This document shows, one piece after another, positions 1 to 64,000 of a stretch of 64,000 nucleotides of DNA. The position numbers and the translations under genes were made by a program. Each line of letters begins with the position of its first letter. The stretch's first letter is position 1. This DNA is from Phosphitispora fastidiosa (GTDB lineage: Bacteria; Bacillota; Thermincolia; Thermincolales; UBA2595). The stretch spans positions 43,603 through 107,602 of the forward strand of contig NZ_JAHHUL010000016.1 in the NCBI RefSeq assembly GCF_019008365.1. Direction: 5' to 3'. The notes beneath the pieces are model-generated. The model had not been told where the DNA came from, searched no databases, and was given only the letters and a program-made list of their open reading frames with translations.

Positions 1-87
1 GTCTTCAAAGCTGGGAAGGCTGTTGACCGGGTAGTTGGTTTCAAGTCAAAGAACGATCTCAAAGCGGTGCTGGAAAAACACGTGTAG
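1..87 (+). CDS. trxA: thioredoxin, C-terminal end (partial)
   Basis: Only the last 28 codons are inside the window, read in frame 1 and ending at TAG. The tail reads VFKAGKAVDRVVGFKSK and continues to a terminal EKHV, which is the usual C-terminal strand and helix of a bacterial thioredoxin (F-K-x-G-K, then VGF). The CxxC active site lies upstream of the window. It would act as a cytoplasmic disulfide reductase. The rarA start follows about 100 bases later, so the two genes are probably separate transcripts. The family call is fairly safe despite the short fragment. Confidence 0.7.
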   Translation, partial: VFKAGKAVDRVVGFKSKNDLKAVLEKHV

Positions 88-185
88 CTGCTGGAAAAAT
101 ATCGTATAATTGGAATGAAAGAGTTGGTTGTTGAACCGGCTCTTTTTTTCAAAAATGATTTAAAAAACAAACTGGAGATGACAGT

Positions 186-1544
186 ATGGACCTGTTTGAA
201 GCAGGCAGGCAGAATCATATGAAAAAAGAGGCGCCTCTGGCGGTAAGGATGCGGGCCCGCACCCTTAATGAGTTTGTGGGGCAGGAGGAAATAGTTGGCC
301 AGGGCAAGCTGCTGCGGCGGGCGATTGAGGCAGACAAATTGTCCTCAGTTATATTCTACGGTCCTCCGGGGACAGGCAAGACTACACTGGCCAGGGTTAT
401 CGCCAATACTACCAGGGCTTTTTTTGAACAGCTGAATGCTGTAATTTCCGGTGTGGCCGATATCAAGCGGGTAGTCAAAAACGCCGGCGACAGGCTGGGA
501 ATGTACAGCCAGAGAACGATTCTCTTTATTGATGAGATTCACAGGTTTAACAAATCACAGCAGGATGCCCTGCTGCCCTTTGTCGAGGATGGAACTGTTA
601 TTTTGATTGGAGCTACCACAGAAAACCCGTACTTCGAGGTAAATGCGCCCCTTTTGTCACGGTCCAGGGTGTTCAGGTTTGATTATCTGAATGATGCCGA
701 AATTGCCCGGCTGGTTACAGTGGCTCTCCAAGATGAGGAGAGGGGCTTGGGACAGTACCTGGTCGACCTGAAAGAAGAGGCCCTGAAGCATATAGTGGAT
801 ATTGCCAATGGGGATGCCCGTTCAGCCCTGAATGCCATTGAACTTGCTGTGCTGACGACACCGCCCGGTGAGAACGGTTTGCGGGAGATAACCCTGGAGG
901 TTGCCGAGGAATCTATTCAAAAACGGTCTGTCACTTATGACAAGTCGGGGGACCAGCATTATGATGTGATCTCAGCCTTTATCAAAAGCCTCAGGGGTTC
1001 TGACCCGGATGCGGCTCTGCACTGGCTGGCCAGGATGATTTATGCCGGTGAAGATCCCCGGTTCATAGCCCGGAGGCTGCTGGTGCATGCCGCCGAGGAT
1101 GTGGGGATGGCTGACCCCAATGCCCTGGTTGTGGCTATGTCTGCAGCTAATGCCCTTGAGTATATCGGTATGCCTGAGGCCAGGCTTCCCCTTGCTGAAG
1201 CCGTTATTTACATAGCCACTGCGCCCAAGAGCAATGCTGTCATCAAGGCAATAGACAGCGCTCTGGGTGATATTGAGAAAAAGAAGATTGGAACTGTACC
1301 TGCTCACCTGAGAGATGCTCATTATAAAGGTGCAGCAAAACTTGGGCACGGCAAGTATTACAAGTATCCCCATCAATTTGAAGGGAATTATGTGGAACAG
1401 CAGTATCTGCCTGATGAATTGCTGGGCGTCACTTATTATCATCCCTATGACAGCGGGTATGAAAAGGAAATTGGCAAACGGCTTGAGAACCTGAAGGGAA
1501 ATGATCCCAGTAAAAGCCGGCATAAGGGGGGAGGTGAACAGTAA
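186..1544 (+). CDS. rarA: replication-associated recombination protein RarA (MgsA), AAA+ ATPase
   Basis: This 452-residue protein is a clamp-loader-like AAA+ ATPase of the RarA/MgsA/WRNIP1 family, which acts at stalled forks and recombination intermediates. Walker A GPPGTGKT is at residues 59-66 and Walker B ILFIDEIH at 112-119. They are followed by the sensor sequence IGATTENP and by the C-terminal tetramerisation part with GDARSALNAIE and YPHQFEGNYV. The length is normal. The start at 186 has a weak GGAGATGAC upstream; an in-frame ATG at residue 12 is an alternative. The stop codon overlaps the next start by one base (TAATG), so the glutaredoxin-like gene is probably co-translated. Confidence 0.93.
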   Translation: MDLFEAGRQNHMKKEAPLAVRMRARTLNEFVGQEEIVGQGKLLRRAIEADKLSSVIFYGPPGTGKTTLARVIANTTRAFFEQLNAVISGVADIKRVVKNAGDRLGMYSQRTILFIDEIHRFNKSQQDALLPFVEDGTVILIGATTENPYFEVNAPLLSRSRVFRFDYLNDAEIARLVTVALQDEERGLGQYLVDLKEEALKHIVDIANGDARSALNAIELAVLTTPPGENGLREITLEVAEESIQKRSVTYDKSGDQHYDVISAFIKSLRGSDPDAALHWLARMIYAGEDPRFIARRLLVHAAEDVGMADPNALVVAMSAANALEYIGMPEARLPLAEAVIYIATAPKSNAVIKAIDSALGDIEKKKIGTVPAHLRDAHYKGAAKLGHGKYYKYPHQFEGNYVEQQYLPDELLGVTYYHPYDSGYEKEIGKRLENLKGNDPSKSRHKGGGEQ

Positions 1545-1762
1545 TGGGTGTAACAATTTATACCAAGGATGGCTGTCCGCACTGCCAGGCGGCCAAGGAA
1601 CACTTCAGCAGACAAAATATTGATTATACTGAAATCAATATTTCCGAGGATAAGGGGAAAATTGATGAATTGGTCAAGGTTGCAGGGGTTCGTAAGGTCC
1701 CGGTGATTGTAGAAGGAGATAAAGTAACGGTAGGATTTAACGGTGGCGGCTGAGGTATCTGA
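1544..1762 (+). CDS. glutaredoxin-like selenoprotein ending Sec-Gly-Ile-stop
   Basis: A small thioredoxin-fold protein with redox motif GCPHC (Cys11, Cys14), the cis-proline segment RKVPVIV (about residues 50-56) and the glutaredoxin C-terminal GFNGG. A standard reading stops at the TGA at 1751-1753, leaving 69 residues. Read as selenocysteine, this codon gives Sec70-Gly-Ile followed at once by a true TGA stop at 1760-1762. A Sec-x-x-stop tail is, from memory, a described trait of a glutaredoxin-like (seleno)protein family named for it; I could not check this. A hairpin suitable as a bacterial SECIS follows (1762-1782). The gene overlaps rarA by one base. If the TGA is a plain stop, the protein is simply a short glutaredoxin. 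Confidence 0.75.
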
Positions 1763-1782
1763 ATCCGGTTGGAAACCGGGTT
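1762..1782 (+). promoter_or_regulatory. SECIS-like hairpin behind the UGA at 1751
   Basis: The sequence AATCCGGTT-GGA-AACCGGGTT folds into a nine-pair stem with a three-base loop containing GG. The loop lies 17 bases past the UGA, within the spacing bacterial SelB-dependent SECIS elements need. There is no T-run after it, so it is not an ordinary terminator. Its role is inferred from position and shape. Confidence 0.5.
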
Positions 1783-1803
1783 GAATATCTTGGGGGGATA
1801 ATT

Positions 1804-3210
1804 ATGGACCGGCTTGTTTTTTTAAACAGGAAGCTCCTCTTGTTTGTTATGGGGGGAATCTGTCTCTATATCCTGTTAACAGTACCTTTTTTGGGCAATA
1901 TGCCTATTACTACCGATGAGGTGCAGTTTGCTGAACCGGCATATAACTTTATTAAAAACGGGCATTTTGGGACCACTTCCCTGAGCGGGATATTTGAGTT
2001 TAAGCAAAAGACCTACTGGCAGCATCCGCTATATTTAGCGCTGATGTATTTTCCCATCAGAATATTTGGCTACAGCTTCTGGTCGATTAAAATGATGTCT
2101 GTAATCACTGGGCTGATTACACTAATTTATGCTTACAGGATTGGCAGGCTGTTGAAATTCCCATATCTTTATCCGGCTATGCTGACCCTTAATGTCCTGT
2201 TTATTTTTCTTACCAAAATCGGCAGGATGGAAATTCTCATCATGTGCCTGTCTCTGGCTGCCTTCTATTACGCCCTGCAGAAAAAGTATCTGCTTGCAGG
2301 GCTGGTATCCTCTCTGGCGCTGCTCACTCACCCGATAGGGGCATTTACGATACTTAATACTTTTGTTGTAATGCGGTATCACCGTATGTTTGACATTCGC
2401 TATGCAGCAGGTTTGGCGTTGCCATTTGCCATTGCCTTATCTTTTGTTCTTTTTGATTGGCGTGAGTTTATCAATCAATATGTTGTTGTCCAGAAATACC
2501 TTTATGATGCCAGGGGGCTGCTGAACGGCCCAGAAACTCAGCTGCAGAACTTCCTTTTCCTTGTGGAAAAGGCCGGGCTGTGGCTGAAACTGCAGATACC
2601 GGTGTTTCTTCTGTTTATATGGGGGCTTTGCAGGAAAAAAGATGAGTTGGGCATAACGGTGATACTGATTACAGTAATCAATTTTCTGGGTTTGGTTCTG
2701 TTTGTTCCCAATAAGTATATAAACTATTATACTGCGCTTGTTCTTCCTTACACGCTGTTGTTCGTTGCATTGGCTGTAAAACGTAACCGGAATATCCCTG
2801 TTGTGGCCCTCCTGGTCGTCAGCCTGGCAGCAAATGGTGTAGTATCCGGGATGGCCACCGCATCTTTTCATCATGAACCTACAGATATGTTCAGAGTGAA
2901 TATGTTATTGCCGCCGGGATCCAAAATCCTGGGTCCTCCGGAACTGGGTGTGCCGCTGCAGACCGCCGAGGTCGTCGGGTTTCATGTTGTCAGAATGAAA
3001 ATGGACCTGGAAAACAAGACTATGAATGAAGTTCTGGGGGAACTTGACCCTGATTACCTGGTTGTGGACCCGCGGGCTACAGTAGAGCAAAGCTGGAGAC
3101 TGTTTACCCGAAATGAGGATGAATTTGTGGAGTTTCTGCAGAAGAGAACGGTTTACAGGGGGAAAGTGAGGTTTAATGGTAGGGATGTGTATGTGTTTGA
3201 GATGAATTAA
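1804..3210 (+). CDS. membrane glycosyltransferase, GT39/PMT-ArnT-like
   Basis: The 468-residue protein has an N-terminal membrane segment, then the acidic lumenal motif TTDEVQFAEPAYN (about residues 37-49) typical of the first extracytoplasmic loop of ArnT/PMT-type glycosyltransferases, where Asp/Glu acts in catalysis. About ten further hydrophobic segments follow, with a short soluble C-terminal domain. Such enzymes move a sugar from a polyprenyl-phosphate carrier to lipid or protein on the outer face of the membrane. Substrate cannot be read from the sequence. The start has a good GGGGGG ribosome site. A terminator follows. Confidence 0.7.
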   Translation: MDRLVFLNRKLLLFVMGGICLYILLTVPFLGNMPITTDEVQFAEPAYNFIKNGHFGTTSLSGIFEFKQKTYWQHPLYLALMYFPIRIFGYSFWSIKMMSVITGLITLIYAYRIGRLLKFPYLYPAMLTLNVLFIFLTKIGRMEILIMCLSLAAFYYALQKKYLLAGLVSSLALLTHPIGAFTILNTFVVMRYHRMFDIRYAAGLALPFAIALSFVLFDWREFINQYVVVQKYLYDARGLLNGPETQLQNFLFLVEKAGLWLKLQIPVFLLFIWGLCRKKDELGITVILITVINFLGLVLFVPNKYINYYTALVLPYTLLFVALAVKRNRNIPVVALLVVSLAANGVVSGMATASFHHEPTDMFRVNMLLPPGSKILGPPELGVPLQTAEVVGFHVVRMKMDLENKTMNEVLGELDPDYLVVDPRATVEQSWRLFTRNEDEFVEFLQKRTVYRGKVRFNGRDVYVFEMN

Positions 3211-3226
3211 TTGATGCAACGCCAGA

Positions 3227-3271
3227 AAGCCGGTTATTGGTCATGTTGACTAATAACTCGGCTTATTTTTT
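3227..3271 (+). terminator. rho-independent terminator after the glycosyltransferase gene
   Basis: AAGCCGGTTATTGGTC pairs with GACTAATAACTCGGCTT around a five-base loop, with two mismatches, and is followed by ATTTTTT. The remaining 230 bases to the next gene are AT-rich and end in an A-tract with an AGGAGG site just before the GTG start at 3504. Confidence 0.8.
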
Positions 3272-3503
3272 GTGCTTATGGTCAGCGCCTAATAGGTTGA
3301 ATCTGTGCTTATAAGAAGAGCTTATGAGAAGACATACTAATGCTTAATATTATCAATAAATCACTTTTATATACATATTTTATGGCAATAAATTTTATAC
3401 AATGCTATAATTACCATAAGTCTGAATGATTATTATTGTTAGTTTTCGGATTTTTTAGAGGAAAAGGAGGTCTATAAATTAAAAAAAAAAAGGAGGGGAA
3501 AAA

Positions 3504-6500
3504 GTGACTAAACTGCAAAAAAGGAAAACATTTACCCTTGTAATTATATTTTCATTTATTTTTCAGATACTGAGTCCCGGCATTTCTGTCGCAGCAGATG
3601 ACGGTTTCGAAGATATTCAGCAGTTTGAGCAGGTTATTGTCCGGAGTCATGCTACTGACCCCATGTACAGTGACCAGTGGGCTCTGGAATTTGAGCAGGT
3701 GGAAACATATAAGGCATGGGACACCGTAGATGCAGCGCTTAACGGCAGTCCTCCGGAAACTGTAGTTGTTGCTGTGCTGGATACCGGTGTGGATGCCGGC
3801 CATGAGGATCTGGCAGGAAGGTTGCTTCCCGGCCAAAACCTCATTACCGGTGCACCTGACCCTGAGGATACCTCCGACACTTCAGGTCATGGCACTGCAG
3901 TAGCCGGAATCATCGCTGCCTCCACAAATAACGGCCTGGGTATCGCCGGGGCGGCAGGGGAATTCCCTGTTAAAATTCTGCCCGTAAGGGTACTTCAGAA
4001 TGATTTGTCCGGAACAGTTTCTGATATAGCCTATGGAATTAACTGGGCTGTGGATTGGACAGGCCCTTCCGGTGAAAAGGTTAAAGTTATCAATTTAAGC
4101 TTTGGTGAACGGCTGGCTGAATTTCCCCAGACCCTTGATGATGCTGTACAGCGTGCCATTGATAATGGTGTGGTGGTTGTGGCTGCAGCCGGTAATGACA
4201 GCGGCAGTGTGAGCGGTTTTTACCCGGCTGATCTGAATGGAGTGGTTTCCGTTGGCGCTGCAGACAGGGACTATCTTCCGGAATCATCTTCCAATACCGG
4301 TGCGGATATCATGGCCCCGGGAGTCGATATACTAACAACTGTTACCGGCAGTGTTTACAAATATGAGAACCGTACCGGGACTTCTTTTGCAGCTCCTTTT
4401 GCCTCTGCCACGGCGGCCCTCTTATGGACGGCTTACCCGGCAGAATCGGCAGAGAAAATAACCTCCACCCTTTTGGCAGCAGAAAAAGAATATGAGGTAT
4501 GGATGGGCGAGTCGAATTATGAAATGCGCAGCGTGCTTAATGCAGACAAGGCACTCAAAGTAATGGAACCGCCCGATGCTCCGCAAAACCTGGCTTATAT
4601 GTCAAATGACAGCAATGTGCAGTTAACCTGGTCCGAGCCGGGAGGCTGGGTTTCCTGGGAAAACAATGATTATGACCTGGCAGCCTATCGGGTATACCGG
4701 GACGGTGTCCTTATTGCAGAAATAACTGAGACTGAATCAACCTATGAAGGTGACCGGGTTGTCACAGGATACACCGACGGCGGCCTCACTCCTACCACAA
4801 TTTATCAGTACACTCTGACCGCTGTTGATGCAGTGGGCAATGAGTCAGGTTCTGCTTCTATAACTGCAGAGACAGAAACTGCAGTATCGGTTAATACAAC
4901 AAGGGTCAGTGTTTCCGCCAGCGGGGCAGAGGCCGATAATTACAATGAGGACAGGCCTGTAATCAGCGCTGACGGCAGGTATGTGGCTTTTGTAAGTGAT
5001 GCCGGTAACCTTGTTGATAATGATACTAACGCCAAAAACGATGTTTTTGTCCATGACCGTGAAACCGGGACTGTTGAAAGGGTCAGTGTGACCAGTGACG
5101 GTATAGAATCAACCGGGTACATAGACGGCTTTGATACTGATATGAGTTCAGATGGACGATTTGTAGTTTTTTATGTTATCGGAGGCAACTTATCCCCAAA
5201 TGGCAGCGGGATCTATGTCCACGACAGGCAGACAGGTGAAACCGGATATATTACTGACGGGAATTATGCGTCCATCAGCGATGACGGGCGCTATATAGTA
5301 AGTACAAGTTCAGGTTACATTTATCTTTATGACAGGGACAGTGATAATAACGGTATTTATGATGAAGTTGACGGGACAACCACACAGAATATCGGAACCG
5401 GAGGAAACGCTTCCATCGGCTCTGAAGGCAGGTATGTTGTCTATAATAAGGATTCCGGCGGGTGGGGTATCTATGTTTATGATATTTTTACCGGGAATCA
5501 TACCCGTGTAGATGTTTCGGCTTCAGGGGACCCGGCGGATTCGGACAGCTTCTTTCCTGCTATCAGTGGCAGCGGCCGCTATGTTGTTTTCCTGTCCTGG
5601 TCAGGCAATCTGCTGGATGAGTATGTGGATTACGACCAGCACATCTATGTCCATGACAGGGATGCTGATAATGACGGAATTTTTGATGAGACCTCCGATC
5701 CGGGCGGAGTCAGTAATGAAATGGTTGATGTCTCTTCCGGAGGGACTCCGGGCAATGATTATGTAGGCGATTATATGGCCATCAGTGATAACGGGCGTTA
5801 TGTGGCCTTCAAGTCATCTGCAGACAACCTGGTGTACGGGGATACCAACGAATCTGAAGATGTTTTTCTCCGTGACCTCCTGAACGGCAAAACTATGCGT
5901 ATGAATGTATCATCAGGAGGCGTACAGAGTACCACCTGGTGGATGGGTGATTATCTAAGTGTAAGTGATACCGGGGCAGTTGCCTATCAATCAGATGCGA
6001 CTAACCTGGTAGATGGAGATACAAACGGAGATTACGACATATTTGTTTCCGAGCCGGGCTTCGGTTTGCCTGTTTGGCCGGCCGGTTCAGAGCTTACGAC
6101 AGCTGATGTGGGACAGACCTTTGCCCAACTGGAATGGACCCCGGCACAGCACGGTGTGGCCATAGATTCCTACCGCCTGGTGGAATCACAACAGGTTATG
6201 GCCACTGTTGATGGTGCGACTACCGGCTACATGGTTCAAAATCTGCAGCCTGACAGTGAATACACCTTCCGGGTGGACGCTGCTGATTCGGTGGGCAATT
6301 GGGTTTATGGCCCTTCTGTCACCTTTGCAACTTCCGCTTCATCGTGGACTGCCAGCCTTCTGGTTGATATGGACCCCGGTGGTATAGCCAATCTCCAGTG
6401 GGATGCAGCGCCTCCTGAAAGCCCGGCAGCAGCATATGCAGTCTGGAGAGCAGAAAGCGGCGGCATCTTGGAACAGGCTGCCGAAGTGCCCCTGGGGACG

Positions 6501-9500
6501 ACCGATTATCAGGACACCGGCTTAGCGGCGGGAACTGAATACAGCTATGTAATCAGGATTATAACCGGGGATCAGAGCCAGCTTGACCATACTGAACAGG
6601 TTACGGCAGCCACCCCCCAGATATTTGTCAGCGGCATTCAGTGGGGGGTGCCCCGCACCATTAACGGACTGGCCAGGCTTGAAGAGAGCCTGAACATTCT
6701 CCTCTTGGGAGAAACCAACCGCCAAGCGGTGGCAGAAGTGACTTATCAGGCTTATGATATAAATGGCAGTCTGCAGAATGAAACCTTTAATGTAAGCCTC
6801 ACAGAAGACCTTGAACAGGCGGGCATGTATGAGGGCACATTTGTGCTTGCTGAAGGCACGGCAGAGATTATCTCTATTAAGGGTATCCTCACTGACGGAG
6901 CAGGTTCAGAGGTAACCAGAGAGACCGGCAGTATTGCACTGGGGGTTTCGGGATCACTGGTGGTAAATATTCTCTGTGATGCTCCTGAGATACTGACAGA
7001 TGCCCGGTTAAGTACCTGGAGCAATCTTGCCTCAAGTGGTGACCAGAGGCAGATTTCCGGCGCCGAAATTTATGAGCTTAAGGGACTTTCGCCATCAGGA
7101 GATTACCGCCTGGAAGTGACGGGCCCGGATAGCGTTTTCCGGGTGACCCAGGATGCTCCAGTTGTTGCCGCAGGCAGGAAAGAAAATGTGGACCTGAATG
7201 TCCCGTCCCCCAGCCTGCTGCAGGTGAAGGTTGCTGATGAAAACGGTGACTCTGTGCCAAGTATCACCCTTGACTTCTATGATGATAACGGATTTATGGG
7301 ACGGTTCTTAACCGACAGATTGGGAATGGCGCCCTTACAGCTGAGTTATGCCTCCCAGCTCAGAGCTAAGGTGGATACAGGGAATTTGCACTACTATAAC
7401 CGGGAATATACCATTGATCTGCAGCCGGGTTCAGTAGATAAAACCTTGGTTTTAGAGCCTCTGCCCACAGGTACTCTTAAGGGATATATTACAAATACAG
7501 AGGGTCAACCAATCGAAGGGATTAATGTTTCGGTCTCTCAGTCCTTTGAACGACGCAGCTTTTCCTTTTCCGCAGTGAGTGATGCCAACGGCTATTATGA
7601 AGCAGTTGTTCTGGCAGGGGATGCCTGGGTGAATCTGGGAGACAGAGTGGGGCGATATGAACTTGTAGGGGAACAGGAGATAAATCTTACTATTCCCTCC
7701 GGTGGCGAAGAGCAGCTTGACCTGACCTTCAACGAACTGGAAGGATACGGGGAAGTACACCTCAACGTATATACCAAATATCTGGGCGGAGAGTGGATGG
7801 GTCCTCTGGATCTAGATAATTCAGCAGCATCACATTTGGGTTTATTAACCAAAGGGGGGACAAGAACCGGTCCGGTAAGTCCTTTAGTATTTAAAAATGT
7901 AGCCCCCGGATCTGAAATTACCATATCATTCAGCGGTCAAGAGGGCGGTCTGTCTCCTCAGTCCAAGACGGTTGTCCTTGACGAAAATTTACAGGCCAGC
8001 GTGGAATTCCGTCTTGCCGAGAAGGGGCGGATTGTGGCAGGATTGCTTGATGCATACACAGATGAGCCTCCAGCGGGTTTGAGGCAGGGAGAAAGCCTGT
8101 CGGGAACCTATACCTTATTTGAAGTTGATTCTGATGGACAGCGTAAGCATGTTAATGCGCGCCCCATTCATTACCTGGCCGGCTCCTCCGTGTATGATAA
8201 ACTTAAGGTCAGTGTACCTGACGCAGGAACCTATGATTTAACTATAAGCTTGAATGTTCCTAAGGCAACTATTGGGGTTTATGATGTGCTTTATGGTTCA
8301 ACCAGGGTAGATGTGCCGGAAAATCAGATTGTGGAACTTAGCAGTCCCATTATTCTGGCCAAAAAGGGGTTTTTTGCGGGTGAAGAAAACTACCTGCATG
8401 CCCTTCCCGGTGATGCCGTACCCGGAGATATTATCAACCTTCGCACAGTATATAAGAATACCGGTAAACATCCCTATGGGAACAGTATTTGGGTTCTGGA
8501 CGATTCTCAGCTGCTGCTTGATTTACCTCAGGGCGCTACTTTAGTGGCAAACAGTGTAATGTTAAACGGACAGCCTGCCGAGGGCTACAGTGTAAGTGCA
8601 GGCGGTGTGCTTCAGGTGCCGGTCGGCTATCTTGATGTAGGTGAAAGCGGGATTATGGACTGTAAGCTGCAGGTAAGTCCAGATATTGACTCATCGATTG
8701 CAGCTTTGAATTTTTCAGCCAGGATGGCTTTTTCCTATGGAGCCGCTAACAATTTGGATTCCATGGAGTCTCAGGAAACTATCGGCTCCTCTGTAGTTAA
8801 GGTTCCCGGTATCACAATAGCTGTTCCTGCCAAACTGGACAGCCCGGAAACAATCGTTTCGGGAAAGGCGCCGGCAGGAAGCACGGTTAAAGTATTTGAC
8901 AGGAACTTTCCCGTTGGGGAGGCAGAGGCCTCCCAGGGAGGTTTATGGAAGCTGAATGCCGCGCTTCCTGACTTCGGCAATCCTGCCTGGCATTTACTGC
9001 GGGCGGAAACTCAATACAATGGGCAGGAGCTGCAGTCAGAAGAGGCGCTGGTTCGTTTTGATAACACCAAACCCAAAATTATCGGTTTTACCATGCAGCA
9101 GACCGATGGTCGGAAAATGTCATTTAATCCGCAGGAAACCGGTACTGCCAGGTTCCCTTATGTATTCAGACCAAGTCAGCATTTCTTGTTTACTGTAGAG
9201 TTCGACCAGCCGGAACGGGTTTATAATGCAAAAATCCGTATAGGTGACAATACCTCATTTAATCTATATGCGCAAGAGGATACCTTTAGGGGATGGACAG
9301 TACTAAATATTAACTACATGCCGGGCCCGATTTATGTCAGTTACGAAACACTGCCGGCAGAAGACGCCTTCCGGCAGCCGGCACCCAGTGAAGAGCAGCT
9401 TCGTTTGGGTCTGCCGCTGTGGGCCAGCGACTATCAGGTTCTGCCTGAAGAAGCCGGCGCTATGAGTACCCAGTCGGTCCCTGACCCCTTCCAGGGGCCT

Positions 9501-12425
9501 GTCAGCAGTACCGAAAGGTTTGGTCTTCCCGGTATGGAAGACACTGAAGTGGAATACACCCGGACAATTGAGTGTGGGATGAATTATATACCAACATTTG
9601 CAGCAATGCAGTTTGTCCAGGAAACCGGTGTACCTGTATATGGCATCAACTTCAGTCACAGACCTGTAGCCGGAGGGACCGAAATAACTTTGAGCGGCTA
9701 TATACCTTTTGACAAGATCCGGCTGGAAAATAACGAGTATGTCATTGCGGGTACTGATCAGGTTCTCCATGCAGCATCTTCTGTTATTTGGACCCATGTC
9801 AAGGATGTGGCCAAGGTCGGCATGGATCTCTATGATTATAAGGGACTTGCCGAATGGCCCTGGGATGCTATGGATGCCCGGGACAAACTGGATGCCCTGC
9901 TGGAAATGAGTGAAGACTGCAGCAGCGGCGGTAATTTTTACCGGGACTGGATTGAAGATATTAGTACAGATATGCTTATCGGTGATGTGTCCAATGGTTT
10001 ACTGGGGATTGCCGGCGTGGTCTTTGCCCCCGTTACCTTTGGCGGAAGTGTGGCCATGTTTGGTGTCAGCCTGGCTATGTCAGAGGCCGTGGATGCCAAA
10101 ATTAACAAGTCTATTGAAAATGTTAAAGAAGCTATAGGTGCAGACCCTGACTGCCGAAGGGATAAAGATAGTGACAATAATCATGATGACGAGGACGATG
10201 GTAACAGGGTGGCTGATCCCACCTGGATCTGGGACCCCAGCGGTTATGTCTATGAGGTGGCTCCCGAAAACCGCATTGAAGGTGTCACGGCAACTGCTCT
10301 CTATCAGGATGAGACCACGGGAGAATGGGTATTCTGGGATGCTGAATGGTATGAACAGGAAAATCCCCAGTTGACAGATTCCGAAGGGAAGTATGCCTGG
10401 GATGTGCCGCCTGGACTGTGGCAGGTATCATATCAAAAACAGGGATATGATCCGGCCCTTAGCGATGCAATGACTGTGCCTCCGCCGCGTACGGAAGTCA
10501 ACATTCCCATGGAGAGTAACGCATCACCGGACGTGTTGAGTATCGCCCCTGATGCGGCAGGCCAGTATGTTGAAATTACCTTTGACAAGTATATGCTGGC
10601 ATCATCTCTGACGGCAGATATAATCACTGTTTCTGATAACGATAGTAACAACGTGGCAGGTTCCCTTGAATATCCCGGCACAGTTGAGTATCAAGGCAGG
10701 GATGTGGTGCAAAAGGTCAGGTTTATCCCTGATGAGACTCTCACAGCAGGCCAAACCTATACTGTAGTTGTCAGCCAGCTTGTCCAGAGCTATAATGACA
10801 GGATGATGGCAGATGATGTAACGCTGTCAGTGACTGTTCCTGAAGTTGGTGAAGTGCAGAATGGGGTAGTTGATTCCGGTGACGGAGAGGCTGTAGTTAC
10901 CTGGACAGACCCTGACAGTGAAGTGTTGTCCAAAATAAGGATATACCAGCGTATGAAGGGTTTTGGAGATGTATTTGGCTCACCTGTTGAGGTGAATCCG
11001 GGAGTACAATACTACACCTTAAGCGAGCTGTATAATGGTGCGGAATATGAAGTGAAACTGACTTCTGTAGATAACTCAGGAATTGAAACAGCTGGAGTTC
11101 TTTTGACAGCTGCACCCGAAGCCCCTGAAACGACTGGGCAGGTGAGTAATGTACAGTTGGTCCGCAGTAATGGGGAAATAAGCCTCACCTGGGACGACCC
11201 GGCTGATTCTGAGTTATATAAAATAGGCGTCCTGTGGAAAGAGGCAGGCTGCACCGTTTGCAGCAGTTCAGGCGGCTACCAGGAAGTTGATAAGGGAGTT
11301 GGCGAGTTTAATATCAGCGGGCTGGAAGAAGGAATTACCTATGAAATAAGCCTTATATCCAAGATGACCAGTGGGAAGGAATCCCTGCCGGTGGTCGTAA
11401 CCGCTGAGGCCGAATCAGGAGTTTCGGGCGGCAGTCAGAATTCCTCCAAGCCTTCAGATATTTACAGTGTTAAGCTTGTAACTTCAGCACAAGAGGTAAC
11501 CGCATTTGACGGTGCAATAAACATGGATATTGCCGCCGGCACCTTTGCGGCTGACACAGAACTCACCATAACACGCCAGGGACAGAAACCGCTTAACCTG
11601 TTAAATATGACAATAATGAGTGATATTTATGATATTGACACTGAAAGCCGGTGGAATCATGCGGCAGAACTCACCATAGGGTTTGACCCGCAGCTATTGG
11701 GCAGCATCGACCCGCTTAAGTTAGGCATTTACAGGAAGGATGAAGCCGGGTCATGGCAATATGCAGGCGGTGTATATGACTCTGAAAACGGCAGTCTGAC
11801 AGCACCGGTAACCGGTACAGGAAGTTATGCTGTTATTGCTTATGACAAGAGCTTTGAGGACCTGGCAGGCCACTGGAGCAGGGCGAATGTGGAAATCCTG
11901 GTCAGCAGATATGTGGTTGACGGGCTGAACAGTACAACCTTTGCCCCGGACCGGCCAATTACAAGGGCTGAACTGGCTAAACTTCTGGTGGTGATGCTCA
12001 GCCGGACCACGGGGTCTGATACCGGGCTGACCGCTCCAACTGACACCTCATATACTGATGTACCTTCCAATACCTGGTACTACACCTATGTGGAGACGGC
12101 ATCACAGTTGGGCCTGGTACAGGGATATAATGGGGAATTCAGACCAGATGATCCTGTATCGAGACAGGAAATGGCGGTTATGTTTGCCCGGGCACTGCAA
12201 CTGCAGACAGCCGGGGATGCAGGGAGTTTATCCTATAATGACGGCTCTGAAGCGGCTTCATGGGCTGCAGGCTATATTTCGGCTGTCACACAGGCAAAAT
12301 TAATGCAGGGCATGGAAAATAACCTGTTTGCCCCAAATGAGAAGTCAACACGCGCAGAATCGGCTGTAGTTGTTCTAAGAGCCATGAACCGGCTCGGGCT
12401 GATAGCTAAGGACTGTGGCGGCTGA
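3504..12425 (+). CDS. giant S8 family (subtilisin-like) serine protease with S-layer homology domains
   Basis: A 2973-residue secreted protein. Residues 1-31 form a signal peptide (KRK, hydrophobic core, ending SVAA). The subtilase domain carries the full triad: Asp93 in VLDTGVD, His129 in SGHGTAVAG, Ser294 in GTSFAAP, plus the oxyanion Asn231 in AAAGND. It is followed by a fibronectin-III-like module, a run of TolB/WD40-like repeats (recurring S-x-D-G-R-Y-V-x-F, about residues 470-850), several Ig/carboxypeptidase-regulatory-like modules, an acidic Asp/Asn-rich stretch near residue 2220, more Fn3 modules, and three SLH domains in the last 180 residues (D-x-x-x-H-W, F-x-P-x-x-x-x-T-R-A-E). 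This predicts a cell-surface protease anchored to secondary wall polymer. The GTG start follows AGGAGGGG. Substrate is unknown. Confidence 0.9.
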   Translation: MTKLQKRKTFTLVIIFSFIFQILSPGISVAADDGFEDIQQFEQVIVRSHATDPMYSDQWALEFEQVETYKAWDTVDAALNGSPPETVVVAVLDTGVDAGHEDLAGRLLPGQNLITGAPDPEDTSDTSGHGTAVAGIIAASTNNGLGIAGAAGEFPVKILPVRVLQNDLSGTVSDIAYGINWAVDWTGPSGEKVKVINLSFGERLAEFPQTLDDAVQRAIDNGVVVVAAAGNDSGSVSGFYPADLNGVVSVGAADRDYLPESSSNTGADIMAPGVDILTTVTGSVYKYENRTGTSFAAPFASATAALLWTAYPAESAEKITSTLLAAEKEYEVWMGESNYEMRSVLNADKALKVMEPPDAPQNLAYMSNDSNVQLTWSEPGGWVSWENNDYDLAAYRVYRDGVLIAEITETESTYEGDRVVTGYTDGGLTPTTIYQYTLTAVDAVGNESGSASITAETETAVSVNTTRVSVSASGAEADNYNEDRPVISADGRYVAFVSDAGNLVDNDTNAKNDVFVHDRETGTVERVSVTSDGIESTGYIDGFDTDMSSDGRFVVFYVIGGNLSPNGSGIYVHDRQTGETGYITDGNYASISDDGRYIVSTSSGYIYLYDRDSDNNGIYDEVDGTTTQNIGTGGNASIGSEGRYVVYNKDSGGWGIYVYDIFTGNHTRVDVSASGDPADSDSFFPAISGSGRYVVFLSWSGNLLDEYVDYDQHIYVHDRDADNDGIFDETSDPGGVSNEMVDVSSGGTPGNDYVGDYMAISDNGRYVAFKSSADNLVYGDTNESEDVFLRDLLNGKTMRMNVSSGGVQSTTWWMGDYLSVSDTGAVAYQSDATNLVDGDTNGDYDIFVSEPGFGLPVWPAGSELTTADVGQTFAQLEWTPAQHGVAIDSYRLVESQQVMATVDGATTGYMVQNLQPDSEYTFRVDAADSVGNWVYGPSVTFATSASSWTASLLVDMDPGGIANLQWDAAPPESPAAAYAVWRAESGGILEQAAEVPLGTTDYQDTGLAAGTEYSYVIRIITGDQSQLDHTEQVTAATPQIFVSGIQWGVPRTINGLARLEESLNILLLGETNRQAVAEVTYQAYDINGSLQNETFNVSLTEDLEQAGMYEGTFVLAEGTAEIISIKGILTDGAGSEVTRETGSIALGVSGSLVVNILCDAPEILTDARLSTWSNLASSGDQRQISGAEIYELKGLSPSGDYRLEVTGPDSVFRVTQDAPVVAAGRKENVDLNVPSPSLLQVKVADENGDSVPSITLDFYDDNGFMGRFLTDRLGMAPLQLSYASQLRAKVDTGNLHYYNREYTIDLQPGSVDKTLVLEPLPTGTLKGYITNTEGQPIEGINVSVSQSFERRSFSFSAVSDANGYYEAVVLAGDAWVNLGDRVGRYELVGEQEINLTIPSGGEEQLDLTFNELEGYGEVHLNVYTKYLGGEWMGPLDLDNSAASHLGLLTKGGTRTGPVSPLVFKNVAPGSEITISFSGQEGGLSPQSKTVVLDENLQASVEFRLAEKGRIVAGLLDAYTDEPPAGLRQGESLSGTYTLFEVDSDGQRKHVNARPIHYLAGSSVYDKLKVSVPDAGTYDLTISLNVPKATIGVYDVLYGSTRVDVPENQIVELSSPIILAKKGFFAGEENYLHALPGDAVPGDIINLRTVYKNTGKHPYGNSIWVLDDSQLLLDLPQGATLVANSVMLNGQPAEGYSVSAGGVLQVPVGYLDVGESGIMDCKLQVSPDIDSSIAALNFSARMAFSYGAANNLDSMESQETIGSSVVKVPGITIAVPAKLDSPETIVSGKAPAGSTVKVFDRNFPVGEAEASQGGLWKLNAALPDFGNPAWHLLRAETQYNGQELQSEEALVRFDNTKPKIIGFTMQQTDGRKMSFNPQETGTARFPYVFRPSQHFLFTVEFDQPERVYNAKIRIGDNTSFNLYAQEDTFRGWTVLNINYMPGPIYVSYETLPAEDAFRQPAPSEEQLRLGLPLWASDYQVLPEEAGAMSTQSVPDPFQGPVSSTERFGLPGMEDTEVEYTRTIECGMNYIPTFAAMQFVQETGVPVYGINFSHRPVAGGTEITLSGYIPFDKIRLENNEYVIAGTDQVLHAASSVIWTHVKDVAKVGMDLYDYKGLAEWPWDAMDARDKLDALLEMSEDCSSGGNFYRDWIEDISTDMLIGDVSNGLLGIAGVVFAPVTFGGSVAMFGVSLAMSEAVDAKINKSIENVKEAIGADPDCRRDKDSDNNHDDEDDGNRVADPTWIWDPSGYVYEVAPENRIEGVTATALYQDETTGEWVFWDAEWYEQENPQLTDSEGKYAWDVPPGLWQVSYQKQGYDPALSDAMTVPPPRTEVNIPMESNASPDVLSIAPDAAGQYVEITFDKYMLASSLTADIITVSDNDSNNVAGSLEYPGTVEYQGRDVVQKVRFIPDETLTAGQTYTVVVSQLVQSYNDRMMADDVTLSVTVPEVGEVQNGVVDSGDGEAVVTWTDPDSEVLSKIRIYQRMKGFGDVFGSPVEVNPGVQYYTLSELYNGAEYEVKLTSVDNSGIETAGVLLTAAPEAPETTGQVSNVQLVRSNGEISLTWDDPADSELYKIGVLWKEAGCTVCSSSGGYQEVDKGVGEFNISGLEEGITYEISLISKMTSGKESLPVVVTAEAESGVSGGSQNSSKPSDIYSVKLVTSAQEVTAFDGAINMDIAAGTFAADTELTITRQGQKPLNLLNMTIMSDIYDIDTESRWNHAAELTIGFDPQLLGSIDPLKLGIYRKDEAGSWQYAGGVYDSENGSLTAPVTGTGSYAVIAYDKSFEDLAGHWSRANVEILVSRYVVDGLNSTTFAPDRPITRAELAKLLVVMLSRTTGSDTGLTAPTDTSYTDVPSNTWYYTYVETASQLGLVQGYNGEFRPDDPVSRQEMAVMFARALQLQTAGDAGSLSYNDGSEAASWAAGYISAVTQAKLMQGMENNLFAPNEKSTRAESAVVVLRAMNRLGLIAKDCGG

Positions 12426-12461
12426 CCCAATCAATAATATTCCCCGTGAGGGAAATTAGTA

Positions 12462-12491
12462 AAGCCCCCCATCTTACTGGATGGGGGGCTT
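12462..12491 (+). terminator. strong terminator between the protease gene and spoVG
   Basis: AAGCCCCCCATC and GATGGGGGGCTT form a perfect 12-pair stem with a six-base loop. It lies between convergent genes and could stop transcription from either side, although the flanking U-tracts are poor. Confidence 0.75.
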
Positions 12492-12568
12492 AACATATAT
12501 TATTTCATTTCACATGCCATTTCGGCACATTCAGACACCCCTAAAACTCCATCTTAAGTAAGATTCCT

Positions 12569-12826
12569 TTATCCGATGGCTAATTGGCTGTATTCATTTA
12601 AAACTGCATCAAAGAGAAGGGAACGGCTCTGACCGGTTATGGGATGGGATATATCTATATATTTTTCCCCAACCTTTTTGTTGGGCATAGCCACAAATAA
12701 CCCGTTTCTTCCTTCGATAACCTTAATATCATGAACTACCAATGCATCATCAATTGTAACTGAAGCAAAAGCCCTGATCTTACTGTCCCCGCTAAACCTT
12801 CTGATTCGTACCTCTGTAATATTCAT
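12569..12826 (-). CDS. spoVG: SpoVG family RNA/DNA-binding regulator
   Basis: This 85-residue protein has the SpoVG signature: MNITEVRIR at the N-terminus, then A-x-V-x-I-D-D-A-x-V-V-H-D-I-K-V-I-E-G, and F-V-A-M-P-N-K-K followed by DISHPI. SpoVG is a small nucleic-acid-binding protein that affects septation and sporulation in Bacillus relatives. Length is typical (85-97). The start ATG overlaps the TGA of a possible upstream reading frame (ATGA) and has only a weak AGGCGG in front, suggesting coupled translation. The promoter further up contains a LexA-type box. Confidence 0.92.
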   Translation of the reverse strand: MNITEVRIRRFSGDSKIRAFASVTIDDALVVHDIKVIEGRNGLFVAMPNKKVGEKYIDISHPITGQSRSLLFDAVLNEYSQLAIG

Positions 12827-12942
12827 TTGCCGCCTGGTAATTTACAGCTAAATTTTTGATTTGCCGGAAGGCATTTTAATGCATGTGCGGGCCCAATAAA
12901 CACATGTCGTTGATACCTTCACAGCGTCTGATTACCAGGCAT
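12823..12942 (-). other. possible leader reading frame upstream of spoVG
   Basis: On the minus strand a near-perfect ribosome site AAGGAGGTG abuts an ATG at 12942, which opens MPGNQTL and then meets a TGA at 12921-12919. If that TGA were read through, the frame would run to 39 residues and end exactly on the spoVG start (ATGA). A stem CATGTG/CACATG with a 13-base loop lies after the TGA. Nothing in the encoded sequence is recognisable. A seven-residue leader peptide or a structured leader are simpler readings than a selenoprotein. Confidence 0.25.
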
Positions 12943-12957
12943 CACCTCCTTAACCAA

Positions 12958-12987
12958 ATAATACCACGAACAGGTGTTCGCGGTCAA
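12958..12987 (-). promoter_or_regulatory. promoter with embedded LexA/DinR (SOS) box, upstream of spoVG
   Basis: On the minus strand TTGACC (12987-12982) and TATTAT (12963-12958) stand 18 bases apart. Between them, 12967-12980 reads CGAAC-AGGT-GTTCG on the plus strand, a perfect palindrome matching 13 of 14 positions of the Gram-positive SOS box CGAACRNRYGTTYC. A repressor bound there would block the promoter, so the spoVG transcript may be DNA-damage inducible. The match is seen; the regulation is inferred. Confidence 0.6.
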
Positions 12988-13059
12988 TATATAAATTGAA
13001 AAAAAGTAGGTGATGGAATTAGTTAAAATATTTTGTTTAAAAACTTATGAAAAAAAACA

Positions 13060-13147
13060 TACTAAAATAGTGGGAATTCTCGTTGACATAAGAGAAACCA
13101 TATGTTAACATATTTTTTAGACGATACCCTAGTAAAACAGTAGGGAT
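13060..13147 (+). promoter_or_regulatory. promoter and Rrf2-type operators of the rrf2-iscS-iscU operon
   Basis: TTGACA (13083-13088) and TAACAT (13106-13111) are 17 bases apart. An inverted repeat ATACCCTA...TAGGGAT (13124-13147) lies just downstream, enclosing AGTAAAACAGT. A related ACTAAAATAGTGGGA lies upstream at about 13061-13075. Two similar sites flanking the promoter of an IscR-like gene suggest autoregulation. Confidence 0.6.
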
Positions 13148-13168
13148 TAGATGTGAGGAGGGAGGCCT

Positions 13169-13603
13169 TTGAGGATATCCACCAAAGGTCATTATGGAGT
13201 CCAGGCGATGTTTGAATTAGCCCAGCACTATGGGACAGGGCCGGTATCCCTGAGAGCGATTGCAGAACTTCAGGAGATATCGGAACATTATCTGGAACAG
13301 TTGATCGCAGGTCTCCGCAAGGCCGGACTGGTTTCAAGTGTGAGGGGCGCCCAGGGCGGGTATATACTCGCGCGGGATCCGGCAGATATTAAAGTAGGGG
13401 ACATTGTTAGGGTTCTTGAGGGTCCAATTGCACCTGTAGAATGTGTCAATGACAATGAAACAGAGCACTGTTTGAGGTCAGAGTTTTGCATTACGCGAGG
13501 AGTATGGGAAAAGGTCAGGGACAGCATTGAAGATGTCCTGGATTCGATATCTCTTGCAGATATGTGCAGGGAAGCCGAAAAGGAGATGAAGGATTGTGAA
13601 TAA
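13169..13603 (+). CDS. iscR: Rrf2 family transcriptional regulator (IscR-like)
   Basis: A 144-residue winged-helix regulator. The N-terminal MRISTKGHYGVQAMFELA and the recognition region ISEHYLEQL with G-L-V-x-S-x-R-G-A-x-G-G-Y are standard Rrf2 features. Three cysteines in ECVNDNETEHCLRSEFC (spacing C-x8-C-x5-C) match the Fe-S-binding loop of IscR relatives, so it probably senses Fe-S status. Start is TTG with GGAGGGAGG in front; the reading frame gives no better start. It overlaps iscS by eight bases, and tandem operators lie at its own promoter. A CymR-type cysteine-metabolism role is the main alternative. Confidence 0.87.
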   Translation: MRISTKGHYGVQAMFELAQHYGTGPVSLRAIAELQEISEHYLEQLIAGLRKAGLVSSVRGAQGGYILARDPADIKVGDIVRVLEGPIAPVECVNDNETEHCLRSEFCITRGVWEKVRDSIEDVLDSISLADMCREAEKEMKDCE

Positions 13604-14804
13604 AATATATCTTGATCACAGCGCTACGACCAGAACAGATGAAGATGTTGCTAAAGCAATGCTCGAATACATGACCGACATTTATGGAAATCCTTCCAGT
13701 GTACATTCCTTTGGCCGGTCAGCCCGGAAAGTTGTAGAAGAAGCCCGGGAGAAGGTAGCAAAAGCAATCGGGGCAGAGCCGAATGAAATTATTTTTACCA
13801 GCGGCGGAACTGAAGCAGATAACCTGGCTATCCGGGGAGTAGCCTTTGCCAATAAAAAAAGAGGTAATCATATTATTACTTCTTCAATAGAGCACCACGC
13901 TGTGTTGGATGCCTGCAAAGCGTTGGAAAGGGAAGGATTTCAGGTAACATACCTTCCTGTAGATGAAAATGGTATGGTAAATATTGATGATATCAGGAAT
14001 GCTATTACCGACCAGACTATTCTGATTTCGATAATGCATGCTAATAATGAAGTTGGCACAATCCAGCCCATCAGAGAAATTGGAGCCCTGGCCAGGGATA
14101 AGGGAGTATTTTTCCACAGTGACACCGTACAGTCTGTTGGCAAGATACCGGTAGATGTGAATGAACTGAATATTGACCTGCTTTCCATTTCGGCACACAA
14201 GTTTTATGGTCCCAAGGGAATCGGCTGCCTATACATGAGAAAAGGAGTCCGCATGCTGCCGATTTCTTTTGGAGGGTCGCAGGAAAGAAAGCGCCGCCCG
14301 GGAACCCTTAATGTACCGGGAATTGCAGGCTTTGGCCTGGCTATCGAAAAAGCCGTTGCGTCTCTGGAGGAACAGGCAGCCTTCCAGTCCCGGCTTCGGG
14401 ATAAGTTGATCAGGGAACTTACTGCCAGGGTGAAAGATATCAAACTTAATGGACATCCTACAGAAAGGCTGCCCAATAATGTTAACCTGAGCTTCCGCTA
14501 TATTGAAGGGGAATCTCTGCTGCTAAGTCTGGACATGAAAGGCGTTGCCGCCTCCAGCGGGTCTGCCTGCACTTCCGGATCCCTTGACCCGTCTCATGTT
14601 CTGCTGGCGCTGGGACTGTCACATGAAATAGCCCATGGGTCACTGCGGATGACCCTTGGAAAAGATAATACCGAAGCAGAAATAGATTATGTTATTGAAG
14701 TTTTGCCTGAAATAGTAGAGAGACTGAGGGCTATGTCACCACTGTATGCCGAGAGGGAGAAGGCCAATCACCAAAGTAAGGAGTGCTGTTCAAATGTACA
14801 ATGA
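13596..14804 (+). CDS. iscS: cysteine desulfurase (NifS/IscS)
   Basis: This 402-residue PLP enzyme takes sulfur from cysteine for Fe-S clusters and tRNA thiolation. The N-terminal YLDHSATTRT, the PLP-lysine Lys202 in ISAHKFYGPKG, and the catalytic loop SSGSACTSG with Cys325 are all intact. Class I NifS/IscS length. It sits between iscR and iscU and just upstream of mnmA, which needs IscS-derived sulfur. Start is GTG at 13596 overlapping iscR. Cysteine desulfurases can also supply selenium to SelD, which would be relevant to the selenoproteins here, but that is only a suggestion. Confidence 0.95.
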   Translation: MNKIYLDHSATTRTDEDVAKAMLEYMTDIYGNPSSVHSFGRSARKVVEEAREKVAKAIGAEPNEIIFTSGGTEADNLAIRGVAFANKKRGNHIITSSIEHHAVLDACKALEREGFQVTYLPVDENGMVNIDDIRNAITDQTILISIMHANNEVGTIQPIREIGALARDKGVFFHSDTVQSVGKIPVDVNELNIDLLSISAHKFYGPKGIGCLYMRKGVRMLPISFGGSQERKRRPGTLNVPGIAGFGLAIEKAVASLEEQAAFQSRLRDKLIRELTARVKDIKLNGHPTERLPNNVNLSFRYIEGESLLLSLDMKGVAASSGSACTSGSLDPSHVLLALGLSHEIAHGSLRMTLGKDNTEAEIDYVIEVLPEIVERLRAMSPLYAEREKANHQSKECCSNVQ

Positions 14805-15171
14805 TAAAGTAATGGATCATTTCACCAACCCCAGGAACGTGGGAGAGGTTGAGGATGCATCCGGTGTCGGGGAGGTTGGCAACCCAACCTGTGGAGATAT
14901 AATGAGGATTTCTATTAAAGTCAGTGATGCCGGAATAATTGAAGATGTCAAGTTTAAGACCTTTGGCTGTGGGGCGGCAATAGCTACAAGCAGTATGGTT
15001 ACTGAATTGGTCAAGGGAAAAACCCTTGAGGAAGCGCTTGAAGTTACTAATATGGCCGTTGCTGAGGCCCTGGGAGGACTGCCGCCCGTAAAAATGCACT
15101 GTTCCAACCTGGCAGCTGATGCCCTTCATAAGGCTATTGAGGACTATAAAAACAAGCTGGAGGCAAAATAA
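14794..15171 (+). CDS. iscU: Fe-S cluster assembly scaffold IscU/NifU N-domain
   Basis: The 125-residue scaffold carries its three cluster ligands: Cys33 in GNPTCGD, Cys59 in FGCGAA, Cys103 in KMHCSNLA, with the conserved Asp in CGD. It receives sulfur from IscS and assembles a [2Fe-2S] cluster. The chosen start (MYNDKVMDHF) is the family start and has AAGGAG nine bases upstream; it overlaps the iscS 3' end by eleven bases. An in-frame ATG 48 bases earlier would add an unlikely extension. Confidence 0.94.
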   Translation: MYNDKVMDHFTNPRNVGEVEDASGVGEVGNPTCGDIMRISIKVSDAGIIEDVKFKTFGCGAAIATSSMVTELVKGKTLEEALEVTNMAVAEALGGLPPVKMHCSNLAADALHKAIEDYKNKLEAK

Positions 15172-15190
15172 TAGTGTGTTATTGTACATT

Positions 15191-15220
15191 AACGGGGTGG
15201 CAGCCCCGTTATGTTTTCTT
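15191..15220 (+). terminator. terminator after iscU
   Basis: AACGGGG pairs perfectly with CCCCGTT around a six-base loop, followed by ATGTTTTCTTT. It separates the isc operon from mnmA. Confidence 0.8.
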
Positions 15221-15263
15221 TGGCAGATAGATCCGCCATTGGTGAGTTAAGAGGTGATATTAT

Positions 15264-16358
15264 ATGCATCAGAAAAAGAAAAAAATTGTTGTTGCCATGA
15301 GCGGAGGCGTGGACAGCTCACTGACAGCTGCACTGCTGCGGGATGAAGGATATGAGGTTATCGGTGTTACGATGCAGATTTGGCCTTCTGATGACCCGGA
15401 GAAAGAAGCGGATCAGGGAGGCTGCTGTTCTCTTTCGGCTGTTGACGATGCCAGGAGGGTGGCTGATATCCTCGACCTGCCGTTTTATGTGATGAACTTC
15501 AGGGATTTGTTTGAGGTTAAGGTGATTGAACCCTTTATCGGTGAGTACCTGGCCGGAAGGACACCTAACCCTTGTATAAACTGTAACAGGTTCATAAAGT
15601 TTGATGCTTTTTTAAACAAGGCGATAGGCCTGGGCGCCGACTATATAGCCACAGGCCACTATGCCCGGATTGCGTTCAGTGAGGAGTATGGTCGCTACAC
15701 TATCTGCAAGGCACGGGACGAGCGCAAGGACCAGACCTATGCGCTTTATAATATGAACCAGCAGCAACTGGAAAGGACCAAGATGCCCCTTGGAGAGTAT
15801 ACCAAGGACGAGGTGCGCCGGATGGCGGAAAACTATAAGCTGGGGGTTGCTCATAAACCGGAGAGCCAGGAGATTTGTTTTGTCACTGATAATAATTACC
15901 ACAGGTTCCTGCGTGAAAAGGCCGGGGAAGAGATAAATCCGGGTCCGTTTCTGGATACCCAGGGGAAAGTCCTGGGGCAGCACGAGGGGATGGCATATTA
16001 TACCGTTGGGCAGCGGAAAGGACTCGGAATAACCTTTGGCGAACCCATGTATGTTGTCGCCCTTGACCCCGCAAGAAATGCTGTTATTTTGGGGAAAAAT
16101 GATGAGGTTTTCGGTACGGAACTGCTGTCCGGTGACAATAACATGATTTTGTTTGACAAAATAACCGCACCACTGGCTGTGCAGGCGAAAATAAGGTACA
16201 GCGCAAAACCTGCCGAAGCTGTAATCACTCCTCGGGAGAGTGGCCGGATGAAGCTGAAATTTAGTGAGCCGCAAAGGGCTATTACTCCGGGACAGGCAGT
16301 TGTTTATTATCTGGGAGACTGGGTGGTGGGCGGCGGCACCATAGAAGAAAAGCTGTAA
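15264..16358 (+). CDS. mnmA: tRNA-specific 2-thiouridylase MnmA
   Basis: A 364-residue PP-loop ATPase that makes the s2U34 modification of tRNA Lys, Glu and Gln using sulfur delivered from IscS. The PP-loop AMSGGVDSS is near residue 14. The two reactive cysteines lie in TPNPCINCN and SQEICFV, followed by GQRKGLG and the C-terminal beta-barrel. Length is normal. It has its own short upstream region with GAGGTGAT as the ribosome site, behind the iscU terminator. Confidence 0.95.
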   Translation: MHQKKKKIVVAMSGGVDSSLTAALLRDEGYEVIGVTMQIWPSDDPEKEADQGGCCSLSAVDDARRVADILDLPFYVMNFRDLFEVKVIEPFIGEYLAGRTPNPCINCNRFIKFDAFLNKAIGLGADYIATGHYARIAFSEEYGRYTICKARDERKDQTYALYNMNQQQLERTKMPLGEYTKDEVRRMAENYKLGVAHKPESQEICFVTDNNYHRFLREKAGEEINPGPFLDTQGKVLGQHEGMAYYTVGQRKGLGITFGEPMYVVALDPARNAVILGKNDEVFGTELLSGDNNMILFDKITAPLAVQAKIRYSAKPAEAVITPRESGRMKLKFSEPQRAITPGQAVVYYLGDWVVGGGTIEEKL

Positions 16359-16445
16359 CCCGGTTAATTATGTAAGAAATACTGGTTATTATGTGTACCG
16401 GCAATAAACTCAGGGTATAATACAGGGAAATTACCTGTATGGGAG

Positions 16446-17411
16446 ATGGTAGCAATGAACTTGGCCCGGGGTGAAAAAATGTTTAAGGTCGTTATTGCCA
16501 GTAAAGCCTTCGGCGAAATTAACCCTGGCTACATGGGGCTCCAGCAATTGGAACTGGCTGCAAAAGTTGCCCGCAATGAGCAAATGAAAGCTGAAATGAA
16601 GATTTCCACTGATAAGGGCGCTATGTTGTATAAGTTCACTGACCTTGATGAGGCCGGTTTAAGGCGTGTTTATGCGGTTCTAAAGAGTTATGCCAGAGCT
16701 ATGAATCAACCGGGTATTTTCAGGGAATATAATTTTATCGACTGCCGGGATGACGAAGAAATGAGGTTCCGTTATCTGCTGATTCCTGAGTACAGGGCGG
16801 TGACAGCGCTTTCGGGGAAAAAGACGGTGGCCTTATCTGAAGTAAAACAGGCCCTGAAATGCCCTGTATGCCGAAGTGAAATCAGGCCCACACAGCAGCA
16901 GTGTCCGCAGTGTGGGGCTTATTCATATAAAGGCGGAGGCCGGAGGTACTTCGAAAGTCAGCGGGCAAGTTATTTTCCGCGAGGCGAAAATAGTGAACAG
17001 GAACCTAAGATGCACCTGTGCAAGGTTGATTTTATCAATGTGCAAAGCAAATATCGCTGTACCCATGCCACCTGTGTCGCCGAACTGCCAATCTACCTTG
17101 GCTGTGTTTATACAGTAACACCCCCGGTCAAGCCGGTTAATTTCCATGTTGTGCTAAACAAACCCGAAGGTGTTGATGTAAGCAGCAGTATTTTACCTTC
17201 GATTTATGATACCCGCTATGTCAATTCCCAAGACCTGGAGCTGCTCAGAACCAACGATGCCAAGATGTTTTGCGGTTCTGATACAGTGCCCTACCTTCAT
17301 GTCTCGTTCCCGGTATGGGATTATACTTCTCTTGAGGAAGTGGGGAGTCACGTAAACTATATTCTGGGCAGCTATAACAGATATATTGAACAGGAAGAGA
17401 GCACAGGGTGA
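16446..17411 (+). CDS. uncharacterised protein with a four-cysteine zinc ribbon
   Basis: I do not recognise this 321-residue protein. The first third is rich in mixed alpha/beta sequence without motifs. A clear zinc-ribbon knuckle pair CPVC...CPQC stands near residues 139-159, and four or five more cysteines follow (HLCKV, YRCTHATCVAEL, YLGCVY, FCGSD). There is no signal peptide or membrane segment. ATG codons at 16455 and 16479 are alternative starts; GGGAG precedes 16446. It is followed by a good terminator and is probably monocistronic. Confidence 0.6.
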   Translation: MVAMNLARGEKMFKVVIASKAFGEINPGYMGLQQLELAAKVARNEQMKAEMKISTDKGAMLYKFTDLDEAGLRRVYAVLKSYARAMNQPGIFREYNFIDCRDDEEMRFRYLLIPEYRAVTALSGKKTVALSEVKQALKCPVCRSEIRPTQQQCPQCGAYSYKGGGRRYFESQRASYFPRGENSEQEPKMHLCKVDFINVQSKYRCTHATCVAELPIYLGCVYTVTPPVKPVNFHVVLNKPEGVDVSSSILPSIYDTRYVNSQDLELLRTNDAKMFCGSDTVPYLHVSFPVWDYTSLEEVGSHVNYILGSYNRYIEQEESTG

Positions 17412-17416
17412 TAGCG

Positions 17417-17452
17417 CCCCGTTCCGCTGTAAGGTGGAACGGGGTTTTTCTT
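17417..17452 (+). terminator. terminator after the zinc-ribbon gene
   Basis: CCCCGTTCC and GGAACGGGG form a nine-pair stem with a nine-base loop, then TTTTTCTTT. It insulates the sigma-54 island that follows. Confidence 0.88.
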
Positions 17453-17487
17453 TAGTGTGTCATTTCTGCAGCCCTGTGATGGAACAC

Positions 17488-17604
17488 TGTTACATAATGG
17501 AACATACCGAAAAACGGTATTGTTGTATCGGTATATAACAATTTTTCTGGTTAAATTCGATAAAAGTCATAAAAAAAACCAACAGAGTGTTCCTTCATGG
17601 AACA
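17488..17604 (+). promoter_or_regulatory. paired enhancer-type palindromes upstream of mtaA
   Basis: Two sites share the form TGTTMC-N5-GGAACA: TGTTAC-ATAAT-GGAACA at 17488-17504 and TGTTCC-TTCAT-GGAACA at 17588-17604. They start exactly 100 bases apart, and the second is about 120 bases before the sigma-54 promoter, a usual place for bacterial enhancer-binding protein sites. A different palindrome ATACCG-N5-CGGTAT abuts the first site at 17504-17520. The AcoR-type activator encoded at 20499 is the obvious candidate ligand. Confidence 0.65.
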
Positions 17605-17722
17605 AATTATGATTCAAAGAATGATCAATTTATTGTCTGAGGAAAACCGTACAAGTTGCCGGAAAGTACGCCAAGGCATATAAATAGGGGGTTGCAAAAT
17701 ATTTTCTTAATGTTTACCCGCA

Positions 17723-17739
17723 TTGGCACTGAAATTGCA
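17723..17739 (+). promoter_or_regulatory. sigma-54 (-24/-12) promoter of the mtaA operon
   Basis: TTGGCAC-TGAAA-TTGCA has the invariant GG and GC exactly ten bases apart, a near-consensus sigma-54 promoter. It lies about 190 bases before mtaA, in an otherwise gene-free stretch of 500 bases. Confidence 0.85.
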
Positions 17740-17800
17740 TATAAAATAAGCAGACCACAATCCGCTGACTGCTTCCGGCAAATCCCACACCAGGGGGTGA

Positions 17801-17914
17801 TGCCATAATTGCAGGCGTTGTGTGGACATCTGTCCGGCAGCAGCGATTACTCCGGATGAATGGGTGCGAGGAAGCCGTGGACGCGTACTGACAAAACAAG
17901 GAGGAGATTGGAAA
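17801..17914 (+). pseudogene. ferredoxin-like motif in frame with and upstream of mtaA
   Basis: Reading in the mtaA frame from 17801 gives CHNCRRCVDICPAAAI, a complete [4Fe-4S] ligand set (C-x2-C-x2-C-x3-C-P), continuing without a stop to the mtaA start. Upstream the frame is closed by TGA at 17798-17800 and TAA at 17747. No ATG precedes the motif; GTG at 17822 would split it. It lies downstream of the sigma-54 promoter, so it is transcribed. It may be the remnant of a ferredoxin domain or gene, or an extension of mtaA with an unusual start. Confidence 0.4.
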
Positions 17915-18934
17915 ATGAGTGAGATGACAAGCCGGGAACGCTTTATGGCGGCATTAAAAGGAGATGAAGTTGACCGTTTACCTGTAATCAGTGTCTGCCA
18001 GCATGCAACCTATGAGCAGATGGAAAAACTGAACAGCTTTTGGCCTGATGCCCTGTATGACGGTGAAATGATGGCCAGGCTGGCCGGCGGGGCGCATGCG
18101 ATACTGGGCTTTGATGCAGTCAGGCTGCCGTTCTGCCAGACCCATGAGGCCGAAGCCTTCGGCGCTACCCTGAAGGATGGCGGCAAAACGGGCCTGCCCA
18201 GTGTAAAGTTACACCCGTACAAGATTGGTGACACTGTTGAATTCCCTGATGACTTTCTGAAGCGGGGCCGGATTCCCAAACTGCTTGAAGGAATAAAAAT
18301 CCTCAAGGAAACTGTTGGCGATAAGGTAATAGTCATGGGCGGTATCATCGGTCCCTTCAGTATTGCGGGCCAAATCATGGAGATTACCTCCATGCTGATG
18401 GAAGCCTACCGTAAGCCGGATAACCTGATTCATTACATTGAAATGGGAGAGCAGGCCGGTACGATGCTGGCAAAAGCCATGATAGATGCCGGCGCTGACG
18501 TCATCGCCGTAGAAGACATGATGGCATCACTGGACATGATCAGCCCCCCTATATACCGCAAACTGGCTCAGCCTTATGAAAAGAAACAAGTTGAAGCCCT
18601 GGATGTACCGGTCATTATCCATATCTGCGGCAAGCTTGACAGGATAATCGTGGATATAGCCCAAACCGGGTGTGCCGCCATCAGTGTAGAGCCTGTAGTC
18701 AATGTCCCGGCAGCCCTGGAGAAATTTAAGGAAGAAGGCATTACCACTCCCCTTATCGGAGCTGTTGATCCGGTAAATACCCTGTTCCAGGGAGATGTCG
18801 CCAGAGTCAGGGCGGAAACAGCGGACAACATTGCCAAGGGTTTTGCCATGATCTCACCTGGCTGTGCGGTACCTCCGGCCACCAAAACCGAAAATCTGAT
18901 TGCAATTGTTGACACGGTAAAAGGCATATCTTGA
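17915..18934 (+). CDS. mtaA: methylcobamide:CoM/tetrahydrofolate methyltransferase-like protein, MtaA family (UroD fold)
   Basis: This 339-residue protein starts MSEMTSRERFMAALKG behind AAGGAGG. It has the UroD-like barrel and the zinc site of MtaA/MtbA/CmuA enzymes: His236 and Cys238 in IIHICGK and Cys317 in SPGCAVPP. In methanogens MtaA moves the methyl group from the corrinoid protein MtaC to coenzyme M; in acetogens homologues serve tetrahydrofolate. It heads a sigma-54 operon with two corrinoid proteins and lies 5 kb from mtaB/mtaC. The exact methyl acceptor is inferred from the likely host, not visible. Confidence 0.85.
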   Translation: MSEMTSRERFMAALKGDEVDRLPVISVCQHATYEQMEKLNSFWPDALYDGEMMARLAGGAHAILGFDAVRLPFCQTHEAEAFGATLKDGGKTGLPSVKLHPYKIGDTVEFPDDFLKRGRIPKLLEGIKILKETVGDKVIVMGGIIGPFSIAGQIMEITSMLMEAYRKPDNLIHYIEMGEQAGTMLAKAMIDAGADVIAVEDMMASLDMISPPIYRKLAQPYEKKQVEALDVPVIIHICGKLDRIIVDIAQTGCAAISVEPVVNVPAALEKFKEEGITTPLIGAVDPVNTLFQGDVARVRAETADNIAKGFAMISPGCAVPPATKTENLIAIVDTVKGIS

Positions 18935-18956
18935 AAAATTAAAAGGAGGAATACAA

Positions 18957-19619
18957 ATGAGTAAAGAACAGATTTTGGCAAGGCTCAAGGATGGAGTAAT
19001 TGAATATGACAATGAAATGGTAATCGGAGCAGCCAATGAAGCCCTGGAGCAAGGTATCGATGCCGAGGAGGCAATATTTGACGGCTTGGTTGCCGGGATT
19101 GAGGAAATCGGCCGTTTATATGAACTTGAAGAAATATTTGTTCCCGAAATGTTATTGGCGGCAGATGCCATGTATGCCGGCTTAAATATTCTGAAACCAC
19201 ATATGAAGAAAAAAGAAGGCGGCATTAAAGGCCAGGTTATCATGGGTGTTGTTCAGGGTGATGTCCATGACATCGGCAAAAATATTGTCAAGATGATGTT
19301 TGACGTAGCCGGCTTTGAAGTACATGACCTGGGCCGCGATGTTCCCCTGGAGACTTTTATTGAGGAGCAATTGAATACAAACTCCGACCTGGTCTGTCTC
19401 TCTGCCATGATGACAACAACTATGGTGGGAATGCCTGAGATCATCGGGAAACTTAAGGAGAAAAACCCCAATGTCAAGATTATGATCGGCGGCGCGCCGG
19501 TAAATGAAAACCTCGCCGGTCAATGGGGGGCTGACGGCTATGCCAAGGATGCCAATAATGCCCTTAAGGATGCTATTAATATGGTTGCTTCTCTGAGAGA
19601 TATGCAGATAACAGAATAG
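18957..19619 (+). CDS. methyltransferase cognate corrinoid protein (MtbC/MttC-type)
   Basis: A 220-residue two-domain protein: an N-terminal helical cap (residues 1-85) and a B12-binding Rossmann domain with the cobalt-ligand motif D-x-H-D-I-G at residues 102-107 (His104), then SAMMTTTM and GGAPV. It carries a methyl group on cobalt between methyltransferases. A strong AAAGGAGGAAT precedes it, 20 bases after mtaA. It is very similar to the corrinoid protein at 51172 (shared GVVQGDVHDIGKNIVKMMFD block), and less to MtaC at 25138. No substrate methyltransferase sits beside it, so its partner is unclear. Confidence 0.9.
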   Translation: MSKEQILARLKDGVIEYDNEMVIGAANEALEQGIDAEEAIFDGLVAGIEEIGRLYELEEIFVPEMLLAADAMYAGLNILKPHMKKKEGGIKGQVIMGVVQGDVHDIGKNIVKMMFDVAGFEVHDLGRDVPLETFIEEQLNTNSDLVCLSAMMTTTMVGMPEIIGKLKEKNPNVKIMIGGAPVNENLAGQWGADGYAKDANNALKDAINMVASLRDMQITE

Positions 19620-19664
19620 ATTTCAGAAAACTGTACCCTTACGGTATATAGGGGGGGGAGCTGT

Positions 19665-20345
19665 ATGGCTGGTGATGTTTGTAGAAAAATCTGGGCAAAA
19701 TTGCATCAAGGGGTTTTAAACTATGATGAAGAAATAGTCGTGAACGCATCCCGGGATGTACTGAACCATGGCCTTGATATTTATGAATGCATTATGCGGG
19801 GTCTCCTGCCGGGGATCGAAGAAGTGGGAGAGCTGTATGAAAGAGGCGAGTATTTTATAGCAGAAATGCTGATGTGCTCTGATGCTTTGTATGCCGGGCT
19901 GAACGTTCTGCGCCCCCACATCAAAAGAGAAAACAATGTGGAAAGAAAGCAGGTTGTTATCGGGGTGGTTGCAGGAGATATTCATGATATTGGAAAAAAT
20001 ATCATCAAAATGATGTTCGATGCTGCCGGTTTTGAGGTTCTTGACCTGGGCTGTGATGTACCCCTGGATAAGTTTGTAAATGAACAGTTGCGCACCGATG
20101 CCGAAATAGTGTGCCTTTCAGCCATGATGACAACCACTATGAATGGTATGAGTGAAATAATCAGCCGGATAAAAGAAAAGAGCCCTGGGGTGAAGGTGAT
20201 GGTAGGAGGCGCTCCTGTTAATAGGTATCTGGCAAATCAATGGGGCGCCGACAGTTATGCGGATAATGCTAATAATGCCATCAAATATGCAATTGATATG
20301 GTATCTATATTAAAATCTCTGGACAAGCAGCGACAGGCCAATTAG
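19665..20345 (+). CDS. methyltransferase cognate corrinoid protein, second copy
   Basis: A 226-residue paralogue of the preceding gene, with the cobalt-binding DIHDIGKNI, LSAMMTTTMNGM and GGAPVN motifs. The N-terminal region differs more and includes extra cysteines (ECIMRG, MCSDAL, LGCDVP). It sits 45 bases downstream with a GGGGGGAG site, probably in the same sigma-54 operon. Tandem corrinoid proteins suggest two substrates or two acceptor enzymes; which ones cannot be read. Confidence 0.88.
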   Translation: MAGDVCRKIWAKLHQGVLNYDEEIVVNASRDVLNHGLDIYECIMRGLLPGIEEVGELYERGEYFIAEMLMCSDALYAGLNVLRPHIKRENNVERKQVVIGVVAGDIHDIGKNIIKMMFDAAGFEVLDLGCDVPLDKFVNEQLRTDAEIVCLSAMMTTTMNGMSEIISRIKEKSPGVKVMVGGAPVNRYLANQWGADSYADNANNAIKYAIDMVSILKSLDKQRQAN

Positions 20346-20498
20346 ATGTGACAGTAAACGACAAAATAATTCAAAATTAATATCAAATTTATTTTATGGT
20401 ACTAGGCTAATTCGACACTGATTTTGGTTGGTTTTGTATTATAATTAATTTAGAGTAAAGATTATTATTTTAGATAAGGCAGGTACAGCATTTTTTCA

Positions 20499-22502
20499 AT
20501 GACGAAAAATGAGGTGGGTGAACCTGTGGACCGTAAACTCAATAGAATTTACCGGTCTTGGGAAAAATTTATAAACAATTTTGAGATTGAACCTTATGTA
20601 ATCAGGCCCCTGGTAGCGAATTCGTGGCATCGTTGCCTAAGGATGAGGGTTGATCCCTGTGCAACTTTGAGCGACCTTCGCCTCTTGAGCCAGGTACAGA
20701 TTGAAAAACGTATCAAACGCAGGAAAAGGCTTATTGATGCCGCGATGCCTTTTATGAATCATTTGTACAACTTTGTCAAGGGGACTGACACCCTGGTCTG
20801 CCTGGCAGATGACCAGGGAATGGTTCTGGATGTTTTAAAAGACTCGGTTATCCAATACCGGACTAAACATTTGTGCCATCATATAGGATGTGACTGGAGT
20901 GAAGCTATTGCAGGGACAAATTCAATAGGGACGGCATTGATTGATAAAAAACCGGTACAGATCACTGCCAGTGAGCATTACTGTAAAGCCCTCCATGAAT
21001 TGACAGGCTCGGCAGCCCCGATTTTCAGTCCCGAACGGGAATTGATGGGGGTTTTATGCATTGTTGGAATGTATCAAAATGTGCATCCACATACCCTGGG
21101 GATGGTCGTTGCAGCTGTAGAGGCAATTGAAAACCAACTGGTCAGTCAGAAGGCGTCTTATGAATTACTGATAGCTTATAACAAAGTAAAGACAGCCATA
21201 GAAACAATGAGTGACGGCTTAATTGCCATTGAGGCTGATGGACAAATTACCCAGTTGAATTCATTAGGGGCAAAAATCCTTCAGGTGGCCCGGGAGGACT
21301 GTCTCAGCAAACATGTATCTGACGTTTTAGGAGCCGACTTTCCTTTGCTGGATGCCATGACCGATGGGAAAGAGTTTGAAGACAAGGAATTTTTCCTGGA
21401 CACACCTTCCGGGGGGACACGCTTTACCTCTACTGCCAGAGTCATCAGGGATAAAGAAGGAAATATCACCGGAATGATTGCCACACTGCGGGAAATGGAT
21501 ACAGTACATAAGCTTGTTCATAAAATGGTGGGAGCGCAGGCCACCCTGACCTTTGATCACATTATTGGCAATGACCCGCAGCTGCATTCCCTGATAAAGC
21601 GTGCCAAAAGGGTTGCCCGGAGCGGATCAACTATCCTGCTGCAGGGCGAGAGCGGCACCGGGAAAGAGATTTTCGCCCAGGCAGTGCACAATGCCAGCGG
21701 CCGGAGCGGGGGCCCTTTTATTGTGATTAACTGTGGCGCTATTCCGCGCGAACTGGTTGAAAGCGAATTATTCGGATATGAAGACGGCGCTTTTACGGGC
21801 GCCAGGAAGGGAGGCAGGCCGGGCAAATTTGAGCTGGCAAACGGGGGCACTATTTTTCTTGATGAAATAGGTGATATGCCCCTTGATATTCAATCCAGCC
21901 TGTTAAGGGTATTACAGGAGAGGCAGGTTACCAGAATAGGCGGTCAGAAAGCAATACCGATTAATACAAGAGTAATAGCTGCTACCAACAAGAATTTAGC
22001 CTGGGAGGTAGAAAAAGGCAACTTCCGGCTGGACCTTTATTATCGGCTTAATGTAATCACCTTTCAACTGCCGGGTTTGCGGGAACGTCCCAAGGATATT
22101 CCTTACCTTGCACAGTATTTTGTGGAAAAGATAAGCTGCAGACTTGGTCAAAATCCACCAACAATTACCCCTGAATTCTATAATTGCCTAACCGAATATC
22201 ACTGGCCGGGAAATGTCAGGGAACTGGAAAATGTCATCGAACAGGCCCTGCACATGGTAGAATCAGGTATTTTGATTCCAGATCATCTTCCTTCAAGAAT
22301 TTACTCATCACAAAAAAATACCTCCCCAAAAAGTATCCAGACACATAAACTGAAAAATGCTGAGGCCACTGTAATCATGAACACCCTGGAATCCAGCAAC
22401 TGGAACATTTCTAAAGCTGCTGCAGTTCTGGGAATTGGTCGGAACACCCTTTACAGAAAGATTGACAGATATAATTTGCGCCAGGATAAAAGCCATGGTT
22501 AA
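20499..22502 (+). CDS. sigma-54-dependent transcriptional activator (AcoR-type)
   Basis: A 667-residue enhancer-binding protein: N-terminal GAF-like sensor (to about 230), a PAS domain (about 235-345), an AAA+ domain with Walker A GESGTGKE, the sigma-54 contact loop GAFTGA and FLDEIGDMP, and a C-terminal Fis-type helix-turn-helix (ISKAAAVLGIGRNTLYRKI). It needs ATP to open sigma-54 promoters. Two such promoters with matching palindromic sites lie at 17723 and 23551, so it probably governs the methanol/corrinoid operons in response to a ligand or redox signal. The ATG at 20499 lacks a ribosome site; GTG at 20526 behind GAGGTGGG is the better-supported start. Confidence 0.92.
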   Translation: MTKNEVGEPVDRKLNRIYRSWEKFINNFEIEPYVIRPLVANSWHRCLRMRVDPCATLSDLRLLSQVQIEKRIKRRKRLIDAAMPFMNHLYNFVKGTDTLVCLADDQGMVLDVLKDSVIQYRTKHLCHHIGCDWSEAIAGTNSIGTALIDKKPVQITASEHYCKALHELTGSAAPIFSPERELMGVLCIVGMYQNVHPHTLGMVVAAVEAIENQLVSQKASYELLIAYNKVKTAIETMSDGLIAIEADGQITQLNSLGAKILQVAREDCLSKHVSDVLGADFPLLDAMTDGKEFEDKEFFLDTPSGGTRFTSTARVIRDKEGNITGMIATLREMDTVHKLVHKMVGAQATLTFDHIIGNDPQLHSLIKRAKRVARSGSTILLQGESGTGKEIFAQAVHNASGRSGGPFIVINCGAIPRELVESELFGYEDGAFTGARKGGRPGKFELANGGTIFLDEIGDMPLDIQSSLLRVLQERQVTRIGGQKAIPINTRVIAATNKNLAWEVEKGNFRLDLYYRLNVITFQLPGLRERPKDIPYLAQYFVEKISCRLGQNPPTITPEFYNCLTEYHWPGNVRELENVIEQALHMVESGILIPDHLPSRIYSSQKNTSPKSIQTHKLKNAEATVIMNTLESSNWNISKAAAVLGIGRNTLYRKIDRYNLRQDKSHG

Positions 22503-22532
22503 GGACGGTTTTTTTGGAAAGGGGTAAAGATA

Positions 22533-23285
22533 ATGCCTATCCGGGATTATTCAAAAGTGTTTGTCCGTTATGATTTGGTTACTGAGAGTCCGTATTATTC
22601 CATTAAGAGGAGTGCCGGGGAAAATCAGACCATGGCTAAGGTGATTGAATGTGTGATCCTTGGCGATCTTGACAACGTTGTCAATGTTGTCAAGTCAGCC
22701 CTGGAAGAAGAAGACCCTGTAGATGTCATTTACAATGGACTGATCGCTGGGATTAAAGAAGTCAGCATCTTATGGGATGAAGGGGTTTATTATCTGCCGC
22801 AGACCCTCCTGGCTTCTGATGCTATGCTCCTGGGACTGAAAATCTGTGAGGAAAGACTGGGGAGTCCGGTGCGGAAAAGGGGGCTCGCTATTACCCACAC
22901 TGCCGAAGGAGATATTCATGATCTGGGGCAGAAGATTGTTAATGCCTTACTTCGGGCCAGTGGTTTTGAGGTTATTGACCTTGGCAAGGATGTTTCGGTG
23001 TCTGAGGTGGTCGAAGCTGTCAGGGAAAATAATCCTGATATTGTCTGTGGCACGGCTCACCTGAGTACAACCATGGGAGCTTTTAAGAGGATATCTGACA
23101 GGATGAAGGAAGAGGGATTGAGTGTTCCCTTTGCCTGTGGCGGAGGAGGGGGAGTGACCCTCTCTTTTATCACCAGCTTTGATTACGGTATTTATGGAAA
23201 GGATGCTTCTCTCGCACCCAAAATGGCTGAGGACGCGGAACGCGGGATGTCATGGGAAGGGCTCAGACGAAAATACAACGGCTGA
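22533..23285 (+). CDS. corrinoid protein, MtaC-like
   Basis: This 250-residue protein belongs with MtaC at 25138: both begin with a short Y-x-x-x-F-x-R-Y-D-L leader, have a helical cap, and contain the motif AEGDIHDLGQKIVNALLR with the cobalt-binding His, followed by DLGKDV. In this copy the glycine loop is expanded to CGGGGGV. It directly follows the activator gene, and its 3' end forms part of a terminator. It may be an alternative methanol corrinoid protein or a sensor partner of the activator; neither is proven. Confidence 0.88.
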   Translation: MPIRDYSKVFVRYDLVTESPYYSIKRSAGENQTMAKVIECVILGDLDNVVNVVKSALEEEDPVDVIYNGLIAGIKEVSILWDEGVYYLPQTLLASDAMLLGLKICEERLGSPVRKRGLAITHTAEGDIHDLGQKIVNALLRASGFEVIDLGKDVSVSEVVEAVRENNPDIVCGTAHLSTTMGAFKRISDRMKEEGLSVPFACGGGGGVTLSFITSFDYGIYGKDASLAPKMAEDAERGMSWEGLRRKYNG

Positions 23286-23304
23286 GGCACCTTCCCTTTT
23301 TTTT
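23254..23304 (+). terminator. terminator overlapping the end of the MtaC-like gene
   Basis: GGGAAGG...CCTTCCC with inner CTCAG...CTGAG forms a long stem whose left arm lies inside the coding region, followed by eight T residues. Confidence 0.85.
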
Positions 23305-23306
23305 AG

Positions 23307-23458
23307 TGTTCTTTCGGTTGTAACAGTGTTTCATTTCGTAACACTTCTAAAAAAGGGGAGCGGGCCAACCTGTACAAGGTCGTTTTGGAGAATAGACAAG
23401 GTTACACGGAAAGTGTTGTTCTGCAATGGAACAATAACCGGTTATTGAACATGTTTCA
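23307..23458 (+). promoter_or_regulatory. palindromic activator sites upstream of mtaB
   Basis: Sites of the same form as those before mtaA: TGTTTC-ATTTC-GTAACA at 23327-23343 and TGTTCT-GCAAT-GGAACA at 23417-23433, 90 bases apart. The second is about 120 bases before the sigma-54 promoter, as at mtaA. A perfect palindrome AATAACCGGTTATT follows at 23433-23446. No gene is visible in 23305-23723. Confidence 0.62.
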
Positions 23459-23550
23459 GGGAACAGCCCCGGATGGACGCATATCATTGAAATCAGAGCC
23501 GTATTAAGGGATGTACCTGCTAAACAATATATTTTACTGCACTCCCGGTT

Positions 23551-23568
23551 TTGGCATGGTTATTGCTT
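23551..23568 (+). promoter_or_regulatory. sigma-54 (-24/-12) promoter of mtaBC
   Basis: TTGGCAT-GGTTA-TTGCTTT has GG and GC ten bases apart, close to consensus. It lies 156 bases before mtaB. Confidence 0.85.
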
Positions 23569-23723
23569 TATGTAATGTATAGATGCTTCTGGTGGAATTT
23601 TCACCGGATCAGTTATGCTCCGTTCCGGGAGGAGGTGTATCAGGTAACCCTATTATCCTTGTATTCTTTTAGCAGGTTGTTTAACGCCCAAGTAATTTAG
23701 TTAACAAAAGGAGGTTAGCAAGA

Positions 23724-25097
23724 ATGCCGAAATATGACAAAATGGCTTATGCAAGCGCTGATGAAATGATTTTTGGCTCAGCAAAGAATCCTGTGAAGTA
23801 CGGCCGTGATTTTACAGTCGGTGGAGGTTACGTTTATCCGGAGCTGGTGCCGCATCCCAGACCGGGCACGGAGTCCACGAAGAAAACCCTGGTTAAGGAA
23901 TATGAGAAAATGGTTACCGATGTGCTTGATCGTTGTGTGGGCATTGGTATCCCGGGAATTCAGATTGAGCTGGAGCATGTCTATCAAATGACCAAAAACC
24001 CGGAATGGGGCGGGGAAATTGCAGCTGCAACCAAACACCTGCAAGAGGATTATTTCCGCAAGTATGGGCTCAAGAGCGCTATCAGGGCAACTATTGCAGA
24101 CTACCGGAAGCCTGATGAGGAAGATATCAGAAGCAGTGTCGCCCTGGAAAACCAGTTAAAGACTTTTGAAACCAGCGCAGCAGGTGGAGCAGACAACCTC
24201 TCTATCGAATCTGTCGGTGGCAAGGAGATCTCAGACTATACCATTGTTCGGCAGGATATCCGGGGCACCCTCTTTGGGATAGGTGTTCTCGGGAGTCTGG
24301 ATATGGAGTTTATGTGGCAGAAAGTTGTTGACATTGCGAATAAGTACGGGGCTACTCCCGGTGGTGACACCAACTGCGCCCAGGCCAATGTGGCCATGTT
24401 TATGGCCGGAGGATACCAGGACCGGTCTGTTCCGCATACCTTTGCCGCTCTGACTAGGGCTATCGCGGCGGCACGTTCCCTGGTTGCCTACGAACAGGGA
24501 GCCAAAGGTCCAAGTAAGGATTGCGGTTATGAAGATGTTATTATCAAGTCCATTACCGGAAATCCCATATCAATGGAAGGGAAGACATGTGCCTGTGCCC
24601 ACAGCGACCTCCTGGGCAACCTGGTTGGAGCATGCTGTGACCTGTGGAGTAACGAGGCTGTTGAATACCATGATATGTTTGGCGGGACCACGGTGGCTGT
24701 GTTTGCTGAGATTCTCGGCTATGATGTGGCCCTCATGAATACCGCTATCGAACTCGGTAAGGCCAAGGATCTACAGGAAATGATGATTCATTCGGATAAG
24801 TACCGTGATACCCATGGTTTCATTCTTTGCCCGGAAAATGCATATCAGATTGGCAAGGCAATTGTTGCCAATAATACTTCCTACTATGCCAGGGCACGTG
24901 CCGCTGCTGTTAAGGCTGGCGAACTGATGCTCGGTGACAGTAAACTGCAGATATCCGCATTTGAAAAAGAATCGCTGGAATCAGCCATGCGTACCCTGGA
25001 AAGCCTTCCTGACAAAGAGGAAGACTTCATCAGTGAATGTACCGACATTTACAAGAAACTTATTCCTGGTTTTACTCTGGCCAATTATGGTCTGTAA
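23724..25097 (+). CDS. mtaB: methanol:corrinoid protein Co-methyltransferase MtaB
   Basis: This 457-residue zinc enzyme splits the C-O bond of methanol and transfers the methyl group to the cobalt of MtaC. Glu162 (SIESVGG), Cys218 (GGDTNCAQ) and Cys267 (SKDCGY) have the same spacing as the zinc ligands Glu164, Cys220 and Cys269 that I recall for Methanosarcina barkeri MtaB. Length is close to the family's. AAAGGAGGTT precedes the start. mtaC follows after 40 bases, and a sigma-54 promoter drives both. This is the strongest evidence that the organism uses methanol. Confidence 0.95.
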   Translation: MPKYDKMAYASADEMIFGSAKNPVKYGRDFTVGGGYVYPELVPHPRPGTESTKKTLVKEYEKMVTDVLDRCVGIGIPGIQIELEHVYQMTKNPEWGGEIAAATKHLQEDYFRKYGLKSAIRATIADYRKPDEEDIRSSVALENQLKTFETSAAGGADNLSIESVGGKEISDYTIVRQDIRGTLFGIGVLGSLDMEFMWQKVVDIANKYGATPGGDTNCAQANVAMFMAGGYQDRSVPHTFAALTRAIAAARSLVAYEQGAKGPSKDCGYEDVIIKSITGNPISMEGKTCACAHSDLLGNLVGACCDLWSNEAVEYHDMFGGTTVAVFAEILGYDVALMNTAIELGKAKDLQEMMIHSDKYRDTHGFILCPENAYQIGKAIVANNTSYYARARAAAVKAGELMLGDSKLQISAFEKESLESAMRTLESLPDKEEDFISECTDIYKKLIPGFTLANYGL

Positions 25098-25137
25098 ACC
25101 GTTGGGAAGAATGTCATAAATTAAAGGAGGGACAAAG

Positions 25138-25887
25138 ATGGCAACAGTGGCAAGTTATGCAAATATCTTTGCAAGATATGACCTCATTGGCTCGGGAGAG
25201 GCCAAAGGGGCAAAGGTTTCAAGCAAGGACTCCGCAATGCAGAAGGTTTTGGAATGTGTTCTGGAAGGGGACAGTGATAACATCACCGCTGTCGTGAATG
25301 AGGCATTGGCATCTAAAGATCCAATGACAGTTATCAATGATGGTCTGATTAGAGGCATGAATGAAGTCAGTAGATTATGGGATGAGGGGGAATATTACCT
25401 TCCTCAGGCTATTGTGGCATCTGATGCCATGCTTAAAGGATTGGATATCTGTGAGAAAAAACTGGGTAAGGCCCTGGAGAAGAAGGGTACTGTAATTACC
25501 CATACTGCTGAAGGAGATATTCATGACCTGGGACAGAAAATTGTGAATGCACTCCTCAGGGCCAATGGCTATAATGTTGTGGACCTGGGCAAAGACGTTC
25601 CTGTTGACGATGTGGTTGCGGCAATCAAGGAGCATAAACCGGTGATGGTAACCGGGACAGCCCTGATGACAACCACCATGACTGCATTTGAAAGGATTTC
25701 CAAGCGCCTGGTTAAAGACAATAATCCCATACCGTTTGTCTGCGGCGGCGGCGCGGTATCGCTGGAATATGTGACCGGTTATGAACTGGGGGTATTTGGC
25801 AAGGATGCTTCAGAGGCCCCCGGAATGGCCAATGACGCTGTAAATGGCTTGAGTTGGACCGAGTTAAGAGAGAAATGGAACAATTAA
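25138..25887 (+). CDS. mtaC: methanol corrinoid protein MtaC
   Basis: A 249-residue corrinoid protein with helical cap and B12 domain, carrying AEGDIHDLGQKIVNALLR (cobalt-binding His) and the glycine loop CGGGAVS. It is the direct neighbour and expected partner of MtaB. TAAAGGAGGG precedes the ATG. MtaC shuttles methyl groups to MtaA. It closely resembles the copy at 22533, which suggests duplication within this island. Confidence 0.95.
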   Translation: MATVASYANIFARYDLIGSGEAKGAKVSSKDSAMQKVLECVLEGDSDNITAVVNEALASKDPMTVINDGLIRGMNEVSRLWDEGEYYLPQAIVASDAMLKGLDICEKKLGKALEKKGTVITHTAEGDIHDLGQKIVNALLRANGYNVVDLGKDVPVDDVVAAIKEHKPVMVTGTALMTTTMTAFERISKRLVKDNNPIPFVCGGGAVSLEYVTGYELGVFGKDASEAPGMANDAVNGLSWTELREKWNN

Positions 25888-25900
25888 TCACAGGTTGATG

Positions 25901-25992
25901 GATGGATGGTTGATTAATGGCTGATCGATGATTGATTACTGGCTGATTACTGGCTGATGCTGACCCGGGCTTGTGTATCCAGGCCCGGGTCA
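25901..25992 (+). repeat. short tandem repeats and strong hairpin after mtaC
   Basis: A run of GATT/GGCTGAT-type short repeats (GGAT three times, then GATTACTGGCT twice in tandem at 25931-25952) precedes a perfect ten-pair stem TGACCCGGGC/GCCCGGGTCA at 25961-25992 with a 12-base loop. There is no T-run, so it may attenuate, protect the mtaBC 3' end, or weakly terminate. Confidence 0.6.
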
Positions 25993-26032
25993 GTATTCCA
26001 ATAAGTCAAACTACGGCAACGAGGGGAGTCTG

Positions 26033-26950
26033 ATGATGAAAATTGACGTAATTAATGGACTGCTGGGATCAGGTAAAACGACATTTTTGTTAAATCTGCT
26101 GGAACAGAAGGACCTTTCGGAAAAAACTGCGGTTTTGGTAAACGAATTCGGGGAAATTGGCATTGACGGTGATATCCTCAGCGGACATGGAGCTACTGTG
26201 GTGGAACTCCCCAATGGATGCATTTGCTGTACCCTGACTGCCGACCTGCGCAGCCAGGTAAAGGAGATTGCCGAAAACTTTGCTCCTGACCGGCTGCTTA
26301 TTGAACCAACCGGTATTGCTACCATAAAGAATTTACTGGGCATTCTGAACAGCCTGAGTCTTGAAAAATACATTGAAGAGATCCGGGTTATGATGGTGAT
26401 AGATGCCGCCAATTTTCGGGAAATCGCTGCTCAAAACCGTGCTTTTGTGGAAAATCAGCTTAAGGCTGCACACACTATTATCATAAACAAATGTGACCGT
26501 GTAGATGCCGGTGAAATCAGCTGGATAACAGGCTTTATCAGAGAAATAAACAGAGCGGCGGGGATTTTGCTGACTATCCACGGGAGGGTTATGGGAAGAG
26601 ATTCAGCCCAGGCTGGAGCTTTAATTACTGAAGAACCCTTCACCCAGCTTCTTCCGGAAATGCCCCTGAAGGAGTACGAGCAGTTCAGTACCTCCGGCAG
26701 CGGTATTTTTAACCTGACAAAGCTGAGAGACCTGTTCGCGGAAATAAACCGCAACACTTTTGGGCTTGTTGACAGAGTAAAAGGTGTTTTTCAGGTTGCC
26801 GATGATGAATGGGTGCGCTTGGACCTGGCGTCACGTGAAATTGCAGAAGTGGAGCTGGAAAAGGGTTTAGCGTCCAGCAAGATTATAGTAATTGGTACGG
26901 ACCTCCGGAAGGATTTGCTCAAGGAAGAGATTTGGAAATGCCAGTTCTGA
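26033..26950 (+). CDS. CobW/P47K-family GTPase (metal or cofactor chaperone)
   Basis: A 305-residue P-loop GTPase starting MMKIDVING with GLLGSGKTT (Walker A), the metal-binding C-x-C-C motif in GCICCTL, IEPTG, and NKCD for guanine specificity. COG0523 members deliver metals such as Zn or Co, or support cofactor enzymes. Its place between mtaC and the corrinoid activase suggests a role in zinc loading of MtaA/MtaB or in corrinoid maturation; this is inference. The start at 26033 follows GAGGGGAG; an upstream in-frame ATG would include the hairpin and is unlikely. Confidence 0.85.
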   Translation: MMKIDVINGLLGSGKTTFLLNLLEQKDLSEKTAVLVNEFGEIGIDGDILSGHGATVVELPNGCICCTLTADLRSQVKEIAENFAPDRLLIEPTGIATIKNLLGILNSLSLEKYIEEIRVMMVIDAANFREIAAQNRAFVENQLKAAHTIIINKCDRVDAGEISWITGFIREINRAAGILLTIHGRVMGRDSAQAGALITEEPFTQLLPEMPLKEYEQFSTSGSGIFNLTKLRDLFAEINRNTFGLVDRVKGVFQVADDEWVRLDLASREIAEVELEKGLASSKIIVIGTDLRKDLLKEEIWKCQF

Positions 26951-26997
26951 AAATTGACAGACAAATAAGGTAAAACTGCCAAATAGGGAGTGGTAAT

Positions 26998-28632
26998 ATG
27001 GTTCAAACAGGTATCGCGCTTGATTTGGGAACCAGCGGCTTCCGAGGACAGGCCGTTGATCTGGAAAGAAAAGAAATCATTGCAACTGTGCTTACTGCTA
27101 GGCATCCTCTGCCAGGGGCAAATGTCATGGACCATCTGAACTTTGCCATCGAAGCCGGACTGGAAACAGCCCATGGTGTGGTAATTGAGACAGTTAACCA
27201 GGTTATCAGTACCCTGGGCATACCAACAGAAGACATAAAAAGAGTGGCTGTATGTGGAAACCCCATACAGTTATCATTGTTTGAAGGAATTGAAATTAGG
27301 GACCTGGCATATGCGGGTGAGCGCAAAAAGAAGCTGTTGGGAATTGTGCCGCCCAACAGGGATGCTAAAAAGCTGGCAGCTTCCGATATTGCCGGTCTGT
27401 TGCTGCCATCCGGTGTGGAAGTATACATTCCCGCGGCAGTAAAGCACGAAATAGGGGCTGACGCCCTGGCCATGATGGTTCAATCAGGACTGCTGGAAAA
27501 CAGTGATACTGCATTGGTTACCGATTATGGAACAAATGCTGAAATGGCGCTTAAAATAGGAGATAGGATAATTACGGGTTCCTGCGCGGCCGGACCGGCT
27601 TTGGAAGGACAGCATATTGAATTCGGAATGCTGGCGGCCCCGGGAGCCGTTCATGATATAGAAGCCGAAAAGGTTGGCTTTAGGTGTTATGTCCTGAACG
27701 AGAATATGCTCAGTGAACCGGGAGACCTGGTGGATATAACGGCAGGGACCGTTCTGGAAAAAGGAGCGGTAGGTGTTGCCGGAATTACGGGGACCGGTGT
27801 CATTTCAATTCTTTATGAGGGCATGGCCGCAAACCTTATTCGGCTTCCCCAAATCAAAACACCGCAGAAGAAAATACATCTGGGAAGAGATGTTGATTTT
27901 AATGAGCATGACATTATCGAAGCCGGTAAAGCAATAGGAGCAATCAGGGCTGGGTTTATCACCCTGGCAGCAGAGGCCGGGATAGAGCTGGAGGACATTA
28001 AGACCGCCTATATGGCCGGCGCTTCCGGAACTTATGTAAATGCGGGTAAGGCCCTGCAGGTTGGACTGGTGCCTCCGGGAGCCCAAAAAATCTATCAGGT
28101 TGGCAATACCTCACTGGCCATGGCCCGGGACATCGTGCTGGCTCCGCAGAAACTTTGGGATTTACAGGACCTGGCACGGGCCCTCAGGGCTAACCATTGT
28201 ATGTTTGGGGAATCCCAGGTCTTTGAACGGGCGTATCTGCTGGAATTATCCCTTTGGGGTGAAGGCATGCCCTGGGAACAGTATCATAAATTCAGCAGGA
28301 TGTATAAGCTGCCGCGTTTGATTGAACCATACGGAAAGCCTGAAATTATCAGGCTCTATGAACGAGACATCCCGGATTTGGGATACCGCGGAGTGTCCTA
28401 TATAGATATAGTCGGAAAACAGTGCCAGATACAGTTTGAAGGCTGTACCGGGTGCGGCGCCTGTGTGGCAAAGTGTCCTGAAAAAGCACTGCAGCTATTG
28501 TCGGAACAGCAGGGGATAATATTGATCAGGCCTGACAGGTGCAACGGCACTGCCTGCAAGAGATGTGAAATAAGCTGCCCGCAAAAGGTCTTTGAGTTCG
28601 CCTTGATTCCTTTCAGTCCTAAAGGCTGCTAA
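26998..28632 (+). CDS. corrinoid protein reductive activase, RamA/RACo-type
   Basis: A 544-residue ASKHA-type ATPase that uses ATP to reduce inactive Co(II) corrinoid back to Co(I). It opens with the phosphate-binding DLGTSGFRG, continues with DYGTNAEM, GPALEG and GASGTYVNAG, and ends with two [4Fe-4S] motifs, CTGCGACVAKCP and CNGTACKRCEISCP. Acetogen RACo proteins usually carry an N-terminal [2Fe-2S] domain; here that is absent and the C-terminal ferredoxin is the RamA arrangement. The cluster context (mtaA, mtaB, mtaC) fits well. A terminator follows. Confidence 0.9.
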   Translation: MVQTGIALDLGTSGFRGQAVDLERKEIIATVLTARHPLPGANVMDHLNFAIEAGLETAHGVVIETVNQVISTLGIPTEDIKRVAVCGNPIQLSLFEGIEIRDLAYAGERKKKLLGIVPPNRDAKKLAASDIAGLLLPSGVEVYIPAAVKHEIGADALAMMVQSGLLENSDTALVTDYGTNAEMALKIGDRIITGSCAAGPALEGQHIEFGMLAAPGAVHDIEAEKVGFRCYVLNENMLSEPGDLVDITAGTVLEKGAVGVAGITGTGVISILYEGMAANLIRLPQIKTPQKKIHLGRDVDFNEHDIIEAGKAIGAIRAGFITLAAEAGIELEDIKTAYMAGASGTYVNAGKALQVGLVPPGAQKIYQVGNTSLAMARDIVLAPQKLWDLQDLARALRANHCMFGESQVFERAYLLELSLWGEGMPWEQYHKFSRMYKLPRLIEPYGKPEIIRLYERDIPDLGYRGVSYIDIVGKQCQIQFEGCTGCGACVAKCPEKALQLLSEQQGIILIRPDRCNGTACKRCEISCPQKVFEFALIPFSPKGC

Positions 28633-28654
28633 AAATTTTACAACCTCCTCAAAA

Positions 28655-28704
28655 GGACCGTTTCCCTTTAATTTAAAGGTTTAATACGGTCCAATTTCTT
28701 TTCA
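28655..28704 (+). terminator. terminator after the corrinoid activase gene
   Basis: GGACCGT pairs with ACGGTCC, with an inner CCTTTAA/TTAAAGG stem, followed by AATTTCTTTT. It closes the methyltransferase island. Confidence 0.8.
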
Positions 28705-28723
28705 TAGGGGATGTTTCCGGTAA

Positions 28724-28775
28724 TTGACAGGGAGTGTTTCCGGTAGTATAATTTAAATCAGAAAGATTCTGATTT
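28724..28775 (+). promoter_or_regulatory. promoter and palindromic operator of the Fur-family gene
   Basis: TTGACA (28724-28729) and TATAAT (28747-28752) are 17 bases apart, both perfect. Immediately after the -10 lies the palindrome AAATCAGAA-N3-TTCTGATTT (28755-28775), placed where a repressor would block initiation. Autoregulation by the Fur-family protein is likely. Confidence 0.8.
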
Positions 28776-28790
28776 GGGAGATGTAGAGCT

Positions 28791-29213
28791 ATGATATATG
28801 AGAGCATACTTGAACAGCTATCTACCCAAAAATGTAAACTTACCCTGCAGAGAAGAGAACTGTTAAAGATTCTGATCAGGGCCAAGACCCCGCTGGCTGC
28901 CCGGGAAATCTATGACCGGATGATGAAGAAATATCCCAGTATGAGTTTTGATACGGTTTATCGTAACCTAAGCCTGTTACAGGACCTGCATATTGTCAAC
29001 CGGCTGGATTTTCAGGAGGGCCGCAGCAGGTATGAACTTAACCGCACCCAGGACCATCACCATCACCTGGTATGTTTGAAATGCGGGGGTACCTGGAAAC
29101 TTAGGGCCTGCCCGCTGGAAGGTATTAATATTAACAATACGGTCCCTGAAGATTTCAAGGTAACTACCCACCGGTTTGAAGTCTTCGGCTACTGCAGGCA
29201 GTGCAGGCAGTAG
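28791..29213 (+). CDS. Fur-family metal-responsive repressor (Zur-like)
   Basis: A 140-residue Fur-superfamily protein: winged helix with MSFDTVYRNL, the metal-site segment QDHHHHLVCLKCG, and the structural zinc cysteines CLKC and CRQC. The paired CxxC motifs and the cluster of histidines fit Zur or Fur; PerR is less likely. Its promoter is directly overlaid by a palindrome and an exporter-like gene follows, so it probably controls a metal transport unit. The sensed metal cannot be told. Confidence 0.88.
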   Translation: MIYESILEQLSTQKCKLTLQRRELLKILIRAKTPLAAREIYDRMMKKYPSMSFDTVYRNLSLLQDLHIVNRLDFQEGRSRYELNRTQDHHHHLVCLKCGGTWKLRACPLEGININNTVPEDFKVTTHRFEVFGYCRQCRQ

Positions 29214-29280
29214 GTATTTTGATATTTTAATGCCAGATGGAGTTTAGGCAGTTTGTCAGAAAAGTGAGGGAGCTATCCAA

Positions 29281-30282
29281 ATGAAGGAACTTATTATTGA
29301 TGCTTTAATTGATTCAGCCATTATGATACCTTTTTTGCTGGTAATATATATTGGTATCGAATACCTTGAAATAAGAATGGGAGGCAGAATAAGGCAAAAG
29401 GTTCAGAATGTGGGCAAAGCCGGCCCCGCAGTTGGTACGGTTTTCGGAGTGGTTCCCCAGTGCGGGTTTTCGGTAATTTCTGCTGCCCTTTATTCCAAAA
29501 GGCTGATTACCATGGGAACTCTACTGGCAGTTTACCTGTCAACCTCTGACGAAGCAATCCCCATTATTCTGGCCCAGCCGGAAAAGATTGGAGTGCTGTT
29601 GCCTCTTCTGGCGGCCAAAGTATGTATCGCCTTAATTGCGGGATATTCTGTTGACCTTATACTGTCAAGGTCAGGAAAAGCCGCCGTTGAACGTGAAACA
29701 TGTGCATCTCGGACCGGCAGCGAAGACGGGAACCACAGCGGCGCTGAACACGGGACTTACTCCCATGGGCACAGCCATAAAGATACCCAGATTCCGGACG
29801 CTGGAGAATGGGGTAAGGCCCTGATGCAGCATTCCAAGAATGAACATATAGGCTGCTGTGGACATAGCTGTACCCCGGATAAGAATGACATCAGGCAGTG
29901 GATTATTCACCCTGTTGTCCACACAATTAAGGTTTTTGGCTTTATTTTTGTGGTGACATTGTTTCTAAACTACATTATCTTTCAGGTGGGAGAAGAAAAC
30001 CTGGGGAAATTTTTATTGGGGAACAGTACGTTCCAGCCTTTTCTGGTCGCCCTTATCGGGCTGATACCCAATTGTGCCGCATCTGTGGCAGTAACTGAGG
30101 TATTCCTCAAGGGGGGGATAAGTTTCGGTTCTGCGGTTGCCGGACTCTCGTCAGGCGCCGGTCTGGGGATACTGGTTCTTTTTAAGGAAAACAGGAACCT
30201 CAGGGAAAACCTCCTTATCACAGGGCTGCTTTTTGGGATTAGTGTGGCTGCAGGCACGATTCTGCATATTATCAATTTATAG
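29281..30282 (+). CDS. putative heavy-metal/arsenic exporter, ArsP_2 (10-TM) family
   Basis: A 333-residue permease of two repeated halves, each with a V-x-P-x-C-G-F/I-P-N-C-A-A type motif (VVPQCGFS near residue 58 and LIPNCAAS near 261). The halves are joined by a hydrophilic loop rich in His and Cys (HGHSHK, GCCGHSCTP), a probable metal-binding segment. From the family name this is an efflux permease for arsenic or divalent metals, but function is poorly tested. It follows the Zur-like gene in the same direction after 67 bases. Confidence 0.75.
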   Translation: MKELIIDALIDSAIMIPFLLVIYIGIEYLEIRMGGRIRQKVQNVGKAGPAVGTVFGVVPQCGFSVISAALYSKRLITMGTLLAVYLSTSDEAIPIILAQPEKIGVLLPLLAAKVCIALIAGYSVDLILSRSGKAAVERETCASRTGSEDGNHSGAEHGTYSHGHSHKDTQIPDAGEWGKALMQHSKNEHIGCCGHSCTPDKNDIRQWIIHPVVHTIKVFGFIFVVTLFLNYIIFQVGEENLGKFLLGNSTFQPFLVALIGLIPNCAASVAVTEVFLKGGISFGSAVAGLSSGAGLGILVLFKENRNLRENLLITGLLFGISVAAGTILHIINL

Positions 30283-30474
30283 GCATTATTTTCAAAAAGG
30301 CGGTTTTCATTTAAATGGTCAACAAGTGATTGTTATTGGCTGCGCGAGCAAATGCCGCGACTGATAACGTCTTTTTTTTGCATGAATTGGGTTTCGAATT
30401 ATTTATGCATTTTTCGGTCATACTATTATAGACCACAGGTGACACGGGGAAGTCAGGACTTGGAGGTAACAGAT

Positions 30475-30966
30475 GTGCTCAAAGGGAGGGAAATAATAAG
30501 CCTGCCGGTGATTGCTTTAAACAGTGGGAAGCAGCTTGGAGAAGTCAAAGACCTGATTTATGATTTTAGCGAAAACAGGGTTGTCGGTTACATTGTCGAG
30601 AATGGCGGGTGGCTTAGGAATTGTAAGGGGTTTCTTCACGAGGACGTTTTCAGGCGTGAAAATGAAAGCCTTATTATAGCTGATGAATCTGTAATCAAAC
30701 CAATAAAATCTATCCCTGCTTTAAAGAAAACAGTGAGCGAACAAAGAGATATCAGGGGCCTGCGCGTTGAATACGAGGATGGCAGGAGCATCGGGGTAAT
30801 TCGGGATCTGATTCTTGATGAAAAAACCGGGGAGATAACAGGTTATGAGATTTCGGACGGGATTATCGAAGACCTGCTCAAGGGGCGGTTTTCGATACCT
30901 AATACAGATGTCAGCATTGGTCCGGACCGGATCATTGCTTCTTCTGAAATTAGCGGGATAACTTAA
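30475..30966 (+). CDS. PRC-barrel domain protein
   Basis: A 163-residue protein of two PRC-barrel repeats (IALNSGKQLGEVKDLIYD near the start and VEYEDGRSIGVIRDLILD later). Such proteins occur in RNA processing and in photosynthetic reaction centres, but many Firmicute copies, often beside YtxH-like and AI-2E genes, lack an assigned role. I place the start at GTG 30475 because GGAGG lies eight bases before it; the longer open frame from 30352 has no ribosome site and an unconvincing N-terminus. Confidence 0.7.
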   Translation: MLKGREIISLPVIALNSGKQLGEVKDLIYDFSENRVVGYIVENGGWLRNCKGFLHEDVFRRENESLIIADESVIKPIKSIPALKKTVSEQRDIRGLRVEYEDGRSIGVIRDLILDEKTGEITGYEISDGIIEDLLKGRFSIPNTDVSIGPDRIIASSEISGIT

Positions 30967-30978
30967 AGGAGGGAAAAC

Positions 30979-31149
30979 ATGATGAACTGTCCTGCCTGTG
31001 GCAGCAAGGCTACCGGAAGGGTAGGGGTGGACCAGTATTACTGCTGGGACTGCTGTGTGGAATATAGTTTAAAAAGAAATGAAGTTAATATCTTTGAAGT
31101 AGCAGAAGACGGTACCCTGATGGTTTTGGGCGCTCAGGAAGAAATTTAG
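30979..31149 (+). CDS. small zinc-ribbon protein, 56 residues
   Basis: MMNCPACGSKATG followed by YYCWDCCVEY gives two CxxC knuckles, the pattern of a minimal zinc ribbon. A good AAAGGAGGG precedes the ATG, 13 bases after the PRC-barrel gene. The C-terminus is acidic without motifs. It is probably translated with its neighbours; its role is unknown. Confidence 0.7.
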   Translation: MMNCPACGSKATGRVGVDQYYCWDCCVEYSLKRNEVNIFEVAEDGTLMVLGAQEEI

Positions 31150-31172
31150 AATTCGATAAAGGGGGTGAGTAC

Positions 31173-31358
31173 ATGCGCAAGGGATTTTGGAACGGTTTAC
31201 TTACAGGCGGTATTGCAGCAGTAGTTTTGACAATGTTTATGGCACCCCAGTATAAGAAGCAAAGAGGACCTATGTTAAAGGACTCCAGGATGGTCAAAAG
31301 AGGAGCGCGAAGGGTTATCAAAGGGGCAAAAAAAATGGCTGATGACTGGATGAAATAA
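31173..31358 (+). CDS. small YtxH-like membrane protein
   Basis: A 61-residue protein with one N-terminal membrane segment (GLLTGGIAAVVLTMFMAP) and a strongly basic tail (KRGARRVIKGAKK), as in short YtxH-type proteins. GGGGGTGAG precedes the ATG. It lies between the zinc-ribbon and AI-2E permease genes, likely one operon. No function known. Confidence 0.65.
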   Translation: MRKGFWNGLLTGGIAAVVLTMFMAPQYKKQRGPMLKDSRMVKRGARRVIKGAKKMADDWMK

Positions 31359-31361
31359 AAA

Positions 31362-32411
31362 ATGGACAGGACAAATACCAAAACAGTGTACCGGCGATTG
31401 TTTCTGGGAACAGTATCAATTGCCGGCTTGTACTTTCTTTACAGGGTTAAAATCATCTTTATTCCATTTATTCTGGCCTTTTTTATTGCCTACCTCCTGA
31501 ATCCCTTGGTGCACTATGTTGAAAACAAAAAAGTCCCCAGAGGGTTGGCAATACTTCTGGTATATATGGTGGTATTCTGTGTGGTGACCTCAGTAATGGT
31601 TTTTGGTGTTCCATTTATTGTCGAGGAATTTAACCGGCTGGGGAAGGTTATTCCCAGGCTGACTGCGGAAATCAGGGGAATTATTACTGATATTGAAGGC
31701 AGCTACAGCAGGTTTAAGCTGCCACAGGGGATCAGAGATGTAATTGACGAGCAAATTGAACAGGGAGAAGCCTTGCTGACAAGTATTATCAGGGCAGCAG
31801 CAGATTCGTTGGTCAAGTTGTTTTCTTACCTGCTGGGACTGATTATTGCCCCATTTTTTGCGTTTTATATGCTCAAGGATGCGGAACAGATAAAAAACTC
31901 CTTTATATTAACCATTCCACGCAGATACCGCAGTGATGTCATGGCTGTCTTCAGAGACATGGATGAAATCATCAGCGGCTTTCTCAGAGGGCATGTGACA
32001 ATATCCTTGATTGTAGGTCTGCTGACTGGGGCAGGCATGTACCTGGTGGGAGTGGAATTTGCCTTCATCATCGGGCTGATTGCCGGGATAGCCGAACTGG
32101 TCCCGTATTTGGGACCTTTTATCACTGCTGTGCCGGCGGTATCACTGGCCCTGCTTGATTCTCAAAAGACTGCGGTTTACGCCATTATAATTATCCTGAT
32201 AGTGCAGCAGTTGGAGAATGCTGTGATTTCACCTAAAATTCTTGGAAAAAGCCTTGGGCTGCATCCGCTGGTAGTGATTTTTGCGCTCCTGGCAGGGGGC
32301 GAAATCTATGGTTTCGCCGGTATCCTTCTGGCAGTACCGGCTGCAGCGGCGCTGAAAGTGATTCTGCGCTATGTTTATCTAAAGCTGGTAGACGAGAAGG
32401 ATACCGGTTAA
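31362..32411 (+). CDS. AI-2E family permease
   Basis: A 349-residue membrane protein of the TqsA/YtvI/PerM family (PF01594): N-terminal membrane segments (IIFIPFILAFFIAYLLNPLV), a long cytoplasmic or periplasmic central region, then LIIAPFFAFYMLKD and the conserved C-terminal block EL-V-P-Y-L-G-P. Despite the name, members include Na+/H+ antiporters and exporters, so substrate is open. It starts four bases after the YtxH-like gene. The alaS promoter lies right behind its stop. Confidence 0.88.
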   Translation: MDRTNTKTVYRRLFLGTVSIAGLYFLYRVKIIFIPFILAFFIAYLLNPLVHYVENKKVPRGLAILLVYMVVFCVVTSVMVFGVPFIVEEFNRLGKVIPRLTAEIRGIITDIEGSYSRFKLPQGIRDVIDEQIEQGEALLTSIIRAAADSLVKLFSYLLGLIIAPFFAFYMLKDAEQIKNSFILTIPRRYRSDVMAVFRDMDEIISGFLRGHVTISLIVGLLTGAGMYLVGVEFAFIIGLIAGIAELVPYLGPFITAVPAVSLALLDSQKTAVYAIIIILIVQQLENAVISPKILGKSLGLHPLVVIFALLAGGEIYGFAGILLAVPAAAALKVILRYVYLKLVDEKDTG

Positions 32412-32416
32412 ATGCC

Positions 32417-32445
32417 TTGACAACAGTAGCAGCTTTAGGTATAAT
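32417..32445 (+). promoter_or_regulatory. sigma-A promoter of alaS
   Basis: TTGACA and TATAAT with a 17-base spacer, both perfect. The expected transcript start is near 32452, only about 35 bases before the T-box sequence. Confidence 0.82.
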
Positions 32446-32485
32446 TTTAGCGAATTTGTAAATTACCATTCATTTACTGTTTACC

Positions 32486-32553
32486 AGGGTGGTGCCGCGA
32501 AAGACAGCCTTTCGTCCCTGGAGTGTTGTTCACTTCGGGCGAAAGGCTTTTAA
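32486..32553 (+). promoter_or_regulatory. T-box antiterminator/terminator module before alaS, stem I apparently absent
   Basis: AGGGTGGTGCCGCG (32486-32499) closely matches the T-box consensus AGGGUGGNACCGCG, and its UGGU bulge can pair with the ACCA end of tRNA-Ala. CGTCCCT at about 32513-32519 closes the antiterminator. The competing terminator pairs GCCTTTCG with CGAAAGGC, followed by TTTT. The usual specifier stem I would need roughly 100-150 bases upstream, but the strong promoter lies only about 40 bases before the T-box. Either a further-upstream promoter exists or this is a minimal form. Confidence 0.75.
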
Positions 32554-32567
32554 GTCAGGAGGTAAAT

Positions 32568-35216
32568 ATGTTGACCGGAAATGAAGTCAGAGAAAAGTTT
32601 CTGAAATATTATGAAAGCAAGGGGCATATGATTGTTTCCAGTTCGTCGCTGGTCCCTCATGAGGATCCGACCCTGCTGTTTACCAATGCAGGGATGAACC
32701 AGTTTAAGGATGTATTCCTTGGTCTGGACAAGCGTCCTTATAAAAGAGCCACAACTTCCCAAAAGTGTGTCCGGGCCGGCGGGAAGCACAATGACCTGGA
32801 TACTGTAGGCCGCACTGCCAGGCATCACACTTTTTTTGAGATGCTGGGTAATTTTTCGTTCGGGGACTACTTTAAACGTGATGCTATCAGCTATGCCTGG
32901 GAATTCCTCACCGAGACGCTGGGGCTGCCTGAAGAAAAGCTTTATCCTACAATTTATACCGACGACGATGAGGCCTTCCAACTCTGGCAGGAGGTTACCG
33001 GTGTGCCGGCGGAGAAAATAGTGCGCCTGGGTGAAAAGGACAATTTCTGGTCCATGGGGGATACGGGACCGTGCGGTCCATGCAGTGAGATAATCTACGA
33101 CCGTGGCGAGGAATTCCGTTGTCAGGAACCGGAATGTTATATTGGAAAATGTGACTGTGACCGCTGGCTGGAGATATGGAACCTGGTTTTTATGCAGTAC
33201 AACCGTGACCATACCGGTAAAATGACTCCCCTGCCCAAACCAAGCATTGATACCGGAATGGGGCTGGAGCGGATAACTTCAGTGATTCAGGGCGTTGCAT
33301 CCAACTATGACACCGACCTGCTTAAAGATATTATCACAGAAGTGGAAAAAATGTGCGGCCAGAAGTACAGCGGAGATGAAAAAGGATTTCCCTTCCGGGT
33401 CATTGCGGACCATGCCAGGGCTTGTACTTTCCTGATTTCTGATGGTGTGCAGCCCAGTAATGACGGCAGGGGTTATGTACTGCGCCGGATTCTCAGGAGG
33501 GCAGTGCGGTTTGGCAAAAGTCTCGGGATTGAAAAGACGTTTCTGCATGAACTGGTTGATACAGTAATTGCCTTGATGGGAGCGGCTTATCCGGAAATTG
33601 CGGAAAAGAAGGAATATGTCAGCCAGATAATCCGGCTTGAGGAGGAGCGTTTCCATGAAACACTCCATGATGGGCTCAAAATTGTAGGTGAGATGGTATC
33701 CCGGGTCAAATCCGCCGGGGAATTGCGGATTGGCGGGGAAGATGCCTTTGTTCTTTATGATACATACGGTTTTCCCCTTGATCTCACGGAAGATATTGCC
33801 GAAGAAAACGGACTTGAAGTGGACCGCACCGGATTTGAAAAAGCAATGCAGCAGCAGCGTGAAAGAGCCAGGGCCGCCCGTCAGGATACCGCAATGCTGG
33901 CCGGTCAGGAGCTGTATGCAGATATTGCCAAAAAGCTGGGCATAACCGAGTTTAACGGTTATGAGCAGACCGCCTTCCGTGCCAACGTAGTTGGTCTGAT
34001 TGTGGACAAGGAAGCTGTTCCTCAGGCTGAAGAAGGCCAAAAAGTAGAGGTTATCCTGGATAAGACGCCATTTTACGGTGAGAGCGGCGGTCAGGTGGGG
34101 GATACCGGATATTTGACCAAGGCAGGAACTGTGATCCGCATTTATGATACCAAAAAAGCCTTTAATGGTCTGTATATTCATTTAGGTGTGATTGAAAAGG
34201 GAATCCTATCCTTTGGTGACTTTGTTGAAGCCCGGATTGATGAAGAGCGAAGAACGCGGATTGCCCGGAACCATTCGGTAACCCATCTGCTGCATAAGGC
34301 TATGAAGGAGATCCTGGGTGAACATGTTAACCAGGCCGGTTCACTTGTTGAGCCTGACAGGTTGAGATTTGACTTCACCCATTTTCAGCCGGTTTCCGCT
34401 GAAGAGTTAAAGAAAATTGAAGCCAGGGTAAACCAAAAGATTATGTCCAATCTCAAAATTACCACTGAGGTCAGCAGCATTGAAGAGGCTAAAAAAGCAG
34501 GCGCAACTGCTCTTTTCGGTGAAAAGTACGGTGACCGGGTGCGTGTGGTCAGGATGGGTGATTACAGCATGGAGCTTTGTGGTGGTACTCATCTGAAGGT
34601 TACCGCTGAAGCCGGGATCTTCAAGGTCTTATCTGAAAGCGGAATCGGCTCCGGGCTGCGCAGGATTGAGGCTGTTACCGGGGACGGTATCATTACATAT
34701 ATCACGGAAAAGGAGCAGCTGCTTGAAGAGGTCAGCGCTGCCCTGAAGACAACACCAAATGAGCTTGCCAGAAGAGCTGAAGGTATTGTAAGGGAACTAA
34801 GGGAAAAGGAAAAGGAACTGGAGGCCCTGCAGGCCAAGATAGCCAAATATGAATCTCTGGAGATAATAGACCAGGTAAGGGAAATCAATGGTATCAAAGC
34901 ATTGGCAGCTAAGGTGAATGCACCTGACATGGATGCCCTGAGGAATATGGGAGACATGATGAAGGATAAACTGGGCTCCGGTGTGGTAGTGCTTGGCAGT
35001 ATCAATGACGGTAAAGTCAATTTGGTGGCTATGGCCACCAAAGATGTTTTGGATAAAGGTGTACATGCAGGAAACATAATCCGGGAAGTTGCCAAAACAG
35101 CCGGAGGCGGCGGCGGAGGCCGGCCTGATATGGCTCAGGCCGGCGCCAAAGACCCCGGTAAGATAGCCGAGGCCCTGGAAAAGGCATATGTGGTTATTGA
35201 GTCCCAGGTCAAATAG
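32568..35216 (+). CDS. alaS: alanyl-tRNA synthetase
   Basis: An 882-residue class II synthetase: motif 1 region with FTNAGMNQFKDVFLG, RAGGKHNDLDTVG, motif 2 around RHHTFFEMLGNFSFGDYF, the editing domain with H-S-V-T-H-L-L-H and later C-G-G-T-H-L, and the C-terminal Gly-rich tail GGGGGGRPDMAQAG. The start is the ATG behind AGGAGGT; a longer open frame reads into the leader. It charges tRNA-Ala, and the T-box before it is consistent with regulation by uncharged tRNA-Ala. Confidence 0.97.
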   Translation: MLTGNEVREKFLKYYESKGHMIVSSSSLVPHEDPTLLFTNAGMNQFKDVFLGLDKRPYKRATTSQKCVRAGGKHNDLDTVGRTARHHTFFEMLGNFSFGDYFKRDAISYAWEFLTETLGLPEEKLYPTIYTDDDEAFQLWQEVTGVPAEKIVRLGEKDNFWSMGDTGPCGPCSEIIYDRGEEFRCQEPECYIGKCDCDRWLEIWNLVFMQYNRDHTGKMTPLPKPSIDTGMGLERITSVIQGVASNYDTDLLKDIITEVEKMCGQKYSGDEKGFPFRVIADHARACTFLISDGVQPSNDGRGYVLRRILRRAVRFGKSLGIEKTFLHELVDTVIALMGAAYPEIAEKKEYVSQIIRLEEERFHETLHDGLKIVGEMVSRVKSAGELRIGGEDAFVLYDTYGFPLDLTEDIAEENGLEVDRTGFEKAMQQQRERARAARQDTAMLAGQELYADIAKKLGITEFNGYEQTAFRANVVGLIVDKEAVPQAEEGQKVEVILDKTPFYGESGGQVGDTGYLTKAGTVIRIYDTKKAFNGLYIHLGVIEKGILSFGDFVEARIDEERRTRIARNHSVTHLLHKAMKEILGEHVNQAGSLVEPDRLRFDFTHFQPVSAEELKKIEARVNQKIMSNLKITTEVSSIEEAKKAGATALFGEKYGDRVRVVRMGDYSMELCGGTHLKVTAEAGIFKVLSESGIGSGLRRIEAVTGDGIITYITEKEQLLEEVSAALKTTPNELARRAEGIVRELREKEKELEALQAKIAKYESLEIIDQVREINGIKALAAKVNAPDMDALRNMGDMMKDKLGSGVVVLGSINDGKVNLVAMATKDVLDKGVHAGNIIREVAKTAGGGGGGRPDMAQAGAKDPGKIAEALEKAYVVIESQVK

Positions 35217-35252
35217 CTGGTTCTATAGTAAAAAATAACAAGAGTAAAAAAT

Positions 35253-35279
35253 AACAAGCGCTGTGACAGCGCTTGTTTT
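35253..35279 (+). terminator. terminator between alaS and the convergent unknown gene
   Basis: AACAAGCGCTG and CAGCGCTTGTT form an 11-pair stem with a TGA loop, followed by TTA. It can serve both strands because A-tracts flank the left side. Confidence 0.85.
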
Positions 35280-35281
35280 AG

Positions 35282-35671
35282 TTACTGCAGGTATTCAGGT
35301 ATCCAGTCAATATGGTCAATTTCCAGTCTCAGGATGTCATAATGGAGGTTTAAGTTCAGGTCACCAACTGTAATAACGAACTTTTTATCATTTTGAAAAT
35401 CCAGCATAAATCTAGATACATGTTCGATAGGCCTTTTTCGTGTGTCACTGAAGTTCTCGGGGTCGCGACAATCAAAAACCGTTATTTCCACGAAACCGGT
35501 AGGACTCATACTGCATTTAACATGGAGGTTTTCAGGGCCGATATCTGAAAGAATTGATGCCAAACCAAATACAAGATCATCGTTTTGTCCCAGGAAGGCA
35601 ATAGTCAGTTCATCAGGAGAATCCAAACGACCAAAAAAATAACCTAAGTCCTTACAATATCCCTGTGCCAT
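35282..35671 (-). CDS. uncharacterised 129-residue protein
   Basis: I do not recognise it. The start MAQGYCKDLGYFFG is placed at 35671 because GGAGGGGT lies just before it; the open frame extends 18 codons further up without a better site. It is acidic and soluble, with mixed beta sequence (VKCSMSPTGFVEITVFDCRD, then LDFQNDKKFVITVGDLNLNL) and no signal or membrane segment. It converges on alaS with a shared terminator. Confidence 0.55.
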   Translation of the reverse strand: MAQGYCKDLGYFFGRLDSPDELTIAFLGQNDDLVFGLASILSDIGPENLHVKCSMSPTGFVEITVFDCRDPENFSDTRKRPIEHVSRFMLDFQNDKKFVITVGDLNLNLHYDILRLEIDHIDWIPEYLQ

Positions 35672-36003
35672 AGTAACCCCTCCTTCAATTGGTTTAAAAA
35701 ACCTCTTGAGGCAATACCAAGGCAACTCACGGATACCGGTTCAGTATGAGATTTTCAAAGGGACACTGAATGCTGTTGGCGGCATTTGGTAACAACCGGC
35801 GCCGTGCTAAAACGATGCTTTAGAATTACCTCACATTCATGCCATTTCCTGACCATATTGGAAATAATATATTTATCATAATTCTACCATACTTCAGCTT
35901 TTAATACCAGATATATAACGGAACAATTTTTTTGTCTGACAAGAGGAAAAAAAGGAGATTTGGAGAATACTACTATTATCAAAGTGCAAGGGAGGGAACC
36001 GAT
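35672..36003. other. 332-base gap between divergent genes
   Basis: Upstream regions of the minus-strand unknown gene and of ireB. The right half is AT-rich (ATAATATATTTATCATAAT) and should hold promoters, but I see no convincing -35/-10 pair, operator or RNA structure. Confidence 0.4.
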
Positions 36004-36258
36004 ATGAACAGGAATTTTGAAGAGACAATGATGTTCAAGGTTAAGGCTGATGACTATGATGAAGTCAGAGATATACTTTTTAAAGTGCATGATGCCTTGA
36101 AGGAAAAAGGTTATAATCCTATCAACCAGATTGTAGGTTACCTGTTGTCGGGAGACCCTGCATACATAACCAGTCACAATAATGCCCGGAGTATGATCAG
36201 GAAAATGGAGCGGGATGAAGTAATTGAAGAATTGGTTAAGCATTACCTGCAGAAGTAA
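36004..36258 (+). CDS. ireB: IreB family regulatory phosphoprotein (UPF0297)
   Basis: An 84-residue protein matching IreB/UPF0297 in length and sequence: [34 protein letters not shown], then [14 protein letters not shown]. In Enterococcus it is a substrate of the Ser/Thr kinase IreK and lowers cephalosporin resistance. The start at 36004 follows AGGGAGGG; upstream in-frame ATGs give extra basic residues not found in the family. Its place between alaS and ruvX is conserved in Firmicutes. Confidence 0.9.
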
Positions 36259-36259
36259 T

Positions 36260-36290
36260 GGAGGGCAGCCAATGCCCTCCTTATTGTTTC
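36260..36290 (+). terminator. terminator after ireB
   Basis: GGAGGGCA and TGCCCTCC form an eight-pair stem with a five-base loop, then TTATTGTTT. Confidence 0.82.
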
Positions 36291-36328
36291 TAATCCGAGA
36301 TTCATAGAACTATTACAGTGGTGATGTT

Positions 36329-37276
36329 ATGGAATACAGGGAACTTGGGCAAACCGGTATCAGGGTGTCAAGGCTTTGTTTTGGAGTTCTCACAGTGGGT
36401 CCTCTTCAGGCTGACCTTCCGGTTGATAATGGGGCGCAAGTCATCAGGCATGCATTGGAGAACGGGGTCAGTTTTTTGGATACGGCACAGTACTATAGGA
36501 CTTACCCATATATAAAAGAGGCTTTGCAGGGCTATTCCGGGGAAGTGGTCCTGACTTCCAAGTCCTATGCCTATACCAGGAAAATGATGCAGGACGCTGT
36601 TGAAGAGGCTCGCCAAGAAACCGGACGGGATATGATAGACATTTTCCTGCTGCATGAACAGGAGTCTGCATTGACAATTAAGGGTCACTGGGAGGCCTAT
36701 GAATACCTTCTCGAATGCAAACAGAAAGGCATCATTAGGGCAGCCGGCATCTCCACACATATGGTTGCAGCAGTCCGGGCTGCCTGTGAGATACCGGAAG
36801 TTGATGTGATCCACCCTTTGTACAATTACAGAGGTGTAGGGATCACTGACGGTGATGTCAATGAAATGGGGCAGGCTATTGCTGAAGCCGTTTCCCGCGG
36901 TAAGGGTATCTACAGTATGAAAGCTTTAGGGGGAGGTAACCTGCTGGGAGAGTCCCGGGAGGCGTTTGACTTCGTCCTTGGCAATAAGGATCTGCATTCG
37001 ATTGCGGTGGGAATGAAGACACTGGAAGAAGTCGAAATGAATGTCCTGATTTTCAGCGGCAGGGAAGTCCCTGATTCAATAAGGGACCGGGTGAGGTCTG
37101 TTCCCCGGAAGCTGCATATTGAATCATGGTGTACGGGATGCGGCAAATGTGCAGCACGGTGCACTGCTGAAGCAATTCGGATTGAGAACGGGAAGGCTGT
37201 GGCAGATTCTGGCCGCTGCCGGCTCTGTGGATATTGTGGTCCGGTATGTGAAGAGTTTTGTATTAAGATTATCTAG
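36329..37276 (+). CDS. aldo/keto reductase with C-terminal two-cluster ferredoxin
   Basis: A 315-residue protein: an AKR barrel (YRELGQTGIRVSRLCFGV, then SFLDTAQYYRTYP with the catalytic Tyr, and SKSYAYT) followed by a ferredoxin domain with CTGCGKCAARC and CRLCGYCGPVC from about residue 270. Such fusions are common in anaerobic Firmicutes and use ferredoxin-type electrons or NAD(P)H for unknown carbonyl substrates. It lies inside the conserved alaS-ireB-ruvX order as an insertion. Physiological substrate unknown. Confidence 0.87.
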   Translation: MEYRELGQTGIRVSRLCFGVLTVGPLQADLPVDNGAQVIRHALENGVSFLDTAQYYRTYPYIKEALQGYSGEVVLTSKSYAYTRKMMQDAVEEARQETGRDMIDIFLLHEQESALTIKGHWEAYEYLLECKQKGIIRAAGISTHMVAAVRAACEIPEVDVIHPLYNYRGVGITDGDVNEMGQAIAEAVSRGKGIYSMKALGGGNLLGESREAFDFVLGNKDLHSIAVGMKTLEEVEMNVLIFSGREVPDSIRDRVRSVPRKLHIESWCTGCGKCAARCTAEAIRIENGKAVADSGRCRLCGYCGPVCEEFCIKII

Positions 37277-37344
37277 TAGGATGTTTGGTTTAAAAAATAT
37301 ATTGCAGAGGAATACTACGATTATTTGGCGGGGGTGGGAATGAC

Positions 37345-37779
37345 TTGAGATTAATGGGTTTGGATGTCGGGACGAAAACTATCGGTGTTGCTCTGAGTGA
37401 TCCACTGGGGTTTACCGCGCAGGGATTTGAAGTTATCAGGCGCAGGGGAGAAGAAAGGGATCTGGCCCGCTTGAGGGATATTATCGCTGAAAAGGAAGTA
37501 GACAGAATTGTGGTGGGGCTGCCCAGGAATATGAATGGCACTATGGGACCGCAGTCCGAGGTTGTCCGGGAATTTGCATCACTGCTGGAAGAGAGCTTTA
37601 AGCTTCCTGTCGCCTTATGGGATGAAAGATTATCCACCGTGGCAGCGGAAAAAATGTTGATAAGCGCTGATGTGAGCAGGTCCAAAAGAAAACTGGTGAT
37701 TGACAAAATGGCGGCGGTTATGATTTTACAGGGTTACATGGATAGGAATATTAAGTATAATGAAGGGGAAAACGGATAA
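37345..37779 (+). CDS. ruvX: Holliday junction resolvase-like protein RuvX/YqgF
   Basis: A 144-residue RNase H-fold protein with the signature [30 protein letters not shown], and the C-terminal [12 protein letters not shown] and [14 protein letters not shown], carrying the catalytic acidic residues. It acts in pre-16S rRNA 5' processing and has been proposed as a resolvase. Start is TTG 37345, eight bases after GGGGGTGG; ATG 37354 is possible. It lies next to ireB and DUF1292, as in most Firmicutes. Confidence 0.93.
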
Positions 37780-37800
37780 AATAGGAAAAGGTTGTTTTTG

Positions 37801-37829
37801 TTGACAACCAATGTTTGGTAATATACAAT
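37801..37829 (+). promoter_or_regulatory. sigma-A promoter of the DUF1292 gene
   Basis: TTGACA and TACAAT spaced by 17 bases, 33 bases before the start codon, with a GAGGTG ribosome site between. Confidence 0.78.
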
Positions 37830-37861
37830 ACATATACTTAATTAAATGATGAGGTGATTAA

Positions 37862-38134
37862 ATGTCTGAAGAAACAGAAGTTCTTATGCTGACAGATGAA
37901 GAAGGAAATGAGCACGAATTTTCAGTTATTGACCTTATTGAATTGGATGGTTCTGAATACGCGATTCTGCTGCCAGTGGAAGAAAGTGACGATGACGAGG
38001 GCGGCGAAGCCATAATTCTCAGAATTGACAAAGACGATGAAGGCAATGAAATTCTCGTGGATATTGAAGATGATGAAGAATGGGAAAAGGTCGCCGATAC
38101 CTGGGCATCAATGGTTGAAGAGGAGGAAGCATAA
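37862..38134 (+). CDS. DUF1292 family protein (YrzB-like)
   Basis: A 90-residue, very acidic protein with the DUF1292 core: LTDEEGNEHEFSVIDLIEL, then YAILLPVEE, and IILRIDKDDEGNEILVDIEDDEEW. Function is unknown; the gene follows ruvX in many Firmicutes. The end of its coding region forms the left arm of a terminator. Confidence 0.9.
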   Translation: MSEETEVLMLTDEEGNEHEFSVIDLIELDGSEYAILLPVEESDDDEGGEAIILRIDKDDEGNEILVDIEDDEEWEKVADTWASMVEEEEA

Positions 38135-38157
38135 ACTGCTTCTCCTTCTTTTTTTTT
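38119..38157 (+). terminator. terminator overlapping the end of the DUF1292 gene
   Basis: AGGAGGAAGCA pairs with TGCTTCTCCTT around TAAAC, with one bulge, and is followed by a run of nine T residues. Confidence 0.82.
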
Positions 38158-38252
38158 ATTACTGCAGTAATCACAGAGGAATTAAATACAATATTGTCTA
38201 ATATATCTATATCTTAGAAACAATATTTATGGCAAGATATGGGGTGTTGATT

Positions 38253-39842
38253 ATGACCAGAAATGTAAAAATTGTTCTCCTGATTATTGCGGCGCTGTTA
38301 ATTTCTGTGGTGGTTTCCTTTATTTCATTTATTGAACTGACCGGGAGAAGTGACCGGATTTTTCCTGGAGTCTCCCTTAAGGAGGTCAATTTGGGAGAAC
38401 TGACCCAAAATCAGGCGGCTCAGGTGCTTGAAGATTATATCGGCTCACTGCAGGACATGTATATAAATGTGAGCTTTAGTGGAGGCAGCGGCAGGATGAG
38501 GGTAGCAGACACCGGGCTGCAGGTTGACACAGATAAAATAGTTCAGGCAGCCTGGGCGGTGGGCCGGACCGGAAGCTACCTGCAGCAGTGGCAGGAACGT
38601 AAGGCTGTTGCGCAAAACGGCAGGGAGATTCCTTTGGAAGTCAATTTTTCGCCGGATAAGGTCAGGAATATACTTAATGATATCACCAGGGAGGTCAGAG
38701 TGCCTCCCAAGGATGCCAGGCTGGTCATAACGCCACAGGAGATTGTTGAGATAGTTGAAGGCGTCAATGGTACCGAAATTGATTTTGAAGAAGCTTTCAG
38801 CCAGTTAGCGCCTATTTTTCGGGATGACCGTGAGCCGGCGATAACTGTCAGCTTTGTAGAAGTTAATCCGTCAGAGACTACTGAGGAGGTAATAAACCTA
38901 CGGATAAACGGCCTGCTGGCTCAGTTTACCACCCGTTTTAACGCTGAGAATACCAATAGGTCTGAAAATGTCAGGGTAGCTGCCATGGCTCTCAACGGAA
39001 GAATGATTAAACAGGGGGAGTTTTTTTCATTTAACGATGTCGTTGGACCGAGAAGCCAGGAAGCGGGCTATAAAAACGCCAAGATTATCCTGAATAATGA
39101 ATTTATAGACGGCCTTGGCGGGGGAGTCTGCCAGGTTTCCTCCACGCTGTATAATGTCCTGCTCCGCGCCGGAATCAATGTTACCGAAAGGCATAACCAC
39201 TCACTGGTTGTCACTTATGTTCCGATGGGCCAGGATGCAGCAGTTGCCTTTGGAGCTAAAGACCTGAAGTTTACCAATAACCTGCCATGTGCCGTAATCA
39301 TTAAGGCATCAATGACAAGGGACACGGTAACCTTGAAGCTTTTTGGGGATAGTTCGCTGAAAAAGAACATCAGGATTGTAAATAGCACAATTAAAGAATA
39401 CCCCTTCAAAATTGTATATAAGAATGACGCGACTCTGCCGAAAGGGCAGCAGACTGTTGCTAGTAACGGTCAAAACGGTTACCGGGTTGTTTCAAAAATG
39501 CTGGTATATGAGGGGGGGGCGCTGGTGGAATCAAAACAGCTGCCTTCCAGCTACTATAAGCCTTTGGACCAGGTCGTCAATGTTGGGGTAAAACCGGTGC
39601 AGGCGGCGCCGGGCACGGGTGTCCCCTCAGGAGGCGGGACACGGCCTCCTGGAGATGCAAATCCTCCGGGTCCAGCCGGTCCCCCGGAAGAAACAACCGC
39701 TCCGGGAGGAATTACTCCACCGGCGGAGAACAATCCACCCGAAGAGACAAGCCCGCCGGAAGAGACAAATCCGCCGGAAGATTCTCCTGAACAGGCTGAA
39801 GACACCTTCGAAAGGCCTGTTACGATACCGCCAAGACCATAA
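38253..39842 (+). CDS. VanW family protein with peptidoglycan-binding-like repeats
   Basis: A 529-residue exported protein. A single N-terminal membrane segment (IVLLIIAALLISVVVSFIS) precedes two PG-binding_4-like domains (residues about 40-260), the VanW domain (RSENVRVAAMALNG, GFFSF-type FFSFNDVVGPRS, GGGVCQVSSTLYN), a G5-like tail, and a C-terminal Pro/Glu/Thr-rich low-complexity region of about 75 residues. VanW proteins accompany vancomycin-resistance genes, but here it is a housekeeping wall-associated protein of unknown function. Start taken at 38253 behind GGGGTG. Confidence 0.87.
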   Translation: MTRNVKIVLLIIAALLISVVVSFISFIELTGRSDRIFPGVSLKEVNLGELTQNQAAQVLEDYIGSLQDMYINVSFSGGSGRMRVADTGLQVDTDKIVQAAWAVGRTGSYLQQWQERKAVAQNGREIPLEVNFSPDKVRNILNDITREVRVPPKDARLVITPQEIVEIVEGVNGTEIDFEEAFSQLAPIFRDDREPAITVSFVEVNPSETTEEVINLRINGLLAQFTTRFNAENTNRSENVRVAAMALNGRMIKQGEFFSFNDVVGPRSQEAGYKNAKIILNNEFIDGLGGGVCQVSSTLYNVLLRAGINVTERHNHSLVVTYVPMGQDAAVAFGAKDLKFTNNLPCAVIIKASMTRDTVTLKLFGDSSLKKNIRIVNSTIKEYPFKIVYKNDATLPKGQQTVASNGQNGYRVVSKMLVYEGGALVESKQLPSSYYKPLDQVVNVGVKPVQAAPGTGVPSGGGTRPPGDANPPGPAGPPEETTAPGGITPPAENNPPEETSPPEETNPPEDSPEQAEDTFERPVTIPPRP

Positions 39843-39852
39843 TCAAAAGACT

Positions 39853-39900
39853 TCTAACGTTAGCTGGGGATTAGTCTCCATCTGACGTTAGATTTTTTTT
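39853..39900 (+). terminator. terminator after the VanW gene
   Basis: TCTAACGT pairs with ACGTTAGA across a 23-base loop that can form a second short stem (GGGGATTAGTCTCC), followed by eight T residues. Confidence 0.82.
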
Positions 39901-39982
39901 GCGGCAAGATTAAAGATACTTTGCATATACATATTACTGATGTTTAGTCTGGTTGGAATAAAGAATTGAAAGGGGAGAAAAA

Positions 39983-40726
39983 ATGAAGAAAATAGTGTTT
40001 GCGGGGCGGAATGATTCCGGTAAGTCAACTATCCTGGGAGAGATATATAAGGGACTAAAGTCAAAAGACTACCAGCCCCTGGCTGTCGGCTCGGGGGTTC
40101 AGGATGAGAAGCCGTATCTTCTAAAAGGCATTGAGGCCACTTATCTGACTGTTGCCATCCCTGAATCGGGACATGACGTAATTACAGACATAGACAGGGT
40201 GGTTAGGAATGCTATTAACCTGATAAAGGAAAGAAATTTACTGATCCAGCACGCCAAAAAGGCGCTGGAAGAGCTCAACAAGGTCAGGTCGGTGCTGGAT
40301 TTAGGGCATCTGTACCAAAAGGATATTCCAACGGTGTCCGCAATCCCGGACGTAATTTTAATTGAGGCAGTAGGTATAAATGACGGGTACAAATCTGAGG
40401 AAACGAGGCGCTTGGGGGACATTCTGGTAACAATTGTGCCGGCTGGGATTAAGACGGAAATTATTATGGAACAGGGAAATACCCTGCTTGATGAGGCGGA
40501 TATTCTGGTGGTCACCAAAATAGATGAAACAGCGCGGGATATCGCCACCACAACGATAAAGCTACTGAGGAGGATATACCGGTATAAACCAATTATTCCC
40601 GTAGTTGCTACCCAGGGGGTCCATATGGACCTGGTCCTGGATGAGGTATTGAAGAGACTGGCTGACCCTGTCAGGCTTTTGGAAAATGAGGAAAAGGGAA
40701 GGAAAAATCCAGCCCTTAGAGTTTGA
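39983..40726 (+). CDS. P-loop GTPase of unknown function (CobW/ArgK-like)
   Basis: A 247-residue protein opening KKIVFAGRNDSGKST (Walker A), with VILIEAVGIND (Walker B region) and VVTKIDE as the guanine-specificity motif. The order resembles SIMIBI GTPases such as HypB, ArgK and CobW, which aid metal or cofactor loading. No metal-binding C-x-C-C motif is present. It stands between the VanW and mltG genes and is preceded by AAAGGGGAG. Partner unknown. Confidence 0.65.
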   Translation: MKKIVFAGRNDSGKSTILGEIYKGLKSKDYQPLAVGSGVQDEKPYLLKGIEATYLTVAIPESGHDVITDIDRVVRNAINLIKERNLLIQHAKKALEELNKVRSVLDLGHLYQKDIPTVSAIPDVILIEAVGINDGYKSEETRRLGDILVTIVPAGIKTEIIMEQGNTLLDEADILVVTKIDETARDIATTTIKLLRRIYRYKPIIPVVATQGVHMDLVLDEVLKRLADPVRLLENEEKGRKNPALRV

Positions 40727-40811
40727 TTAAAGGGAGACCTGTTGTCCCATCCTAAGGAAAGTTGTATAATAGTGTAGAAATATATGACTTGTCTGAAGGA
40801 AGTGATCAATA

Positions 40812-41873
40812 TTGGAAACAGGTATTCCTGCGGTCAGGAAAGGGACAGGCATGGGGCGCAAGATAATTATGGGTCTGATAATATTGGGGTTACTGCTATC
40901 TGCAGGACTACTATTGGCTTATTACCAATTTAATGAACTGCTGCAGCCTCCTGCAGCCTCCGGTATTGTGTCTGAACAGACTGTGGTTGTCCCTCAGGGT
41001 GCCAGTACCGTGGGTATAGCAAATATTCTCAAGGAACAGGGATTAATCAGGAGCAGCGGCGCTTTCAGGGCTTATACCGCTTACCGCGGACTGGACAGCA
41101 GTCTTAAGGCCGGAGAATTCAGCCTGAACACAGGGATGAACGTTCCGGAGATTGTAGCCCGGCTGGTTCAGGGTGAGACTGTTACATTATCCTTCACTAT
41201 TCCGGAGGGCTACAATATTACCCAAATTGCGGACAGGCTGGCTGAGATGAAAATCATTGACCGGGACAAGTTCCTGGAGCTCGCGGCAACAGAGGATTTT
41301 GACCATGACTTCCTGCAGGGAATTCCCAAAGGACCGGACAGGCTGGAGGGATATCTTTTCCCTGATACTTATAAGATTACCAGGGAAACAACGGAAAGAG
41401 AAATCATCGCCATGATGTTGGGCCGTTTTGCCAGGGAAATCACTCCTGAGTTTGAGGCGGGAGCTGCTGATATCGGTCTGACGGTTCATGAGGCGGTTAT
41501 ATTGGCATCAATTATTGAACGTGAGGCTCAAAAAGATGAGGAAAGGCCTAAAGTTTCGGCCGTCTTTCTGAACAGGCTGAAAAAGGGCTGGAGACTGGAA
41601 TCCTGTGCAACTGTGCAGTATGCGCTTGGCGAACAGAAGGCGCGGTTGTTGAATAAGGATCTGGAGATTGACTCACCCTATAACACATACAGAAACGCAG
41701 GTCTTCCGCCGGGGCCGGTGGCTTCTCCGGGAAGCGCTTCCCTTAAGGCGGCGGTCAATCCGGCTGATGTGGATTTTATGTTTTTTGTTGTTTCTGAGGA
41801 TGGCCAACATGTCTTCAGCAGGACCTTAAATGAACACAACCGGAACAAGGCCCGTTATATTGGAGGGCTGTAA
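40812..41873 (+). CDS. mltG: endolytic murein transglycosylase MltG (YceG)
   Basis: A 353-residue membrane-anchored lytic transglycosylase: N-terminal membrane segment (IIMGLIILGLLLSAGLLLAYY), LysM-like region, and the catalytic block A-S-I-I-E-R-E-A with the key Glu, followed by LPPGPVASPG and HNRNKARY. It cuts nascent glycan strands and helps set their length. Start is TTG 40812 with GGAAGTG before it. It overlaps the next gene by one base. Confidence 0.93.
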   Translation: METGIPAVRKGTGMGRKIIMGLIILGLLLSAGLLLAYYQFNELLQPPAASGIVSEQTVVVPQGASTVGIANILKEQGLIRSSGAFRAYTAYRGLDSSLKAGEFSLNTGMNVPEIVARLVQGETVTLSFTIPEGYNITQIADRLAEMKIIDRDKFLELAATEDFDHDFLQGIPKGPDRLEGYLFPDTYKITRETTEREIIAMMLGRFAREITPEFEAGAADIGLTVHEAVILASIIEREAQKDEERPKVSAVFLNRLKKGWRLESCATVQYALGEQKARLLNKDLEIDSPYNTYRNAGLPPGPVASPGSASLKAAVNPADVDFMFFVVSEDGQHVFSRTLNEHNRNKARYIGGL

Positions 41874-42523
41874 TGGTCAGTATAATAAACCCGCAAATTG
41901 AAGAATATATCAGGGGACTGGCGCCTGAGAGACCGGATTACATGCTGGAAATGGAGAGGTATGCTGAGGAAAACTATGTTTCTATCATTCCTCCTGAGGT
42001 TGCCCAGTTTCTTACCACTCTGATTCACCTGAGTCAGGCCCGGGAAGTTCTCGAAATCGGCACCGCTATTGCGTATTCCACCATCTGGCTGGCTTGGGCG
42101 GCAGCCCCGCGTGGGGGGCATATTACTACTATTGAGATTAATGAGCGGCGGGCGGCGGCGGCGGTCGAAAATATTCGTCAGGCCGGATTGGAGGATAAGA
42201 TTACCCTCCTTAAAGGACATGCGGTAGATATTGTGCCTCATTTAAAGGATGAGTATGACTTTATCTTTATAGATGCGGCGAAGGGGCAGTACGGCTGGTT
42301 TTTTGAGGAACTGTATCCGAGATTAAAACCGGGAGGCCTCCTGGTTTCTGATAATGTGCTGGCTGAAGGAGCTGTGGTGGTTCCTGAGGAGGAACTGCGG
42401 CACCGCCAGAAAACGGCTGTGCGCCGGCTCAGGGATTACCTGAGGATGATTACATCTCATCCAGGGCTGGAGACGACCATTATCCCTTTTGGGGACGGTC
42501 TCGCGGTCAGTCTGAAGAAATAA
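41873..42523 (+). CDS. O-methyltransferase family 3 (COG4122; TrmR-like)
   Basis: A 216-residue SAM-dependent methyltransferase: EIGTAIAYSTIWLA for the SAM loop, TTIEINERR, and DFIFIDAAKGQYG with the metal-binding Asp residues, then PGGLLVSDNVL. In Bacillus the gene at this place (yrrM/trmR) methylates tRNA uridine-34 derivatives, and the following U32 peptidase-type gene also belongs to tRNA modification, which supports that role. The start overlaps mltG. Confidence 0.82.
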   Translation: MVSIINPQIEEYIRGLAPERPDYMLEMERYAEENYVSIIPPEVAQFLTTLIHLSQAREVLEIGTAIAYSTIWLAWAAAPRGGHITTIEINERRAAAAVENIRQAGLEDKITLLKGHAVDIVPHLKDEYDFIFIDAAKGQYGWFFEELYPRLKPGGLLVSDNVLAEGAVVVPEEELRHRQKTAVRRLRDYLRMITSHPGLETTIIPFGDGLAVSLKK

Positions 42524-42535
42524 GGAGTGAATAAG

Positions 42536-43768
42536 TTGAGGAAACCTGAGCTTCTGGCGCCTGCCGGTGATCTGGAAAAACTGGTAATGGCGATCCGGTA
42601 CGGGGCGGATGCGGTTTATATCGGAGGCAGGGAATTTGGCCTGAGGGCTGCCGCCGGCAACTTCAGCCCCGAGGAAATGGGCAGGGGAATTAAATATGCC
42701 CATGACCAAGGTGCCAAGGTCTATGTTACCGTTAATATTTTTGCCCATAACCGCCATCTTGAGCATCTGCCGGGATACCTGGCAGAGCTGGCGGAACTGG
42801 GCGCTGATGCAGTGCTGGTCTCTGACCCGGGGGTATTTGCTGCTGCCAGGGAGGCGGTTCCCAACCTTCCGGTACATATCAGTACTCAGGCTAATACCAC
42901 CAACTGGGCAGCTGTGAAGTTCTGGGCGGATCATGGGGCTGAGCGTATAGTCCTGGCCAGGGAATTATCCCTGGTGGAGATAATGGAAATAAAGGAAAGA
43001 GTCAATATTGAACTTGAAACCTTTGTACATGGCGCGATGTGCATATCCTATTCGGGCAGATGCCTGCTGAGCAGCTTGATGACTGGGCGTTCGGCCAATC
43101 TTGGTGAATGTGCCCAGCCCTGCAGGTGGAAATATGCGCTGGTAGAGGAAAAAAGGCCTGGGCAGTATTTCCCGGTTGAAGAAGACAGCCTGGGGTCTTA
43201 TGTGTTTAATTCCATGGACCTGTGCATGATAGAGCATATCCCTGAGTTGATAGAGGCAGGAGTCAACAGCTTCAAGATTGAGGGCCGGATGAAAAGCGTT
43301 CACTATGTGGCTACTGTTGTCGGAGCTTACCGGAAGGCCATTGATACATATTTTGCCGACCCCGGGGCCTATACCTTTGATCCCCGGTGGCTGGAGGAGA
43401 TTCGGAAGGTCAGCCACAGGGAGTATACCACGGGGTTTTTCTTTGGCCGGGAGAATCTGCGCGGTGAAAATACGGATACCTCCAAGTACCGCAGAGACTA
43501 CGATTTTGTTGGTATCGTCAGGGAATATATGGCGGAAAAAGGAATAGCCGTGATCGAACAGCGCAACAGGTTTGAGACCGGAGATATGCTGGAAATAACA
43601 GGTCCGGAAACAGGCGTGTTTTATCAAAAGGTGAAACAGCTGGCTGATGCTGAGGGCAACACTATTGACAGTGCGCCACACCCGCAGCAGATAGTTATCA
43701 TGCCTGTAGCTAATCCGGTAAAACCGCTGGATATGCTGCGCCGGGAAAAGGCCGGAAATCAGAGCTGA
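42536..43768 (+). CDS. U32 family peptidase-like protein (TrhP/YrrO-type)
   Basis: A 410-residue protein with the U32 signature: LLAPAGDLEKL-type start, GADAVYIGG, ELETFVHGAMCISYSGRC and the cysteine pair in GECAQPCRW. Such proteins (TrhP, YrrN/YrrO) are needed for 5-hydroxyuridine at tRNA position 34 rather than for proteolysis. It follows the TrmR-like gene, which acts on the same nucleoside. TTG 42536 is chosen as start because AAGGAG lies eight bases earlier; GTG 42527 would overlap that site. Confidence 0.88.
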   Translation: MRKPELLAPAGDLEKLVMAIRYGADAVYIGGREFGLRAAAGNFSPEEMGRGIKYAHDQGAKVYVTVNIFAHNRHLEHLPGYLAELAELGADAVLVSDPGVFAAAREAVPNLPVHISTQANTTNWAAVKFWADHGAERIVLARELSLVEIMEIKERVNIELETFVHGAMCISYSGRCLLSSLMTGRSANLGECAQPCRWKYALVEEKRPGQYFPVEEDSLGSYVFNSMDLCMIEHIPELIEAGVNSFKIEGRMKSVHYVATVVGAYRKAIDTYFADPGAYTFDPRWLEEIRKVSHREYTTGFFFGRENLRGENTDTSKYRRDYDFVGIVREYMAEKGIAVIEQRNRFETGDMLEITGPETGVFYQKVKQLADAEGNTIDSAPHPQQIVIMPVANPVKPLDMLRREKAGNQS

Positions 43769-43799
43769 ATCAGAGCTGAAGAGGGGGGATTCAATATCC

Positions 43800-44006
43800 G
43801 TGGATAAGCTGCAGATTAAGATTAGAATGGAACCAAAAGACATATTTTTTCTGGATAGTATAATTGAGGCGTATGATGGGCTGGCTATTGTCAGTACCGG
43901 AAACCCGGGGACAGGGGAGGTTATTGTCCACGTGACCCCGGATACTTATGAAGATGTAATGGATATCCTGCGGAACCTCCCCAGGCCGGTAAGTATACAT
44001 GTCTAG
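43800..44006 (+). CDS. DUF4911-like small protein
   Basis: A 68-residue protein (IKIRMEPKDIFFLDSIIEAYDG, then IHVTP-type strand, ending RPVSIHV). It resembles the short DUF4911 proteins found after U32 peptidases in Clostridia and relatives. It has no motif that gives a function. Start GTG with GGGGGG about 12 bases upstream, 31 bases after the U32 gene. Confidence 0.65.
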   Translation: MDKLQIKIRMEPKDIFFLDSIIEAYDGLAIVSTGNPGTGEVIVHVTPDTYEDVMDILRNLPRPVSIHV

Positions 44007-44060
44007 GATTTAAGTATTCTTTAAGGTAATCATATCAATTAAATCTTACGATAAGCCTGA

Positions 44061-44086
44061 TATAATTCTTAAGAACTTCTTAAGAA
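44061..44086 (+). promoter_or_regulatory. -10 element and tandem TTCTTAAGAA palindromes before the PBP gene
   Basis: TATAAT (44061-44066) is followed at once by two identical ten-base palindromes TTCTTAAGAA at 44066-44075 and 44077-44086. Repetition right at the expected transcription start suggests an operator, or an AT-rich cruciform. No clear -35 is present. Confidence 0.45.
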
Positions 44087-44134
44087 ACTGTATGAAATTT
44101 CCTCACTGAGTTCATCCTAGAGGGAGCGGCATTA

Positions 44135-45811
44135 ATGCTGGATTACTGTACTCCGGAGGGGAAATGTGTGTATAACAGAAACAGGAAACGGACCATTCTC
44201 TTATTTTGGGTATTTGTTATTATTTTCTGCAGCCTGGCAGCACACCTGGCTTATATACAAATTCATGAAGGCACCTTGTTAAGCCAACAAGCCCTGGCCC
44301 AGCAGACACAGCTGATTTCACTGGAAATACCGCCAAGGGGACAAATCCTTGACCGTAACCTGATACCAATGGTCAGCTGCCATGAGGCAGACCGGGTAAT
44401 TGTATTTCCTTGGAATTTGAAAGACAGGGACAGAGAAGCACGATTGCTGGCCGATGTTTTGGGTATGGATGTTTCACAAATAATGGAGTACTTCACCTCT
44501 AAAGCCAGGATGATTCAACAGGACCTGACTTCTGTGCAGGCTGATGAACTGAAAAGCCTTTCATTGCCCGGAATTATCGTGGCTAAGGCTAAGATTCGTG
44601 AGAGGAAACCCGTCCTGGCAGCTCATACTCTTGGTTTCCTGGGTATTGGTGAAACCAGGGTAAGCTGGGAGGGGAAAATGGGTATAGAAGCCCTCTATAA
44701 CAGTGAACTTAAAGGAGCCGTTCCCCGGTCTGCAGCAAGGGTATTCCTTGATGCCAAGGGAAAGATTATCAGCGGTCTGGGGCTGCGGCTTGAAGAAAAG
44801 ACTATTGATAATGAACGTAAAGATGTTGTGCTGACTATTGACCGCCAAATCCAGGAAGCAGTTGAGCAGGCAATGGAGAGGGCAGGTGTCAGAGAAGGCG
44901 CAGTTGTCGTTATGGAAGCAGGTACGGGAGATATTCTGGCTCTTGCCAGCAGGCCCGACTATTATCTTGGAGATGGAAATCCGGAAGAAGGATATTCGGA
45001 GTCATACCTCAATCACGCGCTTTTGCGCTATCAGCCGGGGTCTGTATTTAAGGTGGTGGTTGCTGCCGCCGTCCTGGAAGAAGGGCTGGTGAAACCGGAG
45101 GAGACATACCTTTGTGTTGGAGAAAAAGACGATATTGTGAAGTGCTACCGCGAAGAAGGACATGGCTTGATCACTTTTTCCCAGGCTGCCGCATACTCAT
45201 GTAATCCGGTTTTTGCAAGACTGGGACTTAAACTGGGAGCCGAAAAGCTGGTTTCATACTCTGAGCTGTTTGGGCTGGATTCTGCAGATATAGGCGGCTA
45301 TCACACTGAAGACACAAAAGATAGGTTGAACCTGATTGGGCAGGAGTTTAATCTTGTTAACGCCAGCCTTGGTCAGTGGCCGATTGAAGCCAGCGTTGTC
45401 CAGATAGCCGGCATGATGAATGTGGTTGCCGGAGGCGGGATATATAATCCGCCGCGGCTGGTTAAAATGGTCGTTAATGACGGGGGACTGGTGGAACGTG
45501 TTATAGAACCGGGAGAAAAGCGCCGGGCGGTATCGGAGAATACCGCAAAGATACTGCAGCAGATGCTGGAGAGGGTAACCCGGGAAGGCACAGGTAAAGA
45601 GGCATGGGTTGAGAATTGGGGGAGTGCGGGAAAAACCGGTTCCGCTCAATCGGGAAATGGGCGGATTGATGCCTGGTTCAGCGGCTATGCTCCATTAAAT
45701 AGCCCTCGTTTTGTGGTTACTGTATTAGTAAAAGATGGCGAAAGCGGCGGCCAGACAGCGGCCCCGCTCTTCCGGGAGATAATGCAGGAAATTTTGCAGT
45801 TGGAGAAATAG
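44135..45811 (+). CDS. penicillin-binding protein, transpeptidase (FtsI/SpoVD/PBP2-like)
   Basis: A 558-residue class B PBP: cytoplasmic Arg/Lys stretch, one membrane segment (TILLFWVFVIIFCSLAAHLAY), dimerisation domain with PPRGQILDRN, and the transpeptidase with S-x-x-K (GSVFK), S-x-N (SYSCN) and K-T-G (GKTGSAQ). It cross-links peptidoglycan. It lacks a C-terminal PASTA domain, and could be a spore- or elongation-specific enzyme. Its own promoter region carries tandem palindromes. Confidence 0.9.
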   Translation: MLDYCTPEGKCVYNRNRKRTILLFWVFVIIFCSLAAHLAYIQIHEGTLLSQQALAQQTQLISLEIPPRGQILDRNLIPMVSCHEADRVIVFPWNLKDRDREARLLADVLGMDVSQIMEYFTSKARMIQQDLTSVQADELKSLSLPGIIVAKAKIRERKPVLAAHTLGFLGIGETRVSWEGKMGIEALYNSELKGAVPRSAARVFLDAKGKIISGLGLRLEEKTIDNERKDVVLTIDRQIQEAVEQAMERAGVREGAVVVMEAGTGDILALASRPDYYLGDGNPEEGYSESYLNHALLRYQPGSVFKVVVAAAVLEEGLVKPEETYLCVGEKDDIVKCYREEGHGLITFSQAAAYSCNPVFARLGLKLGAEKLVSYSELFGLDSADIGGYHTEDTKDRLNLIGQEFNLVNASLGQWPIEASVVQIAGMMNVVAGGGIYNPPRLVKMVVNDGGLVERVIEPGEKRRAVSENTAKILQQMLERVTREGTGKEAWVENWGSAGKTGSAQSGNGRIDAWFSGYAPLNSPRFVVTVLVKDGESGGQTAAPLFREIMQEILQLEK

Positions 45812-45892
45812 TTGCTAATCTGGTACGATATGGGTTAATATTAATAGAGGTAAACAAATTGTTTAAAAATAACAATAAATTTGGGGGAAATT

Positions 45893-46771
45893 ATGGATGA
45901 TTACGCAAGAAGGCTCGTCTTTGGTGAGGGTCCGCCGGATTTTCCACCCGAGCGCCTGGTTCAGGATACTGATTTAATGGTTGCCCATGGGATAGGAATT
46001 TCTCTGGTTAAAAACGGCATCAGCCTTCCCGAAGGGAGCCATACTCATGAGTCTTATGAATTTTTGCTGCCTTATGAGATGTCACACATAAGACTTGAAA
46101 AACAGGAGTTTATCCCTGAAAAGAATTTTTTGTATTCAATTAATCCATATCAAGCCCATGGGCCTGCAAGACCTATCAATAACTGTTTTTTTTCAGCTGT
46201 GATGATAGACCGCGCCTTAATTCGGAAAGTGTCTCGTTCCATAAGCGGCAAAGAAGATGTTTTTTTCAGCACTAAGGCTAAAGTGCCTGTTACCGGGTTT
46301 AATGAATTATTTAGGCTGTTTTTCTCTGAGGCCAATAATAAGCAGCAGGGTTATGAATTAATCCTGGACAGCCTGGCGGTACAGATTGTCGTTAATTTGC
46401 TCCGAAGGGTCCAGAATAGTGTTTCTTTCCCTGTGAGGGAAAAGAATTATTATGAGAAAAAAAACATTAAAAGGGCTGTGGAGTTTTTGATGGAATCCTA
46501 TGATGATGGTCTGTCGTTAAGTGACCTGGCCAAGGTGGCAAATCTCAGTCCTTATCATTTTATAAGGGTATTTAAGGCGGAAACCGGAAAAACCCCCTTT
46601 GAATATCTGCTGGACATAAAAATTGACAAGGCATCGCAATTGCTTAGTGCGGGAGGCCATTCCATTACCCAGGTCTGCTACATGACCGGTTTCAACAGCC
46701 TGAGCCATTTTATTACGGCTTTCAAAAGGAAAACAGGAATGACCCCTTCACAATACCGCAAGAGAATATAG
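45893..46771 (+). CDS. AraC family transcriptional regulator
   Basis: A 292-residue regulator with an N-terminal cupin-like sensing region (SHTHESYEFLLPYE; the histidines fit a ligand pocket) and a C-terminal AraC DNA-binding pair of helix-turn-helices (LSLSDLAKVANLSPYHFIRVFKAETG and ITQVCYMTGFNSLSHFITAFKRKTG, then TPSQYRK). The ATG at 45893 follows GGGGGAAA; a TTG four codons earlier is possible. It converges on htrA with only eight bases between. Its target is not evident. Confidence 0.88.
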   Translation: MDDYARRLVFGEGPPDFPPERLVQDTDLMVAHGIGISLVKNGISLPEGSHTHESYEFLLPYEMSHIRLEKQEFIPEKNFLYSINPYQAHGPARPINNCFFSAVMIDRALIRKVSRSISGKEDVFFSTKAKVPVTGFNELFRLFFSEANNKQQGYELILDSLAVQIVVNLLRRVQNSVSFPVREKNYYEKKNIKRAVEFLMESYDDGLSLSDLAKVANLSPYHFIRVFKAETGKTPFEYLLDIKIDKASQLLSAGGHSITQVCYMTGFNSLSHFITAFKRKTGMTPSQYRKRI

Positions 46772-46779
46772 ACTGATAA

Positions 46780-47931
46780 TTAGGGCTTTTCTCCGACTTT
46801 TATAGTTACAAACTGTGTATGTCCTTCCCTGAATACCTGAACAACAACATTAGCTCCGATTTTAGCGCTTTTTAAGTTATTTGTGACATCATCAGGTGTT
46901 TTCACCTTTTTCTTATCTATTTCAATGATGATGTCTCCTTTGCGCATTCCGGCCTTTTCTGCAGGGCTGTCGGGAACCACGTAGGCGACAATGGCTCCAT
47001 CGGTATCAGCGGAGCCGAAATAGTCGGCCAGTTCTTTATCCATAGGCTGGAGATAGACACCGATATAGGGCTTGACAACCTTACCTTTATTTACCAGTTC
47101 ATCAAGAACTTCGTTAACTGTAGCTACTGGAATAGCAAATCCAATCCCTTGGGCAGAGGCGTTAACTGCGGTATTAATTCCGATTACCTGGCCGGCTGTA
47201 TTGAGAAGGGGACCTCCGCTGTTGCCGGGATTGATGGCGGCATCTGTCTGCAAGAGGTCTTTGAACATGCGGTCAGATATTTGTACCGGGCGTCCTTTAG
47301 CGCTGATAACTCCGACAGTAACGGTATGGTCAAGACCATAGGGGTTCCCGATAGCGATTACCCAGCTTCCGACTTCGGTTTTATTGGAATCACCCAGTTG
47401 CAAAACAGGCAATTCCTTGTTAACAGATACCTTGAGCACAGCCAGGTCCAGTTCCTCGTCAGAGCCGATCACTTCTGCACTTAAAGGCTTCTCAAATCCG
47501 GAGATGGTAACTTCAATTTTAGAAGCCCCATGGATTACGTGTTCATTTGTAATGATAAGGCCACTCTTGTCAAAGATAAAACCGGTTCCGATTCCCGTTG
47601 ATATGTCCGGATATGGTTCGTAGTCAAAATTCCTGCCGAAAAATTCCCTGAATAACGGGTCATTCATATATGGATTCCTTTGTGATGACTGGGCAGCAAA
47701 TGACTCGATATTCACAACTGCAGGGCTGGCATTTTTAACGGTTTGTGAAATGTCTGCCGGCCCGATTTTTACAGGTTCCGCTCTATTACCATCCTCTGCC
47801 ACCACCGCCGGGGGGAAATAGAACTTGTAGGCAGCAAATCCACCGGCCATAAACATAGCTCCCATAAGAAAGCCAAGGATGATCACACTTAGTAGTGAGA
47901 AACGTTCTCTTAACTTAATCAAATCTATCAC
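46780..47931 (-). CDS. htrA: HtrA/DegP family serine protease with PDZ domain
   Basis: A 383-residue membrane-anchored protease: short cytoplasmic N-terminus, membrane segment (VIILGFLMGAMFMAGGFAAY), trypsin-like domain with His in TNEHVI, Asp in DEELDLAVLKV and Ser in NPGNSGGPL, then one PDZ domain (GAIVAYVVPDSPAEKAGMRKGD). It degrades or refolds damaged proteins at the outer face of the membrane. GTG start with AAAAGGAGA before it. No CssRS-type regulators lie alongside. Confidence 0.94.
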   Translation of the reverse strand: MIDLIKLRERFSLLSVIILGFLMGAMFMAGGFAAYKFYFPPAVVAEDGNRAEPVKIGPADISQTVKNASPAVVNIESFAAQSSQRNPYMNDPLFREFFGRNFDYEPYPDISTGIGTGFIFDKSGLIITNEHVIHGASKIEVTISGFEKPLSAEVIGSDEELDLAVLKVSVNKELPVLQLGDSNKTEVGSWVIAIGNPYGLDHTVTVGVISAKGRPVQISDRMFKDLLQTDAAINPGNSGGPLLNTAGQVIGINTAVNASAQGIGFAIPVATVNEVLDELVNKGKVVKPYIGVYLQPMDKELADYFGSADTDGAIVAYVVPDSPAEKAGMRKGDIIIEIDKKKVKTPDDVTNNLKSAKIGANVVVQVFREGHTQFVTIKVGEKP

Positions 47932-48067
47932 TCTCCTTTTAAGGTTAATTATAAAAGAGGATTTAGATTAATCAATGGCAAAAATGTGAACAAATTGTGA
48001 AATTCTATTTACTGCGGGGGGAACATTATATTTAGATGTTGAAAAATCAGAGGGAAGGTGTCCCAGA

Positions 48068-48451
48068 TTGCGCATATACCATCACAAACCTTATCTGCGG
48101 ATTACCGTTTATGTATTTACCATAGTTTTTCATGCCAATTTACTTGCCAGGGCTGTCCTTGAAAGCAGGTACTGGATTGGGGCAGCGCTTTTCATCCCCG
48201 TAACCGCTATATCACTGGCCCTGATAAAGTATGTCCGGAGAACGGTCACCGCTGTGTATCTTAACGATTTGGAGATTACCGTGAAAACCCTTTTCAGGCA
48301 CGAGAAGTCTGAAATTGACGCCATAACGGTTAAAGGCCGGGAAATTATCTCCCGAGATGGGAAAAGATTTGTTTTTAACCCCCGGCGGGGGGGATTGCTG
48401 ACCGAAAAACTTGGTACTGCCGGAGGCAGGGCAGGAGGGTCCGGGGATTAA
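48068..48451 (+). CDS. small membrane protein with PH-like tail, unknown
   Basis: A 127-residue protein with two membrane segments (ITVYVFTIVFHANLLA and WIGAALFIPVTAISLALI) and a basic C-terminal part of strand-like sequence (VYLNDLEITVKTLFRHEKSEIDAITVKGREII) that resembles a bacterial PH domain. TTG start. It overlaps a convergent small gene at its stop. Function unknown. Confidence 0.6.
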   Translation: MRIYHHKPYLRITVYVFTIVFHANLLARAVLESRYWIGAALFIPVTAISLALIKYVRRTVTAVYLNDLEITVKTLFRHEKSEIDAITVKGREIISRDGKRFVFNPRRGGLLTEKLGTAGGRAGGSGD

Positions 48452-48582
48452 TCCCGGACCATTTTTCTGAGGTAGTATCCTACATATCCCACTGCCACCA
48501 TCGCTGCGAGGTGTGAAACCCACCAACCTGTTCCGAGGAAGGCCCAGGTTCCAATATCGTATCTGTCATCTATGTTTCGCAT
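48448..48582 (-). CDS. 44-residue membrane protein
   Basis: On the minus strand an AGGGGGTGA site precedes an ATG at 48582 that opens MRNIDDRYDIGTWAF, then a membrane segment (WVSHLAAMVAVGYVGYY) and ends LRKMVRD. The stop codon shares its bases with the convergent gene's end. The good ribosome site and clean hydrophobic design argue that it is real. Not recognised. Confidence 0.65.
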   Translation of the reverse strand: MRNIDDRYDIGTWAFLGTGWWVSHLAAMVAVGYVGYYLRKMVRD

Positions 48583-48834
48583 TAGTTCACCCCCTTTTGA
48601 ACTTGATACTATTATGCTGCCCACTTAATGAAAATAGTTATATCTAATTAATAAAGTATATGATAATATAGTAGTAAATACTGGTAAGAGTTTGCGTTCA
48701 AGTACTATAAATTCCCGGTTATTGGAGATTATGCGGAAAAACAGGTACAATGTTGAGCAGCCCGCAGGGGTTGCTTTTTTTAGAGGGCTTTTGGAGTTGC
48801 CCTTTTAAATGGTTGATTAGGAGAAGTGTGATAA

Positions 48835-49728
48835 ATGGAAAGCAATGACATTGAAGAAGGCGTATCAAAACAAAGCCTGCTGGGGACAGGTCTCGTTATT
48901 GTTTCTGCCGCCAGTTTTGGCTTGATGGCGATATTTGTAAAGTATGCTTATGCTGTTAATTTAAATATATTAACCCTCCTCAGCCTTCGCTTCGCCACTG
49001 CCGCAGCGGTTATGTGGCTGATAGTGCTGTGGCGCAAAGAAAATTACCGGATTGGCAGAAAACAGGTATTATATCTGGCCGGCATTGGTGCTGTTGCCTA
49101 TGGGCTGCAGTCAACGTTCTTCTTTAATGCGGTCAGGCTTACCTCGGCATCAATGGCAGGAATACTTTTATACCTGTACCCGGTTATTGTTACTTTGATA
49201 TCAGCCGGATTGGGTGATGAGAAGTTCACCTGGAGGAAGATGGTATCGTTATTTGTCAGCTTGAGCGGATTGGTATTGGTTGTGGGACTGTCGCTGGAAA
49301 ACCTGAATATGGCCGGTGTCCTGTTTGGACTGGGAGCGGCGGTTGTCTATTCTGTTTATCTGATTGTGGGAAACCGTGTTTTATCACAAAATAACCCCCT
49401 GATAGTATCAGTATATATTATAACTGCAGCAGCGCTGGTATTTAATATTATCGGTTGGACCACAGGTCAGGTTGAACTGGATATCGGTTTAAGAGGCTGG
49501 ATATCCATCTTAGGACTGTCCCTTGTTTCAACAGTTGTGGCAATTCTGACTCTCTTTAAGGGGATGAAGCTGGTCGGGCCTTCGAAAGCTTCTATTATCA
49601 GCACCTTTGAGCCGGTAGTAACAGTAGTGGTAGCTTATGTCATCTTTGGTGAAAACCTGCTGCCGATCCAGCTTGCCGGGGGTGTTCTGATCCTGGCAGC
49701 CGTACTTATGATTCAGTGGGATGGCTGA
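48835..49728 (+). CDS. EamA/DMT family transporter (RhaT/YdcZ-like)
   Basis: A 297-residue ten-segment permease in two EamA halves, with SAASFGLMAIFVKYAY at the start, ALRFATAAAV-type SLRFATAAAVMW, and the second-half motif VVAILTLFKGMKLVGPSKASIISTFEPV. Members export metabolites such as amino acids; the substrate is open. GGAGAAGTG precedes the start. Followed by a terminator. Confidence 0.87.
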   Translation: MESNDIEEGVSKQSLLGTGLVIVSAASFGLMAIFVKYAYAVNLNILTLLSLRFATAAAVMWLIVLWRKENYRIGRKQVLYLAGIGAVAYGLQSTFFFNAVRLTSASMAGILLYLYPVIVTLISAGLGDEKFTWRKMVSLFVSLSGLVLVVGLSLENLNMAGVLFGLGAAVVYSVYLIVGNRVLSQNNPLIVSVYIITAAALVFNIIGWTTGQVELDIGLRGWISILGLSLVSTVVAILTLFKGMKLVGPSKASIISTFEPVVTVVVAYVIFGENLLPIQLAGGVLILAAVLMIQWDG

Positions 49729-49752
49729 GATGGGAGAAACATCAAAATATTT

Positions 49753-49782
49753 GGGAGGGAGCGCTAATGCTCCTTCTTTTTT
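49753..49782 (+). terminator. terminator after the DMT transporter gene
   Basis: GGAGC and GCTCC around GCTAAT, extended by flanking A/G-C/T pairs, then TTCTTTTTT. Confidence 0.75.
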
Positions 49783-49783
49783 G

Positions 49784-49812
49784 TTGACAAAATAACTTTA
49801 ACCATATATGAT
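49784..49812 (+). promoter_or_regulatory. sigma-A promoter of the SLAC1/TehA-like gene
   Basis: TTGACA and TATGAT spaced 17 bases apart, 62 bases before the GTG start. Confidence 0.7.
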
Positions 49813-49873
49813 ATAAAAAAAGACTCATATAAACATAAACTCATATATAAGCATTAACAAAGGAGGTAAAATA

Positions 49874-50824
49874 GTGGAAAAAGGAATGCGGTATTTTCCA
49901 GTTGGATTGTTTGCCAGCGTAATGGGACTTTGTGGCTTATCGATTGCTTACCAACGCTATGAAGAGGTTTTTCATTTAAGGCTCGGCATAGGTTTTCCTC
50001 TGCTGTTGTTAGCTTATGTTGTATTCATTGTTGTTACAGGTGCCTACCTTTTGAAATTGGTTAAATATTTTCCCGATGTGGTAAATGAATTTAACCACCC
50101 TGTTAAAGCCAACTTCTTCCCAGCCTTTTCGATAAGCCTCCTGTTATTGAGCATCGGAACGATGGATTATCAACAAACTGCAGCTCATTATCTTTGGTTA
50201 GTTGGGGCCACAGTACATATATTATTTACTATTGTTATCATTTCCCGATGGATTAACCATAAATACGAATTAGTTCAATCTAATCCTGCATGGTTTATAC
50301 CGGTGGTGGGTAACCTGATAGTTCCAATAGCGGGGGTAAATTTCGCTCATCACGAAATATGCTGGTTCTTCTTCAGCCTTGGTTTATTCTTTTGGATTAT
50401 TTTATTTACTGTAATCTTCTACAGAATCATTTTTAATGAGCAGCTGCCTCAACAAATACTGCCTACTTTGTTTATTTTAATTGCACCACCTGCGGTAGCT
50501 TTTATTTCTTATACCAAATTAACAGGTCAAATTGACAGCTTTGCCCGTGTATTACTTTATGTTGCCTGGTTTTTTGTAATTTTGCTCTTATCGATGGCCA
50601 GAAACTTCGTAAAGATAAATTTCTTTGTATCCTGGTGGGCCTATACATTTCCTTTGTGTGCAGTTACTATTGCCAGTACCCTGGCATACAAAATGCTTAA
50701 AGTGCAGATGTTCGGCTGGGTAGCTACAGGTTTATTGGCGTTAACTTCCATAGTAGTTTTTACGGTATTATTCAGAACATTATCTGCATTTAAACAAAAT
50801 AAAGTCTGTGTTCGTGATATGTAA
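49874..50824 (+). CDS. SLAC1/TehA family permease (tellurite resistance/C4-dicarboxylate type)
   Basis: A 316-residue protein with ten hydrophobic segments, opening with PVGLFASVMGLCGLSIAYQRY, which matches the F-x-x-x-M-G-x-x-G-L first segment of TehA/SLAC1 anion channels, and carrying the central WFIPVVGNLIVPIAG. TehA is linked to tellurite resistance. It stands 350 bases before the selenoprotein operon, which makes a metalloid-anion role attractive but unproven. GTG start behind AAAGGAGGT. More AT-rich than its neighbours. Confidence 0.82.
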   Translation: MEKGMRYFPVGLFASVMGLCGLSIAYQRYEEVFHLRLGIGFPLLLLAYVVFIVVTGAYLLKLVKYFPDVVNEFNHPVKANFFPAFSISLLLLSIGTMDYQQTAAHYLWLVGATVHILFTIVIISRWINHKYELVQSNPAWFIPVVGNLIVPIAGVNFAHHEICWFFFSLGLFFWIILFTVIFYRIIFNEQLPQQILPTLFILIAPPAVAFISYTKLTGQIDSFARVLLYVAWFFVILLLSMARNFVKINFFVSWWAYTFPLCAVTIASTLAYKMLKVQMFGWVATGLLALTSIVVFTVLFRTLSAFKQNKVCVRDM

Positions 50825-51171
50825 AGACAGCAAATCATCGTGAAACCGTTCGCCGCCAAATTATATTCTTGACGGTTCCAGAAGTCCGTTAGACCACTTG
50901 AAACGATCATTCAGAGAATACTATTTTGAGAATGACAAGTTGAAATGCTACTATATGTATAGACTAATGGTAATAGTTATATGAATTAATGGCAAGACGT
51001 GGAAAGTAATTTGAAAGCGCTGTGATAGAATTCGAGGATTGCTAAAAGAGCAATGAATATCTTTCGCAGCGCTCTTATTATATAAGGGAGTTTATTAATA
51101 ACGGAGGTGATTAATAAGTTTAGATGCAATTCCTTGGTTGCTAAATTAATTATTTAGAGGGGGAATTATTA
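50825..51171 (+). other. 347-base leader region of the selenoprotein operon
   Basis: No reading frame of note. It holds a nested RNA hairpin (51017-51072), a fully consensus ribosome-site sequence CGGAGGTGATT at 51102-51112 that is 60 bases ahead of the first real start and faces only a six-codon frame (MQFLGC), and a second site GAGGGGGAA just before the start at 51172. No sigma-54 or clear sigma-A promoter was found; the transcript may start within the AT-rich stretch 50930-51000. Confidence 0.5.
51017..51072 (+). ncRNA. nested hairpin, possible leader RNA or attenuator
   Basis: Outer stem GCGCTGTGA (51017-51025) with TCGCAGCGC (51064-51072), nine pairs with one G-U; inner stem TTGCT (51039-51043) with AGCAA (51049-51053). 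It is followed by TCTTATTATAT, so it could terminate transcription from the permease gene or act as a conditional element for the selenoprotein operon. No known riboswitch class was recognised. Confidence 0.45.
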
Positions 51172-51843
51172 ATGGCATCTCCAGAAAGAGAAAAAGAGTT
51201 GTTTGCGGTTTTGAAACAGGGGGTTATAGATTATGACGAGGATGCGGTAAGAGAAGCCGCCCGGAATGCAGTTGATGAAGGCATTGATGCTTATACAGCA
51301 GTATTTGAAGGTCTTGTTGAAGGAATGAACGAAGTTGGGAGGCTGTACGAAGAGCAGGAGTATTTTGTGCCCGAGATATTAATGTGTGCCGATGCCTTGT
51401 ACGCCGGACTGGAGATTCTGAGACCCCATATTGCGAAAAAGGATATGGGTCTCAAAGGTACAGTTGTAATGGGGGTTGTGCAGGGCGATGTTCATGACAT
51501 TGGCAAAAACATTGTTAAGATGATGTTTGATGTGGCCGGGTTTGATGTTCATGACCTTGGTCGGGATGTTCCACTGGAAAAATTTGTTGCAGAACAATTG
51601 GAGACCGATTCCGAACTGGTTTGTCTTTCTGCCATGATGACTACAACTATGGTAGGGATGAAAGACGTCATAGCCAGAATTAAGGAGAAAAACCCTAACT
51701 GTAAGATTATGATAGGTGGCGCTCCAGTCTCCGAAGACCTTGCCGATAAATGGGGAGCTGACGGTTTTGCTAAAGATGCCAACAACGCGTTGAAAGAAGC
51801 GCTGCAAATGGTGGCTTCTTTAAAAGATATGAAAAAAAGCTAA
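51172..51843 (+). CDS. corrinoid (B12-binding) methyl-carrier protein of the selenoprotein operon
   Basis: A 223-residue corrinoid protein: helical cap (1-90), then the B12 domain with GDVHDIGKNIVKMMFDVAG (cobalt ligand His108), LSAMMTTTMVGM and GGAPV. It is closest in this window to the copy at 18957, sharing long identical blocks, and is less like MtaC. It heads a run of genes on the plus strand with short gaps (31 bases to the next start) that also contains a UroD-type methyltransferase, so it most likely carries an alkyl group between an unknown donor and that enzyme. No substrate-specific MtxB gene is present. Confidence 0.9.
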   Translation: MASPEREKELFAVLKQGVIDYDEDAVREAARNAVDEGIDAYTAVFEGLVEGMNEVGRLYEEQEYFVPEILMCADALYAGLEILRPHIAKKDMGLKGTVVMGVVQGDVHDIGKNIVKMMFDVAGFDVHDLGRDVPLEKFVAEQLETDSELVCLSAMMTTTMVGMKDVIARIKEKNPNCKIMIGGAPVSEDLADKWGADGFAKDANNALKEALQMVASLKDMKKS

Positions 51844-51874
51844 CGCACAATAAGTATGGTCAGAGGTGAACAGA

Positions 51875-53104
51875 ATGTCAACATCAGAAGTTAGGCTTGC
51901 CGTAGTTCACAGCGGAGATCCCAACTGAAGACCGTGTGAAATGGCGCTGGAAGCTGCCAAAAAAATCAAAGAGAAATTTGGTGAACTAATCTTCCTCGAA
52001 GAATATCTGACTGATTCGGATGAGGGCAGAGCATTTAATGTTACGACATCTTCAAATATTTTCGTCAATGGTCAACTTGTGGCTATGGGTATATGGCTGG
52101 ATCAGGACAAGTTCACCAAGTACATTCAGGAAATCGTTGGCGAAACCAAACAAATAAAAAAAGATGTGGTCAGGCATGCAGGCTATGATGTGGTTATTAT
52201 CGGCGGCGGACCTGCCGGATTAACTGCGGGAATCTATTGTGCCCGGGCCAGACTCAAAACCGTATTGTTAGACGGGGCCGGTCTTGGCGGACAGGTTATG
52301 ACCACTGACAACATCGAAAATTATCCGGGATTTGTGGGTGCTGGCAGCGGGGAGCTAATTAAAAATATGGAAGGGCAGGCCAGAAGGTTCGGGCTGGAAA
52401 TACAAACATTCAAAAGGGTTAACCAAATACAGTTAACCGGATCGGACAAAGAAGTTCGTGCCGGTGATGAAATCTATTCAGCCAAGGCTGTAATTCTAGC
52501 CACCGGACTCAAGACTGCTGAACTGGGTATTCCCAGGGAAACGGAACTCAGGGGTCAAGGGGTATCTTACTGTGCAGTCTGTGATGCCAATTACTTTATT
52601 GGTAAAAGAGTTGCCGTTGTTGGCGGAGGGGATACCGCAGTTGAGGAAGCCCTTTATTTGTCCAAGTTTGCTTCTCAGGTTTATTTAATCCACAGGCGCA
52701 ATGAGCTGCGCGCAGCTAAAATACTCCAGGAGACAGCCTTTCAAAACGAAAAGATCAGCTTTTTACTCAGTCACATTATCCAAGGCTTGGTTGGCAGCAA
52801 CTTCCTTGAAGGGGTTAAGGTGCAGAATTTAGAAACAGGAGACACCTCCCGACTTGAGGTGGATGGTCTGTTTATTGCAATAGGCTCTCGGCCTCACACC
52901 TCCTTTTTGAAGGATATTGTTGCTTTGGACGAGCATGGGCACGTGATAGTTAATGATAAAATGCAAACTTCGGTTCCCGGTATTTATGCTGCAGGAGATA
53001 TAAGGGTTACGCCCCTCAGACAGGTATCCACGGCAGTTGGAGACGGAGCAATCGCTGCCATTTCCGCTGAAAGGTACATAACCGAAAACAGAAAGGAGGA
53101 GTAG
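51875..53104 (+). CDS. selenoprotein: Sec-containing thioredoxin-like domain fused to thioredoxin reductase
   Basis: With the TGA at 51926-51928 read as Sec, the frame opens MSTSEVRLAVVHSGDPN-Sec-RPC (Sec18, Cys21), a thioredoxin-fold active site of form Sec-x-x-Cys. That domain spans about 100 residues and is followed by a complete NADPH-thioredoxin-reductase: FAD motif GGGPAGLTAGIY, redox motif CAVCD, NADPH motif GGGDTAVEEA and the C-terminal GIYAAGDIR. Total 409 residues. Without Sec the call would start at 51941 and lose the whole active site. A hairpin with a GGA loop lies 20 bases after the UGA. The ATG follows AGAGGTGAA, 31 bases after the corrinoid gene. It probably supplies electrons to the selenol or metal-binding proteins next door. 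Confidence 0.85.
51942..51959 (+). promoter_or_regulatory. SECIS-like hairpin behind the UGA at 51926
   Basis: TGGC-GCT-GGA-AGC-T-GCCA: seven pairs, a single bulged U and a GGA loop about 20 bases after the UGA. Bulged U plus GG-containing loop is what bacterial SelB-type elements show, although here the bulge is on the 3' arm. It lies within the coding sequence, as expected in bacteria. Confidence 0.6.
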
Positions 53105-53105
53105 T

Positions 53106-53324
53106 ATGGCTGCAGAGATAAAAATGACCAAACTCCAGATTATTGCCAATACCGGCAACTGAATACCTATTATCAAGCTGGCCCTGTTAGGGGCAGAAGG
53201 TGTTGATAACGCAGAAGTTGACATGCAATTTGCTACTATCTGGCATGACCCGGAAAAGGTAACCGTTGAAAAGTTAGTAGATATAGTTACTAGAGCGGGA
53301 AAAGATTGTTTTCCGGTGGCGTAA
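53106..53324 (+). CDS. small ferredoxin-fold (HMA-like) selenoprotein with one Sec
   Basis: Read through the TGA at 53160-53162 this gives 72 residues: TKLQIIANTGN-Sec-IPIIKLALLGAEGVDNAEV and on to IVTRAGKDCFPVA. The layout (strand, loop bearing the reactive residue, helix, A-E-G-V-x-x-A-E-V, strand, helix) matches a heavy-metal-associated fold, with Sec19 in the metal-binding loop and no CxxC pair; a second thiol, Cys68, is near the C-terminus. AAGGAGG precedes the ATG, which is one base after the reductase stop. The frame on both sides of the TGA is consistent in codon use and structure. Standard annotation would miss it. Confidence 0.8.
53178..53196 (+). promoter_or_regulatory. SECIS-like hairpin behind the UGA at 53160
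   Basis: CTG-G-CCCT-GTT-AGGG-G-CAG: seven pairs with one G-G mismatch and a GUU loop, 23 bases after the UGA. Position and loop fit a bacterial SECIS. Confidence 0.55.
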
Positions 53325-53384
53325 GCCGACATTAAAGCAACAATGATTAAATATTACGGGGATAAACCAAAAAGGAGGGTAATT

Positions 53385-54434
53385 ATGAAAATTCCAGAAG
53401 ACAGAATGACTCCTAAGGAAAGAATTGGTTCATTACTGCAGGGCAAACCAATTGACCGTGTGCCTTGCGTTCCGGTAATCTTGAATGGCTGCTGTACCGC
53501 AGCCGGGTATACGGTTAAAGAAATGACTCTCGATGGTGAGAAGTTTGGCAAGGCCAATGTAGCCACTTACAGGAAGTACGGATATGACATGATATGCCTT
53601 CTTGATGCTACAGCAACGACCGCTGAAGCCGCCGGAACAAAATTGTGTTACCCCGACAACGCTCCGGCTTATGTTGAAGACCCTTTAATAAAGTCTGTAG
53701 ATGATGTGAAAAAACTGCGGCCATTAGACCCGACAAAGGATGGAAGGCTTAATAATTACCTGGTAGCAACGGAATATTGTGTTTCTGAAGTTGGCAGCGA
53801 AGTATTTGTAGGCACTTTATTTGCCGGACCTTTCACAACTGCAGCTTGCTTGAGAGGTACTGAGACTCTTGTTAGGGACTGTTACAAAAACAAGGATTTG
53901 GTGCACCAACTTGTAAGATGGTCTACTGATGTCACCATCGTGTTTTTGGAGGAGGTAATAAAACGGGGTGGTGTTCCGGTCCTTTGTGAACCGGTGGGTA
54001 CAGGCAGCATCCTTAGTCTGAAAATGTTTACTGAATATATTGAACCCTACTTTAAAGAAATTCATGAATTCATTAAATCTAAAGGTTTACCCGTGTTAGA
54101 CCATATCTGTGGTGACTGTATGCCTATCCTGGAATCCTGGATGCGAACCGAACCGACAGTTCTAAGTGTTGACAGGGTAGATATTGGTGAAGTATCACAG
54201 CGTGTGGGTGACAGAGTAGGAGTTATGGGAAATGTTACTCCTGGTAAAACACTGTTCATGGGTACCCCTGAAAGTGTAGACGCCGAGGTTAAAGAAGTTA
54301 TGGACAAGGCTGGTAAAAACCCATGCGGCTTTGTATTGGCATCCGGCTGTGAGGTTCCGGTGGGAACACCTCCGGAAAATATTACTGCCATGATGAATGC
54401 TGCCAGAAAATACGGGCAGCACCCATTAACTTAG
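53385..54434 (+). CDS. UroD-family corrinoid methyltransferase (MtaA/MtbA-like)
   Basis: A 349-residue protein starting MKIPEDRMTPKERIGSLLQG behind AAAGGAGGG. It has the zinc pattern of cobamide methyltransferases: His240 and Cys242 in LDHICGD, and Cys322 in ASGCEVP. It is related to but clearly distinct from MtaA at 17915, with extra cysteines in the N-terminal third (VPCVP, GCC). Between selenoprotein genes and after a corrinoid protein, it probably transfers a methyl group to or from that corrinoid. Whether the other substrate is a thiol, folate or an organometal cannot be read. Confidence 0.87.
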   Translation: MKIPEDRMTPKERIGSLLQGKPIDRVPCVPVILNGCCTAAGYTVKEMTLDGEKFGKANVATYRKYGYDMICLLDATATTAEAAGTKLCYPDNAPAYVEDPLIKSVDDVKKLRPLDPTKDGRLNNYLVATEYCVSEVGSEVFVGTLFAGPFTTAACLRGTETLVRDCYKNKDLVHQLVRWSTDVTIVFLEEVIKRGGVPVLCEPVGTGSILSLKMFTEYIEPYFKEIHEFIKSKGLPVLDHICGDCMPILESWMRTEPTVLSVDRVDIGEVSQRVGDRVGVMGNVTPGKTLFMGTPESVDAEVKEVMDKAGKNPCGFVLASGCEVPVGTPPENITAMMNAARKYGQHPLT

Positions 54435-54472
54435 AATAGGGCATCAGATAATTTAAGAAAAGGGGTGCAGGT

Positions 54473-54706
54473 ATGGACAATGAGATTAAAAAAGTCGTTA
54501 TAAAGATTCCCAGTATGACCTGAACGTCTTGAGCGGCCATGGTCGATGCGGCCCTGGAGGGGTCCGCCGGAGTTAAGAGTTATGAAACCACTCTGGCAAA
54601 TCAACAAACAGTTGTTAAGTTTGATAAAAGCCAGATTGATGAAGAAACCCTGATGAATAACATCAAAAAATTAACCGGTTATAACAATCTCTATCTAAAA
54701 GAGTAA
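54473..54706 (+). CDS. selenoprotein: HMA-domain metal chaperone with Sec-x-x-Sec
   Basis: Read through two TGAs (54521-54523 and 54530-54532) this is a complete 77-residue HMA domain: KKVVIKIPSMT-Sec-TS-Sec-AAMVDAALEG, then GVKSYETTLANQQTVVKF and the terminal helix. In MerP, CopZ and related proteins the loop is MTCxxC; both metal-binding cysteines are UGA here, giving Sec17 and Sec20. Everything else that defines the fold is intact and uninterrupted, which argues against a pseudogene. AAAGGGGTG precedes the ATG. It would bind a soft metal ion (Hg, Cu, As, Ag or similar) through two selenols. Confidence 0.85.
54535..54561 (+). promoter_or_regulatory. two overlapping SECIS-like hairpins for the double-Sec gene
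   Basis: GGC-CAT-GGTCG-ATG-(bulge)-GCC has a GGUC loop starting 17 bases after the first UGA. CCC-TGGA-GGG follows, its loop starting 22 bases after the second UGA. Each UGA thus has its own hairpin at the expected distance, although the two cannot be formed together fully. Confidence 0.5.
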
Positions 54707-54724
54707 TAACTTTTACTGTTTAAC

Positions 54725-54762
54725 AAAAGCTCGGACTGTTGGGTCAAACGGTCCGGGCTTTT
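54725..54762 (+). terminator. terminator of the selenoprotein operon
   Basis: AAAAGCTCGGAC pairs with GTCCGGGCTTTT, one mismatch, 14-base loop. The U-tract is short. Confidence 0.7.
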
Positions 54763-54780
54763 GGGTTAAAAGGCTGTTGC

Positions 54781-54835
54781 CTAAATATATAAATATATTT
54801 AGGTGGTACATATTGACAAAACGATACAAAAGATA
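54781..54835 (+). promoter_or_regulatory. operator and promoter of the ArsR-type gene
   Basis: A 22-base palindrome CTAAATATAT-AA-ATATATTTAG (54781-54802), with the AT-rich arms typical of ArsR/SmtB sites, lies just before TTGACA (54813-54818), with TATAAT 15 bases or TAATAT 17 bases further on. Confidence 0.65.
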
Positions 54836-54921
54836 TAATATATCAGTAAACACACATATGGGTGGATATTCATATGAAAGCACATAAATATTTCAATTCG
54901 CTGATACTTGAGGTGATTCTT

Positions 54922-55275
54922 ATGATACAGGCAGAAAGTGACATGCTAAAGATGCTTGCCAAATTCATGAAGACAATTGGTGATGCCAACAGATTAAAAA
55001 TAATTTGGGTGATAGGGAAAGAAGAACGTTCAGTATCGGAGATTATCAACGAAACAGACCTTTCACAAACACTGGTGTCTTTTCATTTGAAAATTTTGCG
55101 TGAGTCAGACATTGTTGAGACAAAGCGACTTGGAGCTTTTATCTATTACAGTCTGGGGAACCCTGAATTAATAGACCTTCTTTCTGCTTGTGGGGAATAC
55201 GTTTATAAAAACACAGGTGAAATAGAACCTGGTTTTGTCTGGCCATTTCCCCTGTGGTTTAATAAAAAATCTTGA
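54922..55275 (+). CDS. ArsR family transcriptional regulator
   Basis: A 117-residue winged-helix repressor: FMKTIGDANRLKIIWVI, SVSEIINETDLSQTLVSFHLKILRESDIVETKR and IYYSLG are the family's helices and wing. The classic metal-binding CVC of ArsR is absent; the only cysteine is in LSACGEY. It therefore may sense something other than free metal ions or use other ligands. ATG 54922 is preceded by GAGGTGATT; an upstream in-frame GTG would overlap a CATATG repeat. It follows the selenoprotein operon and has an operator-like palindrome. Confidence 0.87.
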   Translation: MIQAESDMLKMLAKFMKTIGDANRLKIIWVIGKEERSVSEIINETDLSQTLVSFHLKILRESDIVETKRLGAFIYYSLGNPELIDLLSACGEYVYKNTGEIEPGFVWPFPLWFNKKS

Positions 55276-55322
55276 CAAAGCGAAATCAAGTTATCATAAA
55301 AATAATTAAGGAGGGATTTGAT

Positions 55323-55556
55323 ATGATGGGTAAAATGTCAGAAATGATGGGGAAGATGGGACCAATGTGTGGACCTATGGGCGGCGGTCCGGCAATGATG
55401 AAAAAGGGAATGGCAATGAGGGAACAGGGAATGGCGATGATGCAGGAAATGATGAGCGCAGGTTCAGACCCAATGGAAGTATGCCGGAAAATGTTTGCGG
55501 AAGCTTCAAAAGTTGAAAGTAATGCTGAATCAAATGGGAAAAGCAGTGGTGGCTGA
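55323..55556 (+). CDS. methionine-rich small protein
   Basis: A 77-residue protein with 19 methionines, mostly in the first 57 residues as repeated M-M, G-x-M and E-M-M groups (MMGKMSEMMGKMGPMCGPM), plus two cysteines and a Ser/Gly/Asn tail. Met-rich sequences of this kind bind soft metals such as Cu(I), Ag or Hg. No signal peptide, so cytoplasmic. AAGGAGGG precedes the ATG. It lies after the ArsR gene, in the same direction. The amphipathic central helix could also be structural only. Confidence 0.7.
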   Translation: MMGKMSEMMGKMGPMCGPMGGGPAMMKKGMAMREQGMAMMQEMMSAGSDPMEVCRKMFAEASKVESNAESNGKSSGG

Positions 55557-55626
55557 GGCTAATTGAGACTGTTTTGGAAAAACAGAAAAGTATTCAATGA
55601 CATTCTGTGCAAAGGAGGGTAGTAAG

Positions 55627-55905
55627 ATGATGAGAATGATGGGGGAAATGCGCCGGCAGAACTTTGGGATGGGGTTCCAACAGATGGCATCTCCCGCAGC
55701 TAAAGCTGCAGAAATTGGCAGCAATGCTACTCCCGAGGTTAGGGCGCTATTTGAAGACTGGGCACAGGAAGTTGAAAAGGAAATACTATCTTTAATCAAA
55801 AAGGATAATAAACTTGATTCGGGTGCGATTGCCAAAAAATTGGGAATCAGTGAAGAAAGTGCAGTCTTCTTTATGAATCGAATTGAGCAAAAAGAAACAA
55901 GTTAA
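55627..55905 (+). CDS. small Met-rich/helix-turn-helix-like protein
   Basis: A 92-residue protein. The N-terminal 24 residues are Met-rich (MMRMMGEMRRQNFGMGFQQM) like the previous gene; the rest resembles an ArsR- or MarR-like half helix-turn-helix (ALFEDWAQEVEKEILSLIKK, then AIAKKLGISEESAVFFMNRI). AAAGGAGGG precedes the ATG, 70 bases after its neighbour. It looks like a partner of the Met-rich protein and the regulator. Not recognised as a family. Confidence 0.65.
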   Translation: MMRMMGEMRRQNFGMGFQQMASPAAKAAEIGSNATPEVRALFEDWAQEVEKEILSLIKKDNKLDSGAIAKKLGISEESAVFFMNRIEQKETS

Positions 55906-56016
55906 GGCAGTTTGTATTACCAGATATTGTTTTCCGGGTACTGGCACCACCTCACCTTTTCCAGCATATAATTTAAAGTGATGACTTAAAAAATGAATCG
56001 GGGGTGGGGTTATTAA

Positions 56017-56721
56017 ATGGTACCGGAACTTGCGGTGCTAGCCGCTTTTTCGTTTATTAAAGGGTTGTTGTTACTGGTCTCCTACATCACCAACAACACT
56101 TTTCCACAGCCCTTAAGTGAGGAAGAGGAGTCAAAGTATCTTGACCTGTTGGCAGAGGGTGATGAGCATGCGCGGAATGTCCTGACAGAGCGTAACCTGC
56201 GTCTGGTGGCACATATCGTCAAAAAGTTTGACAGCACAGGGGAGGACAATGATGACCTGATATCCATCGGTACCATAGGCCTGATTAAGGCCATAAACAC
56301 CTACGACAAGGGCAAGGGAACCCGTCTGGCAACTTATGCTGCGCGGTGTATTGAAAATGAAATCCTAATGCATTTGAGAGCCATTAAGAAAAACCGCGTT
56401 GAGGTCTCACTCTATGATTCCATAGGAGTTGACAAGGAAGGCAATGAAATTAGTCTGATTGATGTACTGGGCACTGACGCGGAAGTTGTGACAGACCTTG
56501 TTGAAAGTAACTTTGAACAGCAGAGATTGATTGAAAAGGTATTGCGGCTGAACAAGAGAGAAAAAAATGTACTGCAGCTGCGGTTCGGACTGTTTAACGG
56601 CATCAAGAAGACGCAGAAGGAAATCGCCCGGAAACTGGGTATTTCCAGGTCTTATGTAAGCAGAATAGAGAAAAGGGCTTTGAACAAGCTGACAAAAGAA
56701 TTTAAGGCTGAAGGGTATTAG
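56017..56721 (+). CDS. sigK: RNA polymerase sporulation sigma factor, SigK-like
   Basis: A 234-residue sigma-70 family factor: hydrophobic N-terminal pro-like sequence ([16 protein letters not shown]), region 2 with [19 protein letters not shown] and [11 protein letters not shown], and region 4 with [16 protein letters not shown] and [22 protein letters not shown]. These features match mother-cell sigma-K with its cleavable leader. The gene is uninterrupted, without the skin element of Bacillus subtilis. Sigma-E or sigma-G are less likely because of the leader and region-2 sequence. Confidence 0.9.
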
Positions 56722-56727
56722 AAAAGG

Positions 56728-56755
56728 TTGACAAAACGAAACAACGTAATATAAT
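56728..56755 (+). promoter_or_regulatory. sigma-A promoter before the AdoMet-decarboxylase-like gene
   Basis: TTGACA and TATAAT spaced by 16 bases, directly after the sigK stop codon. Confidence 0.75.
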
Positions 56756-56796
56756 ATGATATGGTTCACTAGAAGATGAAGGTAAGGTGATGAGAA

Positions 56797-57618
56797 ATGA
56801 ACCATTTTGTGATGGATGCTTTTAACGGATATCGTTCCCGGCTTGATGACATTACCCTGGTTCATGAGTTCCTGGAGGAAATGCCCGTAAAACTGGGATT
56901 GAAAACCGCTATGCCTCCCTTCATCCTGCCTTACTATAATGGTGTTATTCCGGAAGACTGCGGGATCAGCGCTTTTGTTTTTCTGGCAGGGGGTCACTTT
57001 ACTATCCACACATTTTCCTTCCGTGAAGCCTATTATGTGGATATGGTTTCTGTTGAACCATTTGATGCTGAGAAACTGGAACGGATAATCAGGGAAACCT
57101 TTCCTGCTGAGAGAACGTCTTCTTATCTGCTGGAGAGGGAGAGAACTGAGAGTTACCCTGAGACTATTGAAGTTAACGAGGAATTGGATTTCGGACCACA
57201 TCTTTTTCTTGATTTCGAGGACTATAATGGGCCCAAAACCATGGATCAGTTGTTTAGTGTCTTTGATACCCTTCCCTTCGAAATTGGGATGACTCCAATC
57301 ATGCGCCCATATGTGACCCGGAATTTTGTGGAGGGCGAACCTGTTACCTCAATAATGACTATGATTGCAGAGAGCCATATCAGTCTTCATTATTTTGAGA
57401 AGACGGGAAGGGCATATCTGGATCTTTTTTCCTGCCGGTTCTTTGATTATGAAGAAGTAATTGGAAAGCTAAAGCAGGTTTTTCATAGTAATGTTGTTAA
57501 TGAAACACTTATTTCACGAGGCAGTAAGTATCATCAGTTCAAGAAGGTTGCTGCTCCTCAGGCTTGGGATGCGGGGTCCTGGGTGAGAAATGTTTACCGG
57601 CGCCAATCGGCCCAATAA
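56797..57618 (+). CDS. tandem S-adenosylmethionine decarboxylase-like protein
   Basis: A 273-residue protein of two similar halves. Each has the AdoMetDC strand pattern: AGGHFTIHTFSFREAYYVDMVSVEPFD in the first half and AESHISLHYFEKTGRAYLDLFSCRFFD in the second, where E-S-H (Ser193) corresponds to the self-cleavage site that makes the pyruvoyl group. The first half has GGH (His67) instead. This suggests one active and one degenerate domain, unlike single-domain bacterial SpeH. It would make decarboxylated AdoMet for spermidine if active. GAAGGTAAGGTG precedes the start. Confidence 0.7.
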   Translation: MNHFVMDAFNGYRSRLDDITLVHEFLEEMPVKLGLKTAMPPFILPYYNGVIPEDCGISAFVFLAGGHFTIHTFSFREAYYVDMVSVEPFDAEKLERIIRETFPAERTSSYLLERERTESYPETIEVNEELDFGPHLFLDFEDYNGPKTMDQLFSVFDTLPFEIGMTPIMRPYVTRNFVEGEPVTSIMTMIAESHISLHYFEKTGRAYLDLFSCRFFDYEEVIGKLKQVFHSNVVNETLISRGSKYHQFKKVAAPQAWDAGSWVRNVYRRQSAQ

Positions 57619-57656
57619 TAATTTGAAAAGCCAACTGAAGGCATTCGCGCAATACG

Positions 57657-57714
57657 GAGTGACATTTGATAAAAATCAGAGTCACTCTTTTTGGTGCGCC
57701 CAAGCATGGGCGCA
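57657..57714 (+). terminator. terminator and second hairpin after the AdoMetDC-like gene
   Basis: GAGTGAC pairs with GTCACTC, followed by TTTTT (57657-57692). A second perfect stem TGCGCCC/GGGCGCA follows at 57695-57714. Confidence 0.8.
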
Positions 57715-57856
57715 GTCTAACTCATGTTTACCAATGTGACAAGATTCAACACGGAATGAGGCTTATAATCGACAAAAAATTGACGATTTACAATAATACG
57801 AATGATATAATGTAATCTAATTAGTTTTCTGGATAAAAAGGCAGGGTTACTACATA

Positions 57857-60109
57857 GTGTTTATAAAGTCAGTGCCGCTAAAAGACAATTGTGAGCCCGA
57901 AGTTAAGAGAATCTTGCTTATGAGTGGAATTACAGTGGGCGTTTCACTAATACTTACTATTGTGCTTTGGTCAGGGTTTTGGCAGGCTAATCGCGCAATT
58001 TGCCATGCTACTGTGGAAATATCATGTGTGCTAGTCTCATCAGCCTTATTTTGCGCTATGTGGTATACCTATGAGAGAAACTCAGCAACCCTCAATATAA
58101 TGGGCTTAGGTTTTCTGGTGGTCACTGTTTTGGAAATAATGCATCTTATCTATACCCCGGAACTGGGGATGCAGCCAAAAAATTATGCAGACCTGGGGAC
58201 AAGGTACTGGCTTGTTTCAAGGGCAGTTCAGGCTGTTATCATCTTTGCGGTTATATTGGTGCCCTGCAAAATCAGGTTTAACAAGTGGCTTGGCCTGGGG
58301 TTGGCATTGATGGCATCATTTTTATTGTCGTCTGTGACACGGCATTTGCCATCAATAATGCCGGTACTATATGTTAATGGGCAGGGCGCTACTTTTACAA
58401 AGTTCTGTTTTAACCTGGCATTGATTACTGTTTCACTGCTGACCTTGGTATTACTGAAGAAAAGACCCTCTGTAAAAGATGTTCTGACATATAAGTATAT
58501 TTGTCTGGCCTTGATTATTGTCATTCTGTCAGACCTGTCACTGGCTTTCTGTAGTGATAAGCTGGGATTTCTCCGTGTGTTTGGGCATGTTACTAAAACC
58601 TTCTATTTTTATTATTTATTTAAGGGTATAGTGGTAAGTGCGGTAACTTATCCCTACAAAAAAATGGAAACAGCCAATACTTACATGTCAAAAATCCTCA
58701 ACGGCCTTCCACTGGGATTGTTGACCTTTGACTCGGACGACTGCATTACCTTTGCTAATATCAAGGCCCGGGAACTATTTGGATACCATTCTGATGAAGT
58801 TAAACAGTCGGAAGAGTTAAAGGAGTCATTTGTCAATGGGTTTTCTGCTGATAACCCTTTATTAATGCCGGTCCGGGATGGAAACCCGGAACAGCGGGAT
58901 AAAGCAAAAAGCAGAATGGTTAAGACAAAAAACAGGCAGGGAGCGGAGATTAACTTAAGAGTCTCCCAGTTGGCTCTGGGAGATGAAAGTTATATGCTGT
59001 TGGTAACCGATATCAAGAAGGAACAGGAACTGGAAAGTATACAGCTGCAAACCCAGACGGTTTTGGACTCAGTGACCAATTTGGTTTTGCTGATTGACAA
59101 AAACAAAAAGATTATCCGCTGTAATAAAGCATTCTTGGGAATAAGCCAAGTGTCGGAAGAAGATATTCTGGGAATGACACTAACGGAAGCCGCCGCCTTA
59201 GTGGGATGCAGTTGGAGAAACACGCCGTCTGAAGATTCGCTGGAAGACAGGCTGGGGAAAGCATTTGAGATCACCTTGGTCACCTCTTTGGGCCAAAAGA
59301 AGGAAATTGTCTTTGATTTTTCACCTGTATATAATGTTGAAACAGAATTAATCGGGTATGTATGTATGGGGGTTGATGTAACCAAGATAAAGGCTGAGCA
59401 GCAGAGACTGCAGCATCAGGAGAAACTGGCTGTGCTTGGGCAGATGGCTGCAGGCATAGTCCACGAAATCAAGAATCCCCTGACTGCAATTAAGGGTTTC
59501 AGTCAAATCATTAAAGCCCAGACAATGGATGAACGGTTAAAAAGCTATGTGAACATAATTGAGACTGAGGCCAATGGCGTCAATCAGGTGGTCAGCGATT
59601 TTCTCACTTTTGCCAAACCACGTCCGCCGGTGCTGAAAGCGGCGTCTGTTAATAGTATAATTGCTTCATTGTGTCTCATCATCGAAAGCCAGTTGTTTAT
59701 TAAAAACATTGCATTTAAAAAGGACATTTGCCAGTCAGACATGCCGGTCCTGGCTGATGAGGACCAATTGAAACAGGTTATCTTAAATATGGTTAAAAAC
59801 GCTATTGATGCAACTGCAGATACCGCTGAACCTGTGGTGTTGTTGAGCACCAGATACGATCAATTAAAAGGTGAGATGGTAATTATACTTAGTGATAATG
59901 GTAAGGGAATGGCTCCAAATGAAATTTCCCGGGTAGGCACGCCCTTTTATACAACAAAAGATGCCGGAACGGGGTTGGGTTTAAGCGTATGTTTGCAAAT
60001 TATCAAACAGCATGGCGGGAGAATTGACATTGAGGCTGAAAAAGGCAGGGGGGCAACATTCAGTATCATTTTGCCCTGTATTGACGGTGTTGACAAAAGG
60101 CAGGCTTGA
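57857..60109 (+). CDS. membrane sensor histidine kinase with PAS domains
   Basis: A 750-residue kinase. Seven or eight membrane segments (about 20-270) resemble the MASE3-type sensor; two PAS domains follow (about 280-395 and 405-520), then the dimerisation domain with the phosphorylated His536 in GIVHEIKNPLTAIKG, and the ATPase with N-x-x-x-N (NMVKNAIDA), DNGKGM and GTGLGLS. No receiver domain and no response regulator gene nearby, which is typical of orphan sporulation kinases that feed Spo0F/Spo0A. GTG start. TCGACAAA at about 57768 on this strand resembles an inverted 0A box, a weak match. Confidence 0.88.
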   Translation: MFIKSVPLKDNCEPEVKRILLMSGITVGVSLILTIVLWSGFWQANRAICHATVEISCVLVSSALFCAMWYTYERNSATLNIMGLGFLVVTVLEIMHLIYTPELGMQPKNYADLGTRYWLVSRAVQAVIIFAVILVPCKIRFNKWLGLGLALMASFLLSSVTRHLPSIMPVLYVNGQGATFTKFCFNLALITVSLLTLVLLKKRPSVKDVLTYKYICLALIIVILSDLSLAFCSDKLGFLRVFGHVTKTFYFYYLFKGIVVSAVTYPYKKMETANTYMSKILNGLPLGLLTFDSDDCITFANIKARELFGYHSDEVKQSEELKESFVNGFSADNPLLMPVRDGNPEQRDKAKSRMVKTKNRQGAEINLRVSQLALGDESYMLLVTDIKKEQELESIQLQTQTVLDSVTNLVLLIDKNKKIIRCNKAFLGISQVSEEDILGMTLTEAAALVGCSWRNTPSEDSLEDRLGKAFEITLVTSLGQKKEIVFDFSPVYNVETELIGYVCMGVDVTKIKAEQQRLQHQEKLAVLGQMAAGIVHEIKNPLTAIKGFSQIIKAQTMDERLKSYVNIIETEANGVNQVVSDFLTFAKPRPPVLKAASVNSIIASLCLIIESQLFIKNIAFKKDICQSDMPVLADEDQLKQVILNMVKNAIDATADTAEPVVLLSTRYDQLKGEMVIILSDNGKGMAPNEISRVGTPFYTTKDAGTGLGLSVCLQIIKQHGGRIDIEAEKGRGATFSIILPCIDGVDKRQA

Positions 60110-60124
60110 CCCTGCTTTTTTTTT
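60096..60124 (+). terminator. terminator after the histidine kinase gene
   Basis: AGGCAGG and CCTGCTT around CTTGAC, followed by a long T-run. The left arm overlaps the coding end. Confidence 0.8.
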
Positions 60125-60255
60125 ATTTTAAACGCCAAATAGCGGTCACCTTTTGATAAAAATAAGAAGGGAACACCGGCAGTTTGTCGAATTATGGATA
60201 AACCGGGTATGAGCATCTCAGCTTATACTTATCAGGAAAAGGGAGAGGCGCCTAT

Positions 60256-62757
60256 ATGGGAAAAAATGAGTCATCCAGAGTCAGACGCGGTTTTGCTGCA
60301 GTACTTACAATCATGCTGCTGCTGCTTTCCTGTTTTTCTCCGGGTATTCCATATTCTGTGGCAAACTCAGGAATTGCGCGGATTGCTGCCGGTTATAACC
60401 ATACCGTTGTCCTGAAAAATGACGGCACAGTCTGGGCCTGGGGCAGCAACATGTACGGCCAGCTGGGAAACGGAACGACAACCGACAGTGCGGAACCTGT
60501 CATGGTTAAGGGCCTAAGCGGGGCAACTGCACTGACTGCAGGTTATTATCACGCGGCAGCTATTAAGAATGACGGCACAGTCTGGGCCTGGGGCAGCAAC
60601 ATGTACGGCCAGTTGGGAAACGGAACGACAAACAACAGCCCGGTACCTGTAAAGGTGATGAACCTGACCGGTGTAAGAGTCATTTCGCGGGGCGGAAGTC
60701 ATACAATTGCCCTGAAAAACGACGGTACTGTTTGGGCCTGGGGCAGTAACGAATGCGGTCAGCTAGGGGACGGGACAACTACTAACAGTCTGGTACCGGT
60801 AATGGTTGAGGGCCTTGCAGGAATCGTGGATGTTGCCGGAGGGGCTTATCATACGGCTGCCTTAAAGTCGGATGGCACTGTCTGGACCTGGGGCAGCAAC
60901 CGGATGGGACAGCTCGGAGACGGCACGACGGCAGACAGTCCGGTCCCGGTGATGGTTAGCGGGCTGTCAGGGGTAACTTCACTGGCATCAGGCGAACATC
61001 ATGCAGTTGCCCTAAAGAGTGACGGTACAGTCTGGTCCTGGGGGGCTAACAGTACCGGTCAGCTTGGTGATGGAACAATGGCAAACAGCGCTTTGCCGGT
61101 CAGGGTTTCCGGTTTAAGCGGGGTATCGGAAATAAATGCCGGGTACGCCTATTCTATGGCCCTAACGGGGGAAGGCGATGTCTGGTGCTGGGGAGCCAAC
61201 ACCCAGGGACAATTGGGGAACAGTACCACAGGCAGCAGCTCTGTTCCTGTTAAAATACCCGGCTTATCAGGGATAATATCGGTTGCCGGTGGACAGAACC
61301 ATACTATAGCCCTTCAGAGCGACGGCAGCTTTTGGCAGTGGGGACTGACACAGCCAGGCCGGCAAAATGATGGGTCAGCAGTAGTAAGTTCACCCCAAAA
61401 AATGACTTCAATTTCAGCTGGGGGAGTTGTGGAGGATACCGGACAAAATGATACCGGTACTGAAATTGATGAATTCCCTGAAGAGATTGATGACAGCCCC
61501 CAATATGAGGGCGGCAGCACTGTAATCCCTGTCCCGGAACAGGCGGAGAGGGCAGCTGCTATCAGTTTTGTTGATTCCTCAGGAGGGTCAGGACTGATTA
61601 AGGTTGACAGCGCCACTCTCAATGAGTTTTTATCCCTTACGGACCCGGCAGTAAATGTTTATGTAATTCAGGTGCACAGTACCAGCCAGAGTATTACCAC
61701 GGAAATTCCCGCAGATGTTATCGCCGCTTTGCGCCAAAGTAAACCTGCGGCCGTTTTGCGGGTAGTTGTTCCGGCCGGTTCTTATGACCTGCCTGTGTCA
61801 GTGGTGAATGTTGGTGACTTATCAGACAAGCTGGGGGCGCCTCCGGAAGCTTTCCGAATTGCTGTAACTATCAGCGCCGCCGGGGAAGCAATAGCAGCAC
61901 AAATAAGGGCGGAGATAACCCGGCAGGGGTTTGCGATGACAGCTGTTCCTGTGGAATTCCGGACAGGGGTGGTGGCTGACAATGGGCAGAGACTGGAGCT
62001 CAACATTTTTGACAGCTATATCGAACATTTTCTGAAGATGGGATACAGTGTTAATCCAAGCATTTCCGGGGCCGTCTGCTATAATACCGCAGCTAAAGTA
62101 TTTTACCCCGTTCCGGCGGTTTTTGGGGCCGATGGGGATAACCCGGGTGTGGTTATCAAACACCGGGCCAATGGTTGGTATACTGTGGTCACAGGTCAAA
62201 GAACCTATACCGACATTAGGGGTCACTGGGCCAGGGGAGACATTGAAAGACTGGCTTCCCGGCTCATTGTAACCGGAAAAGACAGTCGGAACTTTGATCC
62301 CGGAGGCAAGGTTACCCGTGCCGAATTTGCCGCACTTCTGGTTCGCGCTCTGGGAGTTTCAGAAATTGCCCGAGAAGGGGAATTCAGCGATGTTTCCGGT
62401 CAGTGGTTTACCGGAGCGGTAAACAGCGCTGCTGCCGCAGGTTTGATACAAGGTTATCAGGACGGGACATTCCGGCCGTATCAGGAAATAACCCGAGAGG
62501 AAATGGCCGTAATGGTTTCCCGGGCCATTCAATTTGCCGGCTATCCTGCGGTATCCGGTGATTCAGATGATGAAATCCTATCTTTTACTGACCGGGACTC
62601 TGTAAGCAGTTGGGCACGGTCTGCTGTTTCCGCAGCTGCCCAGGCGCAGATAATCAAAGGCAGTCTGAGCGGGGAGTTTAATCCTGATTTCCATGCAACC
62701 CGTGCCGAAGCGGCGGCTATGCTGATACGGACCATGGTATATGTAAGATTCCAGTGA
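60256..62757 (+). CDS. RCC1-repeat surface protein with S-layer homology domains
   Basis: An 833-residue exported protein: signal segment (LTIMLLLLSCFSPGIPYSVA), seven RCC1-like repeats of 50-51 residues (consensus ALKNDGTVWAWGSN-x-x-GQLG-x-GTT), an acidic linker (EDTGQNDTGTEIDEFPEE), a middle domain of unknown type, and three SLH domains at the C-terminus (DIRGHWARGDIERL; FSDVSGQWFTGAVNSAA; SVSSWARSAVSAAA). It would be anchored in the S-layer like the giant protease, with the beta-propeller exposed for binding. ATG follows GGGAGAGG. Confidence 0.87.
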   Translation: MGKNESSRVRRGFAAVLTIMLLLLSCFSPGIPYSVANSGIARIAAGYNHTVVLKNDGTVWAWGSNMYGQLGNGTTTDSAEPVMVKGLSGATALTAGYYHAAAIKNDGTVWAWGSNMYGQLGNGTTNNSPVPVKVMNLTGVRVISRGGSHTIALKNDGTVWAWGSNECGQLGDGTTTNSLVPVMVEGLAGIVDVAGGAYHTAALKSDGTVWTWGSNRMGQLGDGTTADSPVPVMVSGLSGVTSLASGEHHAVALKSDGTVWSWGANSTGQLGDGTMANSALPVRVSGLSGVSEINAGYAYSMALTGEGDVWCWGANTQGQLGNSTTGSSSVPVKIPGLSGIISVAGGQNHTIALQSDGSFWQWGLTQPGRQNDGSAVVSSPQKMTSISAGGVVEDTGQNDTGTEIDEFPEEIDDSPQYEGGSTVIPVPEQAERAAAISFVDSSGGSGLIKVDSATLNEFLSLTDPAVNVYVIQVHSTSQSITTEIPADVIAALRQSKPAAVLRVVVPAGSYDLPVSVVNVGDLSDKLGAPPEAFRIAVTISAAGEAIAAQIRAEITRQGFAMTAVPVEFRTGVVADNGQRLELNIFDSYIEHFLKMGYSVNPSISGAVCYNTAAKVFYPVPAVFGADGDNPGVVIKHRANGWYTVVTGQRTYTDIRGHWARGDIERLASRLIVTGKDSRNFDPGGKVTRAEFAALLVRALGVSEIAREGEFSDVSGQWFTGAVNSAAAAGLIQGYQDGTFRPYQEITREEMAVMVSRAIQFAGYPAVSGDSDDEILSFTDRDSVSSWARSAVSAAAQAQIIKGSLSGEFNPDFHATRAEAAAMLIRTMVYVRFQ
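60419..60631 (+). repeat. recent intragenic duplication in RCC1 repeats
   Basis: The 63 bases from 60419 recur from 60569 with one mismatch (AGCTGGG against AGTTGGG); the offset of 150 bases equals one 50-residue repeat. Other repeats in the gene differ far more, so this pair is recent or kept alike by conversion. Confidence 0.8.
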
Positions 62758-62798
62758 GCAGCTGAGTTTGGCGAGTAGTAATAAGAAGGAGGTTTGTC

Positions 62799-62981
62799 AT
62801 GATAGGTGCAATTTTGTTGATGGCTCTGTTTATTGCGGGTTTTGCGGGAATACTCATTTACGGCGAAAAACAGGGGGACAACCGGGTGGAAACAGTTCGG
62901 ATGATTACCTTTCTTTCATTGGGGACGATAGTTATTATTGGGGTGATAATGGGAATTATGATGATCAACAATTTCAAGTAA
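62799..62981 (+). CDS. small two-segment membrane protein
   Basis: A 60-residue protein with two membrane segments (AILLMALFIAGFAGILIYG and FLSLGTIVIIGVIMGIMMI) and a short charged loop. GAAGGAGGTT precedes the ATG. No family recognised. It lies between the RCC1/SLH gene and the deacetylase gene in the same direction. Confidence 0.65.
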   Translation: MIGAILLMALFIAGFAGILIYGEKQGDNRVETVRMITFLSLGTIVIIGVIMGIMMINNFK

Positions 62982-63082
62982 GCCTGCCGGAAATTAACAA
63001 GAGGAGAAGTAGGGAAAACATCAAAAATGTAAGTGAATGGTGTGAGTATATATTTATGGTTGTCTAAAGGGAGATGAAGCAG

Positions 63083-64000
63083 TTGCAGAAAAAGGTATTT
63101 GGCATCATCACTACATTATTGATGGCTGTTCTTGTTATTTCCTTTGTTTTTTATGGTGATTTTCGGGCTTCGGGTATTATCAAAGGACTTGGATTTGCAC
63201 AAGAGGACACTGCTCCAGAGGACACTGCTCAAAAGGACAGCGCCCCAAAGGACAAGCCTTCAGGCAGTGAAAGCGAAGGAACTCCAAAGGAATCCGGTGG
63301 TGACGACCGGAATGACCAGAAGCCGACGGAACCGGAGGAACCCGGGGACCCCCCTGGCGGGATAATTGATGACGAACCCCTTGGCAAGACTTATAGCTGG
63401 TGGTATAAAAAGAACATGGACCACCGGCAGCCGGAGACTGACCCCTATTTTATCAGGGAACTTGAAAACAGGGGTTATTATGTCGGAAACGTATCCCAAA
63501 AGAGGGTATATCTTACCTTTGATGAAGGCTATGAAAATGGGTATACTGCTGACATCCTGGATATTTTAAAGGAAAACGATGTACAGGCAGCGTTTTTTGT
63601 AACAGGAAAATATATTGACAAGGAGCCTGAACTGGTAAAGAGAATGGTTGCTGAGGGACATATAGTTGGGAATCATACCGAAAACCATCCAAGTATGCCG
63701 GCAATTTCCAATACAGAAATCAAGCAGGAAATTGAAACAGTAAGTAATAAGTTCAGGGCACTTACCGGAAAATCCATGTCTTACCTCAGGCCTCCCAAAG
63801 GAGAGTTCAATTCCCGGACTTTGAGGGTCAGCAGGCAGTTAGGTTACCAAACAATATTTTGGAGTGTGGCTTTCAGGGACTGGGATGTGAATAATCAACC
63901 AGGAAAAGAAATCTCATATCAAAGTGTGATGGACAATGTGCATAATGGGGCCCTAATCTTGCTGCACGCAGTATCGGAGTCCAATAGGGATGCACTTGAC
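63083..64000 (+). CDS. polysaccharide deacetylase, PdaA-like (partial, cut by window end)
   Basis: 306 codons to the window edge without a stop. It has a membrane/signal segment (ITTLLMAVLVISFVFYG), a low-complexity Asp/Glu/Pro/Gly-rich linker with EDTAPEDTAQKDSAPKDK repeats, and the NodB domain: YLTFDEGYENGY, GNHTENHPSM (metal-binding His pair) and LRPPKGEFN. TFDEGYENGYT is the PdaA-type form; PdaA removes acetyl from N-acetylmuramic acid so that spore-cortex delta-lactam can form. The start is uncertain: TTG 63083 has AAAGGGAG nine bases before it, while ATG 63074 lies directly behind that site. Confidence 0.85.
   Translation, partial: MQKKVFGIITTLLMAVLVISFVFYGDFRASGIIKGLGFAQEDTAPEDTAQKDSAPKDKPSGSESEGTPKESGGDDRNDQKPTEPEEPGDPPGGIIDDEPLGKTYSWWYKKNMDHRQPETDPYFIRELENRGYYVGNVSQKRVYLTFDEGYENGYTADILDILKENDVQAAFFVTGKYIDKEPELVKRMVAEGHIVGNHTENHPSMPAISNTEIKQEIETVSNKFRALTGKSMSYLRPPKGEFNSRTLRVSRQLGYQTIFWSVAFRDWDVNNQPGKEISYQSVMDNVHNGALILLHAVSESNRDALD

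What the first reader, a model, noticed from the sequence alone, without database searches (positions are those of the whole stretch)
51172..54706. Compact operon joining a corrinoid protein, a UroD-type methyltransferase and three selenoproteins
Five genes lie head to tail with gaps of at most 60 bases: corrinoid protein, Sec-thioredoxin-reductase fusion, small one-Sec protein, methyltransferase, and an HMA domain with two Sec. Four in-frame UGA codons in three genes fall exactly where a reactive or metal-binding cysteine is expected. Corrinoid plus UroD-type enzyme means alkyl transfer; HMA plus reductase means soft-metal handling and thiol/selenol reduction. Together they suggest a pathway that strips or transfers methyl groups on an organometal(loid) (methyl-Hg, methyl-As, organotin or similar) while selenols hold the metal. 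I recall that NCBI curators proposed a 'selenocysteine-assisted organometallic' metabolism with Sec thioredoxin-like and Uxx-star proteins; whether this corrinoid-linked form belongs to it I could not check.
Basis: partly seen in the sequence, partly recalled or inferred. Interest (0 to 1): 0.95.

Follow-up and report, generated by a model that had tools for sequence, protein, structure and literature searches.

The report
Selenoprotein-flanked corrinoid methyltransferase island
A Thermincola-related bacterium carries a 6.2-kb gene segment, missing from a close relative, in which a vitamin-B12-type methyltransferase gene sits between genes for two small HMA-like proteins whose key positions are UGA codons, likely read as selenocysteine, and the set would move methyl groups on a soft metal, metalloid or selenium compound.

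Summary
The core, one-Sec HMA-like gene / UroD-type methyltransferase / two-Sec HMA gene, recurs in this order in four loci from at least three phyla (all found through the methyltransferase); 17 of 17 Sec positions are TGA. One protein search showed no Cys version. The TsoX-thioredoxin-reductase fusion is in three loci. The corrinoid gene is adjacent in two of four loci and was apparently recruited separately in each. A congener lacks the whole 6,187-bp segment. The methyltransferase forms its own clade on the Mlp2 (methyl-selenide) side of its family, with a His-Cys-Cys zinc site; an ArsR-type gene is beside the core in three of four loci. I favour a movable, selenocysteine-dependent corrinoid methyl-transfer module for a soft metal(loid); methyl-selenium is the main rival and the substrate is unresolved. 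It shares TsoX with the published Tso system but no TsoB was found, and it is not a type-1 mlp cluster. The paper defining Tso was not held, so novelty against it is unchecked.

The parts
49730..55916 (.). 6,187-bp segment absent from a same-genus genome, where the two flanking stretches are directly joined
   Evidence: (window 48868-49729 matches L179 2792-1931; window 55917-56726 matches L179 1930-1121); GC 41.7% against 45.3% and 46.2% beside it
49874..50824 (+). TehA/SLAC1-type transporter in the segment; no homologue found in L014-L017
   Evidence: tdt 177.6 bits, below cut-off 237.25; SLAC1 197.7
51172..51843 (+). corrinoid protein (methyltransferase-cognate type)
   Evidence: B12-binding and B12-binding_2 over cut-off; TIGR02370 201.8, cut-off 215.3; 85-87% identical to two other corrinoid proteins of the same genome
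51875..53104 (+). TsoX (predicted Sec, HSGDPNURPC) fused to thioredoxin reductase (CAVC)
   Evidence: TsoX 104.1 bits (cut-off 52), TRX_reduct 365.6 (343.45); aligned
51926..51928 (+). UGA, predicted Sec of TsoX
53106..53324 (+). small HMA-like protein with one predicted Sec at the second Cys position (TxxU)
53160..53162 (+). UGA, predicted Sec of the small HMA-like protein
53180..53194 (+). candidate SECIS hairpin (weak evidence)
53385..54434 (+). UroD-superfamily methyltransferase, predicted zinc ligands H240, C242, C322
   Evidence: URO-D 246.7; PRK06252 160.7, below cut-off 244
54473..54706 (+). HMA protein with two predicted Sec (MTUTSU)
   Evidence: (HMA 43.9, cut-off 24.8)
54521..54532 (+). 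two UGA codons at the metal-binding Cys positions (54521 and 54530)
54550..54564 (+). candidate SECIS hairpin (weak evidence)
54724..54763 (+). terminator-like inverted repeat after the five-gene set
54874..55275 (+). ArsR/SmtB regulator, best model TsoR (77.5 bits, below cut-off 115)
55323..55556 (+). Met-rich small protein, no family match of note
55627..55905 (+). protein like the C-terminal half of TsoA (53.7 bits, below cut-off 170), no UGA

Best explanation
A 6.2-kb segment that a congener lacks carries a UroD-type methyltransferase gene between genes for two HMA-like proteins with one and two in-frame UGA codons, predicted to be read as selenocysteine, and it likely encodes a corrinoid methyl-transfer system that would take methyl groups off a soft metal or metalloid. 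Proposed steps, all inferred: the one-Sec HMA-like protein (a single soft ligand) would hold the methylated metal(loid); the zinc methyltransferase would pass the methyl group to cob(I) of the corrinoid protein; the freed ion would be taken by the two-Sec HMA protein, which offers two ligands; the TsoX-thioredoxin reductase would keep the selenols reduced with NADPH; the ArsR-type regulator would sense the metal(loid); methyl-corrinoid would feed a folate methyl pool; and a corrinoid reactivase encoded elsewhere would repair Co(II). The direction could be the reverse (methylation).
For: Core order small-MT-HMA in 4 of 4 loci readable on both sides (window, L015, L016, L017), and MT-HMA in L014, whose contig starts just before the MT. 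17 of 17 Sec positions TGA. A 12-row MT clade, SH-aLRT 100, holds all five of these MTs and seven metagenome proteins; the next loci, L018-L031, have a corrinoid gene beside the MT in 14 of 14 and a second UroD gene in 11 of 14, and no homologue of the Sec proteins. Corrinoid genes of window and L015 are each closer to corrinoids of their own lineage (85-87% in the same genome; 79% to L050) than to each other (63%). One-Sec protein modelled as an HMA fold (pLDDT 86.6; best PDB match MerP 1osd, TM 0.88), Sec at the second Cys position. The two-Sec HMA proteins score highest for the MerTP or UxxU metal-binding models, though below their cut-offs. ArsR proteins with TsoR as best equivalog, below cut-off, beside the core in 3 of 4 loci. 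Reactivase domain (RACo_C_ter) in 4 of 4 hosts searched.
Against: No substrate evidence. The nearest tested relative acts on selenide (PMC10418091) and is 35% identical. Corrinoid gene not found in the stretches L016 and L017. TsoX not found in two of five host genomes (in one the contig ends there). All loci were found through the MT, so the core's constancy is conditional on it. ArsR and HMA fit copper or general soft-metal handling too. Window and L014 HMA differ by 3 synonymous and 5 amino-acid changes, which alone shows no purifying selection. From memory, methylcobalamin gives its methyl group to Hg(II) readily, which favours the reverse direction for mercury.
Confidence: 0.45

Rival explanations
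1. A methyl-selenium system: the methyltransferase demethylates methyl-selenol or dimethylselenide to corrinoid, as proposed for SdmABC and type-1 mlp clusters, and the Sec proteins carry or reduce selenium.
For: The MT lies on the Mlp2 side of a quick tree and is 35% identical to the protein at the Mlp2 position of the C. ljungdahlii cluster against 26% for the Mlp3 position; it has the His-Cys-Cys site that PMC10418091 links to S/Se substrates; ClMlp2 methylates selenide; selA is in 5 of 5 hosts.
Against: A scavenging system that needs four Sec residues could hardly serve selenium starvation, whereas SdmABC-like genes rise on selenium depletion. No second UroD MT here. HMA proteins and an ArsR regulator are left unexplained. 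The MT is closer to another C. ljungdahlii paralogue (41%).
Confidence: 0.28
2. The selenolate of the one-Sec protein is itself the methyl acceptor or donor: the MT moves methyl between corrinoid and protein-bound Sec, a protein replacement for coenzyme M.
For: The one-Sec gene is directly upstream of the MT in 4 of 4 loci; the solved relative 4ay7 is a methylcobalamin:coenzyme M methyltransferase; no second MT gene is in the segment.
Against: No example known to me; the Sec sits on an HMA-type loop and may not reach the zinc; no complex was modelled.
Confidence: 0.12
3. A general selenol redox and copper/soft-metal buffering operon in which the methyltransferase is a passenger.
For: HMA, TsoX-TrxR and ArsR all fit redox or metal buffering. 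The loci were found through the MT, so sets of the two Sec HMA genes without it would have been missed.
Against: The MT lies between the two HMA-like genes in four of four loci across at least three phyla; corrinoid genes appear to have been added twice.
Confidence: 0.12
4. Decayed genes: the UGA codons are ordinary stop mutations.
For: None found.
Against: 17 of 17 positions TGA in five loci, conserved sequence after them, selA/selB/tRNA-Sec in the own genome.
Confidence: 0.01

Closest known systems
Tso (three-selenoprotein operon) system: TsoX NF045809, TsoR NF045707, TsoA NF045695
   Same: TsoX domain over cut-off; an ArsR protein and a TsoA-like protein in the same segment; L016 has a TsoA-like protein with a UGA (102 bits, cut-off 170) and a DsrE-like protein with a UGA.
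   Different: TsoX is fused to TrxR; no TsoB over cut-off in 5 genomes; TsoA-like and TsoR-like scores are below cut-off; the MT and two HMA-like Sec proteins are the core. The defining paper (Haft and Tolstoy 2025) was not held and not read.
Type-1 mlp gene clusters / SdmABC (PMC10418091, PMC11097638)
   Same: MtbA-like UroD MT on the Mlp2 side with His-Cys-Cys site; corrinoid protein.
   Different: One MT only, no Mlp3, no reactivase in the segment, three predicted selenoproteins.
SAO selenocysteine-assisted organometallic system
   Same: Several selenoproteins with a proposed organometal role (named in PMC13188914, passages seen).
   Different: No Sao family among the matches printed for the nine proteins; not searched genome-wide.
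HgcAB mercury methylation
   Same: Corrinoid chemistry on a soft metal is the proposed analogy.
   Different: The corrinoid protein here is of the methyltransferase-cognate type; HgcA is over cut-off in 2 of 5 hosts and not in the own genome.
MerP/CopZ HMA metallochaperones
   Same: HMA fold and motif position.
   Different: UxxU and TxxU in place of CxxC; no signal peptide apparent to the eye (no predictor was run).

Membership tests
Tso system | TsoX domain over NCBIfam cut-off | tested here: met
   104.1 bits, cut-off 52
Tso system | TsoA selenoprotein (LULAXC) | tested here: not met
   53.7 bits for the C-terminal half, cut-off 170, no UGA; only the nine proteins around the operon were scanned
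Tso system | TsoB | tested here: not met
   0 of 5 genomes over cut-off 805; own best 109.6
Tso system | TsoC | not tested
Tso system | TsoR regulator | tested here: inconclusive
   best equivalog in window, L016 and L017 with 77.5, 80.3 and 75.2 bits, all below cut-off 115
Type-1 mlp cluster | at least an Mlp2 and an Mlp3 gene | tested here: not met
   one UroD gene in the segment; definition
Type-1 mlp cluster | corrinoid protein in the cluster | tested here: met
   51172-51843
Type-1 mlp cluster | Ram/RACE activase in the cluster | tested here: not met
   in the window the only RACo_C_ter match lies in another corrinoid cluster, 26998-28632
UroD-superfamily corrinoid methyltransferase | His-Cys-Cys zinc ligands | tested here: met
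   H240, C242, C322 in 12 of 12 clade rows
Selenoprotein | in-frame UGA at a Cys position, conserved, with Sec machinery | tested here: met
   17 of 17 TGA, selA 5 of 5, selB own genome, tRNA-Sec 4 of 5
Selenoprotein | selenium in the protein | not testable with these tools
   needs 75Se or mass spectrometry
SAO system | Sao families in the operon | tested here: not met
   none among the matches printed for 9 proteins (for the fusion only the best 25 of 126 are printed)

The most novel reading that the evidence does not exclude
A mobile, selenocysteine-obligate organometal methyltransferase: one-Sec and two-Sec HMA proteins are paired docking partners that deliver the methylated and receive the demethylated soft metal(loid) to and from a corrinoid methyltransferase, the first corrinoid route for a metal substrate with dedicated selenoprotein carriers.
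Probability: 0.25. Interest if true: 0.9.

Novelty: new variant of a known kind. Interest (0 to 1): 0.72.

Why it matters
Selenoprotein families proposed for organometal chemistry have, as far as I know, no assigned reaction. Here a gene for an assayable enzyme, a methyltransferase, sits inside the selenoprotein set, so the substrate question becomes a bench test. If the metal reading holds, it is an anaerobic route for cleaving or making methyl-metal bonds outside MerB and HgcAB. If the methyl-selenium reading holds, it shows selenoproteins working in methyl-selenide metabolism.

Tried and rejected
Decay by stop mutation: rejected. Viral contigs: 20 pattern matches, none a relative. Plasmids: 15 records, best 36% identity. 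TsoX in the own phylum: 7 of 398 genomes match, 1 (own) over cut-off. MT in the phylum of G400: 1 of 395, G400 itself, at E up to 1e-100. Rfam scan of the window at gathering scores: 0 matches. HgcA link: over cut-off in 2 of 5 hosts. Structure of the TsoX-TrxR fusion: I folded it without an alignment, and the model is useless (mean pLDDT 32.9). Promoter scan: 11 sites against 10.4 expected, no weight given; terminator scan 10 against 4.3. TsoX protein search: 1 hit, 88% identical, starting after the UGA. The full-length homologue P0124 has Trp at the Sec position; I take it for a UGA read as Trp by the source, which I could not check. Calling L150 the published C. ljungdahlii cluster rests on gene order given, not on accessions. 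The trees are quick ones without bootstrap and with long-branch warnings (the Mlp1-position row among them).
Full report
What is there. The five genes and four in-frame UGA codons are real and at the stated coordinates. With the likeliest starts the gaps are 31, 1, 60 and 38 bases. NCBIfam names the second gene a TsoX (104.1 bits, cut-off 52) fused to thioredoxin reductase (365.6, cut-off 343.45). The first gene is a methyltransferase-cognate corrinoid protein (Pfam B12-binding domains over cut-off; TIGR02370 201.8 bits, just below its cut-off of 215.3). The fourth is a UroD-superfamily methyltransferase (Pfam URO-D 246.7 bits; NCBIfam models below their cut-offs), the fifth an HMA protein. 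The third is also HMA-like: AlphaFold2 gives beta-alpha-beta-beta-alpha-beta with mean pLDDT 86.6, and Foldseek's best PDB match is MerP (1osd, TM 0.88). Counting back from the shared ALxG motif, its Sec lies at the second Cys position of CxxC, with Thr at the first. So the set offers a one-ligand (TxxU) and a two-ligand (UxxU) HMA-type protein.

Selenocysteine. The own genome has selB (365 bits), selA (642 bits) and a tRNA-Sec match of 75.5 bits. selA is over cut-off in 5 of 5 host genomes. A tRNA-Sec match of 72-76 bits is in 4 of 5; in the fifth, the Syntrophaceae MAG, the best is 42.4 against 47. That search also rings on ordinary tRNAs, in 14 of 14 control genomes, so only the top hits count. 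In five loci 17 of 17 Sec positions are TGA. A search of about 5.8 billion proteins with the one-Sec family gave 11 hits: one full-length with Trp at the Sec position, six that start after it, and four with an ordinary HMA domain; of the ten I printed none is a Cys version of the ANTxNU motif (the eleventh, P0133, was not printed). The search reaches only relatives sharing short words, so this is not proof of absence. A hairpin starting at base 21, counted from the U of the UGA, is shared by nine sequences: 88.9% of cells pair (7/500 shuffles as high), but the number of pairs with double changes (189/500) and of pair types (436/500) is unremarkable. It overlaps the ALEG coding motif. I treat it as weak.

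Conservation. A scan of one genome per species with an alignment of the methyltransferase found 328 relatives, of which the best 80 were kept. Four have at least 58% identity: a Thermincola ferriacetica MAG (L014, 98%), a Syntrophaceae MAG (L015, 77%), a Deltaproteobacteria MAG (L016, 74%) and a Thermoleophilia MAG (L017, 58%). Read with UGA as Sec, L015, L016 and L017 have one-Sec gene, methyltransferase, two-Sec HMA gene in this order, as the window does; L014 begins just before the methyltransferase and has the HMA gene. The TsoX-TrxR fusion with UGA is in window, L015 and L016; TsoX was not found in the other two host genomes. In the 76 other loci, 48% identity and below, the script showed no TsoX, one-Sec gene or UGA-bearing HMA above 25 bits; some of these stretches are short. 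In L018-L031 a corrinoid gene is beside the methyltransferase in 14 of 14 and a second UroD gene in 11 of 14. A protein search shows the same gap: 16 further proteins at 76-80% (and one fragment), then 58-59%. All these loci were found through the methyltransferase; Sec HMA pairs without it would have been missed.

Corrinoid gene. It is upstream in the window, downstream in L015, and not found in the stretches L016 and L017. The window's corrinoid protein is 85-87% identical to two others in the same genome but 63% to that of L015, whose nearest row is 79% identical and from another MAG (L050). So corrinoid genes seem to have been placed beside the core separately in the two lineages; the tree is a quick one and the order of events is inferred. 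This supports corrinoid-dependent methyl transfer, and it corrects the picture of a fixed five-gene set.

A movable segment. In a same-genus genome (G097) the stretch left of the segment (window 48868-49729) is joined directly to the sigma-factor gene on its right (55917-56726). Two genomes of other genera of the family (G161, G186) also show no match to the segment beside that gene. The T. ferriacetica MAG shares its right part. The 6,187 bp hold the TehA-like transporter, the five genes, an ArsR regulator, a Met-rich protein and a TsoA-like protein. GC is 41.7% against 45.3% and 46.2% beside it. With TsoX over cut-off in only 1 of 398 genomes of the phylum and near relatives in other phyla, gain is likelier than loss; donor and mechanism are unknown.

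Function. The methyltransferase keeps the zinc ligands His-Cys-Cys (H240, C242, C322) and falls in a clade of 12 rows (SH-aLRT 100) on the side of a quick tree that also holds the protein at the Mlp2 position of the C. ljungdahlii cluster. It is 35% identical to that and 26% to the Mlp3 position, but 41% to another C. ljungdahlii paralogue. In PMC10418091 (abstract, whole Results section and some other passages seen) ClMlp2 moves methyl from methylcobalamin to selenide, and such clusters are proposed for methyl-selenium metabolism. PMC11097638 (passages seen) reports SdmABC-like genes raised on selenium depletion. That makes methyl-selenium the main rival. I rank a soft metal(loid) first for three reasons: two HMA-type proteins flank the methyltransferase; an ArsR protein whose best equivalog model is TsoR, below its cut-off, is beside the core in three of four loci; and a system needing four Sec residues is a poor tool for finding selenium when it is scarce. 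All catalytic steps are inferred. HgcA is over cut-off in 2 of 5 hosts and not in the own genome, so the module does not depend on HgcAB. A corrinoid reactivase domain is present in 4 of 4 hosts searched.

What is known. The review PMC13188914 (passages seen) lists TsoA, TsoB, TsoC, TsoX, TsoY, SaoC, SaoL and a UxxU metal-binding selenoprotein and describes Tso and SAO operons. It cites Haft and Tolstoy 2025 and Haft and Gwadz 2023, neither held here. Of PMC12013277 and PMC11588087 I saw only the results of term finds. Searches on TsoX and related names, on Thermincola with selenoprotein, and on selenoprotein with corrinoid, MerP or methylmercury terms showed no title on this arrangement in the lists returned, which are capped. 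By tested features it shares TsoX with Tso but no TsoB was found, and it is not a type-1 mlp cluster, which needs Mlp2 and Mlp3. I call it a new variant that joins elements of both.

Noticed in passing
window 17822-28632: A second corrinoid methyl-transfer cluster: an MtaA/CmuA-like MT, two corrinoid proteins (18957, 19665), a regulator, further corrinoid genes (22533, 25138), an MtaB-like protein at 23724 and a CobW-like GTPase at 25973 (both named by eye, recalled), and a corrinoid reactivase (26998-28632).
   Followed up: partly
L017:9202-9579: ArsR-type regulator beside the core with an in-frame UGA (VYYUL) where the window and L016 proteins have Ser or Arg; Sec or a changed Arg codon, not resolved.
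   Followed up: partly
L017:11391-11621: AhpD-like protein with a CQRU motif (UGA) after the two-Sec HMA gene; weak matches, below cut-off, to arsenic-linked selenoprotein fusions.
   Followed up: partly
L016:5651-6547: TsoA-like protein with UGA (HUIAEC, 102 bits) and DsrE-like protein with UGA (VGVUPPC) upstream of the TsoX-TrxR fusion.
   Followed up: partly
L015:7935-8861: CobW-family GTPase (108.6 bits, below cut-off 332) between the TsoX-TrxR fusion and the one-Sec gene.
   Followed up: partly
G400:C382:3-569 (L153): TsoB-like fragment with two TGA at a contig end (274 bits, below cut-off) in the genome of L016, which may also hold a Tso system proper.
   Followed up: no
P0009 and P0125: An MT homologue and a one-Sec homologue that starts after the UGA both list a longest contig of 6,644 bases from the same source, likely one further copy of the pair.
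   Followed up: no
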